From NCBI RefSeq assembly GCF_000271665.2, contig NZ_CP010978.1:342501-406500 (forward strand): 64,000 bases of DNA. The letters run 5' to 3'. The notes under the pieces are model-generated. The model made no database searches and was not told where the DNA came from. It was given only the letters and a program-made list of their open reading frames with translations. The stretch is from Pelosinus fermentans JBW45 (lineage in GTDB: Bacteria > Bacillota > Negativicutes > DSM-13327). The position numbers were made by a program, and so were the translations under genes. This document shows positions 1-64,000 of the stretch, in pieces (the first letter of the stretch is position 1; every line of letters starts with the position of its first letter).

Positions 1-521
1 ATCTGGTGAATGATTTTAAAAAATACTATGAAGATCATAACCAACCTATTTACGAAAATCCATCCCCAGGGAATAAAAAAGGCGGAATTACCACTCTGGA
101 AGAAAAATCCCTAGGTTGTACGCAAAAAGGCGGCCGGAGTCAAGTTGTTGATGTTTTAGGATACGGTGATGTGGTAAAAAATAAAGGTCTTACTCTGCTT
201 AGTGCTCCGGGCAATGATATCGTAGCTGCAACCGCATTGGCAGCTTCTGGTTGTCAGATTATCTTATTTACCACTGGCAGGGGAACGCCCCTTGGCACTG
301 CTGTGCCAACTATGAAAATTGCAACCAATAGTGATATCTTTACCCGCAAATCCAATTGGATGGATTTTGATGCCGGTGTATTGCTAGAAGGGCAATCGAT
401 GGAAGATACTGCGGAAAAATTATTGCAGCAGGTGATTGACGTAGCTTCTGGATCTTTAACAAAGTCTGAGAAAATGGGATTCCGTGATATTGCGATCTTT
501 AAAAATGGCGTTACGCTATAA
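1..521 (+). CDS. uxaA: Altronate dehydratase (UxaA family), C-terminal part, truncated by window edge
   Basis: The reading frame is open from the left edge (codons from base 3) to a TAA at 519-521, giving about 172 residues of a longer protein. Visible signatures are those of the altronate/galactarate dehydratase C-terminal domain: SPGNKKGGITTLEEKSLG near the start of the visible part and GRGTPLG around residue 97. The enzyme dehydrates D-altronate to 2-keto-3-deoxygluconate in the cytoplasm. Glucuronate isomerase follows after 31 bp in the same direction, so the two genes form the end of a hexuronate catabolic operon. Whether the substrate is altronate or galactarate cannot be settled from this fragment; the UxaC neighbour favours altronate. 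The internal GTG at base 6 is unlikely to be a real start. Confidence 0.88.
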   Translation, partial: LVNDFKKYYEDHNQPIYENPSPGNKKGGITTLEEKSLGCTQKGGRSQVVDVLGYGDVVKNKGLTLLSAPGNDIVAATALAASGCQIILFTTGRGTPLGTAVPTMKIATNSDIFTRKSNWMDFDAGVLLEGQSMEDTAEKLLQQVIDVASGSLTKSEKMGFRDIAIFKNGVTL

Positions 522-552
522 AAAATAAAAAAGTAAGAAGGGAGCCTTTATT

Positions 553-1962
553 ATGAAACCATTTATGGGAGAAAACTTTCTGCTAGAAAATGATTCAGCA
601 GTCAAACTTTATCACGAATATGCAAAAGGGATGCCGATTATCGATTATCATTGTCATTTAGATGCAAAAGATATTTTTGAGAATAAACGCTTTAAAAACA
701 TTACTGAAGTTTGGTTGTATGGCGATCATTACAAATGGCGAGCCATGCGCAGTGACGGTACGGATGAAGAAAGCATTACAGGCAGTGCAACAGATTATGA
801 AAAGTTCTTGGCGTGGGCGAAAACCTTAGAAAAATGTATTGGTAATCCTCTTTATCACTGGACGCATCTAGAACTTCAACGCTATTTTGGAATTTATGAA
901 CCTTTAACAGTCAAGACTGCTCATGATATATGGGAAAAAGCCAATGCCCTATTAGCTCTTGATGAATATAGTGCCCAGGGAATGATTGAAAAGTCCAATG
1001 TAAAGTGTGTTTGTACAACGGATGATCCAGGAGATTCTTTAGAATATCATCAAAAAATTCGCGAAGACGCTAGCATTAAAGTTAAGGTATTTCCTACTTT
1101 CCGTCCAGATAAAGGCATGGAATTAAATGCTTCTGGCTTTACCCAATGGATCGAGAGAGTTGGTTTGGCGGCAGGAATAACAATTACTAATTACAATGAA
1201 TTTTTACAAGCTCTTGCTAAGCGGATTGAATTCTTCCATGAAATGGGCTGCCGCGCAGCTGATCATGCTTTAGAAAAAGTTCCTTATCTAGAAAGTTCAC
1301 AAGAGGTTTTAGAAGCAATATTTGCTGACGCCTTGCAGGGGAAAGTGATTGGCGATGCTGATCTAGAACGTTATAAGACAGCTGTATTACAATTTTGTGG
1401 AAGAAAGTATGCAAACTTAGGTTGGGCGATGCAGCTTCACATTGGGGCACTACGGAATAATAATACGAAGATGTTCAAAAAAATGGGCCCAGATACTGGA
1501 TTTGACTCGATTCATGATCATCAAGTAGCCTTTTGTTTGTCAAGATTATTAGATTCTTTAGAAATAGAAGGGTGCCTGCCAAGAGTTATTTTATACACCC
1601 TCAATCCAAAAGATAATGGGGTTTTAGGAACTATGCTTGGTAATTTCCAAGCTGGGGGTATCCCAGGGAAAATGCAATTTGGTACAGCTTGGTGGTTTAT
1701 TGACAATAAAACAGGCATGATTGAACAGATGATTTCTCTAAGCAATTTAGGCCTATTAAGTCGTTTTGTTGGCATGGTTACGGATTCTAGAAGTTTCTTG
1801 TCCTATACACGTCATGAATATTTTAGAAGAATTCTCTGTAATTTATTGGGGACATGGATTGAAAATGGAGAAGTAGCTGCTGATTTTGACATGGTTGGCG
1901 AAATTGTGAAAGACATTTCCTTTAACAATGCAAAAGCATATTTTGGTTTTTCATTAGAATAA
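553..1962 (+). CDS. uxaC: Glucuronate (uronate) isomerase UxaC
   Basis: A 469-residue protein of normal length for UxaC. It interconverts D-glucuronate/D-fructuronate and D-galacturonate/D-tagaturonate, the entry step of hexuronate breakdown. It is an amidohydrolase-fold enzyme; the metal-binding DYHCHL motif (His33 and His35) lies at the N-terminus, and HIGALRNNN and TAWWF segments typical of the family occur further on. The ATG at 553 is preceded by a GAAGGGAG ribosome binding site at about 538-545. It follows the altronate dehydratase gene by 31 bp, so the two are co-transcribed, and a hairpin at 1992-2031 separates it from the ROK regulator. Nothing looks damaged. Confidence 0.95.
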   Translation: MKPFMGENFLLENDSAVKLYHEYAKGMPIIDYHCHLDAKDIFENKRFKNITEVWLYGDHYKWRAMRSDGTDEESITGSATDYEKFLAWAKTLEKCIGNPLYHWTHLELQRYFGIYEPLTVKTAHDIWEKANALLALDEYSAQGMIEKSNVKCVCTTDDPGDSLEYHQKIREDASIKVKVFPTFRPDKGMELNASGFTQWIERVGLAAGITITNYNEFLQALAKRIEFFHEMGCRAADHALEKVPYLESSQEVLEAIFADALQGKVIGDADLERYKTAVLQFCGRKYANLGWAMQLHIGALRNNNTKMFKKMGPDTGFDSIHDHQVAFCLSRLLDSLEIEGCLPRVILYTLNPKDNGVLGTMLGNFQAGGIPGKMQFGTAWWFIDNKTGMIEQMISLSNLGLLSRFVGMVTDSRSFLSYTRHEYFRRILCNLLGTWIENGEVAADFDMVGEIVKDISFNNAKAYFGFSLE

Positions 1963-1991
1963 TAGAGAAAAAATAGACACCAAGTTAAGAA

Positions 1992-2031
1992 AAATGGCAT
2001 CTCTGCTGGTAAATCAGAAGAGATGCCATTT
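1992..2031 (+). terminator. Hairpin terminator after uxaC
   Basis: A perfect 13-bp inverted repeat, AAATGGCATCTCT at 1992-2004 and its complement at 2019-2031, with a 14-nt loop. It lies 30 bp after the uxaC stop. The run of T after the stem is short, so termination may be partial. Confidence 0.65.
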
Positions 2032-2093
2032 CACTTCCAAGGAAAAATTTGAAGCCAAAAAAATCTGCAGGAATTCCGCTTTATATAGAGAAT

Positions 2094-2119
2094 GTTAACA
2101 AACGGATAATTAATTAACA
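2094..2119. promoter_or_regulatory. Possible ROK operator / promoter region
   Basis: Upstream of the ROK gene, GTTAA at 2094 and TTAAC at about 2115 form an interrupted inverted repeat in a very AT-rich stretch. This fits an autoregulatory operator but is weak on its own. Confidence 0.3.
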
Positions 2120-2158
2120 TAATAAAGTTTTTTTCTTAAATGGAAGTAAGGTGAAAAA

Positions 2159-3421
2159 ATGGTAAAAAAACCTGGTAATAGTAAATATGTTAAAAATTTA
2201 AATAGAATGACTGTTCTTAATATCATCAAAGAAAATGAATTGGTATCTCGCCAGCAATTAGCTCAATTAACAGGCCTAACGCCACCCGCCATAACTGGTA
2301 TTATTCGAGAATTACTAGAGATGGGATTTGTCATGGAAGTGGGGCTTGGAACCTCCCAAGGTGGACGAAAGCCCATGAAGCTTAAATTTAATGCTAAAGC
2401 TGGTTATGTCATTGGAGTTGAGATCACAAGTCATGAAACGGTGCTTGTGATCGCTGATTTGGAGAATGCTCCCATTCATAGTATAACCCTGGATCTTAAT
2501 ATGACGGAACCGGATATTGGCATTCCTCAATTGATAGAGGCCCTAGGGCAAGTCCTTTATAGTGAAGAAAACCGAAACAAGAATTTTTTGGGCATCGGAA
2601 TTGCTTTCCCTGGACTTTTAAGTGCTAGAGAAGGGATCGTGAAGCGTTCCATCAACTTAGGGCCTAATTGGCGTCAGTTTCCTTTGAAGGAAACATTGAA
2701 AAATGAAATGAAATTGCCCATATTTATTGAAAGCAACGCCAAATCTTCGGCCTTGGCGGAATGGTGGTTTGGTGGTGGTATCAACTTTAGAAACCTAGTC
2801 TACGTCAATCTAGGTGAAGGGATTAGTGCTGGTGTTATTAGTGCTGATCGAGTGATACAAGGTGCTCAAGGGCATGCTGGAGAGATTGGACATAGTTTCA
2901 TGATGGAAAATGGTCCTTTATGTAATTGTGGGAATCGAGGTTGCTTAGAAGCCATCTGTGGCATTCCAGCATTACTACGCAAAGCAAATGATGAATTAGC
3001 AATGATAAACCCTCAAGATCCTCTAAAAATAGTTTGGGAACAGAATGGAAAAATTGGCATTGAAGATATTTTGAAATCGGCAAAGAGTGAAGGGTCTTAC
3101 TCATGGGAACTCTTGCAACAAGTGGGGAAATACGTAGGTTTGGCCATCGCCAATGTCGTTAATATGTATAATCCAGAAGCAATTTTTATTGGTGGTAAAT
3201 TAGGGGCAGTGGCAGAAACTTTCATTAATCCTATTAAAGATATGGTAAACAATCATTCTTTTCCTGAGGTTGCGAAGTCAGTGCAGATCAAAATCTCAGA
3301 TCTTGGCGTACATTCTGGAGTAATTGGCTCTTGTGCCTTGGCTTTGCGTGAACTGCTGCATTATGATTCCACAGTTTTAGAAGATTATCAGTTGATGCTA
3401 AAAGAAAATCCTCGAAAATAG
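2159..3421 (+). CDS. ROK family transcriptional repressor (XylR/NagC type)
   Basis: 420 residues. An N-terminal winged helix-turn-helix (about residues 15-75, LAQLTGLTPPAITGIIREL) is fused to a ROK sugar-kinase-like domain. The ROK zinc site CNCGNRGCLE is intact near residue 255, after GHAGEIGH. Such proteins repress sugar catabolic genes and release DNA on binding a sugar or sugar phosphate. Lying just after uxaA-uxaC, it is the obvious candidate regulator of the hexuronate operon (inference). The kinase-like ATP site was not checked in detail, so residual kinase activity cannot be excluded. Start supported by TAAGGTG seven bases before the ATG. Confidence 0.9.
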   Translation: MVKKPGNSKYVKNLNRMTVLNIIKENELVSRQQLAQLTGLTPPAITGIIRELLEMGFVMEVGLGTSQGGRKPMKLKFNAKAGYVIGVEITSHETVLVIADLENAPIHSITLDLNMTEPDIGIPQLIEALGQVLYSEENRNKNFLGIGIAFPGLLSAREGIVKRSINLGPNWRQFPLKETLKNEMKLPIFIESNAKSSALAEWWFGGGINFRNLVYVNLGEGISAGVISADRVIQGAQGHAGEIGHSFMMENGPLCNCGNRGCLEAICGIPALLRKANDELAMINPQDPLKIVWEQNGKIGIEDILKSAKSEGSYSWELLQQVGKYVGLAIANVVNMYNPEAIFIGGKLGAVAETFINPIKDMVNNHSFPEVAKSVQIKISDLGVHSGVIGSCALALRELLHYDSTVLEDYQLMLKENPRK

Positions 3422-3442
3422 TTGACATAATAATTAGTGGAT

Positions 3443-3499
3443 GATCCGATAATTCAGCTGGCTAGAGAGTTTGACTACGAATCAAAAGGCCGTAGGTTC
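3443..3499 (+). pseudogene. Degenerate tRNA-Arg(ACG) remnant
   Basis: The segment reads like the 5' three quarters of a tRNA. It has T8-A9, a D-arm containing TTCAGCTGGCTAGAG, an anticodon arm with 5-bp stem TTTGA/TCAAA around the loop CTACGAA (anticodon ACG, arginine), a variable loop, and the T-arm start GTAGGTTC. The 3' half of the T-arm and the 3' acceptor strand are missing, and the D-stem carries an A-A mismatch. It cannot be a functional tRNA as it stands. Such remnants often mark an old integration site or a recombination end. Confidence 0.7.
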
Positions 3500-3594
3500 C
3501 AGGAAAGGTCTCTTTTCTTATTATCTATAACAAGAGGAGAAATCGAAAGACGATTTCCGCATAAAAGGTACGTGCTAAATAAGCAATAAGAAAA

Positions 3595-3622
3595 AGCTGG
3601 TTTTCAATTACGAAAACCAGCT
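3595..3622 (-). terminator. Terminator of the TrmO-like gene
   Basis: AGCTGGTTTTC at 3595-3605 pairs perfectly with its complement at 3612-3622. On the minus strand the stem is followed by TTTTTCTT, a standard intrinsic terminator 7 bp after the stop of the minus-strand gene. Confidence 0.85.
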
Positions 3623-3628
3623 AAACTT

Positions 3629-4105
3629 TTAAAAGTAAAATACAGTACTCCAATCAAAATTCCCTGATGCTTCTACACTTTTAGGCCAATTTGCGCACCA
3701 TTGTGGGACAATAGGATTTTCTACTCTGTCTAAGCTTGGTGTGTATGGCTTTATATCTAGTATAGGAGTTCCGTTTTCTGCATCAATAAAAGACAGGCCT
3801 ATAATCCCATTTTGAGTATCCAAATGAGTGATATATGCACAAGATTGTGCTATCGGATTCGGACGTTCTGGTGAACGCGTCGCAAAAGTACCTAATGTTT
3901 CAGGTGAATTTTTATAAGGACTGGTTTCAATAAGTTTTGAGCGAGAATCTATATTATCATTCTTATCAAACCACCAAATTACATTGACATAACCAAATCC
4001 TTCCAGGTTGGTTAGTGCAGGAATAAACTCTTTTTTTATCTCTAATTGTGCCCCTCTATCGCCTACACGCACTACTCCAATTGGTCTAATAACAAATTGT
4101 TCCAT
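3629..4105 (-). CDS. TrmO/TsaA-like tRNA (A37-N6) methyltransferase family protein
   Basis: 158 residues with the TsaA/TrmO (UPF0066) fold signatures: IRPIGVVR at the N-terminus, LEGFGYVNVIWWF, and the family hallmark TFATRSPERPNPI near residue 98. E. coli TrmO uses S-adenosylmethionine to methylate t6A37 in tRNA-Thr. This copy lacks the C-terminal extension of E. coli TrmO and is closer to the single-domain archaeal/clostridial versions, so the exact substrate is open. An AGGAG ribosome binding site lies 8 bases before the ATG at 4105. It stands alone, with its own terminator at 3595-3622. Confidence 0.8.
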   Translation of the reverse strand: MEQFVIRPIGVVRVGDRGAQLEIKKEFIPALTNLEGFGYVNVIWWFDKNDNIDSRSKLIETSPYKNSPETLGTFATRSPERPNPIAQSCAYITHLDTQNGIIGLSFIDAENGTPILDIKPYTPSLDRVENPIVPQWCANWPKSVEASGNFDWSTVFYF

Positions 4106-4214
4106 AAATAAAGCTCCTTTTCGTTTTATTTACGGCGCCGTTACATATAGTATATCAAGTGGATTTTACACTTCAAGCTTTTTTCACATATAGAACCAGA
4201 AGTTAACAAATGAT

Positions 4215-4369
4215 CTTTATTTCTCGGCATCATCTTTGTTATTATTAAATAGTTTCATAGCTGGTTGTAAATTTAATGGTCTGGAGGAGAGCATTGTCTC
4301 AGACCAAACGAAAATACCTTCCACGTAAATTTTAAAAGCCACATTGTAGCTACTGGTATGGGACCATAC
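4215..4369 (-). pseudogene. Decayed, internally deleted copy of the CBO0543-like membrane protein gene
   Basis: This 155-bp stretch matches two separated blocks of the gene at 16887-17348. It shares the 3' end (the region of the stop codon at 16887) through CCTTCC at 16992, then jumps to ACGTAAATTTTAAAAGCC at 17174 and continues to ACCATAC near 17220. An internal 181 bp is missing, which also breaks the frame. Several point differences show that the copy is not recent. It is not translated into a meaningful protein. Confidence 0.8.
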
Positions 4370-4411
4370 TAGTTAAAAGCCACCTGACCCGTTTGGAAAG
4401 GAGAGTAAATA

Positions 4412-5011
4412 ATGAGTAAGCAATGCATGAACTATATAGAAAAAGCTGTGGAGTTGCAGAAACAGGCAAATAAGGTAATTGAAGATCTTCAGATTAAGGG
4501 GCGATGGGAATTAGTAGGGAATACAATCTTGGTCGGCTCGGCAAATTTTGGACTAATGACAACTCCTAATCTGGATTTTGAAATTTATGTGAAAGAACCT
4601 GATGTTCGCATAGGGTTTGATACGGTACGGGAATTGGCAGTTATTCCAGGAGTGAAACAAATTCAATTCCTTAACTTTATGGAAACTTCTGATCCAGGGT
4701 TTTATTGGCGTATTGATTATCAAGATCAACAGGGTATCATGTGGGATATTGACAATTGGCTTGTGCCTTTCAGCCATCCTCATGCTGGAATGGCCGAGAG
4801 GTTTGCTAAAGCAATGAAACAGGCATTGACTGATGAAACTAGACAGATAATTTTAGAGATAAAATCCCAAATGACACTAGAAAATAAGTGCCGAGGGATA
4901 GATGTGTATAAGGCAGTTCTTAGTGGCGGAGTGCGTGATAGAGAGCAATTTATCAAATGGATAGCAAAATATCCTCCGATTGAAATGGAAACATGGCAAC
5001 CATCTATTTGA
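4412..5011 (+). CDS. Nucleotidyltransferase-like protein of unknown role
   Basis: 199 residues, start set by GGAAAGGAGAG eight bases upstream of the ATG. The segment LVGSANFGLMTTPNLDFEIY (about residues 41-60) resembles the GS-x(n)-D-x-E core of polymerase-beta-type nucleotidyltransferases, and a second acidic cluster, IMWDIDNWLV, follows near residue 113. No signal peptide or membrane segment is seen. Monocistronic between a decayed gene copy and a strong terminator at 5156-5188. The family assignment is motif-based; no substrate can be named. Confidence 0.55.
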   Translation: MSKQCMNYIEKAVELQKQANKVIEDLQIKGRWELVGNTILVGSANFGLMTTPNLDFEIYVKEPDVRIGFDTVRELAVIPGVKQIQFLNFMETSDPGFYWRIDYQDQQGIMWDIDNWLVPFSHPHAGMAERFAKAMKQALTDETRQIILEIKSQMTLENKCRGIDVYKAVLSGGVRDREQFIKWIAKYPPIEMETWQPSI

Positions 5012-5155
5012 TAGTTGTGATCCTTGGGGATAGCTTTAACGCTTTGGATAGACATTGGTCAAATTATTATTGACTAGTGTCTATTTTATGTTTGTGGCAT
5101 GTTAACGTTCACTCTATATGGTTGCAGCAACAGCCATATTCAACGGAGCAAAAAA

Positions 5156-5188
5156 AGCCTCAACCTTTTCAAAATGAGGGTTGAGGCT
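5156..5188. terminator. Bidirectional terminator between convergent genes
   Basis: AGCCTCAACC at 5156-5165 pairs with GGTTGAGGCT at 5179-5188. It is flanked by an A run on one side and CTTTTT on the other, so it can end both the plus-strand gene at 4412-5011 and the minus-strand XRE-cupin gene. Confidence 0.9.
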
Positions 5189-5227
5189 CTTTTTCATCCT
5201 TTGCACTATGAATTTTGTCAATTTGGC

Positions 5228-5776
5228 TCAAGAATAATAGATGATAGTTTGAAACTTCACTATTTTATCTGAAGGGTTTCTATACGTATGTGTTTGGTCA
5301 GCCTTGAAACGAATTGCGTCACCTGCTGCCAGTGTATAGGTCTCCGTTTCCATGGTTACCTCAAGATTTCCTTCAAAGGACAATACGTATTCCTCTGATC
5401 CCCCCACATGACCGGCAGCTTCATGTACGGAATGTGGTGGCATGGTAACCGAAAATATTTCAAATCCCTTATCGTTGTCAAAAGAGAACAACGGAACTAA
5501 GGTCATTCCGTCAGTATCTATTATTGGAGTAATATCGTTTAGCCGTACCAATTCAGTAGCAGGTTGATTTGTATCAATAAGTTTACCAAAGGATACGCGA
5601 AGTCCGGAAGCAATCTTCCATAAGGTATTAACAGTCGGATTTGATTCTCCTCGCTCGATTTGTCCAATCATTGCCTTGCTGATTCCCGAAAGTTCGGATA
5701 GTTTATCAAGACTAAGTCTCTTTTTACGGCGAAGCTTAGCAAGATTTTCTCCTATTATCGGCGTCAAATCATACAT
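5228..5776 (-). CDS. XRE-family regulator with C-terminal cupin sensor domain
   Basis: 182 residues. The N-terminal Cro/CI helix-turn-helix spans about residues 8-62 (LAKLRRKKRLSLDKLSEL then IERGESNPTVNTLWKIA), and a small cupin domain occupies about 105-180 (SVHEAAGHVGGSEEYVLSFEG). This architecture is common in regulators of amino acid and polyamine metabolism. The gene is divergent from the ATC hydrolase/cysteine desulfidase operon, and a large palindrome lies between them (5832-5876). The natural prediction is control of that operon, and of itself, in response to a small ligand bound by the cupin. The ligand is unknown. Confidence 0.88.
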   Translation of the reverse strand: MYDLTPIIGENLAKLRRKKRLSLDKLSELSGISKAMIGQIERGESNPTVNTLWKIASGLRVSFGKLIDTNQPATELVRLNDITPIIDTDGMTLVPLFSFDNDKGFEIFSVTMPPHSVHEAAGHVGGSEEYVLSFEGNLEVTMETETYTLAAGDAIRFKADQTHTYRNPSDKIVKFQTIIYYS

Positions 5777-5831
5777 AATATAATCCCTCTCTCTTGTGCG
5801 TTATTGTATACAAAAATATGTTATTGCATAT

Positions 5832-5876
5832 TTTTGTATGTTATAATATACTTTAATTATATTATAACATACAAAA
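5832..5876. promoter_or_regulatory. Perfect 19-bp-arm palindrome, probable XRE-cupin operator
   Basis: The left arm at 5832-5850 (TTTTGTATGTTATAATATA) and its exact complement at 5858-5876 are separated by 7 bp. A third related half (TATACAAAAATATG) lies just to the left, near 5808-5822. The palindrome sits in the divergent promoter region between the regulator (start 5776) and the operon starting at 5982 and contains TATAAT-like hexamers on both strands. Binding there would block both promoters. Confidence 0.75.
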
Positions 5877-5981
5877 TTGAAAGTGAAAATAGGGGGGGTG
5901 TCAGGTTTAAATGAGCTAGATTTAAGTTAAGTGATTTCGTTACATATTATCTAAAATTAAGGAGAAAAGGAGAAAAAGAAT

Positions 5982-6482
5982 ATGATTGATAACAAAATTA
6001 GTATCAAAGGTGACCCCGTAGTAGACATTCAGAGAGGTGCAATGGGACATCGTGCAACCTGGACTGGTTTAACATACACGAAGGCCAGAGAAGCAGGAAA
6101 GGCAGAAGAAGCAGAAATATTCATCCGTGAAGCAATCTCAGAAACTGGTATGGTTCAGGGTGCCGAAATCAAATCCAAATGCCAGGAACCGGAAAACGTT
6201 TCCTGTTTTGCAGAGACTTTCCTAACTCCGAATGTCGTCAAGACTTTTGAACTCGAATTTAAGACAAAAACTAAGGACAGAGTGGATGTGGAATTTCATC
6301 ACTGTCCACTGTTGAAAGCATGGCAGGATTTAGGCTTTGATGATGCAACTTGCGAGAAATTATGCGACATGGCTATGGACGGTGATAGAAGTATTGCTAA
6401 GACCATGGGATTCAGATTCCATTTGGGAGATACCATTGCCAAAGGATGCAAGACTTGTCAGGTATCGTTTTTTAAAGGTTAG
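5982..6482 (+). CDS. L-2-amino-thiazoline-4-carboxylate (ATC) hydrolase family protein
   Basis: 166 residues resembling the ATC hydrolase-like family. Conserved-looking positions include FHHCPLLKAWQDLG, a Cys-rich stretch ATCEKLCDMAMDGDR and the C-terminal CKTCQ. Characterised members open the thiazoline ring of ATC to N-carbamoyl-L-cysteine, a route to L-cysteine; many relatives are uncharacterised. The AGGAGAAAAGGAGAAAAAG region gives a good ribosome binding site. It is followed after 31 bp by the cysteine desulfidase gene, so the pair could act in series on cysteine-type substrates (inference). Co-regulation by the divergent XRE-cupin protein is likely. Confidence 0.72.
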   Translation: MIDNKISIKGDPVVDIQRGAMGHRATWTGLTYTKAREAGKAEEAEIFIREAISETGMVQGAEIKSKCQEPENVSCFAETFLTPNVVKTFELEFKTKTKDRVDVEFHHCPLLKAWQDLGFDDATCEKLCDMAMDGDRSIAKTMGFRFHLGDTIAKGCKTCQVSFFKG

Positions 6483-6513
6483 ATAATTAAGCAATGACTA
6501 AAGGAGCACGCTC

Positions 6514-7779
6514 ATGGATACGATTCAATATGATCATTATGTTAGGATATTAAAAGAAGAGTTGATTCCAGCTATGGGCTGTACGGAACCGATTGCCATT
6601 GCGTTTACAGCCGCGAAGGCAAGAGAGGTCCTTGGACAGATGCCTGAACGGATGGTTATCCGGTGCAGCGGCAATATAATTAAAAATGTTATGGGAGTTG
6701 TCGTACCTAATTCCGGTGGTCTGAAAGGCGTTGAAGTGGCAGGCATCTTAGGCGTTGTTGCAGGGAAGGCAGAACTGGAGCTTCAAGTCATCAGTCAGGT
6801 AAAACAGGAAGACATCGATAAGACCAAAATGTTATACAGCCAGGGAATCTGCAGCTGTGAGCTGGAAGAAGGAGAAGAAAATCTTTACATCCGCGCAGAA
6901 GTGACAGCCGGACAGGAAACGGCAGCTGTGGAAGTCAAAAGCAAGCACAATCACATTGCCAGAATTGAAAAAAATGGTGAGTTGGTATTTGAGCAGAATG
7001 ATATTGCAACGCAAAAGTCTGGGGATAGGTCAAAGCTCAATATCAGGGACATTCTCCAGTTTGCCAATGAAGTAAATTTGGATGATGTAAGAGAAATCAT
7101 TGGTAGACAGATTAAGTACAATTCCGCTATATCAGAAGAAGGCTTGACCAATAAATGGGGGGCCCAGGTGGGACTGACTTTCCTGAAACTTGGCGGTAAT
7201 GATGTGCGGATCAGGGCAAGAGCGGCAGCGGCGGCAGGCTCTGATGCGAGAATGAATGGTTGCGCCCTCCCTGTAGTCATCAACTCAGGAAGCGGAAACC
7301 AGGGGATCACCTGTACTATGCCAGTTGTCGTTTATGCTGAAGATATGGGAGCAGATGTGGATACCCTTTATAGAGCTCTTGTTCTGACAAACCTTTTGTC
7401 CCTTCATCAGAAACGTTATATTGGAAACCTGTCTGCTTACTGTGGAGCCGTATCAGCCGGTGCATCTGCAGCTTGCGGCATTGCTTATCTGAATGGTGCT
7501 GATTATGATGTCATTGGAAAGACTATCATTAATGCTCTAGGGAATGTGGGCGGCATTGTGTGCGATGGAGCCAAGGCATCGTGTGCGGCAAAAATATCCA
7601 GCGCAGTAGACGCGGGCATCATGGGCTATGAAATGGCAAAAAGCAATCTGGTCTTTCCATTCGGAGAAGGACTTGTGGAGAAAGATTATGAACATACAAT
7701 CCAGAATATCGGTCGTATGGGCCGCTGTGGGATGAAATCCACTGATGTAGAAATCCTTAATATTATGATAGGAAAGTAA
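6514..7779 (+). CDS. cyuA: L-cysteine desulfidase (CyuA/YhaM, UPF0597)
   Basis: 421 residues, full length for the family. It contains the N-terminal PAMGCTEPIAIA motif (Cys23) and the C-terminal cysteines in SAYCGAVSAG and VCDGAKASCAAK that in characterised L-cysteine desulfidases hold a 4Fe-4S cluster. Glycine-rich NSGSGNQG is also typical. The enzyme splits L-cysteine to pyruvate, ammonia and sulfide in the anaerobic cytoplasm. Start set by TAAAGGAGCACGCTC before the ATG. Second gene of the operon behind the ATC hydrolase. Cysteine desulfidase also serves as a detoxifying or energy-yielding route in anaerobes; which applies here is not visible. Confidence 0.88.
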   Translation: MDTIQYDHYVRILKEELIPAMGCTEPIAIAFTAAKAREVLGQMPERMVIRCSGNIIKNVMGVVVPNSGGLKGVEVAGILGVVAGKAELELQVISQVKQEDIDKTKMLYSQGICSCELEEGEENLYIRAEVTAGQETAAVEVKSKHNHIARIEKNGELVFEQNDIATQKSGDRSKLNIRDILQFANEVNLDDVREIIGRQIKYNSAISEEGLTNKWGAQVGLTFLKLGGNDVRIRARAAAAAGSDARMNGCALPVVINSGSGNQGITCTMPVVVYAEDMGADVDTLYRALVLTNLLSLHQKRYIGNLSAYCGAVSAGASAACGIAYLNGADYDVIGKTIINALGNVGGIVCDGAKASCAAKISSAVDAGIMGYEMAKSNLVFPFGEGLVEKDYEHTIQNIGRMGRCGMKSTDVEILNIMIGK

Positions 7780-7813
7780 CTTCCAGATCATGAAACGAGG
7801 CTGTCTCAGAAAT

Positions 7814-7827
7814 ATAACATATGTTAT
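7814..7827. promoter_or_regulatory. Palindrome ATAACATATGTTAT, related to the XRE-cupin operator
   Basis: A 14-bp perfect palindrome between cyuA and the MFS gene. Its half-site ATAACATA also occurs in the large palindrome at 5832-5876. It could bring the MFS gene under the same regulator (inference). Confidence 0.4.
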
Positions 7828-8006
7828 GGAAAATGAACGTAGATGGGAGTTCAATGACAGGCAGTTGGTTTGGATTTAAACGGTGATTGATTAATTTTTG
7901 AGTAATAGTCAACGTTGTCTAGGGATACGTACTTAATTTAAGGGGATTTTGGTATTTGAATAGTTAACGTAACTAAACCAATGCAATTAATAGGAGGAAG
8001 GATCAT

Positions 8007-9266
8007 ATGAAAAGACGTTGGGTAGTTTTAGCCGTATCATGGATCGTATTTTTCGTAGCATTTCTCGATCGGGTAAATTTGTCGGTAGCTATGCCCCTCA
8101 TATCCAAGGAGTTTTCACTATCCCCGGAACAAGTCGGATATCTATTTAGTGCATTTTTTATTACATATACCATCTTTCAGATACCAGGTGGTTATCTGAG
8201 CGACAAAGTCGGGCCCAAGAAGGTGTTGCTTGTCGCCCTAGTATGGTGGTCGATTATGACGATAGCTACAGGGGTAGCACGTTCATTTTCCCAGTTTTTT
8301 ATCGTACGTGTTCTCTTTGGCATTGGCGAAGGTCTTCAACCTCCTTGCGCCTTCAAGCTAAATAGTAATTGGTTTCCCAATCAGGAACGGGCAACTGCTA
8401 ATGCAATCTTTACCTCAGCATGTTCCTTTGGTCCTGCTATTGCACCGTCAATCGCTGTGGCTATTATTGGTCTCTGGGGCTGGCATGCGCTATTCTATAT
8501 TTTTGGTGGATTGGGCTTTGTAATTCTTCCGTTGTTGCATTTTCTAGTAAAAAATTCTCCGGAAGAGGATTCTACTATCTCGCAAGAGGAATTTAATTAT
8601 ATTAAAAATGGACAAGTAGAAATAGCCCAATCAACGTCAGATGAAACTAGTGCTGGACTCATGAGTGTGTTGAAAAATCGGAATATTTGTTTATTAGCCC
8701 TTACTTATTTCGGCTTTATGTGTGCATTCTTTGGTTTATTATCCTGGCTGCCCAGTTATTTAGTAAAAGCACGTGGTTTTGAATTGGTGAAAATGGGTAT
8801 CTTCTCTGGATTGCCATTCTTAGCATTGGGTATTGCCCAACCATTTGGCGGATGGCTTTCCGATAAGGTGTTTAGCGGCCATCGTAAAACGCAGGCAATT
8901 CTTGTAAATTTAGCAGCTGGGCCGGTACTTTATGGTGTGGTTGCAGCCCCAACAGAAAATATTGCTATGGGGCTTCTGGTTTGTACAGGATTTCTTGTAG
9001 GTATGGCGTTTGGTCCCTTGTGGGCTATGCCGATGGAATCGGTTAAACGTAGTTATGTAGGCATGGCAACCGGCGTTATGAATGCAGGTGGTAGTATCGG
9101 TGGTATCTTATCTCCAATTGTCATTGGATATTTGGTTGGTATGTCAGGTTATAATGCTGCATTCGTCTTTATGGGCGGCGCATTAGTCTTCACTGCTTTA
9201 GTTGTATCTTTAGTAAAATTACCTCCGAAAGCTGATGCGCGTCTTGCAACAGCTGATGAAAATTAA
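8007..9266 (+). CDS. MFS transporter, anion:cation symporter (ACS) family
   Basis: 419 residues with a twelve-helix major facilitator layout. Signatures are the loop 2-3 motif GGYLSDKVGPKK near residue 62 and GIGEGLQPP followed by NSNWFPNQERATANAIF, typical of the ACS family that includes ExuT and glucarate/phthalate carriers. Strong ribosome binding site AGGAGGAAGG before the ATG. Substrate cannot be told from sequence. Two contexts are possible: an organic acid linked to the hexuronate genes 6 kb upstream, or a substrate of the adjacent cysteine/ATC operon, with which it shares a possible operator half-site. Confidence 0.85.
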   Translation: MKRRWVVLAVSWIVFFVAFLDRVNLSVAMPLISKEFSLSPEQVGYLFSAFFITYTIFQIPGGYLSDKVGPKKVLLVALVWWSIMTIATGVARSFSQFFIVRVLFGIGEGLQPPCAFKLNSNWFPNQERATANAIFTSACSFGPAIAPSIAVAIIGLWGWHALFYIFGGLGFVILPLLHFLVKNSPEEDSTISQEEFNYIKNGQVEIAQSTSDETSAGLMSVLKNRNICLLALTYFGFMCAFFGLLSWLPSYLVKARGFELVKMGIFSGLPFLALGIAQPFGGWLSDKVFSGHRKTQAILVNLAAGPVLYGVVAAPTENIAMGLLVCTGFLVGMAFGPLWAMPMESVKRSYVGMATGVMNAGGSIGGILSPIVIGYLVGMSGYNAAFVFMGGALVFTALVVSLVKLPPKADARLATADEN

Positions 9267-9383
9267 TTTATTAACAATTTCGATACTTTACGTAAATAGA
9301 AGTGGATCTCATACAGCCGACAATCCGAGGGTCTGGGCTACGTAATTTGAAAACCAGACTCTCTGGTCTCGGCCTTTTCATTT

Positions 9384-9669
9384 AATGGGACGCAGGGACA
9401 GGTTGTTTGTCCCTAAAAATGAAGAATTAAGAGTCCTAAACTACAATTCTTATTGGGATAAAAGCAACTGCAGATTGACAATAGACCTAAAACAGAAATT
9501 TGCTGGTAAAATAATGTTTATAACGTAAAAATGTAGAAGGATTTAGCATTTATAAAGAGAAGCTACCCATAAGAACTTATTTAGTAAATTTATGGGTAGC
9601 TTCTCTTTTAGTTGATATACCAACTTATCGGTTTTAATTGGGACAAAGAACCTGTCGCCATTTCCCATT
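9384..9669. repeat. Composite intergenic repeat bounded by inverted GGGACA REPs
   Basis: A REP copy (AATGGGACGCAGGGACAGG) begins at 9384 and an oppositely oriented, diverged copy ends at 9669 with TTTCCCATT. Between them lie a segment shared with 17371-17406 (GAATTAAGAGTCCTAAACTA), a segment shared with 61264-61333 (ending GAAGGATTTAGCATTTAT), and the hairpin repeat at 9554-9609. The block has no reading frame of note. It occupies most of the 560-bp gap between the MFS and deformylase genes. Confidence 0.7.
9554..9609. repeat. AGAGAAGCTACCC hairpin repeat, copy 1
   Basis: AAAGAGAAGCTACCCATAA and its near-exact complement form a stem of about 19 bp, followed by CTCTTTT. One of seven copies in the window. 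It may act as a terminator for the upstream MFS gene. Confidence 0.8.
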
Positions 9670-9703
9670 AATAAGCAAAAACAGTACATATGTTTTTGCT
9701 TAT
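9670..9703. terminator. Hairpin AATAAGCAAAAAC, possible terminator
   Basis: An inverted repeat with 13-bp arms around an AGTACATA loop, immediately after the REP and about 125 bp before the deformylase start. Low GC, so a weak terminator at best. Confidence 0.4.
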
Positions 9704-9829
9704 TAAAAAAAATAAATGTATTGGGGAATCTCGTAATAGAGGTTTTCCTTTTTTGTTACAACCTCCAAAGCAAAAAGCAAAAATAGGTAAGCGTTAAATA
9801 ACTAGGTGGATAGAAAGGTTGTTGAAAAA

Positions 9830-10327
9830 ATGGCTGTACGAGAAATATTACTCTTAGGAAATGAATCTCTCTATAATGTTTCACGAGAAGTTACTGAAGA
9901 TATGGATAAAAGAATTCAGGTAGTTAATGATTTACACGATACAATTATAAATTTCAGAGAAAAATATGGCTTTGGTAGGGCTATTGCTGCTCCTCAAATT
10001 GGAGAATTTTTAAGAATTATCTATATGAATTTTGATAATAAATCATATGCCCTAATTAACCCCAGATTGGAATTTGGAGAAGAAGAGTTCCAAGTGTGGG
10101 ATGACTGTATGAGTTTTCCCGGATTAGAAGTAAAGTTAAATAGATATAAAAAATGTAGAATATTTTATAAGGATCTACGATGGAATGATTGCTTTTTAGA
10201 ATTTGAAGATGATTTGTCTGAACTAGTTCAGCATGAATATGATCATTTAGATGGGATCTTAGCAGTACAAAGAGCAATAGATAATAAATCATTTAGAATT
10301 AACCCTGAGAAATCAGGATGTTTTTAG
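9830..10327 (+). CDS. def: Peptide deformylase (Def family)
   Basis: 165 residues from the ATG at 9830, chosen because AAAGG lies about 10 bases upstream and MAVREILLLGNE is a usual deformylase N-terminus; a GTG at 9806 would add eight residues without a ribosome binding site. The three metal-enzyme motifs are present: GRAIAAPQIG (motif 1), DDCMSFPG (motif 2, normally EGCLS, so D-D-C-M-S is a variant that keeps the metal Cys), and QHEYDHLDG (motif 3, HExxH). It removes the formyl group from nascent proteins. Likely a secondary deformylase, since it lies away from the usual fmt-priA neighbourhood. Monocistronic. Confidence 0.87.
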   Translation: MAVREILLLGNESLYNVSREVTEDMDKRIQVVNDLHDTIINFREKYGFGRAIAAPQIGEFLRIIYMNFDNKSYALINPRLEFGEEEFQVWDDCMSFPGLEVKLNRYKKCRIFYKDLRWNDCFLEFEDDLSELVQHEYDHLDGILAVQRAIDNKSFRINPEKSGCF

Positions 10328-10351
10328 CATAGCCTAACAGCCAAAAACAAT

Positions 10352-10455
10352 AAACCCAATTACTTACTTCACGAAAAGAGCCCATAGTTACTAAAGCATG
10401 CCAATAATCCAGTAGATTGGTATCCATGGGGGAGCAGAAGCGTTTCAGAAATTTC
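10352..10455 (+). pseudogene. Remnant of a DUF255 / YyaL-type thioredoxin-domain gene
   Basis: Translation gives KPNYLLHEKSP, a stop, then [15 protein letters not shown], and after a one-base shift GAEAFQKF. This is the conserved N-terminus of the DUF255 family ([24 protein letters not shown]). One in-frame stop and one frameshift lie within 100 bp and the remainder of the gene is absent. A second, different fragment of the same family lies at 61005-61217. Confidence 0.72.
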
Positions 10456-10463
10456 TGCGTTCA

Positions 10464-10492
10464 TTGACGAAACAGGTTATAGGGTGTAGAAT
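10464..10492 (+). promoter_or_regulatory. Sigma-70-type promoter for the riboswitch-chemoreceptor transcript
   Basis: TTGACG at 10464-10469, 17-bp spacer, TAGAAT at 10487-10492. It is placed about 40 bp upstream of the c-di-GMP riboswitch core, as expected for its transcription start. Confidence 0.6.
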
Positions 10493-10533
10493 AGACAATA
10501 TTGAAAAGAATATTTTGGCAAACCAATTGAAAA

Positions 10534-10596
10534 GTTGGGACGCAAAGCTATGGGTCTAATGACGAGTTGTCTATGATTGCCAGGTTGCTAGTGAAT
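10534..10596 (+). promoter_or_regulatory. Cyclic di-GMP-I (GEMM) riboswitch
   Basis: The segment carries the class I c-di-GMP aptamer core in order: GGACGCAAAGCTATGGGTCTA (21 bases in the genome; key parts ACGCAAAGC and GGGTCTA), a variable P1b arm, then ATGATTGCCAGGTTGC, matching the usual GCCGGGUUGC receptor segment. It lies 140 bp before a chemoreceptor gene, a classic target of this riboswitch, and is followed by an intrinsic terminator at 10627-10651. Ligand binding would therefore change transcription read-through into the chemoreceptor gene. Whether it acts as an on or off switch cannot be told without folding. Confidence 0.88.
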
Positions 10597-10626
10597 CATA
10601 AATTAAGTGAATCGTGATGAGTTAAT

Positions 10627-10651
10627 TAGCACTTGCCTTGGGCGGGTGCTA
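10627..10651 (+). terminator. Riboswitch expression-platform terminator
   Basis: TAGCACTTGCC and GGCGGGTGCTA form an 11-bp stem with a three-base loop, including two G-U pairs, followed by TTTTTT. It lies between the c-di-GMP aptamer and the chemoreceptor start, so it is the likely regulated terminator. Confidence 0.85.
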
Positions 10652-10736
10652 TTTTTTATGGCGGGATAAGTAGGTTCAATATAGTAAGTTGGCAATTTTG
10701 AAGATAAGTGATAAATGGATGGGGGAGAATTTTTTT

Positions 10737-12758
10737 ATGAATTTGCTTACATGGGTGAAGAAAAGTATTCAGGTAAAGGTTACAGCTGTTTTAATAATTG
10801 GGCTATTAGTAACATTAAGCATTCTAGGAGTATGTAATTTCTACAATGCAAAAAGTATATTGGTTTCAGATGCTGAGGAGGATCTTGTCCATAGAGCACA
10901 TGCCTATGCTGAAGACATTGGGACGTGGAAAGATACTCGTGAAATTGAGGTTTCCATATTGGCAACGAATCAAAGTGTTGTTAACGGAGATACGCAGGGG
11001 GCACTTGCTTATTTAAAAGAAGAGACCAAACGAAATCCTATTTATTCACGGTTTTGGCTTGTAGATGCAAAGGGGCAATCCATTCATACATCAGGGGATA
11101 GAACAAATATCGCTGATCGTGAATATTTTAAACAGGTCATGTCAACTGGCAAAGCGACAACTACCGATCCAATTATTTCTAAGGCTGATGGTAAATTGGT
11201 GGTATCTGTGGTTGCGCCAATCAAAAAAAATAACCAGATTATAGGGGCACTTGGCGGTACAGTGCCTATTGATGCTCTCATTTCACGTATTAATCAAATT
11301 AAGGTTGCACAAAGCGGTTATGCCTATGTAATTCAGGGCGATGGTTTAACCATCATTCATCCTGATAAAGACCAAATAATGAAGACAAATATATTAAAGG
11401 ACCCTAATGCAAATGATCAACTTAAAAATGTAATTAATAAAATGGTAAATGCAGAAACCGGAACTGGTAATTACATAGATAAGGGCATTACGAAATACAT
11501 TGCTTTTGCTCCTATTCCTGGAACGCATTGGAGCTTGGGGATCAATGTACCGGAACAAGAAATTCTTGTAAAATTGGCCCCCTTTCTAAGAGCCTCCTTT
11601 ATTACAATCGGTTTGATTCTTATTGCTGCTTGTGGTTTTGGTATTCTGGTTTCAAGGAATATAACAAAGCCGATTATAAGAATGAATAAAGCAATTGAAA
11701 AAATGGCAGAAGGTGACTTAACCTTACAAGTAGCTGCTCTAGGTATGACGGCAGCACAGAGTGCCGATGGTAAAGACGAATTAGATGCAATGGAGATCCA
11801 TTTTGATACTATGGTAAAAAAAATACGCAGTTTGGTTCAACAAATTGCTACTTCAGCAGAACTGGTAGCAGCATCTTCCGAGGAACTTACGGCAAGCGCA
11901 GAACAATCTTCTGTAGCTGCCAATCAAATAGCTGAAACGATAACGGAAGTATCTTCAGGCAGTACGTTTCAAATGCAAGCAGTAGATGTTGCAGAGGATG
12001 CTGTTGAAAAGATGTCTGCTAGTATACAGCAGGTAGCTGCTCACTCTGGAAATGTAGCAGCTACTGCTGAAAAGACTGCGCTTGCTGCTCAAGATGGTGG
12101 TAAGGCAATAGAAGATACTACGAAACAGATGGAGAATATTGAGAAAACAGTAATGAACTCAGCTCAGGTAGTCGAGAAACTTGGCAATCGTTCAAAAGAG
12201 ATTGGTCAAATTGTGGATACCATTGCTGGAATTGCTGGTCAAACAAATCTCCTTGCATTGAATGCTGCAATCGAGGCAGCACGTGCTGGTGAACAAGGTA
12301 GAGGGTTCGCTGTGGTAGCGGAAGAAGTTCGAAAACTAGCTGAACAATCTCAGGACGCAGCAAAACATATTGCAGTACTAATTGGTGAAATTCAAGGTGA
12401 TACTGAAAAAGCAGTTAACGTAATGGCCGAGGGGACGAATGAAGTCAAGCGAGGTTCAGAAGTAGTCCATATTGCAGGCAAGGCTTTCGGGGAGATATTG
12501 AAATTAATCGAACAGGTTTCCAATCAAATCCGAGATATTTCTGCTGCAATTCAGCAGGTAGCAGGTGGCAGTGAGCAAATTGTTTCCTCAATTAAAGAAA
12601 TCGACAGAATCAATGGTGAGACAACAGGGTATACCCAGACTGTTTCTGCCTCAGCCCAAGAGCAGTCTGCATCAATGGAAGAGATTGCTGCCTCTAGTGA
12701 AGCTTTAGCTAAAATGTCTGAGGAACTTCGCTCTATTATAGCGCAATTTAAAGTATAA
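10737..12758 (+). CDS. Methyl-accepting chemotaxis protein (dCache-HAMP-MCP)
   Basis: About 673 residues from the ATG at 10737, selected by GGGGGAG ten bases upstream; the longer frame from TTG at 10689 lacks a ribosome binding site. Order: transmembrane helix 1 (about residues 10-32), extracytoplasmic Cache-type ligand domain ([39 protein letters not shown]), transmembrane helix 2 (near 285-305), HAMP domain, and a long coiled-coil signalling domain with the invariant [18 protein letters not shown] hairpin tip. It senses a small molecule and signals to CheA. The c-di-GMP riboswitch in its leader ties receptor production to the motile/sessile decision. Confidence 0.95.
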
Positions 12759-12772
12759 ATGCTTCCTTCAAA

Positions 12773-12817
12773 CTACTCATAATCTATCTTGTTAGTAGAT
12801 TATGGGTAGATTCTCTT
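12773..12817. repeat. AGAGAAGCTACCC hairpin repeat, copy 2 (diverged)
   Basis: CTACTCATAATCTA pairs with TAGATTATGGGTAG and is followed by ATTCTCTTT. The left arm is more diverged than in other copies. It sits 15 bp after the chemoreceptor stop and may terminate it. Confidence 0.65.
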
Positions 12818-12867
12818 TAAATTTGATATAAAAATTGAATATGGAAAGATTAGCGTTAGATTTGTTA

Positions 12868-12899
12868 TGTGGACAAGAAACCTGTCCCCGTGTCCCATT
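12868..12899. repeat. GGGACA REP copy
   Basis: TGTGGACAAGAAACCTGTCC followed by CCGTGTCCCATT. Same family as 9384, 16844, 17338, 31041, 56038 and 61993. Confidence 0.75.
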
Positions 12900-13000
12900 G
12901 AAAAGGGATTCACCCCTTGGCTGTATGAGGCTGACTAATAGTAATGTCTGCAGATGTTGTAGATTTTTGTCTAAACATATGATATAATTATGTCAATAGC

Positions 13001-13038
13001 AAGGGCGCTGTTTTCTTATTTAAGAAAAAACAGCGTCT
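13001..13038 (+). terminator. Hairpin terminator in the leader of the DcuC-type gene (possible attenuator)
   Basis: GCGCTGTTTTCTT and AAGAAAAAACAGCG form a stem followed by TCTTTTTAG. It lies 100 bp before the transporter start, with a TATAAT hexamer at 12983-12988 just upstream. Transcription from that -10 would meet the terminator before the gene, so it could be an attenuator rather than a leftover of an upstream unit. Confidence 0.6.
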
Positions 13039-13139
13039 TTTTAGTTTAGTTCAGCAAGAAAGGAAGGGGGAAAGATTTATTTGAAATAAAAAGTTACATG
13101 AATGTCTTTATAAATTTTTTAGAGGGAGAGAATTTTTTT

Positions 13140-14393
13140 ATGATGACTGCTGTTGGTATTATTGTAGTAATTGTTACAGTTTACTTTTTGATCAAGCGTT
13201 ATGATGCGCGACTGGTATTATTAGCTTCTGGTATTATTATGGCTTGTGTGGCGGGGACGCCGATGGTTTCTTTAAATGCTTTTGCAAAAGAAATGACCAA
13301 TAGTGGGCTGATTCAAGCAGTTTGCTCCGTTATGGGTTTTGCAATGGTAATGAAGTATACAGAATGTGATAAACATTTAATTAATCTTATGGCAAACGGT
13401 CTTTCCAAAGTTCGACCGCTTTTAATTCCAGGTGTGGTTTTGGCTACCTATGCAGTCAATGTAGCACTACCAAGTGCTGCGGGAACGGCAGCGGCTGCAG
13501 GGGCGATTTTTGTACCGTTGATGATGTCGGCAGGTGTACATCCGGCAATGGCGGGAGCAGCGGTAAAATGCGGTACATATGGCAGTATGCTGAACCCAGG
13601 TTTGGCACATAACCCGTTTGTAGCCAAGATTGCCGGTGTAGGCGTTATGGAAGTTATCGCATTTCACTTTAAAGCGAATATTGCGTCTTTGCTTACAGCA
13701 ACAATTTTGATTACGTTGATTGCTTATTACAAAAAAGAGCATAAAGGATATAAAGCCGAAGGTTTTGAGGCAGAGGCATCTTTCAAGGTAAAACTTCTAT
13801 ATGCGTTGATGCCGATTTTTCCGATTGTAATTCTAATTTTAGGTGCAACGGCAATTGTTCCTGCATTTAAGATGGATGTTCCACAAGCCATGGTTATCGG
13901 TTCTTTAGTTGCGCTGTTAGTAACGAGAAAAAATCCTGTTAACTTGAGCAATGCATTCTTCGATGGTATGGGAAAAGCGTATGGTGAAATTCTTGGTATT
14001 ATTATTGCGGCAGGTGTATTTGTTTCTGGCTTGACAGCAATTGGACTTGTAAAAGCGTTTACCGATTCAATGCTGAGCAATCCAGCAATTGTTAAGGTTT
14101 GTGCAGCAGTTGGTCCATTTATTTTGGGATTGGTTGTTGGTTCCGGTGATGCGGCAACTTTCGCATTTAACCAAGCTATTACACCACATGCAGCAGATTT
14201 TGGTATGTCAGTGGTGCAAATGGGCAGTATGGCCACACTAGGTGGTACACTAGGGCGCACGATGTCACCGATCGCTGGTGCCACAATTATCATAGCTGGT
14301 ATTGCTGGCGTCAATCCAATGGAGATCGCAAAGCGTAACTGCTTGCCAATGGTAGGTGCTATGATAGTCGGTATGTTATTCTTATTAGCGTAA
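13140..14393 (+). CDS. dcuC: DcuC-family C4-dicarboxylate transporter
   Basis: 418 residues from the ATG at 13140 (or 13143), chosen because AGGGAGAG lies about ten bases upstream; the in-frame ATG at 13098 has none. Multiple hydrophobic helices span the protein. DcuC-type segments include NVALPSAAGTAAAAGAIFVP, GSMLNPGLAHNPFVAKIAGV and TLGRTMSPIAGATIIIAG. DcuC carriers export succinate or exchange fumarate/succinate in anaerobes; related carriers move other carboxylates, so the substrate is inferred. Monocistronic, with a possible attenuator upstream and a strong terminator at 14572-14612 some 180 bp downstream. Confidence 0.85.
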   Translation: MMTAVGIIVVIVTVYFLIKRYDARLVLLASGIIMACVAGTPMVSLNAFAKEMTNSGLIQAVCSVMGFAMVMKYTECDKHLINLMANGLSKVRPLLIPGVVLATYAVNVALPSAAGTAAAAGAIFVPLMMSAGVHPAMAGAAVKCGTYGSMLNPGLAHNPFVAKIAGVGVMEVIAFHFKANIASLLTATILITLIAYYKKEHKGYKAEGFEAEASFKVKLLYALMPIFPIVILILGATAIVPAFKMDVPQAMVIGSLVALLVTRKNPVNLSNAFFDGMGKAYGEILGIIIAAGVFVSGLTAIGLVKAFTDSMLSNPAIVKVCAAVGPFILGLVVGSGDAATFAFNQAITPHAADFGMSVVQMGSMATLGGTLGRTMSPIAGATIIIAGIAGVNPMEIAKRNCLPMVGAMIVGMLFLLA

Positions 14394-14430
14394 ATCGCAT
14401 TTCGGTCTTCCGCAATTTTCCGATAAAAAA

Positions 14431-14567
14431 ATGCCAGAGCAAATTTTGTGTGATATTGCTGATTTATCGGCAGAATTTGGCACGAAAATTATGATAAAAG
14501 ATGGCTAGGAACGATTGGATTTAAATAAGACGTTTTGCCATAAACCGTATCGGTCAAAAAAATAGCA
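14431..14567 (+). pseudogene. Possible remnant of an unidentified gene downstream of dcuC
   Basis: From ATG at 14431 the frame reads 25 sensible residues (MPEQILCDIADLSAEFGTKI and on to KDG), then TAG at 14506-14508, then ERLDLNKTFCHKPYRSKK to a second stop. Both parts have coding-like composition. I do not recognise the family, and no ribosome binding site precedes the ATG. It could be chance. Confidence 0.3.
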
Positions 14568-14571
14568 AACT

Positions 14572-14612
14572 AATAGTAGCCTACAACCGTTCAATGGTTG
14601 TAGGCTACTATT
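14572..14612 (+). terminator. Strong intrinsic terminator
   Basis: A 17-bp perfect stem, AATAGTAGCCTACAACC at 14572-14588 with its complement at 14596-14612, followed by GTTTTT. It ends the dcuC region. Confidence 0.85.
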
Positions 14613-14645
14613 GTTTTTATGAAGGTTATCATAATTGAGTGAAGA

Positions 14646-14684
14646 CAAAGGGGACGATCCTCACCAAAGGAGCGTCCCTTCTGT
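14646..14684. repeat. REP-like hairpin, AAGACAAAGGGGACG subtype
   Basis: AAGGGGACG and CGTCCCTT flank a shorter inner TCCT/AGGA pairing, followed by CTGTTTTT. The lead-in AAGACAAAGGGGACG recurs at 59287-59305, so this is a second REP subtype. Confidence 0.55.
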
Positions 14685-14767
14685 TTTTACATGTGTTCTT
14701 TTAAAGTAATAAAATCTTTTCGATACTTGATAATTTAACAGGAGAACTAATTCGGTATATAGAATAT

Positions 14768-14802
14768 TAACCATGTTTCTTTCTGAAAAGGAACCATGGT
14801 TA
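14768..14802 (+). terminator. Hairpin before the PagL-like gene
   Basis: TAACCATGTTTC at 14768-14779 pairs with GAACCATGGTTA at 14791-14802, followed by TTTTTGC. It lies 60 bp before the PagL-like start and may attenuate it or end upstream transcription. Confidence 0.6.
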
Positions 14803-14863
14803 TTTTTGCATAATGGCAACTATGGTTGGCAATATAGAAAACTTATACGAGGGGTGTCGTATT

Positions 14864-15424
14864 GTGCGTAGGTTAATTTGTTTAATAATTGTTATTAATA
14901 TTTTGCTGATTTTCATGCCGGGAAAGTCATATTGTGCTGACCCCAAGCTTGAACTGGATTGGGACTACTTGACTCACGCACACTTCAAAGACCGCTATAT
15001 TGATACGGTATCACTACATATATTTGAGAATATTTCGAAAAAAAATAATAGGTCTATATATAGAGGCATTACAATTACTCGGCCGTATGGGTACATAAAT
15101 GATAATAATCAGCAGTCGAAAGACAGTTCTGCAGTCGGCGTCGGTCCCGTTTACATGATTCGCCATGAAAAAAAACTTTCTGGAAAGCTATATGAAGCAT
15201 TAGATATGAGCGGCGGATTTATTGTATATGACAAAATATTTCCGGCTGAAGGAAGATATTATAATTTTATGTGGCGGATCGGTCCTCGATTCATTTATAA
15301 AATCAGCGAAAACTCTTCAGTAAATATCGGGTATATGCTAATGCATGTTTCCAATGGTTTTAGAACTCATAATCCTGGATATAACGCCCAAGGAGTTTCA
15401 GTGGGGTTTGCGGCAAAATTTTAA
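14864..15424 (+). CDS. PagL-like lipid A 3-O-deacylase (acyloxyacyl hydrolase family)
   Basis: 186 residues from the GTG at 14864, preferred over an ATG at 14813 because GAGGGGTG lies 8 bases upstream and the protein then begins with a clean signal peptide (RRLICLIIVINILLIF, cut near SYCA-D). The mature part is short and beta-rich. The C-terminal MLMHVSNGF-x-THNPGYNAQG segment matches the PagL catalytic His-Ser region (HxSN). PagL is an outer-membrane barrel that removes the 3-O acyl chain of lipid A. Its presence implies an outer membrane with lipopolysaccharide, a trait of Negativicutes among Firmicutes. Alternative: another acyloxyacyl hydrolase-like barrel without proven activity. Confidence 0.7.
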   Translation: MRRLICLIIVINILLIFMPGKSYCADPKLELDWDYLTHAHFKDRYIDTVSLHIFENISKKNNRSIYRGITITRPYGYINDNNQQSKDSSAVGVGPVYMIRHEKKLSGKLYEALDMSGGFIVYDKIFPAEGRYYNFMWRIGPRFIYKISENSSVNIGYMLMHVSNGFRTHNPGYNAQGVSVGFAAKF

Positions 15425-15470
15425 ATTGGCAAAATTCTAAGTGGAATATCTAAAGAACTGCTGCTTTATG

Positions 15471-15519
15471 AAAGAGAAGCTACCCATAATTACCTAAGTA
15501 GATTCATGGGGAGCTTCTC
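15471..15519. repeat. AGAGAAGCTACCC hairpin repeat, copy 3
   Basis: AAAGAGAAGCTACCCAT at left, ATGGGGAGCTTCTC at right, diverged loop. It follows the PagL-like stop by about 45 bp. Confidence 0.75.
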
Positions 15520-15615
15520 AAATACCTTACTCAGTAGTACTTCTAAGATTTCATTCTATGTTTTTAAAAGTCGTTGGAAAGTACGGGGCTCATAATCACT
15601 CGATTTAAATAACCG

Positions 15616-15675
15616 AAAGGGTCAATGCTATTAAAGCGACGGCTAAGCAAGCCGCAGCACTAAACTTGACCCTTT
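15616..15675 (+). other. Structured 60-nt element of unknown role
   Basis: AAAGGGTCAA at 15616-15625 pairs perfectly with TTGACCCTTT at 15666-15675. Inside are GGCTAAGCAAGCC (a small hairpin) and further pairing around GCGAC/GCAGC. No T tract follows. It lies 80 bp upstream of the nitroreductase start, in its leader. I do not recognise a known riboswitch. Confidence 0.4.
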
Positions 15676-15754
15676 AGAACAATTTCCTAGTTAAGGCTGA
15701 AAATAGTTCACGTTATAGTTAATACTAAAATTTGAAAAATTAGAGGAGGATAAA

Positions 15755-16279
15755 ATGGATTCAATAATGTCGTCTATCGTAAACCGCAGAAGTGTAAGAT
15801 CCTATACTTCAGAGAAAGTAAAGCCAAACGATATTACTAAGATACTTACTGCTGCTAGTTGGGCCCCTTCAGGAAACAATCTACAGCCATGGAAGTTTTC
15901 TGTAGTAATGAACGATGAAGACTTAACCCAAAAGCTTTCATCACTGACGATCTACCATCACTGGGTACAAACTGCTCCTTGCTTGATAGCAGTCTTTCTC
16001 GATACAAAAACAGTAGATACTAAAATTCAAGGTATTTATCTAAAACACATCCAAGCCATCGGAGCCGCAATACAGAATATGTTACTTGCCGCCCATGAAA
16101 TGGGTCTGGGGACTTGCTGGATTGGCGAGATATTAAAAAATGAACATAAGATGAAAAAACTGCTAGGAGTTTCAAACGATTTTGAATTAATGGCTGTTAT
16201 ATCTGTTGGCTATCCAAGTAAAGACACGATAAAATCCAAAAGAAGAGACATTTCGGAAAATATTCTAAGTTGGTTATAG
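15755..16279 (+). CDS. Nitroreductase family FMN protein
   Basis: 174 residues, a compact single-domain nitroreductase. The FMN-binding N-terminal signature NRRSVRSYTSEKV is followed by AASWAPSGNNLQPWKF (substrate/flavin loop) and the C-terminal MGLGTCWIG segment. Such enzymes use NAD(P)H to reduce nitro compounds, quinones or enoates; physiological substrates are usually unknown. Excellent ribosome binding site AGAGGAGG 8 bases before the ATG. Monocistronic, with the YbaK-type gene 76 bp downstream possibly sharing its transcript. Confidence 0.85.
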   Translation: MDSIMSSIVNRRSVRSYTSEKVKPNDITKILTAASWAPSGNNLQPWKFSVVMNDEDLTQKLSSLTIYHHWVQTAPCLIAVFLDTKTVDTKIQGIYLKHIQAIGAAIQNMLLAAHEMGLGTCWIGEILKNEHKMKKLLGVSNDFELMAVISVGYPSKDTIKSKRRDISENILSWL

Positions 16280-16355
16280 GAACGAATTAGCAAATCTTTG
16301 CATAGGCAATCCTCTCAATTTTTGATTACTAAAAAGAAAGAAGTGAATAAATACA

Positions 16356-16844
16356 ATGGAGAATCAACAAAAGGTTTTTGAAAAACTAGATGAACTGAAA
16401 ATTAAATATGAGGTAATGAATCATCCAGCTGTTTATACAATAGAGGAAATGGATGAACTGGGAATTGCCAATCTGGATGATGTATGTAAAAATCTATTTT
16501 TGCGAGATTACAAAGGCAAGCGACATTTTATTGTAGTATTAGATAAAGATAAGCAAGCAGATTTGAAAAAAATGCGCGAACAACTGGGAACTACCGCTTT
16601 AAGCTTTGCCTCTGAAGAAAGATTGCAAAAATACCTGCAACTAAGTAAAGGCGCAGTAACACCTTTTGGGATAATCAACGATACGAATTGTGCTGTTGAG
16701 GTAGTCTTTGATAAAGATTTGATAGGTAAGAAGAGCCTTGGATTTCACCCAAATGAGAATACGGCAACTGTTTGGGTTTCTTTTGATGACATTAAAGAAG
16801 TGATCCAGCAAAATGGCAATAAGATCGCTTATGTAACAATGTAA
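16356..16844 (+). CDS. YbaK/ProX-type aminoacyl-tRNA deacylase
   Basis: 162 residues of the YbaK/EbsC fold as in free-standing prolyl-tRNA editing proteins (ProX/PrdX). Visible family features are the N-terminal YEVMNHPAVYTIEEM, the CKNLFLRDYKGKRHFIVVLD strand-helix that contains the conserved lysines, and GAVTPFGIIND near residue 105, a loop around the acyl-tRNA pocket. It hydrolyses mischarged tRNA, typically Ala-tRNA-Pro. The start has AAAGAAAGAAGTG upstream. The stop codon TAA directly abuts a GGGACA REP (16844), which acts as its 3' flank. Confidence 0.82.
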   Translation: MENQQKVFEKLDELKIKYEVMNHPAVYTIEEMDELGIANLDDVCKNLFLRDYKGKRHFIVVLDKDKQADLKKMREQLGTTALSFASEERLQKYLQLSKGAVTPFGIINDTNCAVEVVFDKDLIGKKSLGFHPNENTATVWVSFDDIKEVIQQNGNKIAYVTM

Positions 16845-16884
16845 ATGGGACACAGGGACATGTCATTTGTGCCTGTGTCCCATT
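16844..16884. repeat. GGGACA REP, near-perfect palindrome
   Basis: AATGGGACACAGGGACA and TGCCTGTGTCCCATT are complementary around a TGTCATTTG centre. This is the best-preserved full hairpin of the family in the window and lies between two convergent genes. Confidence 0.85.
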
Positions 16885-16886
16885 CT

Positions 16887-17348
16887 TTATTTCTCGGCAT
16901 CATCTTCGTTATTATTAAATGGTTTCAAAGCGGGTTGCAAATTTAATGATCTGGAGGGGGACATTGTCTCAGACCGAACAAAAATACCTTCCTGCCATAT
17001 CTGATATGCGTATATTATAACTCCTAGTGCGGAGGTCATAAAAACGTCTAGCATAGGGCTAACACTTTGAAATTGAATTACACCTCTATTACCTAGAAAA
17101 TAATTTTCAAATACTAGAGTATAGAACAAATTTAATAAAAAATCCGCACCTACGTACAACCAAAATCGCCCATACGTAAATTTTAAAAGCCACATTGTAG
17201 CTACTGGTATGGGACCATACAGATATGGGACGTTCTGGAGAGGATAAAGCTTTACTGGATATACCCACCATCCAAATGTGATACCCGCTTCAAGAATCAT
17301 TGCACTCGTAACCGTGGCAAATAGGCCAACAGGTATTAAATGGGACAC
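16887..17348 (-). CDS. CBO0543-like integral membrane protein, probably N-terminally altered
   Basis: 153 residues with about five hydrophobic helices (AMILEAGITFGWWVYP, YGPIPVATMWLLKF, FWLYVGADFLLNLFYTLVF, VFMTSALGVIIYAY) and a hydrophilic tail rich in N, D and E. It resembles the CBO0543 family of small membrane proteins found in endospore formers; the function is unknown. The only available start (GTG at 17348) lies inside a GGGACA REP, and no ribosome binding site is visible, so the natural N-terminus has probably been replaced or lost. A second REP touches its 3' end, and a decayed partial copy exists at 4215-4369. Confidence 0.6.
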   Translation of the reverse strand: MSHLIPVGLFATVTSAMILEAGITFGWWVYPVKLYPLQNVPYLYGPIPVATMWLLKFTYGRFWLYVGADFLLNLFYTLVFENYFLGNRGVIQFQSVSPMLDVFMTSALGVIIYAYQIWQEGIFVRSETMSPSRSLNLQPALKPFNNNEDDAEK

Positions 17349-17368
17349 AGGGACAGGTTGTTTGTCCC
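17338..17368. repeat. GGGACA REP at the 5' end of the CBO0543-like gene
   Basis: AAATGGGACACAGGGACAGG then TTGTTTGTCCC. It is nearly identical to the first half of the copy at 16844, so the membrane protein gene is bracketed by two REPs. Confidence 0.8.
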
Positions 17369-17540
17369 GAGAGATGGAAGAATTAAGAGTCCTAAACTAC
17401 AATTCTATGAGAACTTTCTGAAACCCACAAAAAGGCAGTACATTGAGCATTTTTCTTTTGGAAAAAAACGATAGTGGCAGATTGAAAATCCATAGCCTAT
17501 TCACCGCAATTTCCTTCTTCCTGGGCAAGCAAAAATTTTG
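17369..17540. repeat. Flanking repeat segment shared with 9421-9490
   Basis: GAATTAAGAGTCCTAAACTA recurs at 9424 and 17373, in both places directly after a REP. It is followed by a looser resemblance around GGCAGATTGAAAATC. No coding potential seen. Confidence 0.5.
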
Positions 17541-17556
17541 TGGCGTAGATAGTTTC

Positions 17557-17597
17557 AAGGCTCAACTTGCAGTTTTTTTCTGCTGGTTGAGCCTTTT
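17557..17597. terminator. Intrinsic terminator
   Basis: AAGGCTCAACTTGCAG at 17557-17572 pairs with CTGCTGGTTGAGCCTT ending about 17595 and runs into TTTTA. The gap 17349-18020 otherwise holds only repeats. Confidence 0.8.
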
Positions 17598-17703
17598 ATT
17601 GCACAAAACTTTCGATTGAACCCTAAACGAACCATCCCGTGCTTTAAAGGATATTGGAAGAGTAATCAGAAATAATAGTAGAGAAGATAATTTAGTAATT
17701 ATA

Positions 17704-17759
17704 AAAGAGAAGCTATCCATGATCTACCTTTCTAGTAGATTTATGGGCAGCTTCTCTTT
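17704..17759. repeat. AGAGAAGCTACCC hairpin repeat, copy 4
   Basis: AAAGAGAAGCTATCCATGA with complement TTATGGGCAGCTTCTCTTT. It lies about 260 bp upstream of the cyclic glucan synthase start. Confidence 0.8.
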
Positions 17760-18020
17760 AGATTTAGCATCTAAGGCATTAGCATGGCGAGTCAAATTTA
17801 ATATAGAAGAATGACTTTTACAGTGTTTTCGAACGCCCCCAAGTGTCACATACGCCACCACTGTCCTATGAAATGTGCTTTACGATAGAAATTACCGAAA
17901 TTTACAATTAATAATTAGTACTCCAAAGGGGTATATTTCTAATGAATCAAATTTTACCAGCAGTATCCTATGGAATAAACGATAATTACATTTCAATCTT
18001 TGATTGTCTTTGGGAGGACT

Positions 18021-21000
18021 ATGCTTTTAAATACAGAACAACTCCGACAAAAAGCTCATGAACTTGCATTGACCCATGACCCTTATGTGAGACGCTGGTC
18101 ATCAAAGCGCCTGTGGCGGGAGTTTTATAACGACATCGAAGAATTACGCACGTTTATTCGCTCTCTGCAGGAAGGTGATGCAAGTTGTTTGCAGCCCGCA
18201 GAAGAATGGCTTTTGGATCATGCTGAATTCATCGACGAACAGGTGCTGGTCGTCCGTCATCAGCTTCCTGGTGCCTTTTTGCGAAATTTGCCTGACTTAC
18301 GCAAGACAGGCAAAACAAGGATACTGTCTATTTGTGCTGATTATCTCGAACATGTGGACGGGAACCTAGATGAGGATTCGCTCGTCTCCTATATCAATTC
18401 TTACCAGGAAGTATCGGTTTTGACTATAGCAGAGGTGTGGGCCGTCCCGCTTATTTTGCGTATCACCTTAATCCGCCGCCTGACCGCAGTCATGGAACTG
18501 GTTCGCGAACGGCGAGAGGTGTGTACCTTAGTCGATCGGCTGCTGGCACGCCTGCAGTTGGCGAAGTTAAACCCGGAAGTGTTAAAGGCTGCCCTTGAAG
18601 AAGCTGGCCAGGATATGCTGCTCTCCGGCTGCCAGATCGCCTACTTGGTCAGGCGTTTGCGCGAGTGGGCGGACGATTCGACAACCGTGAGGGAATGGTT
18701 AATGTGCAAATTAGAAAATGGCCCCGACAGCCTTGATCGAATCGTCTCTTACGAGTATCAGCTTCAGGCAGCCTATCAGGTATCCACAGGCAACCTTATG
18801 GGAAGTTTGCGTAAAATATCACGCTTGGACTGGCAAGATCGGTTTGAACAGATTTGTATGGTTGAGCATACGCTGCGTGGAGAAAGCACAGGTACATATC
18901 AGCTTCTTGATTTTTCAAGCCGTGATGTACTGCGTAAGCGGGTTGAGAAGCTGGCCTGCCGCCTGCATGTGCCGGAAAATCTAGTGGCGCAGCAGGCCGT
19001 CGGGCTTGCTGCGAAGGAGTATGAGCAAGCGTATACAGAGCAGGAAAAAAACGATGAGACAACACGTGGTCCGGTTGTGCTGGAAGAAATGCCACGCCAG
19101 GTATTTGCTGCATACTATCTGCTCGAAGCGGACGGCGTCAAGGAACTGCGGAATGCGCTAAAGATCTGTGGCACTCCTTCGCATTTACCGGAATTAGAAA
19201 TGTTACGACGCTCCACAGGTACATATTTTACAGCCCTGACAGGATTATTCATGGTTTTTCTTCTTGGATTTGCCTGGTGGGTATCCGGGGGCTCAAGCCT
19301 TACTATTACCCAGTGGGTGATCGTTATACTGGCGCTGTGTTTACCTGTGAGCGAGTGGGCCGTTACAGCGGCACACTGGCTTATAGAATGCGTCAGGCAG
19401 CCACGGCCGCTACTCCGATATGATTTCTCGCGTGGTGTTCCACCGGATGCAACCACAATGGTGGTCATCCCCGTTATTTGGTCCACAGTCAAAGAGGTGC
19501 AGGAATTGGCGGATCGGCTAGAACTGCATTATCTGGCAAACCGCTATTCGAATATTCATTTTGCTCTCCTGGGGGATTTTACCGACGCAAGTGAGGAGAA
19601 GCTGCCGGAAGATGCGGCTATTCATGCTGCCGCCCGCGCAAGCATTGAGGCGTTAAACGGCACATACTCCGGTCCTGGCGGGAGCACCTTTCACCTCTTT
19701 CAGCGCCGCAGGATGTGGAACCCGTCCGAAGGAGTATGGATGGGTTGGGAACGCAAGCGGGGTAAATTGGTGGAATTTGTCGAACTGCTTAAAGGAAAGA
19801 CTGATACGACCTATGACTTTGTAGTTGGGGAGACAGACGTCTTGCCGCGTATCCGTTACATAATCACCCTTGACGCGGATACAGAGCTGCCGCTGGGAAG
19901 CGCGCAGCGGATAATCGGCACCATGCATTTGCCCTATAACCGGCCACGGTTAAACCATACTCGGACAAGGGTCGTCGAGGGATATGGCGTAATGCAACCG
20001 CGTATCGGTATTAGCCACAATGCGGCTTTACGCTCGCGCTTCGCTTATCTGTGGTCGGTGGATCCGGGAATCGATCCATATGTCTTTGCCGCCTCCGACC
20101 CGTACCAGGATGGGCTGGGGCAGGGCATTTTTACGGGAAAGGGTATATTCGATATTAATGCATTTGCGCAGGTTTTATGCGAGCGCATCCCGGAAAACCG
20201 GGTACTTAGTCATGATTTGTTAGAAGGTGGATTTTTACGTGCCGGCTTACTGTCGGATATCGAATTAATTGATGAGCATCCGGCTGTATTCATTGCCTAT
20301 CAAAAGAGAATGCACCGCTGGGTGCGCGGGGACTGGCAACTCATTCCATGGCTGTTACACAGTGTTCCCGATCGCCGGGGAATATTTCAGCCGGTTGATT
20401 TATCCTCTCTCACTCGTTGGCAGATCATTGACAATTTGCGGCGCAGTTTACTGCCAACTGTGCAGCTTGCCGTACTGCTGCTTGGGATGAACATACTGCC
20501 AGGTTCTTCCGGCCGCTGGGTTGTCTTTATGGTCGCTACCCTGTTGTTGCCGTTGCTTCGCCAACTGGTGGCGGTGAGGTGGATTATTGGCAATTCACGG
20601 AGTTTGCTGGGGACAGCCGCTCAAGTTTTGGTAAACATAATGATAATGCCGTTTCAGAGTGTGCTGTTGCTGGATGCAATCGCCAGAACCCTGTACCGTT
20701 TAGTTGTGACAAAACGTCATTTACTTGAATGGGTGAGCGCCGCTGAGGTCGAACGCAGGCAGCGGGGCGGGCGCTACCCCGTGTTGATGGGAATGTACGG
20801 AGGCTATGGAGTAGTGTTTCTTTTTGGGCTGACAGTGGCGGCCAGTACCGTTCCGGTTCTGCGGTGGATAGGACTGGCGTTTTGCATTTTATGGGCCATT
20901 GCTCCTTTTGCGGTCCGCTGGTTGAACCAGCCTGTGCAGCAGCCTGAGCAACCGCTGGCGGCGAATGAGCAGGAAGAACTGCAAAAACTGTCAAAAGAGA

Positions 21001-24000
21001 TTTGGACGTTCTTCGAGGATTACGTTACTGACAAAGAGAATTGGTTACCGCCTGATAATGTTCAATTGGAGCCGCCTAACGGAATTGCACACCGCACTTC
21101 GCCGACCAACATTGGACTTTACCTTACCTGCACACTGACTGCGCGGGATTTTGGGTTTATCGATACGCCCGGTTTAATTGAGCGATTGGAGCGTACGATT
21201 GGCACAGTGGAGCACCTGGATAAATGGAAAGGCCATCTTTATAACTGGTACGATACTGTCACATTGGAGCCGCTGCCACCGCTGTACGTTTCAACGGTGG
21301 ATTCCGGCAATCTCGTTGTTTGTTTGGTAGCCGTCAAAGAAGGGGTAGCGGAATGGCTCAAATCCGACCTAGAAGGGGATGGATGGTCAGGTGCCAATAA
21401 AGTCCATGGTAAAACGATAGAAACATTACATGTTGCTTTTGCTGAGGAGTTAACGCCTGTACGGAAGGGGGAAGCGATAGACCAATACGGAACATCACAT
21501 CAGAGCGTCCGGGAGGAATGGCTCTATCGCGGGGGAAAACTGCTTGCCCGCGTGGAGGCGCTTATCAACGAGACAGACTTTCGCCCACTTTATGACCATA
21601 AAGCTAAATTGTTCCACTTGGGCTACAACGCAGGGCCGGGTAAACCGGATCCAATCCTATATGACCTGATGGCTTCGGAGGCTAGGCTGTCAAGTTTTAT
21701 TGCCATTGCTCTCGGCCAGGTCTCCGTGTCTCATTGGCATGCCCTCGGACGGACAATGACGCGGGTGGGAAGACGGGTTACACTGCTCTCTTGGTCCGGG
21801 ACAATGTTTGAATACTTAATGCCTTGGCTGTTTATGCGTACCTATCCGAAAACCATTTGGGACAGTACCTACCGTGGGGTGGTTCAACGGCAAATTGAGT
21901 ACGCACACCAGCGGGGAGTTCCCTTTGGCGTCTCTGAATCCGGTTATTATGCCTTTGATTATCAGATGAACTATCAATACAGAGCGTTTGGTGTTCCCGG
22001 TCTGGGGTTCAAGCGCGGTCTTGAGCAAGATTTGGTTGTGGCACCGTACGCAACAATCCTTGCCTTGCCCTTTGCTAAGCAGCAAGGACTGCAGGATTTA
22101 CGCAGGCTAGATGAGCTTGGTGCCCGGGGAAAATACGGCTATTATGAAGCCATTGATTTTACGTCTGAGCGACTGCCGAAGAAGCAGGCTAGTAAAGTTA
22201 TCTGCAGTTTTATGGCCCATCACCAGGGAATGAGTCTGCTGGCACTTGCTAACTTGCTGGCACCGAGAAAAATAACCGAGCGCTTTCACCGTGACAAGCG
22301 CGTACGAGCAGCGGAGTTGCTTCTGCAGGAGCGTATTCCAGCACGGCCTAAAATTATTAAACATCCCGCCATGGCACGTGAATACGTGTCTTATAAGAAG
22401 CCGGCAGAGATCGTAACTCTGCGGGAATATCGCAGCGCAGACACGCTTGCACCCGAGGTGTGCGTTCTGTCAAACGGGACATTTACGACCACCGTGACCA
22501 ACAGCGGCAGTGGGTTCAGTCGTTACGAAGGTCTGGCCATTTCCCGCTGGCGGGAGGATCCGGTATTGGACAACTGGGGAAGCTATATATATATTCGTGA
22601 CGTGACCCGAGATGTGGTATGGTCGCCGGCATTTCAGCCCTGCCGTGTCCAGTCTGACGAACAACGTGTGCAGTTTGCTCTTGATCGCGCCACCTTCATG
22701 CGGGTGGACAAAGACGTGCAGACAAGCCTGGAAATTTGTGTATCACCGGAATGGAATGCTGAAGTTAGGCGGCTTACGCTTACGAATACCGGAAATGAAG
22801 AGAAGATCATGGAAGTAACAACCTTCCTTGAACTGGCTTTGGCATCTCCCATGGCCGACGATGCGCATCCGGCTTTCAGTAAATTGTTCATCAAAACGGC
22901 TTATGCTGAGGATGGCCAGTGCTTGCTAGCTCGGCGCAGACCTCGGCGGGATGACGAAAAATCCTTATGGGCGGCGCATTCTCTGCTGACCTCAGGCCGA
23001 ACCCTCGGGCCAGTGGAATATGAGACCGATCGGGCCAGCTTCGTAGGCCGGGGTCATACGCTCGCCTTGCCACTGGGAATCCGTTCTCGCTTGCGCGGGA
23101 CGGTTGGTTCTGTGGCTGATCCTGCATTTATCATGAGGAGGCGGATGAGCATCAAGCCTGGCGAACAGGTACAATTGTTCGCTGTTACTGCCGTGGCAGG
23201 CACAAAAGAAGAGGCATTGGAGATTGTCAGCCGTTTCTCTGGAGACTTGGTAGTGGAACGAACATTTCAACTGGCCTGGAATCGCAGTCAAATCGAATTT
23301 CAGCACCTGCATTTGACTGCTGCTCAGGCAATGGCTTTTCAAACTTTCGCTGGCCGGATTGTGTATACTCCGATGCTGCGGCAGGAGCGCGCGCAAAGTA
23401 TCTTATCGAATGTAAAAGGCCAGTCCAGCCTCTGGGCTTACGGCGTTTCCGGCGACGTGCCGATGATCTTGGTACGGATCGAGGACCGTGTCAATATGCA
23501 GCTTGTGGTCAATCTGCTTACCGGGCACGAGTATCTGCGCCGTTTAGGGTTACTTTTCGATCTGGTTATTATGAACCAATCGGCGGAAGGCTACCAGCAG
23601 AATTTGCAGGAGACACTGCGGCGGGCGGTTGAACAAGTGGTTGGCTGGCACAGCCCAGGCCCAGGCGGGATTTTTATCATAAATTCCAGCCAACTGCCTG
23701 AGGAAGACAGAACGCTGCTCCTAGCCACCGCCCGTGTTGTGCTCAGGGCAGATGGTCCCAGCTTCCAGGCGCAATCCAATCTGCTCCGGAGGGCTATAGC
23801 TTTTCCGGCGCCTCTCAAACCGACGGCGTCAGTAAATAGATTCGCTGGACCTGTGACAGATAACGGGGAAGACTTATTATTCTTCAATGGTTGGGGAGGA
23901 TTTTCACCTGATGGCCGGGAGTATCGAATTGTGCTTAAAAACGGCAATTATCTACCGGCGCCATGGATTAATGTGCTTGCCAATCCCCGTTTCGGCTGCC

Positions 24001-26345
24001 TTGTTTCCGAACTCGGCACAGGCTATACCTGGTGGCAGAGCAGCCGTGAGTGCAAACTGACCCCATGGTCTAACGATCCTGTGCTTGATCCGCCAGGTGA
24101 AATGTGTTATCTGCGGGACGAAGAGAGTGGCGAACTGTGGTCTACTGCACCAAGACGAGGGGACGACGGACAGGAGGACGGGTCTTCTGTCTTGAATTAC
24201 ACCGTTAACCATGGCAGGGGATTCACCTGTTTTAGTCATGAGGGACACGGTATCAGGAACGAAATGACTGTTTTTGTTCCCCAAGATGATCCCGTCAAGG
24301 TGATTCATTTGCGGCTACAGAATAAAAGTGCCGTGCAGCGGCATCTTTCCATCACCTATTATGCAGAATGGGTGATGGGTGTACAGCGGACGAAGAATGC
24401 TTCTTTCATCATCACGGAGTGGGATGATTCTGCCCGGTTACTACTGGCGCATAATGCGTATCAGGAGGAGTTTCAAGGGGCATGCGCCTTTTTAGGCTTA
24501 TATTCGCAAACGGAATCCTCTGTTAAGCCAACGGCGGATCTATCCTGGACGGCAGACCGCAGTGAATTTCTCGGTCGTAATGGGACTTGGGAGAATCCGG
24601 CAGCTATGGCCCGGGAACGCCTTTCAGGTCAAACGGGACCGCTTTATGATACCTGCGGCGTGGTACAGACCAAGCTCATACTAGAGCCTGGGGCCGAACA
24701 GACTATCTACATCCTGCTCGGCGCGGAACATTCCCGGGACGCCGCTGTGAAACTGGCTAAAAAGTACCACCAATCCCAAGTTTGCGATCAAGCTTTGGAG
24801 CATGTACGTAAATTCTGGGATGGTGTTTTGGAACAAATTTCGGTTTCCACGCCCTGTGTAGAGATGAATTTACTATTAAACGGTTGGCTCTTGTACCAGA
24901 CGCTTGGCTGCAGAATGTGGGCACGTTCCGCCTTTTACCAAGCGGGAGGCGCGTACGGCTTTCGTGATCAATTGCAGGATTCTCTGGCACTTCTGCACTC
25001 CCGCCCCGATTTAACACGGGCGCAAATTTTGCTGCATGCTGCGCATCAATATGAGGAGGGCGACGTGCAGCACTGGTGGCATGAAGAGACGCAGCGTGGC
25101 ATCCGCACGCGTTTCTCCGATGATTTACTATGGTTGCCGTATGCTGTCGGACGGTATGTCGAGCATACGGGAGACGACGGTATACTGGAAGAGTCGGTAC
25201 CATTTCTGTATAGCGAACCTTTATCGGAGGGTGAACATGAACGGTATGAGCCGACCCAAATATCTGCTCAAGAGGGCACTGTTTTTGAACATAGCTTACG
25301 TGCCATTGACAGAGCTGTGCAGCGCTTTGGCGAGCATGGACTGCCGCTGATCGGGATCGGCGACTGGAATGATGGTATGAGTCATGTCGGCGCTGAAGAC
25401 CGCGGTGAGAGTGTATGGCTTGGCTGGTTTCTCTGTGACGTGTTAAATCGGTTTGCGGATCTATGCCGACAGCGTGGTGCTATTGAGCGGGCGGAACGCT
25501 ACCTGGACGTATGCAGACAATTAGCAGCCTCTCTTGATAAGCATGCCTGGGACGGGCAGTGGTACCGACGGGCTTTCACCGACTCCGGACAATGGTTGGG
25601 TTCTATATATAATGAGGAGTGCCGTATCGACGCCATCGCACAGTCCTGGTCAGTAATTTCAGGGGCGGCGCCACAAGAAAAGGCACTGCAGGCGATGCAG
25701 TCATTCGACCGTGAGTTGGTGGACCGGGATCTTTCTGTTGCGCGTCTTTTAACACCGGCTTTTGACCGCACGAATCCGAGTCCCGGCTATATTCAGGGCT
25801 ACCCGCCCGGTATCAGGGAAAACGGAGCCCAGTATACCCATGGCGTTATCTGGAGTATTATCGCCTGGTGCGGCCTTGGTAACGGAGATAAGGCTTTGGA
25901 GTTGTTTCAACTGTTAAATCCTCTCAATCACACACGAACGCCTAATGAAGTACGGCAGTATGCAGGCGAACCTTACGCCATTGCGGCGGACGTTTATACG
26001 GCTGAACCGCACCAGGGGCGCGCTGGCTGGACCTGGTATACCGGTGCTGCCGGATGGATGTATCAGGCGGGAGTTGAGTCGATTCTCGGCCTTCGTCGCC
26101 GTGGTGACCGGCTGTACATTTGCCCGTGCATTCCTTGCGAATGGCCAGGGTTTTCCGTTAGCTACCGTTTTGGTAACAGTTCCTACCATATTACCGTTGA
26201 AAATCCGTCACATAAGTCCGCTGGAGCGATTGCTTTACAAATTGATGGACGGGAAGTTGCACTTACTGAGCAACACGTGAAGGATGGTCCTTACGTTAAA
26301 ATGCACGATGACGGGCAGCGCCATCAAGTTGTTCTGACGTTGTAA
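18021..26345 (+). CDS. Cyclic beta-1,2-glucan synthase (NdvB/Cgs type, GT84-GH94)
   Basis: 2774 residues from the ATG at 18021, chosen for the GGGAGG site 4 bases upstream. Order: N-terminal helical region; two membrane helices (about 405-450); GT84 glucosyltransferase with DADTELPLGSAQR near 616 and the KRMHRW motif near 763-767; membrane helices about 800-970; Glycoamylase-like (PF10091) domain with GVSESGYYAFDYQMNYQYR near 1303; carbohydrate-binding and GH94 phosphorylase domains with catalytic-type GDWNDGM (Asp2448). Known homologues build, cyclise and trim osmoregulatory periplasmic beta-1,2-glucans from UDP-glucose. Length and order are complete, so the chain is likely intact. No accessory ndv/opg genes adjoin it. 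Its GC content is visibly higher than its neighbours and it is flanked by repeats, suggesting acquisition. Confidence 0.93.
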   Translation: MLLNTEQLRQKAHELALTHDPYVRRWSSKRLWREFYNDIEELRTFIRSLQEGDASCLQPAEEWLLDHAEFIDEQVLVVRHQLPGAFLRNLPDLRKTGKTRILSICADYLEHVDGNLDEDSLVSYINSYQEVSVLTIAEVWAVPLILRITLIRRLTAVMELVRERREVCTLVDRLLARLQLAKLNPEVLKAALEEAGQDMLLSGCQIAYLVRRLREWADDSTTVREWLMCKLENGPDSLDRIVSYEYQLQAAYQVSTGNLMGSLRKISRLDWQDRFEQICMVEHTLRGESTGTYQLLDFSSRDVLRKRVEKLACRLHVPENLVAQQAVGLAAKEYEQAYTEQEKNDETTRGPVVLEEMPRQVFAAYYLLEADGVKELRNALKICGTPSHLPELEMLRRSTGTYFTALTGLFMVFLLGFAWWVSGGSSLTITQWVIVILALCLPVSEWAVTAAHWLIECVRQPRPLLRYDFSRGVPPDATTMVVIPVIWSTVKEVQELADRLELHYLANRYSNIHFALLGDFTDASEEKLPEDAAIHAAARASIEALNGTYSGPGGSTFHLFQRRRMWNPSEGVWMGWERKRGKLVEFVELLKGKTDTTYDFVVGETDVLPRIRYIITLDADTELPLGSAQRIIGTMHLPYNRPRLNHTRTRVVEGYGVMQPRIGISHNAALRSRFAYLWSVDPGIDPYVFAASDPYQDGLGQGIFTGKGIFDINAFAQVLCERIPENRVLSHDLLEGGFLRAGLLSDIELIDEHPAVFIAYQKRMHRWVRGDWQLIPWLLHSVPDRRGIFQPVDLSSLTRWQIIDNLRRSLLPTVQLAVLLLGMNILPGSSGRWVVFMVATLLLPLLRQLVAVRWIIGNSRSLLGTAAQVLVNIMIMPFQSVLLLDAIARTLYRLVVTKRHLLEWVSAAEVERRQRGGRYPVLMGMYGGYGVVFLFGLTVAASTVPVLRWIGLAFCILWAIAPFAVRWLNQPVQQPEQPLAANEQEELQKLSKEIWTFFEDYVTDKENWLPPDNVQLEPPNGIAHRTSPTNIGLYLTCTLTARDFGFIDTPGLIERLERTIGTVEHLDKWKGHLYNWYDTVTLEPLPPLYVSTVDSGNLVVCLVAVKEGVAEWLKSDLEGDGWSGANKVHGKTIETLHVAFAEELTPVRKGEAIDQYGTSHQSVREEWLYRGGKLLARVEALINETDFRPLYDHKAKLFHLGYNAGPGKPDPILYDLMASEARLSSFIAIALGQVSVSHWHALGRTMTRVGRRVTLLSWSGTMFEYLMPWLFMRTYPKTIWDSTYRGVVQRQIEYAHQRGVPFGVSESGYYAFDYQMNYQYRAFGVPGLGFKRGLEQDLVVAPYATILALPFAKQQGLQDLRRLDELGARGKYGYYEAIDFTSERLPKKQASKVICSFMAHHQGMSLLALANLLAPRKITERFHRDKRVRAAELLLQERIPARPKIIKHPAMAREYVSYKKPAEIVTLREYRSADTLAPEVCVLSNGTFTTTVTNSGSGFSRYEGLAISRWREDPVLDNWGSYIYIRDVTRDVVWSPAFQPCRVQSDEQRVQFALDRATFMRVDKDVQTSLEICVSPEWNAEVRRLTLTNTGNEEKIMEVTTFLELALASPMADDAHPAFSKLFIKTAYAEDGQCLLARRRPRRDDEKSLWAAHSLLTSGRTLGPVEYETDRASFVGRGHTLALPLGIRSRLRGTVGSVADPAFIMRRRMSIKPGEQVQLFAVTAVAGTKEEALEIVSRFSGDLVVERTFQLAWNRSQIEFQHLHLTAAQAMAFQTFAGRIVYTPMLRQERAQSILSNVKGQSSLWAYGVSGDVPMILVRIEDRVNMQLVVNLLTGHEYLRRLGLLFDLVIMNQSAEGYQQNLQETLRRAVEQVVGWHSPGPGGIFIINSSQLPEEDRTLLLATARVVLRADGPSFQAQSNLLRRAIAFPAPLKPTASVNRFAGPVTDNGEDLLFFNGWGGFSPDGREYRIVLKNGNYLPAPWINVLANPRFGCLVSELGTGYTWWQSSRECKLTPWSNDPVLDPPGEMCYLRDEESGELWSTAPRRGDDGQEDGSSVLNYTVNHGRGFTCFSHEGHGIRNEMTVFVPQDDPVKVIHLRLQNKSAVQRHLSITYYAEWVMGVQRTKNASFIITEWDDSARLLLAHNAYQEEFQGACAFLGLYSQTESSVKPTADLSWTADRSEFLGRNGTWENPAAMARERLSGQTGPLYDTCGVVQTKLILEPGAEQTIYILLGAEHSRDAAVKLAKKYHQSQVCDQALEHVRKFWDGVLEQISVSTPCVEMNLLLNGWLLYQTLGCRMWARSAFYQAGGAYGFRDQLQDSLALLHSRPDLTRAQILLHAAHQYEEGDVQHWWHEETQRGIRTRFSDDLLWLPYAVGRYVEHTGDDGILEESVPFLYSEPLSEGEHERYEPTQISAQEGTVFEHSLRAIDRAVQRFGEHGLPLIGIGDWNDGMSHVGAEDRGESVWLGWFLCDVLNRFADLCRQRGAIERAERYLDVCRQLAASLDKHAWDGQWYRRAFTDSGQWLGSIYNEECRIDAIAQSWSVISGAAPQEKALQAMQSFDRELVDRDLSVARLLTPAFDRTNPSPGYIQGYPPGIRENGAQYTHGVIWSIIAWCGLGNGDKALELFQLLNPLNHTRTPNEVRQYAGEPYAIAADVYTAEPHQGRAGWTWYTGAAGWMYQAGVESILGLRRRGDRLYICPCIPCEWPGFSVSYRFGNSSYHITVENPSHKSAGAIALQIDGREVALTEQHVKDGPYVKMHDDGQRHQVVLTL

Positions 26346-26408
26346 AAAGCTTCTCAAGGGAAGTTTAATTCGACCGGTGTATCCCATCTTTTATACAACT
26401 CTTATGTG

Positions 26409-26468
26409 ATATGCTCCCCTTAGATAGACAGTGAAAGTAAAAAACTGTTTATTCGAAAGGGGAGTATT
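26409..26468 (+). mobile_element. Possible IS left-end remnant with large hairpin
   Basis: ATATGCTCCCCTTAGATAG, then an A-rich loop, then CTGTTTATTCGAAAGGGG and AGTAT form a long imperfect hairpin. It is followed by TTGCAAAAAAGTAAAG, which resembles the leader and first codons of an IS3-type orfA, but the frame stops after about a dozen codons. No transposase remains. Alternatively this is simply the terminator region of the glucan synthase gene. Confidence 0.3.
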
Positions 26469-26637
26469 AAGTTTGCAAAAAAGTAAAGATAGCATGCATT
26501 TTATACGATAATAAAAATAGAAGGTGTCAAGTCATTCTACGTGAAATGGTTTTTTAACGCTATCAGGTCAGGAAAAATAGTAAGGCATTGATTGTTTGCT
26601 TTTTAAATAAATTTGATGAAGGGAATGGTGGTTAACT

Positions 26638-27039
26638 ATGGGTTTGGGCATATCTGGGATTTCTTTTTCGCTACAAAGTAAGTCTAGTGTTGATCAGAGT
26701 GATAAGAACGATGTGAAGAGTAATCAGGGGAAAAGACAATATGTTACGGAACAAGAAGGAAACTATGAATGCACTTATGTAGTTATAGGAGAAAACTTCA
26801 AGGTTTTGATAGGTAGAGTTCCTAAGAATAAGGACGAAGATAAAGATGCGTCAAAAACGGAAGGTGCGGATAACAAGAACGTTCAGGCACTTATGAATAA
26901 TGATCAAACATTAATGGGGCATCAACTGACAGCAACGGCGACACTTCCTAATAAAAATTTACAGGAAAGAATACAAGCCGTGGAAAATTATGGTGCAGAT
27001 TCCTATTATGATATTGCTAAAATGGATGCCAAAGGATAG
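26638..27039 (+). CDS. Hypothetical protein
   Basis: 133 residues, start preceded by GAAGGGAATGGTGG. Not recognised. The N-terminus (MGLGISGISFSLQSKSS) is mildly hydrophobic without a clear signal peptide. The middle (residues about 20-45 and 60-80) is rich in Asp, Lys and Glu and looks disordered, with a short ordered stretch YECTYVVIGENFKVLIGRVP between. It stands alone between the glucan synthase and a hairpin repeat. Low-complexity composition makes database assignment uncertain; codon use looks like the neighbouring AT-rich genes, so it is probably real. Confidence 0.5.
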   Translation: MGLGISGISFSLQSKSSVDQSDKNDVKSNQGKRQYVTEQEGNYECTYVVIGENFKVLIGRVPKNKDEDKDASKTEGADNKNVQALMNNDQTLMGHQLTATATLPNKNLQERIQAVENYGADSYYDIAKMDAKG

Positions 27040-27076
27040 TAAGCCTTTACGTAATTAGCGGGATTTAGTATTTATG

Positions 27077-27131
27077 AAAGAGAAGCTACCCCTAATCTAC
27101 CTTATTGATAGATTAGGGGTAGCTTCTCTTT
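27077..27131. repeat. AGAGAAGCTACCC hairpin repeat, copy 5
   Basis: AAAGAGAAGCTACCCCTAA and its perfect complement ending CTTCTCTTT, 23-bp arms around CCTTATTGA. Compensatory change: ACCCCTAATCT pairs with AGATTAGGGGT where other copies have ACCCATAATCT and TTATGGGT, so the stem is kept while the sequence changed. Confidence 0.85.
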
Positions 27132-27166
27132 AGAAGTAATGTCCCCAGCTTTTTGTTGAAGGAACT

Positions 27167-27760
27167 CTACTGTAGTGCAGGAAGTTCCTTGTCCATCTTC
27201 TTGGCTACCTTTTTGAGGCCGTTCTCGACTGCAGATTTCTCTGACACAGTGAATGGTAACCCTATGGTTCCCCCCACGACAGCTGTCTTGTCTCCTCTTT
27301 CCTGGATAATGCCTTCAAAAACGGTCTTGCCGGATGCCACGTTCCAGATGGTGATCTGGACCGGGATTACTGCCGCACACCATTTTTTTATAAAAATTCC
27401 TTTGAATCCCCGTCTAATTTTAATTGTTTGCAAGTCGGTCCTGACCACATAATCAGCTCCTGCCGCAGCGGCAGCCTTGATAACTTCATCTTCAGTCTTC
27501 GGCTCACCATTGCTACTCATCTGATTAGTGTAATCCGGAAGCGGAATGACTGTGAAATTTTCTGCTGGATATTTCTTAGTGTACTGGGCGTTGATGGCTT
27601 CGGTTATGTAGCCCGTGTTCTTCATACCAGTGTTATTGGCGATAGGAAGAAAGAGGATGGCCGGAATTTTGCTTGTGGTTTCCGGCCTCTCTGGAGCGGC
27701 AAGCGCGGTTCCCGATATAAGCAGCATTAAGACGAAAGCGATCATTTTTATTTTCAACAT
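27167..27760 (-). CDS. Exported protein of unknown function
   Basis: 197 residues with a clear signal peptide (KIKMIAFVLMLLISGTALAA, cleavage near residue 22). The mature part begins with KIPAILFLPIANNTGM and later has GADYVVRTDLQTIKI and VQITIWNVASGKTVFEG, an alternating strand pattern seen in small periplasmic lipoprotein-like folds that assemble with outer-membrane systems. I cannot name the family. Monocistronic on the minus strand, divergent from the two-component system; AGGGAAA precedes the start. A periplasmic or cell-surface role is the only safe inference. Confidence 0.6.
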   Translation of the reverse strand: MLKIKMIAFVLMLLISGTALAAPERPETTSKIPAILFLPIANNTGMKNTGYITEAINAQYTKKYPAENFTVIPLPDYTNQMSSNGEPKTEDEVIKAAAAAGADYVVRTDLQTIKIRRGFKGIFIKKWCAAVIPVQITIWNVASGKTVFEGIIQERGDKTAVVGGTIGLPFTVSEKSAVENGLKKVAKKMDKELPALQ

Positions 27761-27953
27761 AATTCGTTTCCCTTTCCTTTCTATATTTTTCCATTATTAT
27801 GGCTCAGCTCATTATAGCAAGCTATTGTGGCATGAATGTGTCAAGCTTTCCTCAAAAATTCCACCCATTCAAATTAGCCTTATTGGTGCCATAATCTTGT
27901 GTTATCATAAATAAAGAATGTCTATTGTTTAGAAGTAGAAAGGATGTTATCGT

Positions 27954-28625
27954 ATGGTCAAAATTCTAATTGCCGATGATGAGAAAGATATACGTGATAT
28001 CGTTACATGGTATCTTAGCCGCGAAGGGTTTGAAGTCTTCGCAGCAGCCGACGGACATGCGGCCATGGATATAGAGACCTTCCACTTACCTGATTTGTTA
28101 ATATTGGATGTAATGATGCCCGGCTTATCCGGCTGGGAAATTGCCAAGACAGTGCAGCGGAATGTCCCCATTATTTTTTTAACCGCATTAAGCGAAGAAA
28201 ATGATAAAATGAATGGCTTTAAGCTAGGAGCGGATGATTATATTTCCAAACCGTTTAGCCCTCGAGAGTTAGTTGCCAGAGTACACGTTATTTTACGCCG
28301 AACTGGGAAATTGGCTTTGCTAGGTGATGTGCTACAGGTTCCTCCTTTATCATTAGAACCGTTAACACAGCGAGTTATAGTTAATGAGCAAGCAGTTGAA
28401 CTATCTGCCAAGGAATTTGAATTATTATATTTTCTGGCCCGTCATCCTCATATTGTTTTTACCCGAGAGAATCTGTTGGTTAATTTATGGGGCTATGACT
28501 TTGAAGGGGATGAACGCGCTGTTGATTCTACTGTAAAAAGAATACGCAAAAAAATCGGCATGGCCGAAGATTTTATAAAAACGGTACGGGGAACCGGTTA
28601 CAAGTTTGAGGTGGACAAACCATGA
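27954..28625 (+). CDS. OmpR/PhoB-family response regulator
   Basis: 223 residues: receiver domain (about 1-118) with the acidic pair Asp8-Asp9, phospho-acceptor Asp52 in LLILDVMMPG, Thr in FLTA and Lys in SKPFSPREL, then a winged-helix DNA-binding domain (about 125-223, AKEFELLYFLARHPHIVFTRE; TVRGTGYKFE). It overlaps the histidine kinase start by 4 bases (ATGA), so the two are translationally coupled. Target genes are not evident. The divergent exported protein is one candidate. Confidence 0.93.
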   Translation: MVKILIADDEKDIRDIVTWYLSREGFEVFAAADGHAAMDIETFHLPDLLILDVMMPGLSGWEIAKTVQRNVPIIFLTALSEENDKMNGFKLGADDYISKPFSPRELVARVHVILRRTGKLALLGDVLQVPPLSLEPLTQRVIVNEQAVELSAKEFELLYFLARHPHIVFTRENLLVNLWGYDFEGDERAVDSTVKRIRKKIGMAEDFIKTVRGTGYKFEVDKP

Positions 28626-29983
28626 TATCCCGTTCATTGTTTTTTCGCCAGCTATTCAGTCATGTGGCAATTATCCTCTTTATGGCACTAACCTTATCAG
28701 CTTCAGTTGTGTACTACGCACATCAAAACAATACTGGGGACTTAACCATCAAGTTAAGAAAGATTGCCGACTTTTTCTCCGAGGATTTGAAAACAGGTCA
28801 CATACCTGATCGGGAGTGGGAGTTAGCAAGTCAGACTATTGGAGCAGTATTGTGGCTGGAAGATAATAATGGACAGATTATTCAAGGAAGCCCACCCGTT
28901 TATTCGAAGGCGAAATCCTATACACTCCATAATTCAGTAGACTATTTCAAGCAGCTCCTTTTTTCAACAGAAGCGCAAAATGCTATCATTATTTCAGTGC
29001 CTGTGCTAATAGAAGATGGGCCCGGACGCTTACTAGCCTATTATCAGATTAGCCCTTTCTACTTAAAGATGATAATCCGCTCTTATTTTTTCCCATTTAT
29101 TGCTGGACTTGTGGCGGCCTTTTTATTAGCATTGCTGTTATCGCAAAAATTAACCAGATCTATTGCCGATATTGCAACTGCCGCCAAGCGATTCTCCGCA
29201 GGAGATTATACAAGCCGCACCTGTTACACGGATAAAGATGAAATCGGAACACTTGGCAAAACATTTAATGCCATGGCCGACGCGATTGTTCATACCCAGC
29301 AAACCAGACGTAATTTCTTTTCTAACATTTCTCACGAACTAAAAACACCGCTAAGTTGTATAAAAGCCACAACAGAAGCACTCATTGACGGTATTGCGGT
29401 AAATGATCAAGAGAGAACTCACTACTTAGAGAGGATATTAGCGGAAACAGATCGAATGTCAAGGTTAGTCCATGACATTATGGATATTGAACAATTGGAA
29501 TCCGGCAAAATGTGTATCAAACAAGAACGGTTTGATATAGCAGCGCTGCTGCTACATCAAGCCGATACAATAGAAATGTTGTTAAAGAAAAAAAATCTTT
29601 CTCTCCTGCTGCGGATCCAAACTGATAAGCGTTACGTTTTGGGTAATGCCGACCGATTTGCGCAGGTTTTGGATAACTTGCTGAGTAATGCGATACGGTA
29701 CGCTCCATCCGGTTCTCATATCGGGTTGCTATTGACCGAAGAAAATAAATGGCTTCAAGTTTCCATATCCGATCAGGGAGAAGGGATTGCCAGCGAAGAC
29801 TTACCGCTGATATGGGAACGCTTTTATCGTGTTGACAAATCCCGTGACCGCTCTCTAGGCGGGAGTGGTCTAGGCTTGTCCATAAGCCTAGGTTTAATGG
29901 AAGCTATGGGCGGAACGATTACGGTAGAAAGTGAAAAAGGGAAAGGAACTATGTTTAGAATTCGCATACCATGGCAAATATAG
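28622..29983 (+). CDS. Sensor histidine kinase
   Basis: 453 residues. Transmembrane helix 1 (about 10-30), a short extracytoplasmic sensor domain (about 33-150), helix 2 (about 153-175), HAMP (about 175-228), HisKA with FFSNISHELKTPLS (phospho-acceptor His238), and HATPase with N-box FAQVLDNLLSNAIRYAP and G-boxes DQGEGI and GSGLGLSIS. It partners with the response regulator whose stop it overlaps by four bases. No ligand can be inferred from the sensor domain. Complete and unremarkable otherwise. Confidence 0.93.
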   Translation: MISRSLFFRQLFSHVAIILFMALTLSASVVYYAHQNNTGDLTIKLRKIADFFSEDLKTGHIPDREWELASQTIGAVLWLEDNNGQIIQGSPPVYSKAKSYTLHNSVDYFKQLLFSTEAQNAIIISVPVLIEDGPGRLLAYYQISPFYLKMIIRSYFFPFIAGLVAAFLLALLLSQKLTRSIADIATAAKRFSAGDYTSRTCYTDKDEIGTLGKTFNAMADAIVHTQQTRRNFFSNISHELKTPLSCIKATTEALIDGIAVNDQERTHYLERILAETDRMSRLVHDIMDIEQLESGKMCIKQERFDIAALLLHQADTIEMLLKKKNLSLLLRIQTDKRYVLGNADRFAQVLDNLLSNAIRYAPSGSHIGLLLTEENKWLQVSISDQGEGIASEDLPLIWERFYRVDKSRDRSLGGSGLGLSISLGLMEAMGGTITVESEKGKGTMFRIRIPWQI

Positions 29984-30056
29984 AGCCTTATTTTGCGTTG
30001 TATCTTTCCTCGTTTTTTTAACCTTCACGGTGCAGCTGCAGGATTTAGCACTTCTC

Positions 30057-30111
30057 AAAGAAAAGCTACCCATAATCTATCTTATTAGATAATTATGGGT
30101 AGCTTCTCTTT
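30057..30111. repeat. AGAGAAGCTACCC hairpin repeat, copy 6
   Basis: AAAGAAAAGCTACCCATAA and TTATGGGTAGCTTCTCTTT, preceded by the shared flank GGATTTAGCA. About 75 bp after the kinase stop; a plausible terminator. Confidence 0.8.
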
Positions 30112-30171
30112 AGATTGGACATAGTGATGAAATATGAACCTTTCCCCGCGTTTCATTCTGTCCCAATATTT

Positions 30172-30585
30172 TTATACTGAAATTTCCTGAGCCTGGTGCG
30201 CAGTGATCCAGCTTTGGCATTCGGCGAGTGCGGCGGGAATGATTAGGATATTGTTGACGTTAGGCATTTGATCGATTTGATTGAGAAGAACCGGGTTGGG
30301 ATGAATGGCCAGCACGCTGCCGGTATGATCGACCGGGAAATTATTCTTGGTGGTCATAATTTTAAGTGTGACGGTGCCGATTTTAAATTCAGCGGCAAGG
30401 ATGGATTCTCGAATCTGAAATTGAGTTAATTCCGTATCTTGCAAGGCGGCTTCCAGCGTACTTTTTTGAACGCCGGCTAAGATGCCATGATGCGGGATAT
30501 GATAAATACATTGCCTTGTCAGCCAGATTAAACCAGCGTTAATAGCTTGCGGATGGGAGTTGTTGTTAATGTAATAATATTGCAT
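30172..30585 (-). CDS. Hypothetical cytoplasmic protein
   Basis: 137 residues from the second ATG (30585), preferred because GAGGTGGA lies 8 bases upstream of it but directly abuts the first ATG at 30591. Not recognised. No signal peptide or membrane helix. It has several short hydrophobic strand-like segments (FKIGTVTLKIMTTKNNF, VNNILIIPAALAEC) and a His-rich turn IPHHGILAGVQKSTLE, which gives the look of a small alpha/beta protein. Monocistronic and convergent with the two-component operon. The upstream 450 bp to the next gene hold no clear feature. Confidence 0.5.
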   Translation of the reverse strand: MQYYYINNNSHPQAINAGLIWLTRQCIYHIPHHGILAGVQKSTLEAALQDTELTQFQIRESILAAEFKIGTVTLKIMTTKNNFPVDHTGSVLAIHPNPVLLNQIDQMPNVNNILIIPAALAECQSWITAHQAQEISV

Positions 30586-30591
30586 ATTCAT

Positions 30592-31038
30592 TCCACCTCG
30601 TATAGTCTCTTAAAAGATTAACAGGACTTCGTTCTAAAAGAAGTATATCAAGAACCATGAATATGTCAATAATTAAAGTTCAAATTGTGTTATAAAAGGT
30701 AATTTGTGTCAATATGACGAATGTCGAGGGGCTGAGGTTATTGACAATTTCTTGATGAAAATTCTTATTGTTCGTGCAAAAATCTAATGTATTGCAGAAA
30801 TTTATTTTTTTATATGAAATCTAATCATGTAAGTATGGAATAAATTTTGGATACTATTTTAATAGAGTGTCCAGATTAGGAGGAATTCATGTATTAGAAT
30901 TTAAAAAGCAAGAGTTAAAAAATAGTTCATCTTGGGGATATGGTTTTGATTAACCCAATATGCTGGAACCTATAGAAAAGGATTATTCAGTAACTACCTA
31001 TCCGTCGGTATTCACTGAATTACAATTAAATCATTTTT
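30592..31038. other. Intergenic region without recognisable gene
   Basis: AT-rich. The only gene-like signal is AGGAGGAATTC before an ATG at about 30889 that is followed by an immediate stop; the overlapping frame (VLEFKKQELKNSSSWGYGFD) could be a frameshifted small gene. Nothing else seen. Confidence 0.3.
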
Positions 31039-33234
31039 TTAATTGGGAAAAGGAAGCTGTCCCCATGTCCCATTTACTAGAAAACGCATGGATTCATTTT
31101 GACTTGTTTGTAGTTTTGCTACAAAATCATCCCGAGAACCATTGAGAGAGGTCTGAAACGCGCCCGGGGTGGTGGGGAAATCGGGGGAACTAGTCGTCCC
31201 GGTGACATAGGCGTTGCCGGATGTGTCGACCGCGATGCCCAAGGATTCATCAAAGCTGCTACCACCGAGGTAGGTGGAGTAGAGGAGGGCGCTGCCGGTG
31301 GGGTTTAATTTAGTGATAAAAATATTCATAGAACCATTGAGGGAGGTCTGAAACGCGTCCGGCGTGAGGGGGAAATCGGGGGAGACAGTCGTCCCCGTGG
31401 CATAGACGTTACCGAATGTGTCGACCGCGATGCCACTACCACTGTCAGAGATGCTGCCGCCGAGGTAGGTAGAGAAGACAAGGGCGCTGCCAGCAGGATT
31501 TAATTTAGTGATAAAAGCATTCGATTGACCATTGAGAGAGGTCTGGAACGCGCCCGGGGTGGTGAAAAAATCGGCGGAATCAGTCGTCCCGATGATATAG
31601 GCGTTGCCGGATGTGTCGACCGCGATATCAGAGGGCTCATCTGAGCCAAAGTAGGTGGAGTAGACGAGAGTGCTGCCAGTGGGATTTAATTTGGTGATAA
31701 AACCATCCCTGGGACCTTTTAGAGAAGCCTGAAATGCGCCCGGGGTGGTGGGGAAATCGGTGGATTCAGTCCATCCGATAACATAGGCATTGCCGGATGT
31801 GTCGACTGCAATGCCCAAGGATTCATCATAGCTGCCACCGCCGAGGTAGGTGGAGTAGATAAGAGCGCTGCCAGCAGGGTTTAATTTGCTGACAAAAGCA
31901 TCTGATAAACCCTTGAGAGAGGTCTGAAACGCGCCCGGAGTGATGGGAAACTCAGGGGATCGAGCACGCCCGGTGATATAGGCGCTGCCGGAGGTGTCGA
32001 CCGCGATGGCAGTTCCAACATTGGTAGTAAAGAAGCCGCCACCGGCGAGGTAGGTGGAGTAGACGAGAGCATTGCCAGTGGAATTTAATTTGGTGACAAA
32101 AGTACTAAAGGTGTTTTGGGGAGAGGGGTGAAACGCACCCGGGGTGGTGGGGAAATCTAAGGAATCAGTGAACCCGGTGACATAGGCGTTGCCGGTTGTG
32201 TCGACTGCGATGGCAAAGGATTCATCAGAGTTGAGACCGCCCAGGTAAGTGGAGTAGACGAGGGCGCTGCCAGTAGGGTTTAATTTGGTAATAAAAACAT
32301 CCCTAGGACCCTTGAGAGAGGTCTGAAATGCGCCCGGGGTGGTGGGGAAATCGGGGGAAGAAGTCGGGCCGGTAACATAGGCGTTGCCGGATGTGTCGAT
32401 CGCAATGCCCACGGAATGATTAAATTCACCGCCGCCGAGATAGGTAGAGTAGACTAAGTCAGGGTCGATTATCAGTGGGGATTGGGGGTCATAGTCAGAG
32501 CCGGCAGTGAAACCGAATACCAAGATGCCATCCGGCAGACGTTCGAGGGCAAATTCCGTAGTAACGGGCAATTGCTGTTCACCGTCTGGTTGATAGCTTA
32601 CCGGGCGCTGCTCGGTCAGAATGCCCATTGGAGTATGGATGATCAGATTGCCTTCCGTATCCGTTGATAAGTTGTCCGCTCCGTCGTAGGTTAGACGGAT
32701 GTCACTTACGTTTGCGCCTGGTTGGATGATGAACTCGTATTTCAGCACGCCGTCAGTGTTGTGAAATACCATGTCAATGTTCGGCCACAGCTCAGGGTAG
32801 ACAACCTCAGAATAGGAATGCAAATCGGTCCGCCATTTGGCAGGGTCGTTGCCGATAAAGAAGTTAACAGTGCCTGGTTCTTCCTTACGTGCTTCGATGT
32901 TGGCAGAAGGATTGGCCCCGATAAACCGAAGGGAAAGAGCCATACCCTGCTTGACCTGTTCCGTTTCTGACTGGGCCTCATCCGGACGGAAAAGCCGGTG
33001 ATAGCGGTCTAGTTTGGTTTGCTTTGCCGAGCTTTCGATGAATGCCATATTTACTCCTGCAGGGGTAAAGTAAAAGCCGTAGCCTGCGCCGCGGGTGTAA
33101 AAATGTGCGGGCGTGGCTACTTGACCGACGTTAGGAATAAAAGCTTGTGATTGCCTCGTCAGAGAGTCAAAGATATGTCTCTCTTGTTCTGCGGAGAGAC
33201 CTGATTTGGGATACTTCGTTAATATAGGGGACAT
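31039..33234 (-). CDS. SBBP-repeat (beta-propeller) protein with altered C-terminus
   Basis: 731 residues. The N-terminal ~270 residues (FIPNVGQVATPAHFYTRG, YPELWPNIDMVFH, LIIDPDLVYSTYLGG) match the domain usually preceding SBBP repeats. Then seven SBBP units of 60-67 residues follow, each built on YSTYLGG, IAVDTSGNAYVTG, FPTTPGAFQTSL and FITKLNPTGS. They are likely to fold as propeller blades for surface binding. No signal peptide is seen. The last residues, NGTWGQLPFPN, are translated from a GGGACA REP (31041-31075), so the original C-terminus is missing. At DNA level the units form a tandem repeat of roughly 195 bp from 31140 to 32460. Good AAGGAGGTTT ribosome binding site upstream of the ATG. 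Confidence 0.85.
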   Translation of the reverse strand: MSPILTKYPKSGLSAEQERHIFDSLTRQSQAFIPNVGQVATPAHFYTRGAGYGFYFTPAGVNMAFIESSAKQTKLDRYHRLFRPDEAQSETEQVKQGMALSLRFIGANPSANIEARKEEPGTVNFFIGNDPAKWRTDLHSYSEVVYPELWPNIDMVFHNTDGVLKYEFIIQPGANVSDIRLTYDGADNLSTDTEGNLIIHTPMGILTEQRPVSYQPDGEQQLPVTTEFALERLPDGILVFGFTAGSDYDPQSPLIIDPDLVYSTYLGGGEFNHSVGIAIDTSGNAYVTGPTSSPDFPTTPGAFQTSLKGPRDVFITKLNPTGSALVYSTYLGGLNSDESFAIAVDTTGNAYVTGFTDSLDFPTTPGAFHPSPQNTFSTFVTKLNSTGNALVYSTYLAGGGFFTTNVGTAIAVDTSGSAYITGRARSPEFPITPGAFQTSLKGLSDAFVSKLNPAGSALIYSTYLGGGSYDESLGIAVDTSGNAYVIGWTESTDFPTTPGAFQASLKGPRDGFITKLNPTGSTLVYSTYFGSDEPSDIAVDTSGNAYIIGTTDSADFFTTPGAFQTSLNGQSNAFITKLNPAGSALVFSTYLGGSISDSGSGIAVDTFGNVYATGTTVSPDFPLTPDAFQTSLNGSMNIFITKLNPTGSALLYSTYLGGSSFDESLGIAVDTSGNAYVTGTTSSPDFPTTPGAFQTSLNGSRDDFVAKLQTSQNESMRFLVNGTWGQLPFPN
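31041..31075. repeat. GGGACA REP supplying the 3' end of the SBBP gene
   Basis: AATTGGGAAAAGGAAGCTG then TCCCCATGTCCCATTT. The stop codon of the SBBP gene and its last eleven codons fall in this repeat. Confidence 0.75.
31140..32460 (-). repeat. Tandem ~195-bp coding repeats of the SBBP gene
   Basis: Seven imperfect units; conserved 18-20 bp blocks such as GTGTCGACCGCGATG and CGCCCGGGGTGGTGGGGAAA recur in each. Internal recombination could change the number of propeller blades. Confidence 0.85.
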
Positions 33235-33618
33235 TTTAAAACCTCCTTATAGTCATAGAAAGGGAGCCCTCTGAAGGTTCAAGAACCACATCTTCCATGC
33301 AAAAAATCTCAATTACAAATCACATATCAGCATATGTACTTCGTATAAGAAATGTTATATCGAGGGGCAAAATAAAAACGCCAGCACTCCACTGATTGGA
33401 AGATGCTGGTCTCTCTAGGTTACGAACAAACTGTTACGCATTATTTTTTCGGTTCTAAAAAACAAGCAAGCTTTCCATGTGATTACACCTGATGAGCGGG
33501 TTCGTCTTTATGTGTTTTTAAGAATTTCTTGAGGCAGGGGCTTGACTTTAGTTAATTGGTCTCATTAGTAATTTTGGTTTTTGTGGTAAAGCGAATTAGC
33601 AGGTTTTGACAAGCCATC

Positions 33619-33647
33619 TTTACAGAATTATTATTAGCTGTTATAAT
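33619..33647 (+). promoter_or_regulatory. Sigma-70-type promoter of the ABC importer operon
   Basis: TTTACA at 33619-33624, 17-bp spacer, TATAAT at 33642-33647. This leaves a leader of about 300 nt before the binding-protein gene, which contains the hairpin at 33751-33778. Confidence 0.6.
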
Positions 33648-33750
33648 CTAGTATAAAAATAAGATTGTGGAAATTTTATAAATATGGCAGAAGTCATATT
33701 CTAACTTTTAGTAGTAAAACAACACATACAATATATAGATCTAAAACTGT

Positions 33751-33778
33751 GGTATGAAACCATTGGGGAAAAAGTTTG
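33751..33778 (+). terminator. Leader hairpin AACC-TTGGGG / CCCCGGTT
   Basis: AACCATTGGGG, a loop of about ten bases (AAAAAGTTTG), then CCCCGGTTTTC, with a long T run (TTTTTTTT) about 20 bases downstream. It looks like an attenuator stem in the 300-nt leader of the ABC operon. I could not match the leader to a known metal or cofactor riboswitch. Confidence 0.4.
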
Positions 33779-33956
33779 CCCCGGTTTTCTGCTACATTTT
33801 TTTTGCAAAAAAATCAAAAAAAGAAGAAATTACGAAGATTTGACATTTGAAAAACACCTTAATGCTTGGAAAGGAGGGGAATTGCCGGGAGTTTTCTACC
33901 ACTGCATGTATTAGGCAATGGATAACGTGAAAGGCAAAAAATGTTTGGAGGAAAGC

Positions 33957-35561
33957 ATGAAGAACAAAAGAAATTTAGCGTTGTTTTTAATAGTAATCTT
34001 CTTATTTACATTAGTTGGCTGTGGTAAAGCAGATAAGACTGACGCAGGTACAGCGACGAAAGACAGTGTCGTAATTGCCATGGATGCCGAATCAGAGCCT
34101 GCTGCCGGATTCGATCCGATTATGGGATGGGCTGCCGGTGAGCATACACACGATCCTTTAATTCAAAGTACCTTATTAATTACAAAAGATGATATTACAA
34201 TTGGATATGACCTGGCAAAAGAGTATACGATTTCGCCGGATGGTCTCACATGGACTTTTAAAATTCGTTCTGATGTAAAATTTACGGATGGTGTGCCGCT
34301 TACTGCAAAAGACGTGGCTTTTACCTATAATAATGCTATGAAGCAGGCGACTGAGACCGATTTGTCTATGCTAAAATCTGTGGAAGCCATTGATGATACG
34401 ACTGCGGTCTTTCATTTTAACACACCTTATTCAGCGTTTGCTTATACGGCTGCTGTTGTAGGTATTGTTCCCGAGCATGCTTATAATGCTGCGACCTATG
34501 GAAAAAATCCGATTGGTTCCGGCCGGTATATTCTGAAACAATGGGATAAGGGCCAGCAAGTCATTTTAGAAGCCAATCCTAATTATTATGGCGAAAAAGC
34601 AAAAATGAAGAAAGTTTCGATTGTCTTTATGTCAGAAGATGCTTCCTATGCGGCGGCTCAAGGTGGACAAGTAGATGTCGCTTATACAGCTCCGTCTTAT
34701 ACCGCTAACCCGATTAAAGGATATAATATCCTGTCGTTCAATACCGAAGATATCCGCGGACTGAATCTCCCCACTGTTCCTGCAGGGAATAAGACACCTG
34801 CCAAGAAAAATGGAGAAACCTATCCTGCTGGCAATAACGTTACTTCGCATCTAGCGATTCGCCAGGCAATTGCTTGCGCGATTGACCGGGAGGCCATCGT
34901 AAAAAATGTTCTAAACGGCTATGGTTCAGTGGCTTATAGTGACAGCGTTAATGAACCTTGGGAAAATGAGGCCATGAAAGTAGCGTATGATCCTGCAAAA
35001 GCAAAAACCATTCTAGAAGCAGACGGTTGGAAATTAAATGCAGAAGGTATTTATGAAAAACAGGGCTTAAAAGCCGAGTTTGATCTTCTCTATATTTCAT
35101 CAAATTCCGTTCGAACTGGAATTGCTATGGCTGTGAAAGAAATGCTAAAACAAGTAGGGATAAAAGTAAATCCGATGGGCTCAAGCTGGGATCAAATTTC
35201 AACTTTATGTTATGAGACGCCCCATGTCTTTGGTGCCGGATCTCATTCTCCTACTGGCGTTAGGAGCCACTATTATACTGGTAAAAACTATGCTTCTTAT
35301 TCCAATCCAACGGTAGATCAATACATTGACGAGGCATTAGCAGCTACTTCTGTGGAAGCATCGTATCCGTTGTGGAAAAAAGCACAATGGGATGGTGCTA
35401 TTGGTATTACTCCTCAAGCTGACTCCCCTTGGGTGTGGCTGGTAGAAATCAAACACATTTATTTCGCCAAAGAAAATCTGAATGTAATTGATAAAAAAAT
35501 TCATCCTCATGGTTATGGCTGGACAATTGTTAATAATGTTCACCAATGGTCTTGGAAATAA
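33957..35561 (+). CDS. Family 5 ABC transporter substrate-binding lipoprotein (nickel/peptide type)
   Basis: 534 residues from the ATG at 33957, chosen for GGAGG five bases upstream; the longer frame from 33918 lacks a site. It has a lipoprotein signal peptide (ALFLIVIFLFTLVGC, lipid-anchored Cys about residue 21). The mature domain has family 5 features: DFTDGVPLTAKDVAFTYN-type segment (here FTDGVPLTAKDVAF), NPIGSGRYILKQWDKGQ, and AIRQAIACAIDREAIVKNV. Such proteins deliver peptides, opines or nickel chelates. A C-terminal region rich in His and Trp (KIHPHGYGW, HQWSWK) is notable and would fit metal-chelate binding, but this is only suggestive. First gene of a five-gene importer operon. Confidence 0.85.
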   Translation: MKNKRNLALFLIVIFLFTLVGCGKADKTDAGTATKDSVVIAMDAESEPAAGFDPIMGWAAGEHTHDPLIQSTLLITKDDITIGYDLAKEYTISPDGLTWTFKIRSDVKFTDGVPLTAKDVAFTYNNAMKQATETDLSMLKSVEAIDDTTAVFHFNTPYSAFAYTAAVVGIVPEHAYNAATYGKNPIGSGRYILKQWDKGQQVILEANPNYYGEKAKMKKVSIVFMSEDASYAAAQGGQVDVAYTAPSYTANPIKGYNILSFNTEDIRGLNLPTVPAGNKTPAKKNGETYPAGNNVTSHLAIRQAIACAIDREAIVKNVLNGYGSVAYSDSVNEPWENEAMKVAYDPAKAKTILEADGWKLNAEGIYEKQGLKAEFDLLYISSNSVRTGIAMAVKEMLKQVGIKVNPMGSSWDQISTLCYETPHVFGAGSHSPTGVRSHYYTGKNYASYSNPTVDQYIDEALAATSVEASYPLWKKAQWDGAIGITPQADSPWVWLVEIKHIYFAKENLNVIDKKIHPHGYGWTIVNNVHQWSWK

Positions 35562-35731
35562 TCTGGTAGTCCGCCAAGACTAGAGCTATAGGATGAATTG
35601 TGCAAGATTTTTCGTCCAGCAAGGCGGAGGAGCCGCACATATCGGACATATGTAAGGTGACGATAACGAAGCTGGGCGGGAAATATCGCGACAAGAACAC
35701 TATGGATTTAGGCTTGGTGGACTACTAGATT
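35560..35731 (+). other. 172-bp structured inverted-repeat element inside the ABC operon
   Basis: 32-nt arms at 35560-35591 and 35700-35731 are complementary except for seven positions, most of them G-U compatible. Inside, TTGTGCAAGATTTTTCG plus TCCAGC pairs with GCTGGGCGGGAAATATCG, and a small hairpin ACATAT/ATATGT follows. It starts at the stop codon of the binding-protein gene, is more GC-rich than its surroundings and has no reading frame. Candidates are a mobile miniature element or a processed intercistronic RNA that tunes expression between binding protein and permeases. Confidence 0.7.
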
Positions 35732-35817
35732 AGCTAGTTATTTCTGTTCTATGGTACAGAAAAATAAGATATTTTCTGTACCATAAGCTTATTCTTTTTT
35801 AAAATGAGGTATTTCTT

Positions 35818-36825
35818 ATGGATATAGGACCATATTCCGGCATTTTAAAATATATCGGAAAAAGTATAATCAAAATAATTTCACTGTTAATTGCCGTAAG
35901 TATTCTTTCTTTCATCCTGGTTTCAGCATCGCCTGTCGATCCAGTTCGTGCATTCATTGGCGAAATTGGTATGGCTAATATGAGTGCAGAAAATCTGAAT
36001 AAACTCGAAGCTTATTTTGGCGTAAATACACCGCCAATAGAAAGGTACTGGAATTGGTTTACCGATTTTGTTCAGGGAGATATGGGAACATCGCTGCTTT
36101 ACCGTCAGCCTGTTTCCAGTGTTATTCATGTAAAATTTATGAATTCAATGGTTCTCATGACGACTGCATGGATTTTCTCGGGTTTCTTGGGATACATATT
36201 CGGGATTGTTGCTGGCTTATATCGCGACCGATGGATCGATAAAGCAATTAAAGGCTACTCATTACTGATTGCCAGTATGCCAACTTTTTGGCTGGCATTG
36301 GTTTTAGTGATGATTTTCTCTGTATGGCTGCAGATCTTGCCCATCGGATTGAGCGTGCCAATTGGGGTAAATGCTGCAGAAGTCTCCATTTTGGACAGCA
36401 TAAAGCATTTGATTTTGCCTGCTTTAACGCTGAGTGTAATTGGAATTGCCAATATTACTCTGCACACCAGGGAAAAAATGATAGACATTATGGGGGAAGA
36501 TTACATTCTTTTTGCCAAAGCGCGGGGAAAAAGCAGACTTTCGATTATACGGAATCATGCCCTTCGTAATATTATGCTTCCAGCCATAACTTTGCAATTT
36601 GCATCTATCAGTGAAATCTTCGGCGGTTCTGTTCTGGTGGAACAAGTTTTTTCCTATCCGGGTTTAGGGAAAGCTGCTGTTTCTGCCGGTTTAGGCGGCG
36701 ACGCGCCTCTTTTACTTGGTATTGCAGTGATCAGCGCAACATTAGTGTTTGGCGGTAATTTCATTGCCAATCTTTTATATGGGATTATTGACCCTAGAAT
36801 AAGGCGGGGAAGCGCATATGAATAA
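35818..36825 (+). CDS. ABC transporter permease, DppB/NikB type
   Basis: 335 residues with six hydrophobic helices and the cytoplasmic EAA loop (GEDYILFAKARGKSRLSIIR near residue 224) that docks to the ATPase. LVSASPVDPVRAFIGE after helix 1 is the usual DppB/NikB N-terminal motif. The start codon follows GAGGT by six bases. It overlaps the next permease by eight bases, so the pair is translationally coupled. It forms the membrane channel with the following protein. Confidence 0.9.
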   Translation: MDIGPYSGILKYIGKSIIKIISLLIAVSILSFILVSASPVDPVRAFIGEIGMANMSAENLNKLEAYFGVNTPPIERYWNWFTDFVQGDMGTSLLYRQPVSSVIHVKFMNSMVLMTTAWIFSGFLGYIFGIVAGLYRDRWIDKAIKGYSLLIASMPTFWLALVLVMIFSVWLQILPIGLSVPIGVNAAEVSILDSIKHLILPALTLSVIGIANITLHTREKMIDIMGEDYILFAKARGKSRLSIIRNHALRNIMLPAITLQFASISEIFGGSVLVEQVFSYPGLGKAAVSAGLGGDAPLLLGIAVISATLVFGGNFIANLLYGIIDPRIRRGSAYE

Positions 36826-37684
36826 TACCGGTTCTGTAACTGTTTTGCAGAAATATCAAAGAAAACGATTGAATCAACGAGGCCAGACCCTTATGTATCT
36901 GGCTTTTGGCAGTATCTTTTTATTGGCCATTACGGTGCTTGGTACTTTGGTGGGAGATATAGCGATAACAACGAACTTTACCCAGAAAAATTTCTTGCCG
37001 CATATGGCTCACCCCTTCGGTACCGACTGGCTGGGCAGAGACATGCTCGCCCGTACCTTGAAAGGGATGTCCATCAGTATTTATATTGGACTTTTTGCTT
37101 CGGTTATCAGTGCTGTTATAGCAGCCATTTTGGGAGCGGCTGCCGCAACGTTAGGAAAAAAGGTAGATGCCGTCATAACCTGGTTTATCGACTTAGTGAT
37201 GGGCATTCCTCACCTTTTACTGCTGATTTTGATTTCCTATGCTTTAGGAAGAGGCACATTTGGCGTCGTTGTTGCCGTTGCCATAAGCCACTGGCCGGTT
37301 TTGACCAGAATAATCCGGGGAGAAATCCTTCAGTTAAAAGAAGCAAATTATATAAAGATAGCCGGAAAGTTAGGGCAAAGCAAAATGAAAATCGTGGTGA
37401 AACATATGATTCCTCATGTATTGCCACAATTTCTGGTTGGGTTGGTGCTGCTTTTTCCCCATGCCATTTTGCATGAAGCAGCTCTTACCTTTTTGGGTTT
37501 TGGCCTGCCGCCAGAACAGCCCGGTATTGGCATCATTTTGTCGGAAAGTATGAAGTATTTATCACTGGGGATGTGGTGGCTGGCACTTTTCCCTGGAATG
37601 GTCTTGATGACTGCAGTTTTACTTTTTGATTTGGTCGGAGGAAGTCTGCGCAAAATCATTGATCCTCATAGTGCCCAGGAGTAA
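36818..37684 (+). CDS. ABC transporter permease, DppC/NikC type
   Basis: 288 residues. The N-terminal cytosolic stretch is followed by helix 1, then the family motif HPFGTDWLGRDMLART near residue 66. The EAA loop is EANYIKIAGKLGQSKMKIV, and the C-terminus DLVGGSLRKIIDPHSA is usual for DppC/NikC. It overlaps the upstream permease by eight bases and is followed by the first ATPase gene after a short gap with AAGGAGGT. Partner of the 35818-36825 permease. Confidence 0.9.
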   Translation: MNNTGSVTVLQKYQRKRLNQRGQTLMYLAFGSIFLLAITVLGTLVGDIAITTNFTQKNFLPHMAHPFGTDWLGRDMLARTLKGMSISIYIGLFASVISAVIAAILGAAAATLGKKVDAVITWFIDLVMGIPHLLLLILISYALGRGTFGVVVAVAISHWPVLTRIIRGEILQLKEANYIKIAGKLGQSKMKIVVKHMIPHVLPQFLVGLVLLFPHAILHEAALTFLGFGLPPEQPGIGIILSESMKYLSLGMWWLALFPGMVLMTAVLLFDLVGGSLRKIIDPHSAQE

Positions 37685-37697
37685 GGAGGTAGAAGCG

Positions 37698-38633
37698 TTG
37701 TCCTGCATGAATAATAAAGACATTTTGCAGATAAAAAATCTGTCTGTTTCTTTTACGCAATATGAGAAGGGATTGCGTAAAATTGATTTAAAAGTCATCC
37801 AAAATTTAAATGTTTCCGTGGGCGAGGGAGAGCTTGTTGCTGTGGTAGGGGCCAGTGGCTCGGGGAAGAGCCTATTAGCTCATGCTATTTTGGGAATTTT
37901 GCCGCATAACTGTGACGCTGAAGGCAATATTTGGTTTGAGGACGAATTATTATCGCCAGAACGTATCGAGGAGTTGCGTGGCAAAAAAATCGTTTTGGTT
38001 CCCCAGAGCGTGACCTATCTTGATCCTTTAGAAAAAGTTGGCAAGCAAGTGAGGAAAGAACAAAACGACAAGAGTGTTCGCAAAAAACAAGAGGAACTGT
38101 TTGCTTTCTATAAGTTGCCACAAAATACCTCTGATCTTTATCCTTTTGAATTATCAGGCGGTATGGCTCGAAGGGTTCTTCTTACTACCGCAATGATGGA
38201 AAGTCCACGCTTGATCATAGCCGACGAACCTACACCCGGTCTTCATTTAGAAGCAGCCAAAAAAGCCATGGGTCATTTTCGTGAATTTGCCGATAAAGGT
38301 AACGGAGTACTTCTCATCACCCATGATATTGAATTAGCGCTAGAAGTAGCTGATCGAATTGCTGTTTTTTATGCAGGAACCACCGTTGAAGAAGCTCCGG
38401 TAGCAGACTTTCAATCAGTCGACACCCTTCGACACCCTTATACGAAAGCTTTGTGGCGAGCTTTACCTCAAAACGGTTTTCATCCTTTTCCCGGAAATCA
38501 GCCATATGCAAAAGATATGCCCAATGGTTGTCCTTTTGGTCCTCGGTGTCCTCAGCTTACGCCGGAATGTGAAGGAAATATTCTGGAACAGACGATACGT
38601 TTCGGAACGGTTCGTTGTATCCATGCAAAGTGA
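37698..38633 (+). CDS. ABC transporter ATPase, DppD/NikD type
   Basis: About 311 residues. The TTG at 37698 is the best start since AAGGAGGT ends 7 bases before it; an in-frame ATG at 37707 is possible, but the frame upstream (to 37626) overlaps the permease gene and has no site. Walker A GASGSGKS, signature LSGGMARR, Walker B LIIADEPTPGLH and the switch His in LLITHD are all present. A C-terminal cysteine-containing oligopeptide/nickel-type extension (CPFGPRCPQLTPEC) follows, as in DppD/NikD relatives. Powers the importer together with the next protein. Confidence 0.88.
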   Translation: MSCMNNKDILQIKNLSVSFTQYEKGLRKIDLKVIQNLNVSVGEGELVAVVGASGSGKSLLAHAILGILPHNCDAEGNIWFEDELLSPERIEELRGKKIVLVPQSVTYLDPLEKVGKQVRKEQNDKSVRKKQEELFAFYKLPQNTSDLYPFELSGGMARRVLLTTAMMESPRLIIADEPTPGLHLEAAKKAMGHFREFADKGNGVLLITHDIELALEVADRIAVFYAGTTVEEAPVADFQSVDTLRHPYTKALWRALPQNGFHPFPGNQPYAKDMPNGCPFGPRCPQLTPECEGNILEQTIRFGTVRCIHAK

Positions 38634-38640
38634 GGAGTGA

Positions 38641-39255
38641 ATGACAATGATTTTAGAGGCAAAAGGAATATCTTTCGGTTATAAAAAAGGCGTAAATATA
38701 CTCGATCAGGTTCAGATCACGATAGAAAGTCATGAACGAGTCGGTATTGTGGCACCCAGCGGATTTGGAAAAACTACGCTGTGCCAAATTTTATCAGGTT
38801 ATATAAAGCCCACAAGTGGCCAGGTTCTCCTAGACGGAAAAGATATTCACAAAATTGAGGGCTATTGTCCGGTTCAGATGATTTGGCAGCACCCGGAAAA
38901 ATCTGTTAATCCAAGGTTACGCATGAAAGACATAATTGCAGAAGGCGATGAGATCGAGGATCGGATTATGGATGGCTTGGGGATTGAACGGGATTGGTTT
39001 CATCGATTTCCCGGAGAATTATCCGGGGGAGAGCTGCAGCGTTTTTGTATTGCCAGAGCATTGGGTAAACGGACCAAATTTCTCATTGCTGACGAAATCA
39101 GCACAATGCTTGATCTAATTACCCAAAGTCAAATATGGAAGTTCCTGTTAACTGAAGTAGCAGAAAGAAAGATTGGACTTATTGTTGTAACTCATAGCAA
39201 TCCCTTGATGGAGCGCATTGCTACTCGGCGAGTGGTATTAGATACCCAATTATGA
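38641..39255 (+). CDS. ABC transporter ATPase, DppF/NikE type, short form
   Basis: 204 residues, clearly shorter than DppF/NikE (about 260-330) because the C-terminal extension is absent; the core is complete: Walker A APSGFGKT, Q-loop MIWQHPEKSVNPRLRM, signature LSGGELQR, Walker B FLIADEISTMLD (I-S in place of the usual P-T), and switch His in VVTHSN. GAGGAGTG precedes ATGs at 38641 and 38647; the second has the better spacing. Last gene of the operon. Compact ATPases of this kind are common in nickel or metallophore importers, which weakly supports that substrate class. Confidence 0.87.
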   Translation: MTMILEAKGISFGYKKGVNILDQVQITIESHERVGIVAPSGFGKTTLCQILSGYIKPTSGQVLLDGKDIHKIEGYCPVQMIWQHPEKSVNPRLRMKDIIAEGDEIEDRIMDGLGIERDWFHRFPGELSGGELQRFCIARALGKRTKFLIADEISTMLDLITQSQIWKFLLTEVAERKIGLIVVTHSNPLMERIATRRVVLDTQL

Positions 39256-39313
39256 TGCTGCGAAATAGAAACTTTCTGGTAAAATAATGAATATAAGTCC
39301 CAATCTAAAATAA

Positions 39314-39336
39314 GCCGCCTTCATGTGAAAGGCGGC
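39314..39336 (-). terminator. Terminator between convergent ABC operon and scpB-like gene
   Basis: GCCGCCTT and AAGGCGGC with a seven-base loop. Read on the minus strand it is followed by TTATTTTAG, so it serves the minus-strand gene best. The bases just before it (TTTCTGGTAAAATAATG) resemble a piece of the composite repeat at 9384-9669. Confidence 0.7.
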
Positions 39337-39355
39337 AGTGAGTCGTGAAAAAAGC

Positions 39356-40135
39356 TTATTCGCCTTTAAAATGTGCTGGGCGTTTTTCTAAAAATGCAGT
39401 AATCGCTTCTTCATAATCATGGCTATCATAAACCTTTCGCCGCATCCCCTGTACTCGTTCAAAAGCGGATGGAGTGATAGAATATGCTTTTGATAAAACA
39501 CGGAACTGTTCTTTAATTACCTCAATAGATAACATCGACCGGGTGCTAATTGTCGCAGCTAAATTTAATGTAAAAGAGAGAAGTTCTTCTTCTGCAACTA
39601 AATGATTGATAATGCCTACATTTAAAGCCCGTTCCGCAGGAACTAATTCAGCAGTAAAAAACATCTCTTTAGCAATATTAATCGGTAAACGATTCATAAA
39701 ATGTAAAATACCTGTAGAATTATATGGAACTCCAAGCTTAGCAGGAGTCATGGCAAACTTAGCCGTCTTATCGGCGATCACCATATCACAAGTCATTATT
39801 AAGTCGCAAGCACCACCATAGACACTGCCGTGTACCATTGCAATAACCGGGCCAGGGTATTCTTCCACAGCCCGTAAAAGTACCTCAAGTGAATCGTAAT
39901 AACTTAACGGATCTCTCATTTTTGTCGGTAATTCCTTAACATCATGACCTGCCGACCATACCTTAGATCCATCCGGAGCACGCAAAATAATGATATGTAT
40001 CTTCTGTTTTTGAAAATTATCAAGTGCTTCAATAATATCATCGACGAGTTGGGCGCTTAATGCGTTTAGTTTATGGGTATTATTTAGCGTAATAATGCCC
40101 ATTTTTTCTGAGACTTCTACCTTGACTAATGACAT
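39356..40135 (-). CDS. scpB: Methylmalonyl-CoA decarboxylase (ScpB/YgfG-like, crotonase family)
   Basis: 259 residues from the ATG at 40135; AGGAGG lies 7 bases upstream, whereas the TTG at 40141 is too close. It is a crotonase-fold protein aligning along its whole length with E. coli YgfG/ScpB: KLNALSAQLVDDI, the oxyanion segment SAGHDVKELP, HGSVYGGACDLIM, MTPAKLGVPYNSTGI and the C-terminal ERVQGMRRKVYDSHDY. ScpB converts (R)-methylmalonyl-CoA to propionyl-CoA and CO2. No mutase or CoA-transferase genes adjoin it here, so its pathway role (propionate formation from succinate, or supply and removal of acyl-CoA extender units) is unproven. Confidence 0.85.
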   Translation of the reverse strand: MSLVKVEVSEKMGIITLNNTHKLNALSAQLVDDIIEALDNFQKQKIHIIILRAPDGSKVWSAGHDVKELPTKMRDPLSYYDSLEVLLRAVEEYPGPVIAMVHGSVYGGACDLIMTCDMVIADKTAKFAMTPAKLGVPYNSTGILHFMNRLPINIAKEMFFTAELVPAERALNVGIINHLVAEEELLSFTLNLAATISTRSMLSIEVIKEQFRVLSKAYSITPSAFERVQGMRRKVYDSHDYEEAITAFLEKRPAHFKGE

Positions 40136-40141
40136 AATCAA

Positions 40142-40684
40142 TCCTCCTAAATAAGCATAACTTATAAAAACTATTGTATTACTCAGTTGCGATAAGGCAG
40201 CTATAAATTCTTCTTCGAAAAACTCTATGCTTCTCGACCTGCCAATAAGGCACCACAGTGGAGTATATCGTCTCCTCCGATCGTATTATAAATACAGTAT
40301 AATGAATACCTACATTTCTATCTTTATTATATTCCTGTTATGAAGATAATTGAAATATTGAATAATCATGGTATGATAACTATAGGTTATGATTATAATG
40401 ATATATGTATGCTTGAAACAATCAGAGATAGTAGTTTTGGTATTAATTTCCTGATCAAAAGAACGGCTAAATGAAGAAAAAGGTTCAAAACATAGAGTGT
40501 TTAATATTTAGTTGATCGTTCTATGAAAATATTGTTTGAATAGTAAAGATAAAATAAGCAGGAAAATCGTTTCTCGATTTATCCTGCTTATTTTTCTGTT
40601 TTGCATCCCAAATATCAAGTGACAATTTAATTTTCGATTTATCCTCTTTAGTTAGCTGGTCTGCGTTTTGTCCATAAAAATAGC
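40142..40684. other. Intergenic gap; hairpin only
   Basis: No convincing gene. A 44-codon frame (40340-40474) has no ribosome binding site. A strong hairpin lies at 40552-40593 (listed separately). Confidence 0.4.
40552..40593. terminator. Bidirectional intrinsic terminator
   Basis: AAATAAGCAGGA at 40552-40563 pairs with TCCTGCTTATTT at 40582-40593, and inner AAATCG/CGATTT extends the stem. T-rich on both sides. Confidence 0.75.
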
Positions 40685-41263
40685 TTAGTTCAAGCCCTTT
40701 GTCACAATACCCATTACTTTTTTCATAGTTGTCTTTAGGTTAATATTGCCATCTCGTAAGCACCAATCAAATATCACACCTCGTCCAACTAGGAAAAGCA
40801 TATTGGTTAGTTCGATTGAAGACATTGATTTTGGAATTTCTCCACTAGATTGTCCTTTTTCAATAATTGACTGCAGGATTGTTTGCATGGGTCGGTTTTC
40901 AGTAATAAACATCTTATTATTTGAAATATAAATCTTTTTTACGATTTCAATTCCATTTTCATAAGTAAAATCAGCATATTTTTCAAAGAATTCAACGATT
41001 TGCTCTAGTGCAATGTTACTTTCCAAATTGTCAGCAATTTTGTTTAAAAAGTATTCATCAGCACGTTTAAACATTTCTTTAAAAAGTTCAAACTTTGATT
41101 CAAAATAATAATAATATGTACCGACAGACACTCCTGCCTCAGAGGCAATTTGCTCTACTGTAATCTGATCAAAACCATATTTGCCAATCAGATTAACACC
41201 GCATTCATAAATTCTATTCTTTGTCTCCACAGCTTGTTTTGCTCGGCTTGTTAATTTTATCAT
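40685..41263 (-). CDS. TetR-family transcriptional regulator
   Basis: 192 residues. The N-terminal TetR helix-turn-helix covers about residues 12-58 (GFDQITVEQIASEAGVSVG, YYYYFESKFELFKEMF); the C-terminal ligand domain is divergent, as usual. It is encoded just downstream of, and in the same direction as, the OYE-type reductase (147 bp, separated by a terminator at 41356-41397). The palindrome at 43424-43447 in front of the reductase has the form of a TetR operator (TGAATGCATTCA core). Likely ligand-responsive repressor of the reductase (inference). Confidence 0.88.
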   Translation of the reverse strand: MIKLTSRAKQAVETKNRIYECGVNLIGKYGFDQITVEQIASEAGVSVGTYYYYFESKFELFKEMFKRADEYFLNKIADNLESNIALEQIVEFFEKYADFTYENGIEIVKKIYISNNKMFITENRPMQTILQSIIEKGQSSGEIPKSMSSIELTNMLFLVGRGVIFDWCLRDGNINLKTTMKKVMGIVTKGLN

Positions 41264-41355
41264 ACACTTTCACCTCTATCATAAATGGCTATTTGACTCA
41301 CAATTAGCCTAATTATATATAATTCAAAAAAGGTTTTCAATCAATGGCAGCAAAT

Positions 41356-41397
41356 AAAAAACCTCTGATATGCGCCAAGTGCTACCAGAGGTTTTTT
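41356..41397 (-). terminator. Terminator after the OYE-type reductase
   Basis: AAAAAACCTCTG at 41356-41367 pairs with CAGAGGTTTTTT at 41386-41397. On the minus strand the stem ends in a T run, 13 bp after the reductase stop. Confidence 0.85.
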
Positions 41398-41409
41398 AAA
41401 TATAAAAAC

Positions 41410-43404
41410 TTATAATTTTGAGGCTACTTCAAATGCATCCCATATGGCATACATTATATTTGAAACTTTACGGGCATCACCAATTACATGAATATCGGAA
41501 AACTCATATTTAAGTTCATTATAAAGGGAATTTTCGGAGGTATACCCGACAGCTAGGATTACGCTGTCACAAGGAACTTCTTCGGTTTTGTTATTGGCTT
41601 CTAGCAAAATTCCCTTGTCTGTAGTTTTTATAATTTTAGCGGACGTTAGTACTTCCACGCCTTTAAAGGGGACTAACTTTTCCAGCATTTCTGAGTTAGC
41701 GTGGCAAAGAGGGCCGTTTAGTGCCAAGAGCTTATTTTGCACTTCTACTAGTGTAACTTTTCTCCCCTGATCTGCCAACCAAAGAGCCAGCTCACAGCCG
41801 ACAAGTCCACCGCCAACAATAACAGTTTTGCTGCCAGGATCAACATTTTTCAGCAGCACTTGTGCAGCAGAGTAAACTTTGCTATTATCTCCAAGATTAA
41901 ACATTTTGGGTTTGGAGCCTGTGGCAATGATGAGGCCATCGATTTGATTTTTACTTATCAATTCAGGAGTAACTATCGTATTGAGATGAACTTCTACATT
42001 AAGTTCTTTTAATGTATTTTCATACCAAGCAATTAAAGCATGGTCATCATCTTTAAAATCAGGCGCACCGCCTGGTATCAAATTACCTCCTAAACGCCCT
42101 GTACTTTCATAAATTATAGGTTTGTGTCCGCGGAGTGATAAGACTCTAGCCGCCTCACAGCCAGCGACTCCACCACCTGCAATCAGTATTTTTCTGCTTT
42201 TCAGCGCTGGTGTAAGCTCCGTTTCTCTTTCACGGCAGGCTCTTGGATTCACGGCACAATTTAAGGAAGAATATTCCTGGATGCGTCCCATGCAGCCTTC
42301 TTGGCAGGATAAACATGGTCGTATGTCACTTGTTTTTCCACTGCGAAGCTTATTTACATAGCTTTCGTCAGCGAGTAGTGGTCGACCGAGACTTACCATA
42401 TCGCAAGCGCCATCTTCTAATGCGTTTAATGCTAAAGATGGATTATCCATACGTCCTGCGCATATTATAGGCACATCAACTACGTCTTTTATAATCTTAG
42501 CGTAAGGAATATATAAACCTTTTGCCTGGTACATGGGGGGGTGGCTCCACCACCAGGAATCATACGATCCTACATCGATATCAAGAGCGTCATAACCATA
42601 GGACACAAGGAGCTTAGCAGCTTCAATTCCTTCAGGGATATCTCTGCCCTTTTCTTCAAATTCCTCACCCGGAAGTGCCCCATCACGCAAACCCTTGATA
42701 AAGCTCTTAGGGCTGTAGCGAAGAGTTACCGGAAAATCTGCTCCACATGTTTTCTTGATTTCTTCGACGATTTCTTTCGCAAAGCGCAAGCGATTTTCTA
42801 AGGAACCGCCATAGTCATCTGTACGTTGATTGAAAAGGGAAATGGCAAACTGATCGATTAAATATCCTTCATGCACAGCATGAATCTGAACACCGTCAAA
42901 GCCAGCTCTCTTTGCGTTGTACGCACCTTTGCCGAAACTCTCTACAATCTGTTTAATTTCCGCAACCGATAGTTCCCTGCATGTTTTATCAAGCCAGCGA
43001 TGAGGAATAGGAGATGGAGCAACTGGAGGATGGTCGCCTAAATTAGTAGGAATGGTTACTCTGCCGAATCCCCCGCTTAGTTGAAGAAAGATTCTCGCGT
43101 CATAAGCATGGATACGTTCTGTCATTTCTCTGGCAGTACGGATAAAATGAACTGGATTATGGGTAGAGCAAGGAACGTGACATACATCATGCTCTTCGAT
43201 TGCATTATCAACAAAAGTAACACCTGTAATAACAAGACCTACTCCACCACGAGCCCGTGCCGTATAATATTCCACACCACGTTGATTAAAACCGCCTTCT
43301 GAATCCGCTAGGCCTAACGGTCCCATCGGTGCCATGGCAAAGCGGTTTTTAATTTCGATAGGACCTATTTTTATGGGTTCAAATAATTTTTTGTATTTTT
43401 GCAC
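41410..43404 (-). CDS. Old Yellow Enzyme-type NADH:flavin oxidoreductase / enoate reductase (FMN, 4Fe-4S, FAD)
   Basis: 664 residues in the three-part layout of 2,4-dienoyl-CoA reductase, FldZ and BaiCD/BaiH. An N-terminal FMN barrel (1-360; KIGPIEIKNRFAMAPMGPLG, HAVHEGYLIDQFAISLFNQR) is followed by the iron-sulfur motif CLSCQEGCMGRI ending in NCAVNP near residue 345-370. A C-terminal FAD/NAD(P) unit has two glycine-rich loops (ILIAGGGVAGCEAARV and VIVGGGLVGCELAL). These enzymes reduce activated C=C bonds of enoates, dienoyl-CoA or bile-acid-type substrates under anaerobic conditions. The exact substrate is unknown. Control by the adjacent TetR protein is suggested by the operator upstream. 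Confidence 0.9.
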   Translation of the reverse strand: MQKYKKLFEPIKIGPIEIKNRFAMAPMGPLGLADSEGGFNQRGVEYYTARARGGVGLVITGVTFVDNAIEEHDVCHVPCSTHNPVHFIRTAREMTERIHAYDARIFLQLSGGFGRVTIPTNLGDHPPVAPSPIPHRWLDKTCRELSVAEIKQIVESFGKGAYNAKRAGFDGVQIHAVHEGYLIDQFAISLFNQRTDDYGGSLENRLRFAKEIVEEIKKTCGADFPVTLRYSPKSFIKGLRDGALPGEEFEEKGRDIPEGIEAAKLLVSYGYDALDIDVGSYDSWWWSHPPMYQAKGLYIPYAKIIKDVVDVPIICAGRMDNPSLALNALEDGACDMVSLGRPLLADESYVNKLRSGKTSDIRPCLSCQEGCMGRIQEYSSLNCAVNPRACRERETELTPALKSRKILIAGGGVAGCEAARVLSLRGHKPIIYESTGRLGGNLIPGGAPDFKDDDHALIAWYENTLKELNVEVHLNTIVTPELISKNQIDGLIIATGSKPKMFNLGDNSKVYSAAQVLLKNVDPGSKTVIVGGGLVGCELALWLADQGRKVTLVEVQNKLLALNGPLCHANSEMLEKLVPFKGVEVLTSAKIIKTTDKGILLEANNKTEEVPCDSVILAVGYTSENSLYNELKYEFSDIHVIGDARKVSNIMYAIWDAFEVASKL

Positions 43405-43423
43405 TGGATACTCTCCTCTCTTA

Positions 43424-43447
43424 TTTCGCTGAATGCATTCAGTGAAA
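43424..43447. promoter_or_regulatory. Probable TetR operator
   Basis: CTGAATGCATTCAG (43429-43442) is a perfect 14-bp palindrome, extended by TTTC on one side and GAAA on the other. It lies 20-40 bp upstream of the reductase start on the minus strand, where a repressor would cover the promoter. TGAATGCATTCA is a common TetR/AcrR-type operator core. Confidence 0.75.
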
Positions 43448-43592
43448 TTGTTAAGTAAATCTTATAATAATTAGAAATTACTGTCAAGATAGTTTTTCCT
43501 GATTGCGGGAGAGATGTAGAAACTCCTAACAAATCCATTTGGGGTAGTCACTGATTTACATTTATAAAATGGTTATGGAAGTTGTCACCAAA

Positions 43593-43620
43593 TTGTCATA
43601 ATTATCCTTTATAGTATAAA
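43593..43620 (+). promoter_or_regulatory. Promoter of the acyltransferase/PKS-NRPS locus
   Basis: TTGTCA at 43593-43598, 16-bp spacer, TATAAA at 43615-43620. It is the best promoter-like sequence upstream of the locus, and a second TTGTCA sits 11 bp before the first. Placement is consistent with transcription of the small frame at 43675 and the acyltransferase. Confidence 0.5.
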
Positions 43621-43674
43621 TAATCCAATGAATATATTGGGAATAGTGAAAGTACTAGGAGGTTACTTAAGGAT

Positions 43675-43764
43675 ATGATAAAAAAGAGAAAATGGATGGT
43701 ACAATCATCCAATTGTAATTTTTACTGGAATACTTATCATAAACTGAAGGAGGAATCGCTCTGA
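43675..43764 (+). CDS. Possible 29-residue leader peptide coupled to the acyltransferase
   Basis: ATG preceded by AGGAGG (about 12 bases) and by AAGG (closer). It encodes MIKKRKWMVQSSNCNFYWNT and nine further residues. Its TGA overlaps the proposed CTG start of the acyltransferase by two bases (CTGA), and the acyltransferase ribosome binding site GGAGGA lies within its last codons. Such an arrangement points to translational coupling. No known family. It may be a chance frame. Confidence 0.35.
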   Translation: MIKKRKWMVQSSNCNFYWNTYHKLKEESL

Positions 43765-44714
43765 GAAAACCTGTTGTATTTATGTTTTCGGGTCAAGGAT
43801 CTCAATATTATCATATGGGGAGAGAGCTATACGATCATAATGCGGTATTTAGACGTTGGATGTCAAAGTTAAACGACATTATATATCAAAAAGTCGGCAT
43901 TTCTATTACGGATGAAATGTATAATGAAGCCAAAAATATGGATGATAAATTTGATCATATTTTATATACTCATCCAGCCATTTTTATGGTGGAATATTCA
44001 TTAGCTCGCGTATTAATAGAAAGTGGGGTGGAACCTGATTATGTTCTAGGAGCAAGTTTAGGAGAGGTTACTTGCGCAGCAGTGGCGGGTATTGTTTCAG
44101 TAGAAGAAACGATAGAATGCCTTTTGAAGCGGGCAGAGTTAATTGAGAGTTATTGTGAATTTGGAAGTATGATAGCAATCATCCACAATTCAGAACTGTA
44201 TCATCAGGTTTCTTCTATTTCTCTGCATTCGGAATTAGCAGCAGTTAATTATTGTTCTCATTTTGTTATTTCCGGCGATAGTGAAAATTTATTGAAAATC
44301 GAAAAATATTTAACAACCAAGAATATTATCTTTCAAACACTCCCTGTGAGGTATGGCTTTCATTCTGCGAATATTGACTCTATAGAAAGTGAGTATAAAA
44401 AATTCTTACAGAATTTTTCATTTAAAAAACCCAAAATACCGGTTATATCATGTTTATTGAGTGATTATGTTACAGAAGTTTCTGCTGAATATTTTTGGGA
44501 TGTTTCTAGGTACCCAATTTATTTTCAAAAAACCATATTAAAACTCGAGAAAGATGCTCAGTTTAACTATATTGATTTAGGGCCATCGGGCACATTGGCA
44601 AACTTCGTAAAATATAATTTGCGAGAGGATTCTTTATCACAATTTTATGATATCTTATCTCCTTTCGGCCAGGATATAAAAAAACTTGAGGAAGTTGAAG
44701 AAATTTTTAATTAG
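43761..44714 (+). CDS. Free-standing acyltransferase (malonyl/acyl transferase fold) of the PKS locus
   Basis: 317 residues if translation starts at CTG 43761, which has GGAGGA 7 bases upstream and restores the conserved N-terminus RKPVVFMFSGQGSQYYHMG; starting at the first ATG (43782) would cut the first beta strand. FabD-like fold: GQGSQ loop, nucleophile in GASLGE (the usual His before the Ser is Ala), Arg in LLKRAELIE, and YGFHS. Free-standing acyltransferases load starters or extenders onto carrier proteins in trans, or hydrolyse stalled chains. The adjacent PKS has its own cis AT, so this one may be for starter loading or proofreading (inference). Ends 69 bp before the PKS-NRPS. Confidence 0.82.
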   Translation: MRKPVVFMFSGQGSQYYHMGRELYDHNAVFRRWMSKLNDIIYQKVGISITDEMYNEAKNMDDKFDHILYTHPAIFMVEYSLARVLIESGVEPDYVLGASLGEVTCAAVAGIVSVEETIECLLKRAELIESYCEFGSMIAIIHNSELYHQVSSISLHSELAAVNYCSHFVISGDSENLLKIEKYLTTKNIIFQTLPVRYGFHSANIDSIESEYKKFLQNFSFKKPKIPVISCLLSDYVTEVSAEYFWDVSRYPIYFQKTILKLEKDAQFNYIDLGPSGTLANFVKYNLREDSLSQFYDILSPFGQDIKKLEEVEEIFN

Positions 44715-44783
44715 CATGTAGCATCATCACCCTTGTACTTTTCACAGCAGAATCAATTAATTAAATGAAAAGAGGTAAAAAAT

Positions 44784-47700
44784 ATGAATCAACCAAAAAA
44801 TTATGAGCCGATTGCCATAATAGGTATGGGTTGCCGTTTACCAGGAGGTGCTAATGATCCTGAAGAGTTCTGGGAGATTCTCAAAAACGGTATCGATTGC
44901 ATTTCTGAAATTCCGTCAAACCGCTGGAAAGCATCAACTTTCTATAGTGCCAATAAAGAGATTCCAGGAAAACTTCTATCTAAATGGGGTGGGTATATTG
45001 ATGGTGTTGATGAATTTGACCCTACATTCTTTGGTATTACACCTCGGGAAGCAGAATATATGGATCCTCAGCAGAGAAAACTGCTGGAAGTAACATGGGA
45101 AGCATTGGAAGATGGAGGGCAAAAACCAGGAGAGTTAGCAGGAAAACCTGTTGGTGTTTTTATCGGGGCATTTACTTCTGATTGGAAAATATTGCAATGG
45201 GGTGGAAAGAGGCATGATAATCTTGCTGCTCATTCAGCTACTGGAGCCATGATGACAATGGTTTCAAATCGTATTTCCTATATTTTTGATTTCACGGGAC
45301 CAAGCATATCCTTAGATACAGCGTGTAGTTCTTCTCTGGTTGCCACTCATTTAGCTTGTGAAAGCTTACGTAGCAAAGAGAGCTCTATGGCTGTTGCAGG
45401 GGGGACACTATTGCAATTTGCCCCCCAATATACCATTGCTGAGTCAAAAGGCGGATTTTTATCGCCAACGGGATGGTCCCATGCTTTTGATTCGAGTGCT
45501 AACGGGTATACCCGTGCTGAAGGGGTAGGTGTAGTTATACTTAAACGGTTAAGTGATGCAATTAAGGATGGTGACCCCATTTATGCCACTATTATCGGTG
45601 ATGGTGCAAATCAGGATGGACATACCAATGGTATTACTGTTCCGAATGGCAAAGCTCAAGAGGAGCTGATTAAAACAGTATGTGCTAAAGCAGGGATACA
45701 ACCCGGAGAATTGCAATATGTAGAAGCCCATGGAACAGGCACCCCTGTTGGAGATCCCATAGAAGCCAATGCTATAGGAGCGGTGCTTGGTATAGGAAGA
45801 AAGTCTGGAGAAAAATGTTTTGTCGGTTCAGTAAAAACAAATATTGGGCATACGGAATCGGCAGCTGGTGTGGCGGCCTTGATGAAAGTGGCACTAAGCC
45901 TGAAAAATAACCAGATACCTCCTCACCTTCACCTTAAAGAGATAAATCCCAAGATAGAGATAGATAAATGGCCATATCAGATACCTACGAAGCTGGAGTC
46001 ATGGCCTGAACATGAAGGGGCGGCAAAGGCAGGTATAAATTCTTTCGGATTCGGTGGGACTAACTCCCATGTCATTTTACAAGAGCCACCCCTATCGACG
46101 ACTTTTGACAAGACTATCCTAGAGGTGAAGAGACCTAACATTCTGCCACTTTCTACTCGTGATTCGGAGATTTTACCAGATATAGCCCAAAAGTATAAAG
46201 AACTTTTGGAGAAAGCGAATGAGAGTTGTCCGGCGTTAAAAGATGTGGGATATACAGCAAGTATAAAACGTGAACAGCATGATCATAGAATGGCCGTGCT
46301 TTATTCTTCAAAAGAAGATTTGTTGCAGCAACTTAATATGTGCATTGCAGGGGAAGAAAGTCCTTCTATAGTGAAAGGTAAAAAGTGGGAAAAAAATAAG
46401 AGGAATCTTGTCTGGGTATTTACAGGAATGGGGCCACAGTGGTGGGCCATGGGTCGTGAGCTTTTTGAAAAGGAGCCTGTATTCCGTGAGGTAATAGTAA
46501 AATGCGACAGGGAAATGTCTAAATGGGTGGATTGGTCTTTGATTCATGAGCTAATAAATGTGAGTGAGAAAGAATCTCATATGGAAGAAACCTGGATCTC
46601 ACAGACAGCCAATTTTGCAGTGCAAATTGCTCTTGCCGCCCTCTGGCGTTCTTTGGGAATCACTCCTGATGCTATTGTAGGACATAGTACAGGTGAAGCT
46701 GCTGCTTTCTATGAAGCTGGTGTCTATACTCTTGAAGATGCTGTAAAGGTAATTGTGAATCGAAGCCGTCTGCAGCATACCGTCAGCGGGACAGGCAAGA
46801 TGGTTGCAGTAGGCCTTTCTGCAAGTGAGGCTGGACCTTTACTAGCACCTTATGGAGATAAGATTTCCATTGCAGCTGTCAATAGCCCGAATTCGGTTGC
46901 TATAGCGGGGGATGAAGCGGCTTTACGTGAGTTTATAAAACCACTGCAGCAGCAAGGCATTTTTTGCAAGTTTCTTCAGGTGCAAATACCCTTTCATAGT
47001 GCCTATATGGAACCTATTAAAGAGGAATTGTTGAGATCGCTGCATGATATAAAACCTCAAAAAACTAAAGTTGCCCTTTATTCAACGGCAATGGGGGCTG
47101 TTGTTGAAGGGACAGAGCTTGACGCTGCATACTGGTGGCAAAACGTAAGAGGAACTGTGCTGTTTACAAAAGCTATTGATCAAATATTGGATGATGGGTA
47201 TCGAGTGTTTCTTGAAATTGGCCCCCATCCCGTACTAGCTGGTTCTATATCTGAAGTTATGGTAGATAAGAAACAAGACGGCAAGATACTGTGCAGTTTA
47301 AGGCGAAAAGAGAAGGAACAGGAGAGAGTCTTTACATCTCTTGCAGAATTGTATGTTATGGGATTCCCTGTTAATTGGCAGACCTTATATCCAAATGGAA
47401 AGTTCACACGATTACCAACCTATCCATGGAGAAAAGATCGCTACTGGACAGAACCACGGGATATTGAGCAGGCTCGGTTAGGCCAGAAAGACCATCCTTT
47501 GCTTGGATTTCGTTTGTTTGCCCCTGAACCATCATGGGAGGAATCCATTAGTGCGGAAAAAATCACATATCTCAAGGATCACCAGATACAGGGAAGTGTA
47601 GTGTTCCCTGCGGCGGGATATATAGAGATGGCCTTTAGTGCTTTAAGTTCACTACTGGGAGCTGGAACCTTTTCTCTTGAAGGTTTTGAATTTAAAAAGG

Positions 47701-50700
47701 CATTATTCCTCCCCGAATCCCAGGAACCTAAGGCGCAATTCCTTTTAGATAAAGAACAGTCCACCTTTAAGATTGTTACTTATGAAGATGAAAACAATAC
47801 TGCTGTTTCTCATGCCTATGGTAAAGCACATGTTATTCAGAATACACAAATTGCACCGAAGATTGATATTGACGGGTTAAAAACGAAACTGGCAAACTAT
47901 ATGTCTGATAAGGAGTGTTATGAAAAACTGGGAGCGATGGGCTATCATTATGGATACTCTTTCCAAGGAATAAAAGATCTTTGGATCGGGGCAAATGAAG
48001 TACTGACAAAAATTCAAATGAAGGAAGAAGTTTTGGCGGACGCAGCAGGGTACTTTTTTCATCCTACGCTAACCGATGCTTGCTTTCAAACTTTGATCAC
48101 TGCTGAGTTTTCAAAATCCAGCAGTGCAGAACAAATGGCAATCAGGCTTCCGGTTTTTATTGAAAAGATCAGACTTACCCAAGGACATACAGGGCCAATA
48201 TGGGCATATGCCAGGATAACTGATAGTGACGTTCATAAATTGGTAGGGGATATCTATCTATATGATGAAGACGGAAATGCAATTGGTGAAATTAAAGGGT
48301 TTTTTGCTCAAGGGGTTGATCAGGCATCAGGTAATGCATCCTTGAGTACGATTGACAATTGGCTGTATGATGTACAGTGGCAGGAGCAAGAGCGCTCTAT
48401 AGTGGGGGAAAAGACTGAAAATATATCTGGTAAAGACAATAGTGGGTGGCTTATCTTTGCAGATAAACAAGGGGTGGCGGAAGAACTCTTAGGCTTATTA
48501 AAACAAAAGGGAGAGTATTGTTGCCTCGTTTATCCAGGAGACGGTATCACTATTAACAATAGTAATAGTTTAGCTACCGTTGCATCAGATACTGATGGTG
48601 AGGTCAGCAGTTTAATCAAAACCATTTTCAAAGATAAGAATAGAAAATGCAAAGGAATAGTCCATTTGTGGAATCTGGAGGCTCCCAGTCTTGAAAGTAT
48701 GGAGCTAGCCGATATAGAAAAAATAAAAAAATTGGGTTGTTATTCCATCTTGCAAATAGCTAGGGCAATTGGAGATCTGGAGATTCCTGCAAAACTTTGG
48801 ATTGTAACGCGCAGGGCCCAAGTTGTTGGTGAAGATACAGGTGATATATGCGCTGCAGCTTCGCCTGTATGGGGAGTAGGAAGAGTTCTTGGACAGCAGG
48901 AATTGGTAGGAAACTGGGGAGGCTTAATTGATCTGGACTCTGTTGCTAGCCCAGAGCGGCTAAAACAGGATGCTCTCAATGTATTTAATGAGATGATAAG
49001 TGGGGATAAAGAGGATTTGATTGCTTTTCGTGGTGAAAAGCGTTATGTGCCAAGGTTGCATTATGCATCAAACCTGACGAAGCCGCTGCCTACCCGATTC
49101 AGGAGTGACGGTTGTTATTTTATCACGGGGGCATTTGGTGCATTGGGACAATTGGTTGCGCGTACCATGGTGAAACACGGTGCAAGACGGTTGATACTTA
49201 TGGGCAGAACGAAAATCCCTTCCAGAGGGGAATGGAATACAGTTCAACCAGGAACCGGCAATGCTGAAAAAATCGCATTCATAAAGGAACTTGAATCCTT
49301 AGGAGCCGATGTACTTCTGGCAAGTGTGGATATTACGAATGAGTTGCAGGTGGCTGAGTATTTTAAACAATTCAAAGAAATGGGATATCCTCCAATTCGA
49401 GGCATAATCCATTCAGCTGGAACAGTAAATGATAAGTTTGTATCAAAAATGGATGCAAAAACATTTGATTCTGTTTACGATCCCAAAGTATATGGTTCCT
49501 TTTTATTACACAAATATCTTAAGGACGAACCGATTGAACACTTTGTATTGTTTTCATCTGTAGCCGACTTGGTAACAACGGCAGGACAAACCAACTATGC
49601 GGCAGGAAATGCATTTTTGGATGCTTTGGCGCATCATAGGCGGGCAAATGGTCTTCCTGCTCTGAGTATCAATTGGGGACCGTGGGCAACAGGAATGGTT
49701 AAGGAACTGGATTTAATTGAGCATTACAGGCTGCGCCGGGGAATGAACTGCATTCTTCCTGAAGTTGGAATGAATATTCTCGACAGGGTAATAGGACAGG
49801 ATGTTTCCCAGATCATGGTATGTGAAGTTGATTGGCCGCTGGCGCTTCCTTGGTATCCCTCGGAGCCGCCGCTATTCGCCCATCTTGCTAAAAAAGAAGA
49901 TAACAAAAATGATGGGGATAATGTAAGTTTTGAAATCTTGTTTAAAAATGCTGACGAAGCTTTTCGTAAGGTGATTGTAGAAGAACAGTTAACAGAGTTA
50001 ATTGCAAAAGTATTACGTTGTAAACCATCGCAGGTTGAGCCCAATAGCTCGCTGAATGCACTGGGTATCGACTCTATTATGGCTACGGAGCTTAGAAATA
50101 AGATTGCCTTCCATTTCGGACATTCTCTCACGATTGTGAAACTTTTAAGCGGCTCAACGATTATGCAACTTGCAGAAGCATTATTAGAAGGCTTAAGTGA
50201 ATCCATAGGGGAAGCTGAAAATGAAGCAGCGGCTGCGGTAACGGCTGAAGTAGCTGATGCTTGGGGACTTCTTGATTCTCTAGATCAGGCTGGAATTGGT
50301 GAGGAAGGGAAGGTGGTAGATGAATATCCTCTTTCCTACGGACAGAAAGCCATCTGGTTTATAAACCAGTTGCTACCAGATAGTCCCGCCTACAATATAG
50401 GCGGAAGCCTGCATATACCAGTCAAGATAGATATTGAAGCGTTACGCAAAGCTGTTAGAGAGGTGATTCAGCGACATCCTGGCCTGCGAACTAACTTTTT
50501 CATTAAAGGTGGAGAGCCTTATCAAAGAGTTTATGCTTCCAGGAAGGAAGAAATAGAAGTGGTTGATGTTCCGGGAATGGAGTGGAGCGACATCAGAAAG
50601 ATGGTAATTGCTGACAATCGAAAACCGTTTAACCTAGAGAAGGGATCCCTATTTAGGATTACATTATACAAGCAGTCTGAGCAGGACTATTACTTTGCCA

Positions 50701-53700
50701 TCAGCATATACCATGTTGTTTCAGATGCCTGGTCCAATTATATGTTCATTAATGAAATGCAGGAGCTCTATGAAAAATACGCCCTAGGTAAAATGGTTGA
50801 GTTACCACCTCCCACTGCTACATATAAGGATTTTGTCGAATGGGAAAACAGGTTTGTAAACAGCTCCAAAGGGATAAAGATGTTCAACTACTGGAGAAAT
50901 CATCTGCCGGAAGAAATGCCTATATTGAACTTGCCTACAGATAAGCCGCGTCCGGTGGTATTGACAAGTAATGGAGCTTCTTATGTATTTACGATAAATA
51001 AGGAATTGACACAGAGTATTAAGGACGTGTCCAAACTAACGGGAGCTACCGTTTACATGAATCTCTTAAGTGCCTTCTATATTCTGCTGCACAAATACTC
51101 CACACAGAATGATGTTATTATAGGTAGTCCTGTTGCAGGAAGGACGAATCCTGATTTATCAAAGGTGTACGGTTATTTCGTAAATCCGCTGCCCTTATGT
51201 GCCAGCTTTGAAGGAGATCCAACTTTCAAGGAATTATTAAAACAAGTTCAGGGTAGTGTTTTTGCAGGGTTGGAAAACCAGGAGTATCCTTTTGCCCTTC
51301 TGGTAGATCGACTGAGTCTGGAACATGATCCTAGCCGCTCGGCAATTTTTCAGGTGATGTTTGTTTATCTGGTACATAGGCTGGAGCAGGTCGGAGTAGA
51401 TGGAAATAGTATTGCTGCGGACGTTGCCTTACCTGTGCATTACCTTGCCATTCCGGAAGAGGAAGGTCAGTTCGATATTACCATGTCTATATATGAAGAA
51501 AATGGAGAATTCCACGGAGCATTTAAATACAACACCGATCTGTTCTATGAGGCTACCATTGCCAGGATGGCAGGACATTATAATGCTCTTTTAGAGGAAA
51601 TAATTGAAGACCCTGAGGCAAAGGTTTCAAAGTATAATGTGTTAACAAAAGAAGAAAGGGCTACCATTTTGGGACATTGGAGTGGTGGCAAGGGAGCATT
51701 TGCAACTGATTCTAGCATACATGCACTAATGGAAAAAGCAGCATCGCAAAAACCGAATAGCATAGCATTAAGCGTACCCTACGAAGATGGAAGGACGGAT
51801 TATCTTTCCTATGATGAATTGCATAGGAAGGCAAATCAGTTTGCCAGGTATCTGCAAAAGGTTGGGGTTAAGCCAAATACGGTTGTTGGAGTTTGTTTGG
51901 ATAAATCGACGGAACTGGCAGTATCCCTCCTGGCTATACTTAAGGCAGGTGGTGCATTTGTGTCATTAGATCCAAATTATCCGAAAGACAGGCTGACTTA
52001 TATCATGGATGATTCGGCCGCCCAGGTCATCATCAGTCATTCTTCGCTCAAAGAAGCATTGGATTGTGGAACCAGACGTACCATATGCGTAGATACCGAA
52101 CAGGCTAATATTGAAGGTGAGGAAGAAAACAACCTGGATAATATTAGTAAGCCCTCTGACCTAGCCTATGTTGTATATACTTCAGGATCTACAGGCCAGC
52201 CAAAGGGAGTCATGGTAACTCATCAAAGCTTTGTTTCCGTATATAAGGATTGGGAAACCGAGTTTCATCTGCTGGAAAAAACAAGCAGCCACCTGCAGAT
52301 GGCCAGCTTTTCATTTGACGTATGTTACGGGGACTTTGCAAGGGCTCTTTGCTCAGGAGGTAAGCTGGTGTTATGCCGCAGAGAGATAATGCTCAACATT
52401 CCACTTTTGTATGAAATTATGGTAGCGGAGAAGGTGGATTGTGCCGAGTTTGTCCCTTCCATCATAAGAAACCTGATAAAATTCATGAAGTCTGCCGGAA
52501 AAAAACTTGATTTTATGAACCTTGTGATTGTTGGATCTGACACATGGACGGTTGACGAGTTTAGTTGGCTGAAGTCTTACTGCGGGGAAAATACTCGTGT
52601 GATTAGCTCCTATGGATTAAGCGAAGCCACGATTGACAGCACCTACTTTGAAGGAGATGTTGAATTTTTTGAAAGTGGCAGCACGGTGCCTATTGGAAAA
52701 CCGCTCCCGAATACACAAGTATTCATTTTGGATCCATTTATGAATCCTGTGCCTGTAGGTATACCAGGTGAATTATATATAGGCGGCGCAGGTCTAGCTT
52801 TGGGATATATCAATAAGCCGGAGTTAACAGAGGAAAGATTCATACTACATTCTATAAATGGCCAATCCCCAATCCGGCTTTACAAGACAGGAGATATGGC
52901 AAAATGGGATGTATCGGGAAATATCCATATCTTACAGCGTGTGGACAACCAGATAAAAATAAGAGGATATCGCGTGGAGCTTGGTGAGATCGAAAAACAT
53001 TTAACAAATTGCCCAGGTATAAGCAAAGGGGTTGCCGCCGTTAAGAATGATAAGAATGGGGATAAGGTGATTTGTGCTTATTACATCCCTTCCGTCAGTG
53101 AGGTAGACAAGAAATTGATACGTGGTATGTTAAGTGAAGTGCTGCCAAGTTATATGATACCTTCCTACTTTATACAGGTAACGCAGTTTCCTCTGTCACA
53201 TAACGGGAAGGTGGATATAAATGCTCTGCCATTGCCGAATTATACAGAGGAGAGTGAAGTTGTAAGTGAACCTCAAACAATATATGAACTGAGGGTGGCT
53301 CAAGTCTGGAAGAAGATTTTAGGTGTACGTAAGGTAGGACTGCAACATGATTTCTTTAATCTGGGTGGTAACTCACTCTATTTGGTAGAATTAATGATTC
53401 ACTTACAAAATGAGTTTAAGATTAAGATTAACGTAAGTCAGTTATTTAAAGCATCTAGTCTGGGAGATATGGCAAGGGTAGTCGAGAATATTGTTACTGG
53501 TAAGGAAAAAGGAGCCGAGCCGTATATCGAGTATAATCCCTCAAGAAAAAGGGTAGTGTACTCTTTTCCGCCTGCCGGAGGGTACAGTCTGGTCTATAGT
53601 AGTATGGCTGACAGTATGAATGATGTTACATTCGTGTCCTTTAATTACATGATGGAGCAAGATAAGATTAAGCGTTATGCGGACATGATTCAAAGCTATG

Positions 53701-54188
53701 AGAAGGAAGGTCCGTATATACTGCTTGGTTATTCCTTGGGTGGGAACCTTGCCTTTGAAGTTTGCAAAGAACTTGAAAACAGGGGTAAAGAGGTTTCTAA
53801 TGTGATTATCATGGATTCGTACAGGATTGATGGAACCTTTGCTCCTACTGATGAAGATATGAAAAAATTTGAAGTGGAGTTAGCCGAGCATTTCAAAAGA
53901 CATGTAGGTTCAGCAGTAGTGCAGGAACATACTCTTGATCAGGCTAAAGATTTTATCAATTTTTGCTATGAAACCATGAATAAGGGGACGGTAAAATCTA
54001 AGGTACATTTTATTATTGAAGAGAACTCTAGTGATCCGCATAGAACGAAGCGGGAATCAAGTTGGGATGGAAGTTCACAAACCTCAGCTACTCTCTACCA
54101 AGGTGTAGGTAAGCATGAAGAGATGCTGGATAAGACACTTGTACGCGAAAATGCTAATATTGTCCGTACTATACTTGAAGCGCTCTAA
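44784..54188 (+). CDS. Hybrid PKS-NRPS, KS-AT-DH-KR-ACP-C-A-PCP-TE
   Basis: 3134 residues, start supported by AAAGAGGTAAAAA. KS 9-430 with Cys181-His316-His356; AT about 535-830 with GHSTGE (Ser635) and PFHS (His738), malonyl-like; DH about 890-1180 with DHQIQGSVVFPAAG (His933) and HPTLTDACFQ (Asp1098); structural region; KR about 1440-1625 with TGAFGALG and Tyr1605; ACP Ser1764; condensation domain about 1850-2280 with YHVVSDA (His1977, Asp1981); adenylation domain about 2320-2790 with YTSGSTGQPKG; PCP Ser2864; thioesterase about 2930-3134 with GYSLGG (Ser2984). All key residues seen. One protein would thus extend an acyl starter by two carbons, make it alpha,beta-unsaturated, join it to one amino acid and release it. 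No enoyl reductase, methyltransferase, loading domain or phosphopantetheinyl transferase is present. Ends in a strong terminator. Confidence 0.95.
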   Translation: MNQPKNYEPIAIIGMGCRLPGGANDPEEFWEILKNGIDCISEIPSNRWKASTFYSANKEIPGKLLSKWGGYIDGVDEFDPTFFGITPREAEYMDPQQRKLLEVTWEALEDGGQKPGELAGKPVGVFIGAFTSDWKILQWGGKRHDNLAAHSATGAMMTMVSNRISYIFDFTGPSISLDTACSSSLVATHLACESLRSKESSMAVAGGTLLQFAPQYTIAESKGGFLSPTGWSHAFDSSANGYTRAEGVGVVILKRLSDAIKDGDPIYATIIGDGANQDGHTNGITVPNGKAQEELIKTVCAKAGIQPGELQYVEAHGTGTPVGDPIEANAIGAVLGIGRKSGEKCFVGSVKTNIGHTESAAGVAALMKVALSLKNNQIPPHLHLKEINPKIEIDKWPYQIPTKLESWPEHEGAAKAGINSFGFGGTNSHVILQEPPLSTTFDKTILEVKRPNILPLSTRDSEILPDIAQKYKELLEKANESCPALKDVGYTASIKREQHDHRMAVLYSSKEDLLQQLNMCIAGEESPSIVKGKKWEKNKRNLVWVFTGMGPQWWAMGRELFEKEPVFREVIVKCDREMSKWVDWSLIHELINVSEKESHMEETWISQTANFAVQIALAALWRSLGITPDAIVGHSTGEAAAFYEAGVYTLEDAVKVIVNRSRLQHTVSGTGKMVAVGLSASEAGPLLAPYGDKISIAAVNSPNSVAIAGDEAALREFIKPLQQQGIFCKFLQVQIPFHSAYMEPIKEELLRSLHDIKPQKTKVALYSTAMGAVVEGTELDAAYWWQNVRGTVLFTKAIDQILDDGYRVFLEIGPHPVLAGSISEVMVDKKQDGKILCSLRRKEKEQERVFTSLAELYVMGFPVNWQTLYPNGKFTRLPTYPWRKDRYWTEPRDIEQARLGQKDHPLLGFRLFAPEPSWEESISAEKITYLKDHQIQGSVVFPAAGYIEMAFSALSSLLGAGTFSLEGFEFKKALFLPESQEPKAQFLLDKEQSTFKIVTYEDENNTAVSHAYGKAHVIQNTQIAPKIDIDGLKTKLANYMSDKECYEKLGAMGYHYGYSFQGIKDLWIGANEVLTKIQMKEEVLADAAGYFFHPTLTDACFQTLITAEFSKSSSAEQMAIRLPVFIEKIRLTQGHTGPIWAYARITDSDVHKLVGDIYLYDEDGNAIGEIKGFFAQGVDQASGNASLSTIDNWLYDVQWQEQERSIVGEKTENISGKDNSGWLIFADKQGVAEELLGLLKQKGEYCCLVYPGDGITINNSNSLATVASDTDGEVSSLIKTIFKDKNRKCKGIVHLWNLEAPSLESMELADIEKIKKLGCYSILQIARAIGDLEIPAKLWIVTRRAQVVGEDTGDICAAASPVWGVGRVLGQQELVGNWGGLIDLDSVASPERLKQDALNVFNEMISGDKEDLIAFRGEKRYVPRLHYASNLTKPLPTRFRSDGCYFITGAFGALGQLVARTMVKHGARRLILMGRTKIPSRGEWNTVQPGTGNAEKIAFIKELESLGADVLLASVDITNELQVAEYFKQFKEMGYPPIRGIIHSAGTVNDKFVSKMDAKTFDSVYDPKVYGSFLLHKYLKDEPIEHFVLFSSVADLVTTAGQTNYAAGNAFLDALAHHRRANGLPALSINWGPWATGMVKELDLIEHYRLRRGMNCILPEVGMNILDRVIGQDVSQIMVCEVDWPLALPWYPSEPPLFAHLAKKEDNKNDGDNVSFEILFKNADEAFRKVIVEEQLTELIAKVLRCKPSQVEPNSSLNALGIDSIMATELRNKIAFHFGHSLTIVKLLSGSTIMQLAEALLEGLSESIGEAENEAAAAVTAEVADAWGLLDSLDQAGIGEEGKVVDEYPLSYGQKAIWFINQLLPDSPAYNIGGSLHIPVKIDIEALRKAVREVIQRHPGLRTNFFIKGGEPYQRVYASRKEEIEVVDVPGMEWSDIRKMVIADNRKPFNLEKGSLFRITLYKQSEQDYYFAISIYHVVSDAWSNYMFINEMQELYEKYALGKMVELPPPTATYKDFVEWENRFVNSSKGIKMFNYWRNHLPEEMPILNLPTDKPRPVVLTSNGASYVFTINKELTQSIKDVSKLTGATVYMNLLSAFYILLHKYSTQNDVIIGSPVAGRTNPDLSKVYGYFVNPLPLCASFEGDPTFKELLKQVQGSVFAGLENQEYPFALLVDRLSLEHDPSRSAIFQVMFVYLVHRLEQVGVDGNSIAADVALPVHYLAIPEEEGQFDITMSIYEENGEFHGAFKYNTDLFYEATIARMAGHYNALLEEIIEDPEAKVSKYNVLTKEERATILGHWSGGKGAFATDSSIHALMEKAASQKPNSIALSVPYEDGRTDYLSYDELHRKANQFARYLQKVGVKPNTVVGVCLDKSTELAVSLLAILKAGGAFVSLDPNYPKDRLTYIMDDSAAQVIISHSSLKEALDCGTRRTICVDTEQANIEGEEENNLDNISKPSDLAYVVYTSGSTGQPKGVMVTHQSFVSVYKDWETEFHLLEKTSSHLQMASFSFDVCYGDFARALCSGGKLVLCRREIMLNIPLLYEIMVAEKVDCAEFVPSIIRNLIKFMKSAGKKLDFMNLVIVGSDTWTVDEFSWLKSYCGENTRVISSYGLSEATIDSTYFEGDVEFFESGSTVPIGKPLPNTQVFILDPFMNPVPVGIPGELYIGGAGLALGYINKPELTEERFILHSINGQSPIRLYKTGDMAKWDVSGNIHILQRVDNQIKIRGYRVELGEIEKHLTNCPGISKGVAAVKNDKNGDKVICAYYIPSVSEVDKKLIRGMLSEVLPSYMIPSYFIQVTQFPLSHNGKVDINALPLPNYTEESEVVSEPQTIYELRVAQVWKKILGVRKVGLQHDFFNLGGNSLYLVELMIHLQNEFKIKINVSQLFKASSLGDMARVVENIVTGKEKGAEPYIEYNPSRKRVVYSFPPAGGYSLVYSSMADSMNDVTFVSFNYMMEQDKIKRYADMIQSYEKEGPYILLGYSLGGNLAFEVCKELENRGKEVSNVIIMDSYRIDGTFAPTDEDMKKFEVELAEHFKRHVGSAVVQEHTLDQAKDFINFCYETMNKGTVKSKVHFIIEENSSDPHRTKRESSWDGSSQTSATLYQGVGKHEEMLDKTLVRENANIVRTILEAL

Positions 54189-54227
54189 GACTCCCATCTT
54201 CTACAAATGGGAGTTAAGAGCGACTAA

Positions 54228-54259
54228 GATTCAGATGGAGTTAAAACTCCATCTGAATC
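54228..54259 (+). terminator. Strong terminator after the PKS-NRPS
   Basis: A 15-bp perfect stem GATTCAGATGGAGTT/AACTCCATCTGAATC with a two-base loop, followed by AAGTTTTCTTT. A smaller hairpin ACTCCCAT/ATGGGAGT precedes it at 54190-54214. The next gene may depend on read-through or its own promoter. Confidence 0.85.
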
Positions 54260-54332
54260 AAGTTTTCTTTATAAAATTTGAGGTGATCATTAGTTAGATT
54301 AAAGAAAAACAAGAAATAAAGGGGAGAAAATT

Positions 54333-55886
54333 TTGGAGAAAAATGAAAAATCAATAATTATTATCGGTGCAGGTATTTCAGGCATGTCTGCTGGTTGTTA
54401 CGGTCAAATGAACGGTTATAAAACAAAGATATTTGAAAGTCACTTTATACCTGGTGGCTGCTGCACTGCATGGGAACGTAAAGGTTACGTTTTTGATCAG
54501 TGTATAGACTGGCTGTTAGGAACAAAGCTAGGTACTGACATGAATCAGGTATGGCGGGAACTGGGAGCATTAAAAAATAAAAAACTACGATTTTTTAATA
54601 TGTTTAACCGGGTAGTGGGGCGAGAGGGGCAAAGTGTTACTTTTTATGTAGATCCTAATAGGCTGGAGGCTCATTTGAAAGAAATATCTCCGGAAGATGG
54701 GGAGTTAATAGAAGAATTTTGTAACGGTATCCGGGCTTTTTCAGGAGATATGAATTTTCCTTTATTAAAGCCGGAACCCTTATATAATGAGAATGAAAAT
54801 AAAGAAATAGAGGAAAAATTTATAAAAAAATATGGCAAAGCACTTAGGGATAGTACAGGAATTGAGATTGTCGATTTCGCAAAACGTTTTAAGAATCCTT
54901 TCTTACAAGAAGCTTTTCCATATATATTACAGCAAAAAATGTGTGATTTTCCGTTGATGCCCTATTGCTATAATTTAGCTGCCATGTGTGAAAAAAATGC
55001 GGGATATCCTGAAGGTGGTTCATTGGAATTAGCAAAATCAATAGAAAGACGATACACGGAACTTGGTGGTGAAATTGTCTATGAAGCACCTGTAAAGAAG
55101 ATACTAGTGGAAAATGATAAAGCTATAGGGGTAATGCTTGAAGACGGTACGAAGCATTACGCAGACATTGTCTTATCTGCTGCTGATGGGCGTACAACTA
55201 TTTTTGACATGCTGGATGGTAAATATGTGGATAATACAATTAAAAAATTGTATGAGGGCTTACATAGCAGAGAGAATAAAATATATGAAGGATTTGTATT
55301 GGTTTTCCTGGGAATTAATCGAGATCTCACTAATGAACCAGATAGTACTACCTATTTTTTGGAACATCCATCTAAACTCCTTGGTTGTAACCAAAAAGGT
55401 ATAGTTGCGCGGCATTATTGCCATCATGCTCCTGAATTTGCTCCATCAGGTAAATCGGTAATGCAATTTTTCTATTATTCAGAGTATGATTGCTGGAAAA
55501 AATTATACGATAATGATAGAGCTGCTTATAAAGAGGAAAAAGGAAAAGTCGCCGACTTTATTATCAACTATATGGAGCAGCATTATCCCGGTTTAAAGGA
55601 TCAGATAGAGGCTATAGATGTTTCCACGCCTGTGACGGCAGTACGTTATACAGGGAATCACGAAGGATCGGTTATGGCATGGATACCCTTTGCCGATACA
55701 GAAGAACATGTCAAACCCTTAGTAGAAAAACATCATATGAAGCTGCCTGGTTTAAGCAATTTCTATATGGCCGGTCATTGGGTTTCTTTAGGAGGACTGG
55801 TACGTTCTAGTTCATCGGGGCGGCATGTGATTCAATTTGTTTGCAAGGACGATAAGAAGAATTTTGTAGCACAACTTGCCGACTAA
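54333..55886 (+). CDS. Phytoene desaturase/CrtI-like NAD(P)/FAD-dependent oxidoreductase
   Basis: 517 residues from a TTG start at 54333, with GGGGAG seven bases upstream; no in-frame ATG is better placed. N-terminal dinucleotide-binding motif SIIIIGAGISGMSAGCYGQ with Glu at the strand 2 end (IFESHFIPGGCC), flavin-binding segment GYPEGGSLELAKSIERRY near residue 230, and C-terminal NFYMAGHWVSLGGLVRSSSSGRHVI. It belongs to the large amine oxidase/CrtI/carotenoid isomerase superfamily. It directly follows the PKS-NRPS in the same direction and is the natural candidate for an oxidative or desaturating tailoring step on the product. A carotenoid role is less likely as no crt genes are near. Confidence 0.85.
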   Translation: MEKNEKSIIIIGAGISGMSAGCYGQMNGYKTKIFESHFIPGGCCTAWERKGYVFDQCIDWLLGTKLGTDMNQVWRELGALKNKKLRFFNMFNRVVGREGQSVTFYVDPNRLEAHLKEISPEDGELIEEFCNGIRAFSGDMNFPLLKPEPLYNENENKEIEEKFIKKYGKALRDSTGIEIVDFAKRFKNPFLQEAFPYILQQKMCDFPLMPYCYNLAAMCEKNAGYPEGGSLELAKSIERRYTELGGEIVYEAPVKKILVENDKAIGVMLEDGTKHYADIVLSAADGRTTIFDMLDGKYVDNTIKKLYEGLHSRENKIYEGFVLVFLGINRDLTNEPDSTTYFLEHPSKLLGCNQKGIVARHYCHHAPEFAPSGKSVMQFFYYSEYDCWKKLYDNDRAAYKEEKGKVADFIINYMEQHYPGLKDQIEAIDVSTPVTAVRYTGNHEGSVMAWIPFADTEEHVKPLVEKHHMKLPGLSNFYMAGHWVSLGGLVRSSSSGRHVIQFVCKDDKKNFVAQLAD

Positions 55887-55964
55887 TCATTTTTACTGTC
55901 ATCTGCCTCGCCGAACAGTTCCAATGAGACAGGTATAAGCGTTCGTGTTGCCGAAGATTGCGAG

Positions 55965-56002
55965 AACTCCTGCAAAGTTCAAGATTGAATTTTGCAGGAG
56001 TT
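55965..56002 (+). terminator. Terminator after the FAD oxidoreductase
   Basis: AACTCCTGCAAA at 55965-55976 pairs with TTTGCAGGAGTT at 55991-56002, followed by TTGTCTGTT. Confidence 0.8.
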
Positions 56003-56037
56003 TTGTCTGTTAATTAATTTAGAACCTAAGGGTTTTA

Positions 56038-56070
56038 AATGGGACAAGGAACCTGTCCCCGTGTCCCATT
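56038..56070. repeat. GGGACA REP copy
   Basis: AAATGGGACAAGGAACCTG then TCCCCGTGTCCCATT. It lies between the FAD oxidoreductase and beta-lactamase genes. Confidence 0.85.
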
Positions 56071-56097
56071 ATTTTCGATTTTTATGGCAGTTATGAT

Positions 56098-56133
56098 TAC
56101 ACATGTAATATTTAATCATAGACTACAGTTGTA
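56098..56133. promoter_or_regulatory. Two BlaI/MecI-like operator cores
   Basis: TACACATGTA at 56098-56107 and TACAGTTGTA at 56124-56133 both fit the TACAnnTGTA core recognised by BlaI/MecI-type repressors, spaced 26 bp apart, about 90-125 bp upstream of the beta-lactamase start. No blaI or blaR1 gene is in the window, so the regulator would be encoded elsewhere. Confidence 0.5.
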
Positions 56134-56161
56134 ATCGATCAAGTATAGGAGGAGATGTAGT

Positions 56162-56212
56162 ATGCTAATTTGTTGCATCTATATAAATAAAACACAATCA
56201 GCAAATAGGTAG
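56162..56212 (+). CDS. Possible 16-residue upstream peptide
   Basis: ATG with a near-perfect ribosome binding site AGGAGGAG at 56147-56154 (7-base spacing) encodes MLICCIYINKTQSANR and ends 11 bases before the beta-lactamase ATG. The site is stronger than that of the beta-lactamase gene itself. It may be a leader peptide affecting translation of the enzyme. Confidence 0.45.
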   Translation: MLICCIYINKTQSANR

Positions 56213-56223
56213 GGGATTTTAAA

Positions 56224-57411
56224 ATGAAGAAATTGTTTTTAATATTAATGATCATTATTCTTGCTAATTCTGGATTTATGACTAGCGCAAATGCAGCTGC
56301 TTTAGAAACAAGGGAAGACTTTGGGATTCAAAAGTACGGGACTTATAAGACAACAGTAACTGCGGTATCCTCAAAATTAATGCAACAATACAATATTCCT
56401 GGGGCTGCTATTACTGTAATTGATGGCGATCAAACTTACACTTATCTATTCGGCAGCATGAATCAGGCAAATGGCAAGCCTGTTACCGAAAACACAATCT
56501 TTGAGGTTGGTTCAATTACTAAATTATTTACAGCTTTGCTTTGTGCTGAAGCTGAGGATAACGGCAGTATGAAGTTATCTGACCCGTTAACTGACTATTG
56601 TCCGGAATTTACCGACAACAATTCGGCATCATCACAAATTTCCGTAATTAATTTACTTACGCATACCGCCGGTTTTCCATTGAATTTGTCCGAACAAATT
56701 ACCAATAAGGCTAAAACAGCAGAATATTTGTCCACATGGCAGCCGGAGAAAGCTATCGGCTGCCAATGGCAATATTCTAATGTAGGCATTGGCTTAGCAG
56801 CTATGGTCTTAGAAAAACAAAATCATAATTCTATAAACGAATTAATTAAAGAAAAGATACTGTTGCCGTTAGCCATGACACCATTAGGAATGGAAGTTGC
56901 AGAAAAATATCAGGCTAATTACGCTCAGGGCTATTCTGCTGAAGGTAAAACAGCCCCACATTTCGATTATGGTCATGCTCCTTTCCCTGGTGCATATAGC
57001 CTCAAAGCTACAATCAGCGATATGTCTAAATTTTTAGCAGCTGCTGTCGGCTTGTCTAATACGCCGGAGAATATCAAAAAAGCTATGCACAATACTCAAA
57101 CGCCGCGCGTTGACATTGGCAGCATGCAGCAAGGTCTAGTTTGGCAAGTACATTCCCTGCAAGATGACAATTTAAAGCACGAACCAGAAAATCTCAACTT
57201 AGGACCACTGCCTGTTAATTGGTTACCTAAAGAGCAGCAGATCTATAAGACCAATGTACTATTGGATAAAACCGGCGGAACAGGAGGCTTTAGAAGCTAT
57301 ATTGCCATTATTCCTGAAAAAAAGCTTGGGGTAGTCATTCTGTTGAATAAATATATTCCTAATGGTGCTATTGTGACTGCTGGTAGAACTATTATTGGGA
57401 TTGGGGAATAA
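56224..57411 (+). CDS. Class C-type serine beta-lactamase / penicillin-binding-like hydrolase
   Basis: 395 residues with a signal peptide (KKLFLILMIIILANSGFM, cleavage near SANA). All three active-site motifs of class C beta-lactamases are present: SITK (FEVGSITKLFTALL), YSN (WQYSNVGIG) and KTG (LLDKTGGTGGF). Length matches AmpC. The role is hydrolysis of cephalosporins in the periplasm; related enzymes are peptidases or esterases, but motif order and spacing favour beta-lactamase. Start has TAGGGGAT upstream. Possible BlaI-type operators and a small upstream frame precede it. It sits at the edge of the PKS-NRPS region but need not be linked to it. Confidence 0.88.
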   Translation: MKKLFLILMIIILANSGFMTSANAAALETREDFGIQKYGTYKTTVTAVSSKLMQQYNIPGAAITVIDGDQTYTYLFGSMNQANGKPVTENTIFEVGSITKLFTALLCAEAEDNGSMKLSDPLTDYCPEFTDNNSASSQISVINLLTHTAGFPLNLSEQITNKAKTAEYLSTWQPEKAIGCQWQYSNVGIGLAAMVLEKQNHNSINELIKEKILLPLAMTPLGMEVAEKYQANYAQGYSAEGKTAPHFDYGHAPFPGAYSLKATISDMSKFLAAAVGLSNTPENIKKAMHNTQTPRVDIGSMQQGLVWQVHSLQDDNLKHEPENLNLGPLPVNWLPKEQQIYKTNVLLDKTGGTGGFRSYIAIIPEKKLGVVILLNKYIPNGAIVTAGRTIIGIGE

Positions 57412-57535
57412 TTTATTATTTTAGGAAGAGTGGGCGCAGAGGGTCTTAACCATGTCTATTTTAATAACATAAGGAAAAATTTTTATTTAGCAATGTTATT
57501 CCGTTTACGAAGGAGAGCCCTTATAATGAAATGGG

Positions 57536-58459
57536 GTGAGCAAGGTGACTTTACAACAATTAAAATATGCTTTGACAGTTGCGGACAAGGGGTCGTTTAG
57601 CGAAGCGGCTAAAAGCCTTTTTATATCTCAACCTAGCTTATCTAATGCCATTAAGGAGTTAGAAAAGGAGATTGAAATTTCTATATTTATTCGATGTAAC
57701 CGAGGAATAAATATTTCTAATGAAGGAGCAGAATTCCTTGGATATGCTAGGCAGGTTATTCAACAATCTGATATGCTGGAAGAAAAATATCTAAGGGCAG
57801 AACCTGCAAAACAGCGCTTTTGTATCTCAACCCAGCACTATACCTTTACGGCGGATGCTTTTGTGGAACTTGTAAAAAAATTTGGTGGTTCTGAGTATGA
57901 ATTTACTATTCGCGAAACCAAAACCTATGAGATTATTGAGGATGTAAAAACTTTACGGAGTGAGTTAGGCGTTATTTATCTGAGTAATTATAATGAGAAT
58001 GTCATTTTGAAATTATTAAGGGAAAGTAATATTAGTTTTTCAGAACTGTTTATGGCAAAACCCCATGTGTTTGTCAGCAACACGCATCCATTAGCAGATA
58101 AAAGGTTGGTTGAACTAGAAGAATTAGAAAATTATCCATGTCTTTCTTTTGAACAAGGAGCGTATAACTCATTTTATTTTGCTGAAGAAATTTTAAGTAC
58201 TCGAAGTGTAAAAAAAAGTATTAAAGTTAGTGACCGCGCAGCCATTGTTAATTTCATGATTGGTTTGAATGGGTATACCATATCTTCTGGAGTTTTTCCT
58301 AAATATCTACATGGAGAGCAAATCGTTTCTGTACCGCTCAATGTTGATGAAAAAATTAAGGTGGGTGTTATTATTCACAAGGATGTTATTTTGACAAAGT
58401 TAGGAGAAATATACTTGGAAGCCTTGAGAAAAATTGCAGAGGAGCTAAAAAATCAGTGA
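57536..58459 (+). CDS. LysR-family transcriptional regulator
   Basis: 307 residues. The N-terminal winged helix covers about 1-65 (LKYALTVADKGSFSEAAKSL, SQPSLSNAIKELEKEI), followed by the periplasmic-binding-protein-like effector domain. Start is GTG at 57536 or 57545; a better ribosome binding site (AAGGAGAG at 57510) belongs to an overlapping ATG at 57527 that opens a different frame of only 24 codons, possibly coupled. It precedes a LysE-type exporter in the same direction, a common LysR/LysE pairing in which the regulator senses the exported amino acid. A hairpin at 58474-58513 separates the two. Confidence 0.88.
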   Translation: MSKVTLQQLKYALTVADKGSFSEAAKSLFISQPSLSNAIKELEKEIEISIFIRCNRGINISNEGAEFLGYARQVIQQSDMLEEKYLRAEPAKQRFCISTQHYTFTADAFVELVKKFGGSEYEFTIRETKTYEIIEDVKTLRSELGVIYLSNYNENVILKLLRESNISFSELFMAKPHVFVSNTHPLADKRLVELEELENYPCLSFEQGAYNSFYFAEEILSTRSVKKSIKVSDRAAIVNFMIGLNGYTISSGVFPKYLHGEQIVSVPLNVDEKIKVGVIIHKDVILTKLGEIYLEALRKIAEELKNQ

Positions 58460-58473
58460 ATTGTCTAAAAATG

Positions 58474-58513
58474 CAATATAGCCAGATATAGTTTAAAACT
58501 ATATCTGGCTATA
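58474..58513 (+). terminator. Terminator after the LysR gene
   Basis: AATATAGCCAGATATAGTTT pairs perfectly with the following complement (20-bp arms, almost no loop), then TTTTTT. Confidence 0.85.
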
Positions 58514-58615
58514 TTTTTTTGGAATTATACTATAACAGAAGAGGGATATATAATTCTACATGTTGTTAAATAATTTGGAACAGTAGGTTTGTAATAAAAT
58601 GGAGGTACAGAAAAC

Positions 58616-59203
58616 ATGGAGATGCACGCGATAGTTTCGTTTATAGTGTTTGCACTTATTAACGCATTTACGCCTGGGCCAGGAAATATTCTGGCACTAA
58701 ATACGATGACTAACTATGGATGGAGAAAAGGGAAAAAATTGTTTTTGGGGATTTTTGCAGGTTATTATTGCGTGCAGGCTTTATGTGCGTTTTTTGTGTT
58801 TGGGTTAGACCAGTTTATACATCCAATAATGGATGTATTGAAGTATGTGGGTACTATCTATATTATTTGGCTTGCTATTCAGGTTGCAATTAGCAAACCA
58901 AACGAGCAGGCGGAAGATAAAGAGCCGTCTTTTTGGATTGGCTTCATCTTACAATTTGTAAATGTAAAAATATATATGTTCGGCATTACTGCTTTGACAG
59001 GGTATATTGTTCCTTATTATACATCATTGGGGATGCTTATGCTGTTTGAGATGATTATCGCCACTATGGGTAGTATAGCAACCACAACTTGGATATTCTT
59101 TGGGGCAGTATTTCAAAAAGCATATAGCAAACATTTTAGAGTAGTGAATGTGATTTTGGCGATAACTCTTTTAGAATGTGCATTTCAACTGGCATTTCAA
59201 TAA
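58616..59203 (+). CDS. LysE/RhtB-family amino acid exporter
   Basis: 195 residues with about six hydrophobic helices. The N-terminal FTPGPGNILALNTMTNYGWRK-like signature (FTPGPGNILAL, then GWRKGKKLFLG) is characteristic of LysE/RhtB carriers. GGAGGT lies nine bases before the ATG. The protein exports amino acids or analogues. The preceding LysR gene is its likely regulator. The substrate cannot be predicted. Confidence 0.87.
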   Translation: MEMHAIVSFIVFALINAFTPGPGNILALNTMTNYGWRKGKKLFLGIFAGYYCVQALCAFFVFGLDQFIHPIMDVLKYVGTIYIIWLAIQVAISKPNEQAEDKEPSFWIGFILQFVNVKIYMFGITALTGYIVPYYTSLGMLMLFEMIIATMGSIATTTWIFFGAVFQKAYSKHFRVVNVILAITLLECAFQLAFQ

Positions 59204-59286
59204 TAGGTCGTGGTTAGGAAATTTCTTTTTCACATGCTATTTATTTTGCCAACCTATAGAACGTATTAGGCTTTAGTCCTGGAACG

Positions 59287-59328
59287 TAAAGACAAAGGGG
59301 ACGGAGGTGCCATTGGTGCCATGTCCAT
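59287..59328. repeat. Degenerate REP (AAGACAAAGGGGACG subtype)
   Basis: It shares its first 15 bases with 14642-14660, then diverges (GAGGTGCCATTGGTGCCATG). A terminator AAAGTGCCTAA/TTAGGCACTTTT follows at 59384-59421. Confidence 0.5.
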
Positions 59329-59383
59329 AAAAGTAACATTTTTGAGATTAGCCAGAGAGAGAGCTGTATAATTGCTCAAAGCG

Positions 59384-59421
59384 AAAGTGCCTAAACTTCA
59401 AAGTTAAGAGTTAGGCACTTT
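59384..59421 (+). terminator. Terminator hairpin
   Basis: AAAGTGCCTAA at 59384-59394 pairs with TTAGGCACTTT at 59411-59421, followed by TTAG. Confidence 0.7.
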
Positions 59422-59502
59422 TTAGTTGTAACAAGATCGATGAACGGGGTGCACCTAATTCTCCAATTTAGTTTTTATAGACGTTCTCTAGATAGTTGTC
59501 AA

Positions 59503-59825
59503 ATACTATTCTCCAGTACTTAGCAATGATAACTCCCAAAACGAGTTTGATTGAATGCTGTGAAGTAAGTTGCTACTCATGGGAAGCAGGGCAATAGTAC
59601 CAATCCATATCGAATAACAGATGAGTTCAAAACTAGAGTATCGCAATAATAATAATTTTTGCAAAATGAAATACATACTTTGCGAAAAGGCAGCCAGAAA
59701 AACGAGAAATGTGCCGCTGTTTATAACGATGAGTGAGCCTGATTCTCCCCATGAAATGACTCCTATTCCCAATAAACTCACCATCATACCAAACCATGTG
59801 GCTGGAAGTCCTTTTTTTAGTCATT
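59503..59825 (-). pseudogene. EamA/DMT-family transporter fragment
   Basis: The frame (93 residues from 59787, preceded in frame by KKGLPATWFG) matches the middle of an EamA drug/metabolite transporter, with hydrophobic helices MMVSLLGIGVISWG, TFLVFLAAFSQSMYFIL and IWIGTIALLPM. Full-length members have about 300 residues and ten helices. Both the N-terminal four helices and the C-terminal half are missing, and no ribosome binding site is present. Treated as a dead fragment. Confidence 0.72.
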
Positions 59826-59969
59826 AGGACTCTTGATTTATATGGGGTTATGAATATGAAATTTACTCTACTATGTTGTATAATTAAATTTAGACACAAT
59901 AGTAGAAAATTGTGAGCGATAAATAGGAATTTGTAGAGCGGATTATTTACATTAGGAGGTATTAGCGTT

Positions 59970-60395
59970 ATGGATGATGAATTGAAAATCAAAATGTACT
60001 CATTTACGGTGGATTGCAAAGAACCGCATGAATTAGCAAAATTTTATGCGGCGTTGCTCAAGTGGGAAATAATGTTTATCGATGAAGAATGGGCATGTGT
60101 ATACGCTCCAGGAACCAATCAGGGAACATATCCTTGTATATTGTTTCAACGGAATCCTGAGTATAAACCGCCTGTGTGGCCGGAAGAGCCTGAAGCTCAA
60201 CAGCAAATGGCACATATAGACTTCGCCGTTAATGATTTAGAAAAAGCAGTTCAATATGCAATTCATTGTGGAGCAACAATCGCAGATGAGCAATTTTCTA
60301 ATAATTGGAGAGTTATGCTTGACCCCGTCGGACACCCTTTTTGCTTATGTCAAATGAAATCAATTATCGAGAGTGCCCATTTTGCGTTGTTATAG
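59970..60395 (+). CDS. VOC (glyoxalase/bleomycin-resistance) family protein
   Basis: 141 residues with the two beta-alpha-beta-beta-beta repeats of the VOC fold: first KMYSFTVDCKEPHELAKFYAALLKWEIMF, second AHIDFAVNDLEKAVQYAIHCG ending in RVMLDPVGHPFCL. This subtype (glyoxalase-like domain, VDC-x-PHELAKFY) is common and uncharacterised; possible roles are resistance or small-molecule conversion. Start set by TTAGGAGGTATT. Monocistronic. Confidence 0.8.
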   Translation: MDDELKIKMYSFTVDCKEPHELAKFYAALLKWEIMFIDEEWACVYAPGTNQGTYPCILFQRNPEYKPPVWPEEPEAQQQMAHIDFAVNDLEKAVQYAIHCGATIADEQFSNNWRVMLDPVGHPFCLCQMKSIIESAHFALL

Positions 60396-60565
60396 AAAAT
60401 CACGAAATTGAGAGGAAATTCACGATTAATCTTGGCTTCCATTAAAATTGTCACATTATCTAAACATAGCCAATAGTTTAAATGGCATTAAAAGAGGGAT
60501 ATAGTTACGTATGTGGAATAATAAGTAATATAATAAATGAATTATTGGTTTTTGGGGGGATTATA

Positions 60566-60898
60566 TTGACGGTAGAAGAAATGAAAGAATATCGACTGCA
60601 ATATAATAAAGTGATGGTTGAAGCAGATTCTTTCTTTGCTGAATTTGGTAAGCTGGATGATAAAGTGTATGCAGATGGAGCAATTAGTAAGAAGCATAAA
60701 GAACTTATGGGTTTGGCCATTTCACTTGCAACTAGATGTAATGAATGTATTTTATACCATTTGGAAGGTTGTTTAAATGCAAAAGCAAATTTCAGCGAAA
60801 TTGTTGAAGCTATTAAAATTGGTGTAATTGCTGGAGGTTCTATTACTTATCCGAACGCTAGATTTGCTTTTGATAAATTACAAGAATTAATGGCATAA
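60566..60898 (+). CDS. Carboxymuconolactone decarboxylase / AhpD-like protein
   Basis: 110 residues from TTG 60566, preferred because GGGGGGA precedes it and the earlier ATG at 60482 has no ribosome binding site and would add a non-homologous stretch. An ATG at 60581 is a further alternative. AhpD-like core: HKELMGLAISLATRCNECILYHLEGCL, where the CxxC pair and His form the redox/proton relay of this all-helical family. The function may be peroxide reduction or thiol-disulfide chemistry, and is uncertain. Isolated gene. Confidence 0.78.
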   Translation: MTVEEMKEYRLQYNKVMVEADSFFAEFGKLDDKVYADGAISKKHKELMGLAISLATRCNECILYHLEGCLNAKANFSEIVEAIKIGVIAGGSITYPNARFAFDKLQELMA

Positions 60899-61004
60899 CT
60901 AAATAGAGAAAATAACCAAAGTATCAGGATATTACTGATACTTTTTTTGTACATAATAAATAAGAATATGTTATGTAATGGAACTGAAAAATAGGGGTGA
61001 TTTT

Positions 61005-61217
61005 GTGGACAAAAGCTCAAATCGGTTAATAAATGAGAAGAGTACTTATCTGCTCCAACACGCCTACAATTCAGTAGATTGGCACCCTTGGGGTGATGAA
61101 GCATTTGAAAGAGCAAAAAGGGAAGATAAGCCAGTATTCTTCAGTAGTGGATATAAGACAATAGGACGGTGGTTACGTCTTATAACTGACTCGGTAGAAT
61201 TTCCTTTTGATTTTTAG
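61005..61217 (+). pseudogene. N-terminal fragment of a DUF255 / YyaL-type gene, cut by a 73-bp inverted-repeat element
   Basis: From GTG 61005 (AGGGGTGA 4-5 bases upstream) the frame reads [20 protein letters not shown], then [20 protein letters not shown] and [12 protein letters not shown], the conserved thioredoxin-like N-terminus of DUF255 proteins, which are normally about 600-700 residues. Homology stops at GYKT exactly where the inverted repeat 61164-61236 begins; the rest is translated from the insert. The intact family has GYSTCHWCH at this point, so the active-site CxxC has been lost. Confidence 0.8.
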
Positions 61218-61236
61218 TAAGACTGAACCACCGTCC
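61164..61236. mobile_element. 73-bp miniature inverted-repeat element
   Basis: GGACGGTGGTTACGTCTTA at 61164-61182 is complementary to TAAGACTGAACCACCGTCC at 61218-61236, with two mismatches. The interior has no open frame. It interrupts the DUF255-type gene at a conserved position. It is followed at once by degenerate GGGACA-type REP sequence (CATGTGTCCATCCCCGTG). Confidence 0.7.
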
Positions 61237-61334
61237 ATGTGTCCATCCCCGTGTCCACAGAAACCTAAAACAGAAAATTGCTTTGGCAAAATACTGCTTA
61301 TAATGAAAAAATATAGAAGGATTTAGCATTTATG

Positions 61335-61386
61335 AAAGAGAAGCTACCCATAATCTACCTTGTTAGTAGATTTATGGGTCTCTTTC
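61335..61386. repeat. AGAGAAGCTACCC hairpin repeat, copy 7 (right arm truncated)
   Basis: The left arm AAAGAGAAGCTACCCATAA is complete, with the upstream flank GAAGGATTTAGCATTTAT as at 9534. The right arm ATTTATGGGTCTCTTTC lacks AGCTTC, so the outer stem is lost. Confidence 0.8.
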
Positions 61387-61461
61387 AGGTTTGACATAGT
61401 AGTAAAATATAAGCTGTCTCTTTTAGACAGGTGCAATCACAGGGAAAATGGAGGTATAAGC

Positions 61462-61638
61462 ATGAAGAATATTGATATGGTCGTTGAGGGAGATATTTTA
61501 ACAATAAGGGTAGATTTATCCAAGCGATTTGGCAAGTCAAGTAGTGGTAAATCAATCATTATTGCAAGCACAGAGGGGAACCAATCGATACCTAGTAATG
61601 ATGATATAAAGATTGGATTAAATGTCTATACGAAATAA
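61462..61638 (+). CDS. Conserved small protein of unknown function
   Basis: 58 residues from the ATG at 61462, fixed by GGAGGTATAAGC. The sequence MKNIDMVVEGDILTIRVDLS then KRFGKSSSGKS and IIIASTEGNQSIP resembles a small conserved protein common in anaerobic Firmicutes and other anaerobes, with no assigned role. The predicted fold is a small beta sheet. It is followed by the TfoX-C gene 81 bp downstream. The longer frame from 61360 runs into the hairpin repeat and is not real. Confidence 0.7.
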   Translation: MKNIDMVVEGDILTIRVDLSKRFGKSSSGKSIIIASTEGNQSIPSNDDIKIGLNVYTK

Positions 61639-61719
61639 TAATAGTAGTCAGACAATAGATGTGCGAGTCAAGGAATCGTCACCGACTCATTAGCGGTGAA
61701 TTTATCATTAGAGGTGAAT

Positions 61720-61980
61720 ATGATGGGAATTTTATCTGATCTGCCCAATATTGGAGAAATAGTTGAAAAACAACTCAATGATGTGGGAATTACAACCTAT
61801 GAACAATTGAAGGAATGCGGCAGCAAGCAAGCTTGGTTAAAAGTACGAGCAATAGATCCTTCCGCCTGTATCCATCGGCTATATGCGTTGGAAGGGGCTA
61901 TCCTGGGTGTTAAGAAGAACCAGCTTCCAATAGAAACGAAAGCGGAGCTGAAAAATTTTTTTAATGCATTTAGCAAATAA
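61720..61980 (+). CDS. TfoX/Sxy C-terminal domain protein
   Basis: 86 residues from the ATG at 61720 (or 61723), set by AGAGGTGA. The sequence LSDLPNIGEIVEKQLNDVGI and YEQLKECGSKQAWLKVRAI match the stand-alone TfoX C-terminal domain, a helix-hairpin-helix-like fold. In Proteobacteria TfoX controls competence; free C-terminal domains in Firmicutes have no defined role. A GGGACA REP piece lies 12 bp after the stop. Confidence 0.82.
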   Translation: MMGILSDLPNIGEIVEKQLNDVGITTYEQLKECGSKQAWLKVRAIDPSACIHRLYALEGAILGVKKNQLPIETKAELKNFFNAFSK

Positions 61981-61992
61981 AATTTATAAAGA

Positions 61993-62014
61993 AGGAACCT
62001 GTCCCGGCGTCCCA
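61993..62014. repeat. Partial GGGACA REP
   Basis: GAAGGAACCTGTCCC then GGCGTCCCAT: the right two thirds of the element. Confidence 0.65.
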
Positions 62015-62154
62015 TATAGACTCGTAAGTTATTCTCAGGAAGAATGTAGAAAAATGGCTAGTGAATTCAATGATTTGGCATCAGAAGTATGGAACGCCTA
62101 CTCTCAACTTATTATCCAACTATCTGGTATTTCACCAATTGAATATCTCTTCCA

Positions 62155-62193
62155 CCTAATATATAATAGATTTTACTCTTATTATATATTAGG
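62155..62193. repeat. 14-bp perfect inverted repeat upstream of the permease
   Basis: CCTAATATATAATA at 62155-62168 and its complement at 62180-62193. The right arm and following bases (AGGTAGAGGTTTAGTTTTATG) are repeated with few changes at 63586-63613, so this is a small duplicated element. Confidence 0.6.
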
Positions 62194-62242
62194 TAGAGGT
62201 TTAGTTTTATGAAGTACGGCGACAACGCAAAGCGAGGTAGTA

Positions 62243-63469
62243 ATGGAACATTCCTTACATATGATATTGGCGGGGCTAATTCTAGGAGTTGTATTGGTGA
62301 TTTTTACATTGGGAAAAAGCCCCTTTTTTAGAGTAGATCGTGCGGGAGCTGCTATCATTGGAGCGGTAGCGATGATAGGAACGGGTGTTTTATCATCTGA
62401 TAAAGCCACTGCGGCGGTAGATTATAAAACAATCATCATTTTATTTTCAATGATGATTCTAGTAGCAAATTTGAAATTAGCTGGATTTTTTGAGTTTGTG
62501 GGAAACAATCTGCTGCGGGTGGTATCCAATAAGAACAGCTTGTTGTTTGCTATTATTTTGGTAAGCGGAGCTCTCTCTGCTTTTGCGATTAATGATATTG
62601 TCTGCCTGCTGTTTACGCCCATTGTACTACTTCTTTGCCAGAAAATTGATTGCAATCCAGTACCACATCTCTTGGGGGTTGCCATGGCCTCTAATATAGG
62701 CAGTGCTGCGACTTTACTAGGCAATCCACAAAATATACTAGTGGGCAGTTTGTCAGGGATGTCATTTCTGTCTTATTTTATCACTGCAGCTCCTGTAGCA
62801 ATCTTAGGGCTGTTTTGTACTTTTATCGTGATTGCATTCTATTATCGTAAAGAGCTTCATGGCGGTTGGAGAAAGAGTCAGCAAATTCCCGTAAATGCCC
62901 ATATGTATTTGATTATCAAAAGTTTATTGATATTGACATTTATCTTAATTATGTATTTATTTGGTTATGATTTGGCATTGGTAGCCAGCTTGGGTGCAGC
63001 AGTATCTTTAATGACTCGACGAGTAGAACCGAATAAAGTGTATGCCAGTGTGGATTTTAACCTGCTGGTTATCTTTATTGGCCTTTTTATTATTGTTGCT
63101 GGAGTCGAAGAAAGTGGATTAGTTTCTTATATTTTTGATCAATTCTCTTTTTCAAAAGTGAACGACTTAGGCGTTTTTGCTATAGTAACCGTTGGCTTAT
63201 CTAATTTGGTAAGCAATGTCCCTGCGGTGTTATTAATTCGTTTTCTTATTCCAGATACCGAGATAGAAGTATGGTGGAAGGCTTTAGCTTTATTTTCAAC
63301 TCTTGCCGGAAATCTCACAATTGCTGGATCTATTGCTAACTTGATTGTAGTAGAGATTGCCAAACGAAATCATGTCTATATTACCGCACGGGAGTATTTT
63401 CGCATAGGTTTTCCTCTTACGCTACTTGTTACCTTTATCGGATATTTGTGGTTGATCTTTATTAGATGA
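62243..63469 (+). CDS. SLC13/ArsB-type anion permease
   Basis: 408 residues with about eleven hydrophobic helices (ion transporter superfamily). Family features include GALSAFAINDIVCLLFTPIV, ASNIGSAATLLGNPQN (the conserved NxGxxxTxxGNPQN loop) and the second repeat SNLVSNVPAVLLIRF with TLAGNLTIAGSIANLI. It resembles YbiR-type and other anion transporters of the SLC13/ArsB group; the substrate (arsenite, sulfate, carboxylate) cannot be told. GAGGT lies four bases before the ATG. No arsR or other arsenic genes are near, so arsenite is not favoured. Confidence 0.82.
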   Translation: MEHSLHMILAGLILGVVLVIFTLGKSPFFRVDRAGAAIIGAVAMIGTGVLSSDKATAAVDYKTIIILFSMMILVANLKLAGFFEFVGNNLLRVVSNKNSLLFAIILVSGALSAFAINDIVCLLFTPIVLLLCQKIDCNPVPHLLGVAMASNIGSAATLLGNPQNILVGSLSGMSFLSYFITAAPVAILGLFCTFIVIAFYYRKELHGGWRKSQQIPVNAHMYLIIKSLLILTFILIMYLFGYDLALVASLGAAVSLMTRRVEPNKVYASVDFNLLVIFIGLFIIVAGVEESGLVSYIFDQFSFSKVNDLGVFAIVTVGLSNLVSNVPAVLLIRFLIPDTEIEVWWKALALFSTLAGNLTIAGSIANLIVVEIAKRNHVYITAREYFRIGFPLTLLVTFIGYLWLIFIR

Positions 63470-63595
63470 TTTTAGTGATGAGAAATGAAAACACATCTAA
63501 GATTATGCTAGAGGGAAAAGGTGGATTTGGATTGGTTCCAACCGCCGCCACCTATTAAATTAGTGTAACAGAAGCAGAATCTCATTATATACTAG

Positions 63596-63843
63596 GTGGA
63601 GGTTTTGTTTTATGAGGTAACTTATCACCAATGTGGAATCGAGTGGTTTGGCTATGATATGTTTTGTCAGATGAATTTGATTACAATTTTGGTATATCTG
63701 GAACAAAGCGGGTATAAGGGTGATGTTCTTTCTTGCATGGTGCTTGAAAAAATTGATGACATCATCTTACCTGATGCATTTAAATAGATGTTGAGGGTTA
63801 TTCAGATATTTATAAGGCGGTTATATATAACCAGAACTTACCC
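63596..63843 (+). pseudogene. Frameshifted fragment of an unrecognised gene
   Basis: The first frame gives FYEVTYHQCGIEWFGYDMFC and further coding-like sequence to LEKIDDIILPDAFK, then TAG at 63785-63787. A shift of frame at that point continues with DVEGYSDIYKAVIYNQNLP before another stop. The two pieces join naturally, so a single gene has been frameshifted. The proposed 5' end overlaps the repeat described at 62155, and no start is evident. Family not identified. Confidence 0.5.
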
Positions 63844-63885
63844 TGAAAATATGGATTTTAATTTGACAAAAAGGAGGTATTCATT

Positions 63886-64000
63886 GTGATGAGAATTGAA
63901 ACAGAAAGATTGGTTATAAGAACTTTCAAAGAGAATGACGCAGCGGGATTATGGGATTATCTCTCCCACCCACGTGTAAATTGTTTCCTTAATGAAAAGC
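63886..64000 (+). CDS. GNAT N-acetyltransferase, N-terminal part, truncated by window edge
   Basis: AAGGAGGT at 63871-63878 precedes GTG 63886 and ATG 63889; either may be the start. The visible 38 residues, including RIETERLVIRTFKENDAAGL and WDYLSHPRVNCFLNEK, are the typical first strand and helix of RimJ/RimL-type GNAT acetyltransferases, which use acetyl-CoA to acetylate protein N-termini or small molecules. The rest lies outside the window. Confidence 0.82.
   Translation, partial: MMRIETERLVIRTFKENDAAGLWDYLSHPRVNCFLNEK

Follow-up and report, generated by a model that had tools for sequence, protein, structure and literature searches.

Polycyclic tetramate macrolactams (PTMs) such as HSAF, ikarugamycin, frontalamide and alteramide are made by iterative synthases that put two polyene chains on ornithine. 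In the papers found, their sources are Actinobacteria and Proteobacteria; PTM-like architectures have also been noted for Verrucomicrobia, Planctomycetes and Bacteroidetes, and the domain order KS-AT-DH-KR-ACP-C-A-PCP-TE has been named the PTM hallmark (PMC10308959). In PTM chemistry the outer ring is attributed to PhyDH and the inner ring to an ADH (PMC11724479). We found no report of PTM loci from Bacillota in the open-access literature, and reports outside that scope are possible. In a survey of Clostridium PKSs, one KS clade contains both HSAF-type systems and C. acetobutylicum (PMC3250452); considered as a prior report of an HSAF-type system in Clostridium, its text states none.

The locus described here lies in a window (the whole stretch of DNA that was analysed) of 64,000 nucleotides from Pelosinus fermentans JBW45, and it very probably encodes a minimal PTM pathway of the HSAF/ikarugamycin type. 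Its features, in window positions and with the basis of each call, are the following.

43675..43764, + strand: 29-codon ORF, possible coupling peptide (sequence reading)
43761..44714, + strand: acyltransferase-fold protein of the trans-AT acyl-hydrolase (PksD) lineage, CTG start (Pfam Acyl_transf_1)
44784..54188, + strand: PTM-type PKS-NRPS, predicted iterative, 3134 aa (uninterrupted ORF; Pfam; homology; tree)
KS: residues 8-384 of the synthase (Pfam)
AT: residues 543-860 of the synthase (Pfam)
DH: residues 904-1176 of the synthase (Pfam)
KR: residues 1443-1635 of the synthase (Pfam)
ACP: residues ~1730-1813 of the synthase (Pfam)
C: residues 1846-2295 of the synthase (Pfam)
A: residues 2317-2675 of the synthase (Pfam)
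PCP: residues 2837-2899 of the synthase (Pfam)
TE: residues 2925-3024 of the synthase (Pfam)
52317..52637, + strand: first nine A-domain pocket residues (residues 2512-2618) of DVGEVVSIDK, ornithine type
54228..54259, + strand: intrinsic terminator between synthase and FAD enzyme, 14-bp stem and T-rich tail (fold z -6.1)
54333..55886, + strand: CrtI/phytoene-desaturase-like FAD enzyme, predicted PTM cyclase, PhyDH (Pfam; orthologues; tree)
about 55963..56004, + strand: intrinsic terminator at the end of the locus (fold z -7.6)

The synthase and its relatives

A sequence-only reading of this DNA had described one KS-AT-DH-KR-ACP-C-A-PCP-TE protein of 3134 residues with its catalytic residues present, adjoined by a free acyltransferase-fold gene and a CrtI-like FAD gene. 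These observations were borne out: the ORF is intact and agrees with the Pfam domain order, the whole set lies in one monomodular protein as is typical of PTM synthases, and both neighbouring genes were found with Pfam. Re-reading the catalytic residues in a motif alignment with two homologues showed them to be present in every domain, with KS C/H/H, AT GHSTGE (malonyl-type), DH H and D, the KR Tyr motif, both carrier serines and TE S/D/H all kept. The C-domain motif is YHVVSDA as against HHxxxDG, the first His being replaced by Tyr and only the second His kept, and the same replacement is found in four PTM relatives including Pseudoalteromonas and Colwellia PTM loci.

The same reading knew of no described product with such an arrangement, a statement that is wrong, since the arrangement is the signature architecture of PTMs (PMC10308959, PMC11724479) and the synthase groups with PTM synthases. 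Three homologues came from a tblastn search of plasmid records with a 3000-aa query; they are colinear with it over 97-100% of its length at 44-46% identity, and by domain the identity is 66-68% for KS, 55-56% for AT, 54-61% for KR and 45-47% for C and A. The annotated Streptomyces NBC_01471 locus carries a sterol desaturase, the synthase, two FAD oxidoreductases and a P450, and that of Eleftheria terrae a sterol desaturase, the synthase, two FAD oxidoreductases, an NADP-dependent oxidoreductase and a ferredoxin reductase, an organisation described for PTM clusters in PMC11724479. The N-terminal part of the Eleftheria terrae synthase is out of frame and the synthase gene unannotated; it is also unannotated in the NBC_01237 PTM locus, where the whole record has one annotated feature.

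An alignment of the FAD enzymes, scanned against 84,980 species genomes, gave 182 relatives of which 80 were kept, and 82 loci were examined. PhyDH-like ORFs are present in all 82, with a PTM-type synthase alongside in nearly all. The three nearest relatives among those kept are all Bacillota (Clostridiaceae bacterium M8S5, the MAG AS06rmzACSIP_96 and Heliobacterium chlorum), labelled anaerobes from their taxonomy, and their synthases are colinear with the one in the window at 51-64% identity over the available length. In a tree of the C-A region built by a quick method, a branch with support of 100 separates 22 PTM rows, including that of the window, from 17 other NRPS rows taken from the source genome, its class and one plasmid. 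The synthase is thereby grouped with 21 PTM synthases, the reference loci being PTM by gene content rather than accessions of characterised pathways.

The A-domain pocket is completed by a tenth residue, Lys 2809. The pattern DVGE[VLM]V[ST][IV]DK fits the pocket in 22/22 PTM rows and in 0/17 of the other NRPS rows, and Pseudoalteromonas, Streptomyces hainanensis and Kineosporia share the exact code DVGEVVSIDK. Ornithine was assigned to the PTM synthase of S. albus on DVGEIGSIDK (PMC3992020), with which the present code agrees at 8/10 positions. On these shared positions ornithine can be predicted, and the A domain probably activates this diamino acid. Together, the grouping with PTM synthases and the ornithine-type pocket therefore lead us to expect an iteratively made polyene tetramate macrolactam derived from ornithine, from a locus of the HSAF/ikarugamycin/frontalamide type whose product is predicted from sequence.

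The acyltransferase-fold protein

An acyltransferase gene had been placed in the stretch from 43675. The gene is there but its start is elsewhere, as 43675 opens the 29-codon ORF in a different frame. The acyltransferase frame has a stop at 43740, homology runs from CTG 43761, which aligns with the TTG starts of 11/11 class relatives, and the next in-frame start, ATG 43782, would cost the first beta-strand. The 29-codon ORF has a purine-rich stretch of its own upstream and its TGA stop overlaps the CTG start of the acyltransferase-fold gene (CTGA).

Among solved structures, the best match of the protein is to PksD, the acyl hydrolase of the bacillaene system (8avz, E 8e-92; alignment of residues 2-313). 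The protein has the acyltransferase fold with the GASL motif and C-terminal extension expected of acyl hydrolases, a catalytic pair Ser99/His201, and the hydrolase pocket residues Gln12, His71, Phe200 and His201. Two paralogues in the source genome are 70% and 61% identical, each with a second AT immediately downstream and, within a few kilobases after that, a large PKS-containing ORF; these trans-AT-type PKS loci lie at C1:52000-71000 and C1:1006000-1025000. DNA similarity to the 70% paralogue is 77% over 978 bases and sets in at the ribosome-binding site, which suits a gene copy, and dN/dS between the two is about 0.19, so that the gene appears to be under constraint. Judged by its sequence, the protein is of the PksD lineage, its gene having been copied inside the source genome, and was recruited from a trans-AT system. 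It had been proposed to supply the starter; this proposal, and with it the role of a loading AT, was rejected on account of the PksD lineage and the paralogues heading trans-AT-type PKS loci, and the gene was not found beside the synthase in the loci of the three Bacillota relatives.

Residue 124 is Arg, encoded by CGG; the 70% paralogue has CAG there, and Gln occupies this position in all 15 relatives that were checked (11 from the class and 4 from plasmids). In acyl hydrolases the lack of Arg at the FabD Arg117 position has been called diagnostic, PksD having Gln124 (PMC11775670). PksD/PedC hydrolases are moreover encoded in trans-AT PKS clusters, and here the neighbour is a cis-AT PTM synthase. 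Because of Arg124 we do not file the protein as an acyl hydrolase, nor do we file it as a loading acyltransferase; it may edit carrier proteins or have acquired a changed specificity through Arg124. A second specificity change, V249S, was considered and rejected, since another Gln124 relative has Ser at that position.

It is quite possible, although we lean against it, that this is an ordinary acyl hydrolase serving one of the trans-AT PKSs of the genome, lying here by chance and outside the PTM pathway. The PksD-like fold, motif, extension and pocket would all suit such a role, and PksD strongly prefers trans-AT carrier proteins (PMC11775670). However, the arginine occupies the very position used to recognise hydrolases and conserved as Gln in every relative checked, the Q124A change abolishes PksD activity, and the gene immediately precedes the PTM synthase in the same orientation, the terminator scan listing none in the gap.

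The FAD enzyme and the predicted pathway

A phytoene-dehydrogenase-like flavoenzyme lies downstream of the synthase, as in PTM clusters, and is 72% identical to its orthologue in Clostridiaceae M8S5, 61% to that of the MAG and 60% to that of Heliobacterium chlorum. In a careful PhyDH tree of 64 rows the clade made up of the four Bacillota orthologues (99/97) has as its sister a branch (100/99) containing both canonical PTM cyclase groups. The three other Bacillota have a second, more divergent PhyDH that branches earlier still in the same tree; it is absent from the source genome, where the sole match of the search was the window's own enzyme. Further Bacillota genomes also encode CrtI/PhyDH-like enzymes (35-42% identity); the stretches read there contained no PTM synthase.

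PF04116 (FA_hydroxylase, sterol-desaturase-type) and PF00067 (P450) were found neither in the source genome nor in the three Bacillota relatives, controls being positive, and the locus contains no accessory ADH of the IkaC type, sterol-desaturase hydroxylase or P450, genes that are variable in PTM clusters and do not define them. By these searches the locus belongs to a Bacillota lineage without the sterol-desaturase-type hydroxylase and P450 steps. Their absence from four genomes fits anaerobic life, and an oxygen-independent PhyDH is not implied by it.

Terminators had been marked at 54228 and 55965, and hairpins were recovered at both places; given the strength of the first, the synthase and PhyDH may differ in their level of expression. 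The promoter marked at 43593 gained no support from a consensus scan, which as a whole was no richer than shuffles.

The observed parts of a PTM pathway are the domain order, the catalytic residues, the pocket code, the grouping with PTM synthases and the adjacent cyclase homologue. From these we infer iteration, two chains, ornithine, a tetramate and ring formation. The KS-AT-DH-KR-ACP set would be reused to make two polyene chains from malonyl units, and the C domain would couple both to the two amino groups of the activated diamino acid, probably ornithine. The TE would then release the product as a tetramic acid, and the CrtI-like FAD enzyme would form one or two carbocycles from the polyenes. 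Malonate elongation, ketoreduction, dehydration, capture of an amino acid, release and action of the FAD enzyme on the product had already been proposed and, as predictions, are judged right. One PhyDH and no ADH nearby would most simply give a mono- or bicyclic product, and for want of an IkaC-type ADH in the neighbourhood and of the second PhyDH in the genome the ring system itself is unpredictable.

Counting against a PTM pathway are the identity of 41-48% to aerobic PTM synthases, the missing ADH and second PhyDH, the terminator before PhyDH and the Tyr in the C motif. The single PhyDH, the lack of an ADH nearby and the Tyr in place of the first His would also suit a PTM-derived synthase whose end product is a single-chain ornithine tetramate, with no second acylation and no macrolactam. 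We consider this quite improbable, as the PTM loci of Pseudoalteromonas and Colwellia have this Tyr too and, by known PTM logic, PhyDH works on the released polyenes and the second acylation does not depend on it (PMC11724479). Even less credible is the product first proposed, an alpha,beta-unsaturated acyl-amino acid or simple lactam extended once per chain from a starter delivered by the free acyltransferase: it takes the single-module architecture as non-iterative and leans on the free gene that lies 69 bases ahead of the synthase in the same orientation, whereas the synthase groups with iterative PTM synthases that have the same pocket code and the free protein is of hydrolase lineage and absent beside the Bacillota synthases.

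The minimal PTM pathway is the reading that we prefer. A bolder version of it, which we offer as speculation and think rather unlikely, would give these Bacillota an early-branching, oxygen-independent PTM form in which a pre-duplication PhyDH cyclises the polyene alone, and in the present species a recruited hydrolase would have become malonyl-handling through the Gln-to-Arg change, for editing or loading of a cis-AT iterative synthase.

Genome context and comparison with known systems

Synthase and PhyDH searches of 380 class genomes found no second PTM locus; only the source genome had a PhyDH at E 1e-60 or better, and only there was a 2695-aa synthase query matched over its full length. 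In the nearest congener found, DNA similarity of 92.6% over the TetR and OYE genes ends at window 43518, just before the locus, and nothing of window 43.5-64 kb was found within the next 13 kb of that contig. On this comparison the locus sits in a species-variable segment and was likely gained by transfer. The OYE, TetR and crotonase genes at 39.4-43.4 kb were rejected as pathway genes, the nearest congener having TetR and OYE without the PTM locus, and by-eye reading recognised no OYE gene beside the synthase in the Bacillota relatives. Elsewhere in the window, a probably secreted PF00144 (beta-lactamase-fold) protein lies directly downstream (56224-57411, + strand) and is absent from seven congeners, and a GH94/cyclic beta-glucan synthase-like protein of 2781 aa (18000-26345, + strand) has 84% DNA identity in the nearest congener.

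Like the HSAF, ikarugamycin, frontalamide and alteramide systems, the locus has a single synthase with a GHSTGE AT and an ornithine-type pocket, followed by a CrtI-like enzyme. It differs from them in having one PhyDH of a lineage outside both canonical groups, a synthase at 41-48% identity, no IkaC-type ADH, sterol-desaturase hydroxylase or P450, and an acyl-hydrolase-lineage gene upstream. With Clostridiaceae M8S5, H. chlorum and the MAG AS06rmzACSIP_96 it shares a colinear synthase (51-64%), the PhyDH (60-72%) and a genome free of the hydroxylase and P450, although those loci have the extra divergent PhyDH and no free acyltransferase-fold gene beside the synthase. The acyltransferase-fold protein resembles PksD/PedC in its fold, GASL motif, Ser99-His201, His71 and C-terminal extension, and in having paralogues that head trans-AT-type PKS loci, but it has Arg124 in place of Gln124, a cis-AT synthase as its neighbour, and a CTG start where its class relatives have TTG. 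With its Gln124-to-Arg change it would be a ready, naturally occurring test case for the residue reported to distinguish acyl hydrolases from acyltransferases. Taken together, the locus appears to be a variant of the known PTM architecture, in a Bacillota lineage with a predicted cyclase outside the canonical groups. As this cyclase branches before the canonical split, the lineage would serve as a naturally minimal setting in which to study the contribution of a single PhyDH and whether oxygen is required for ring formation.
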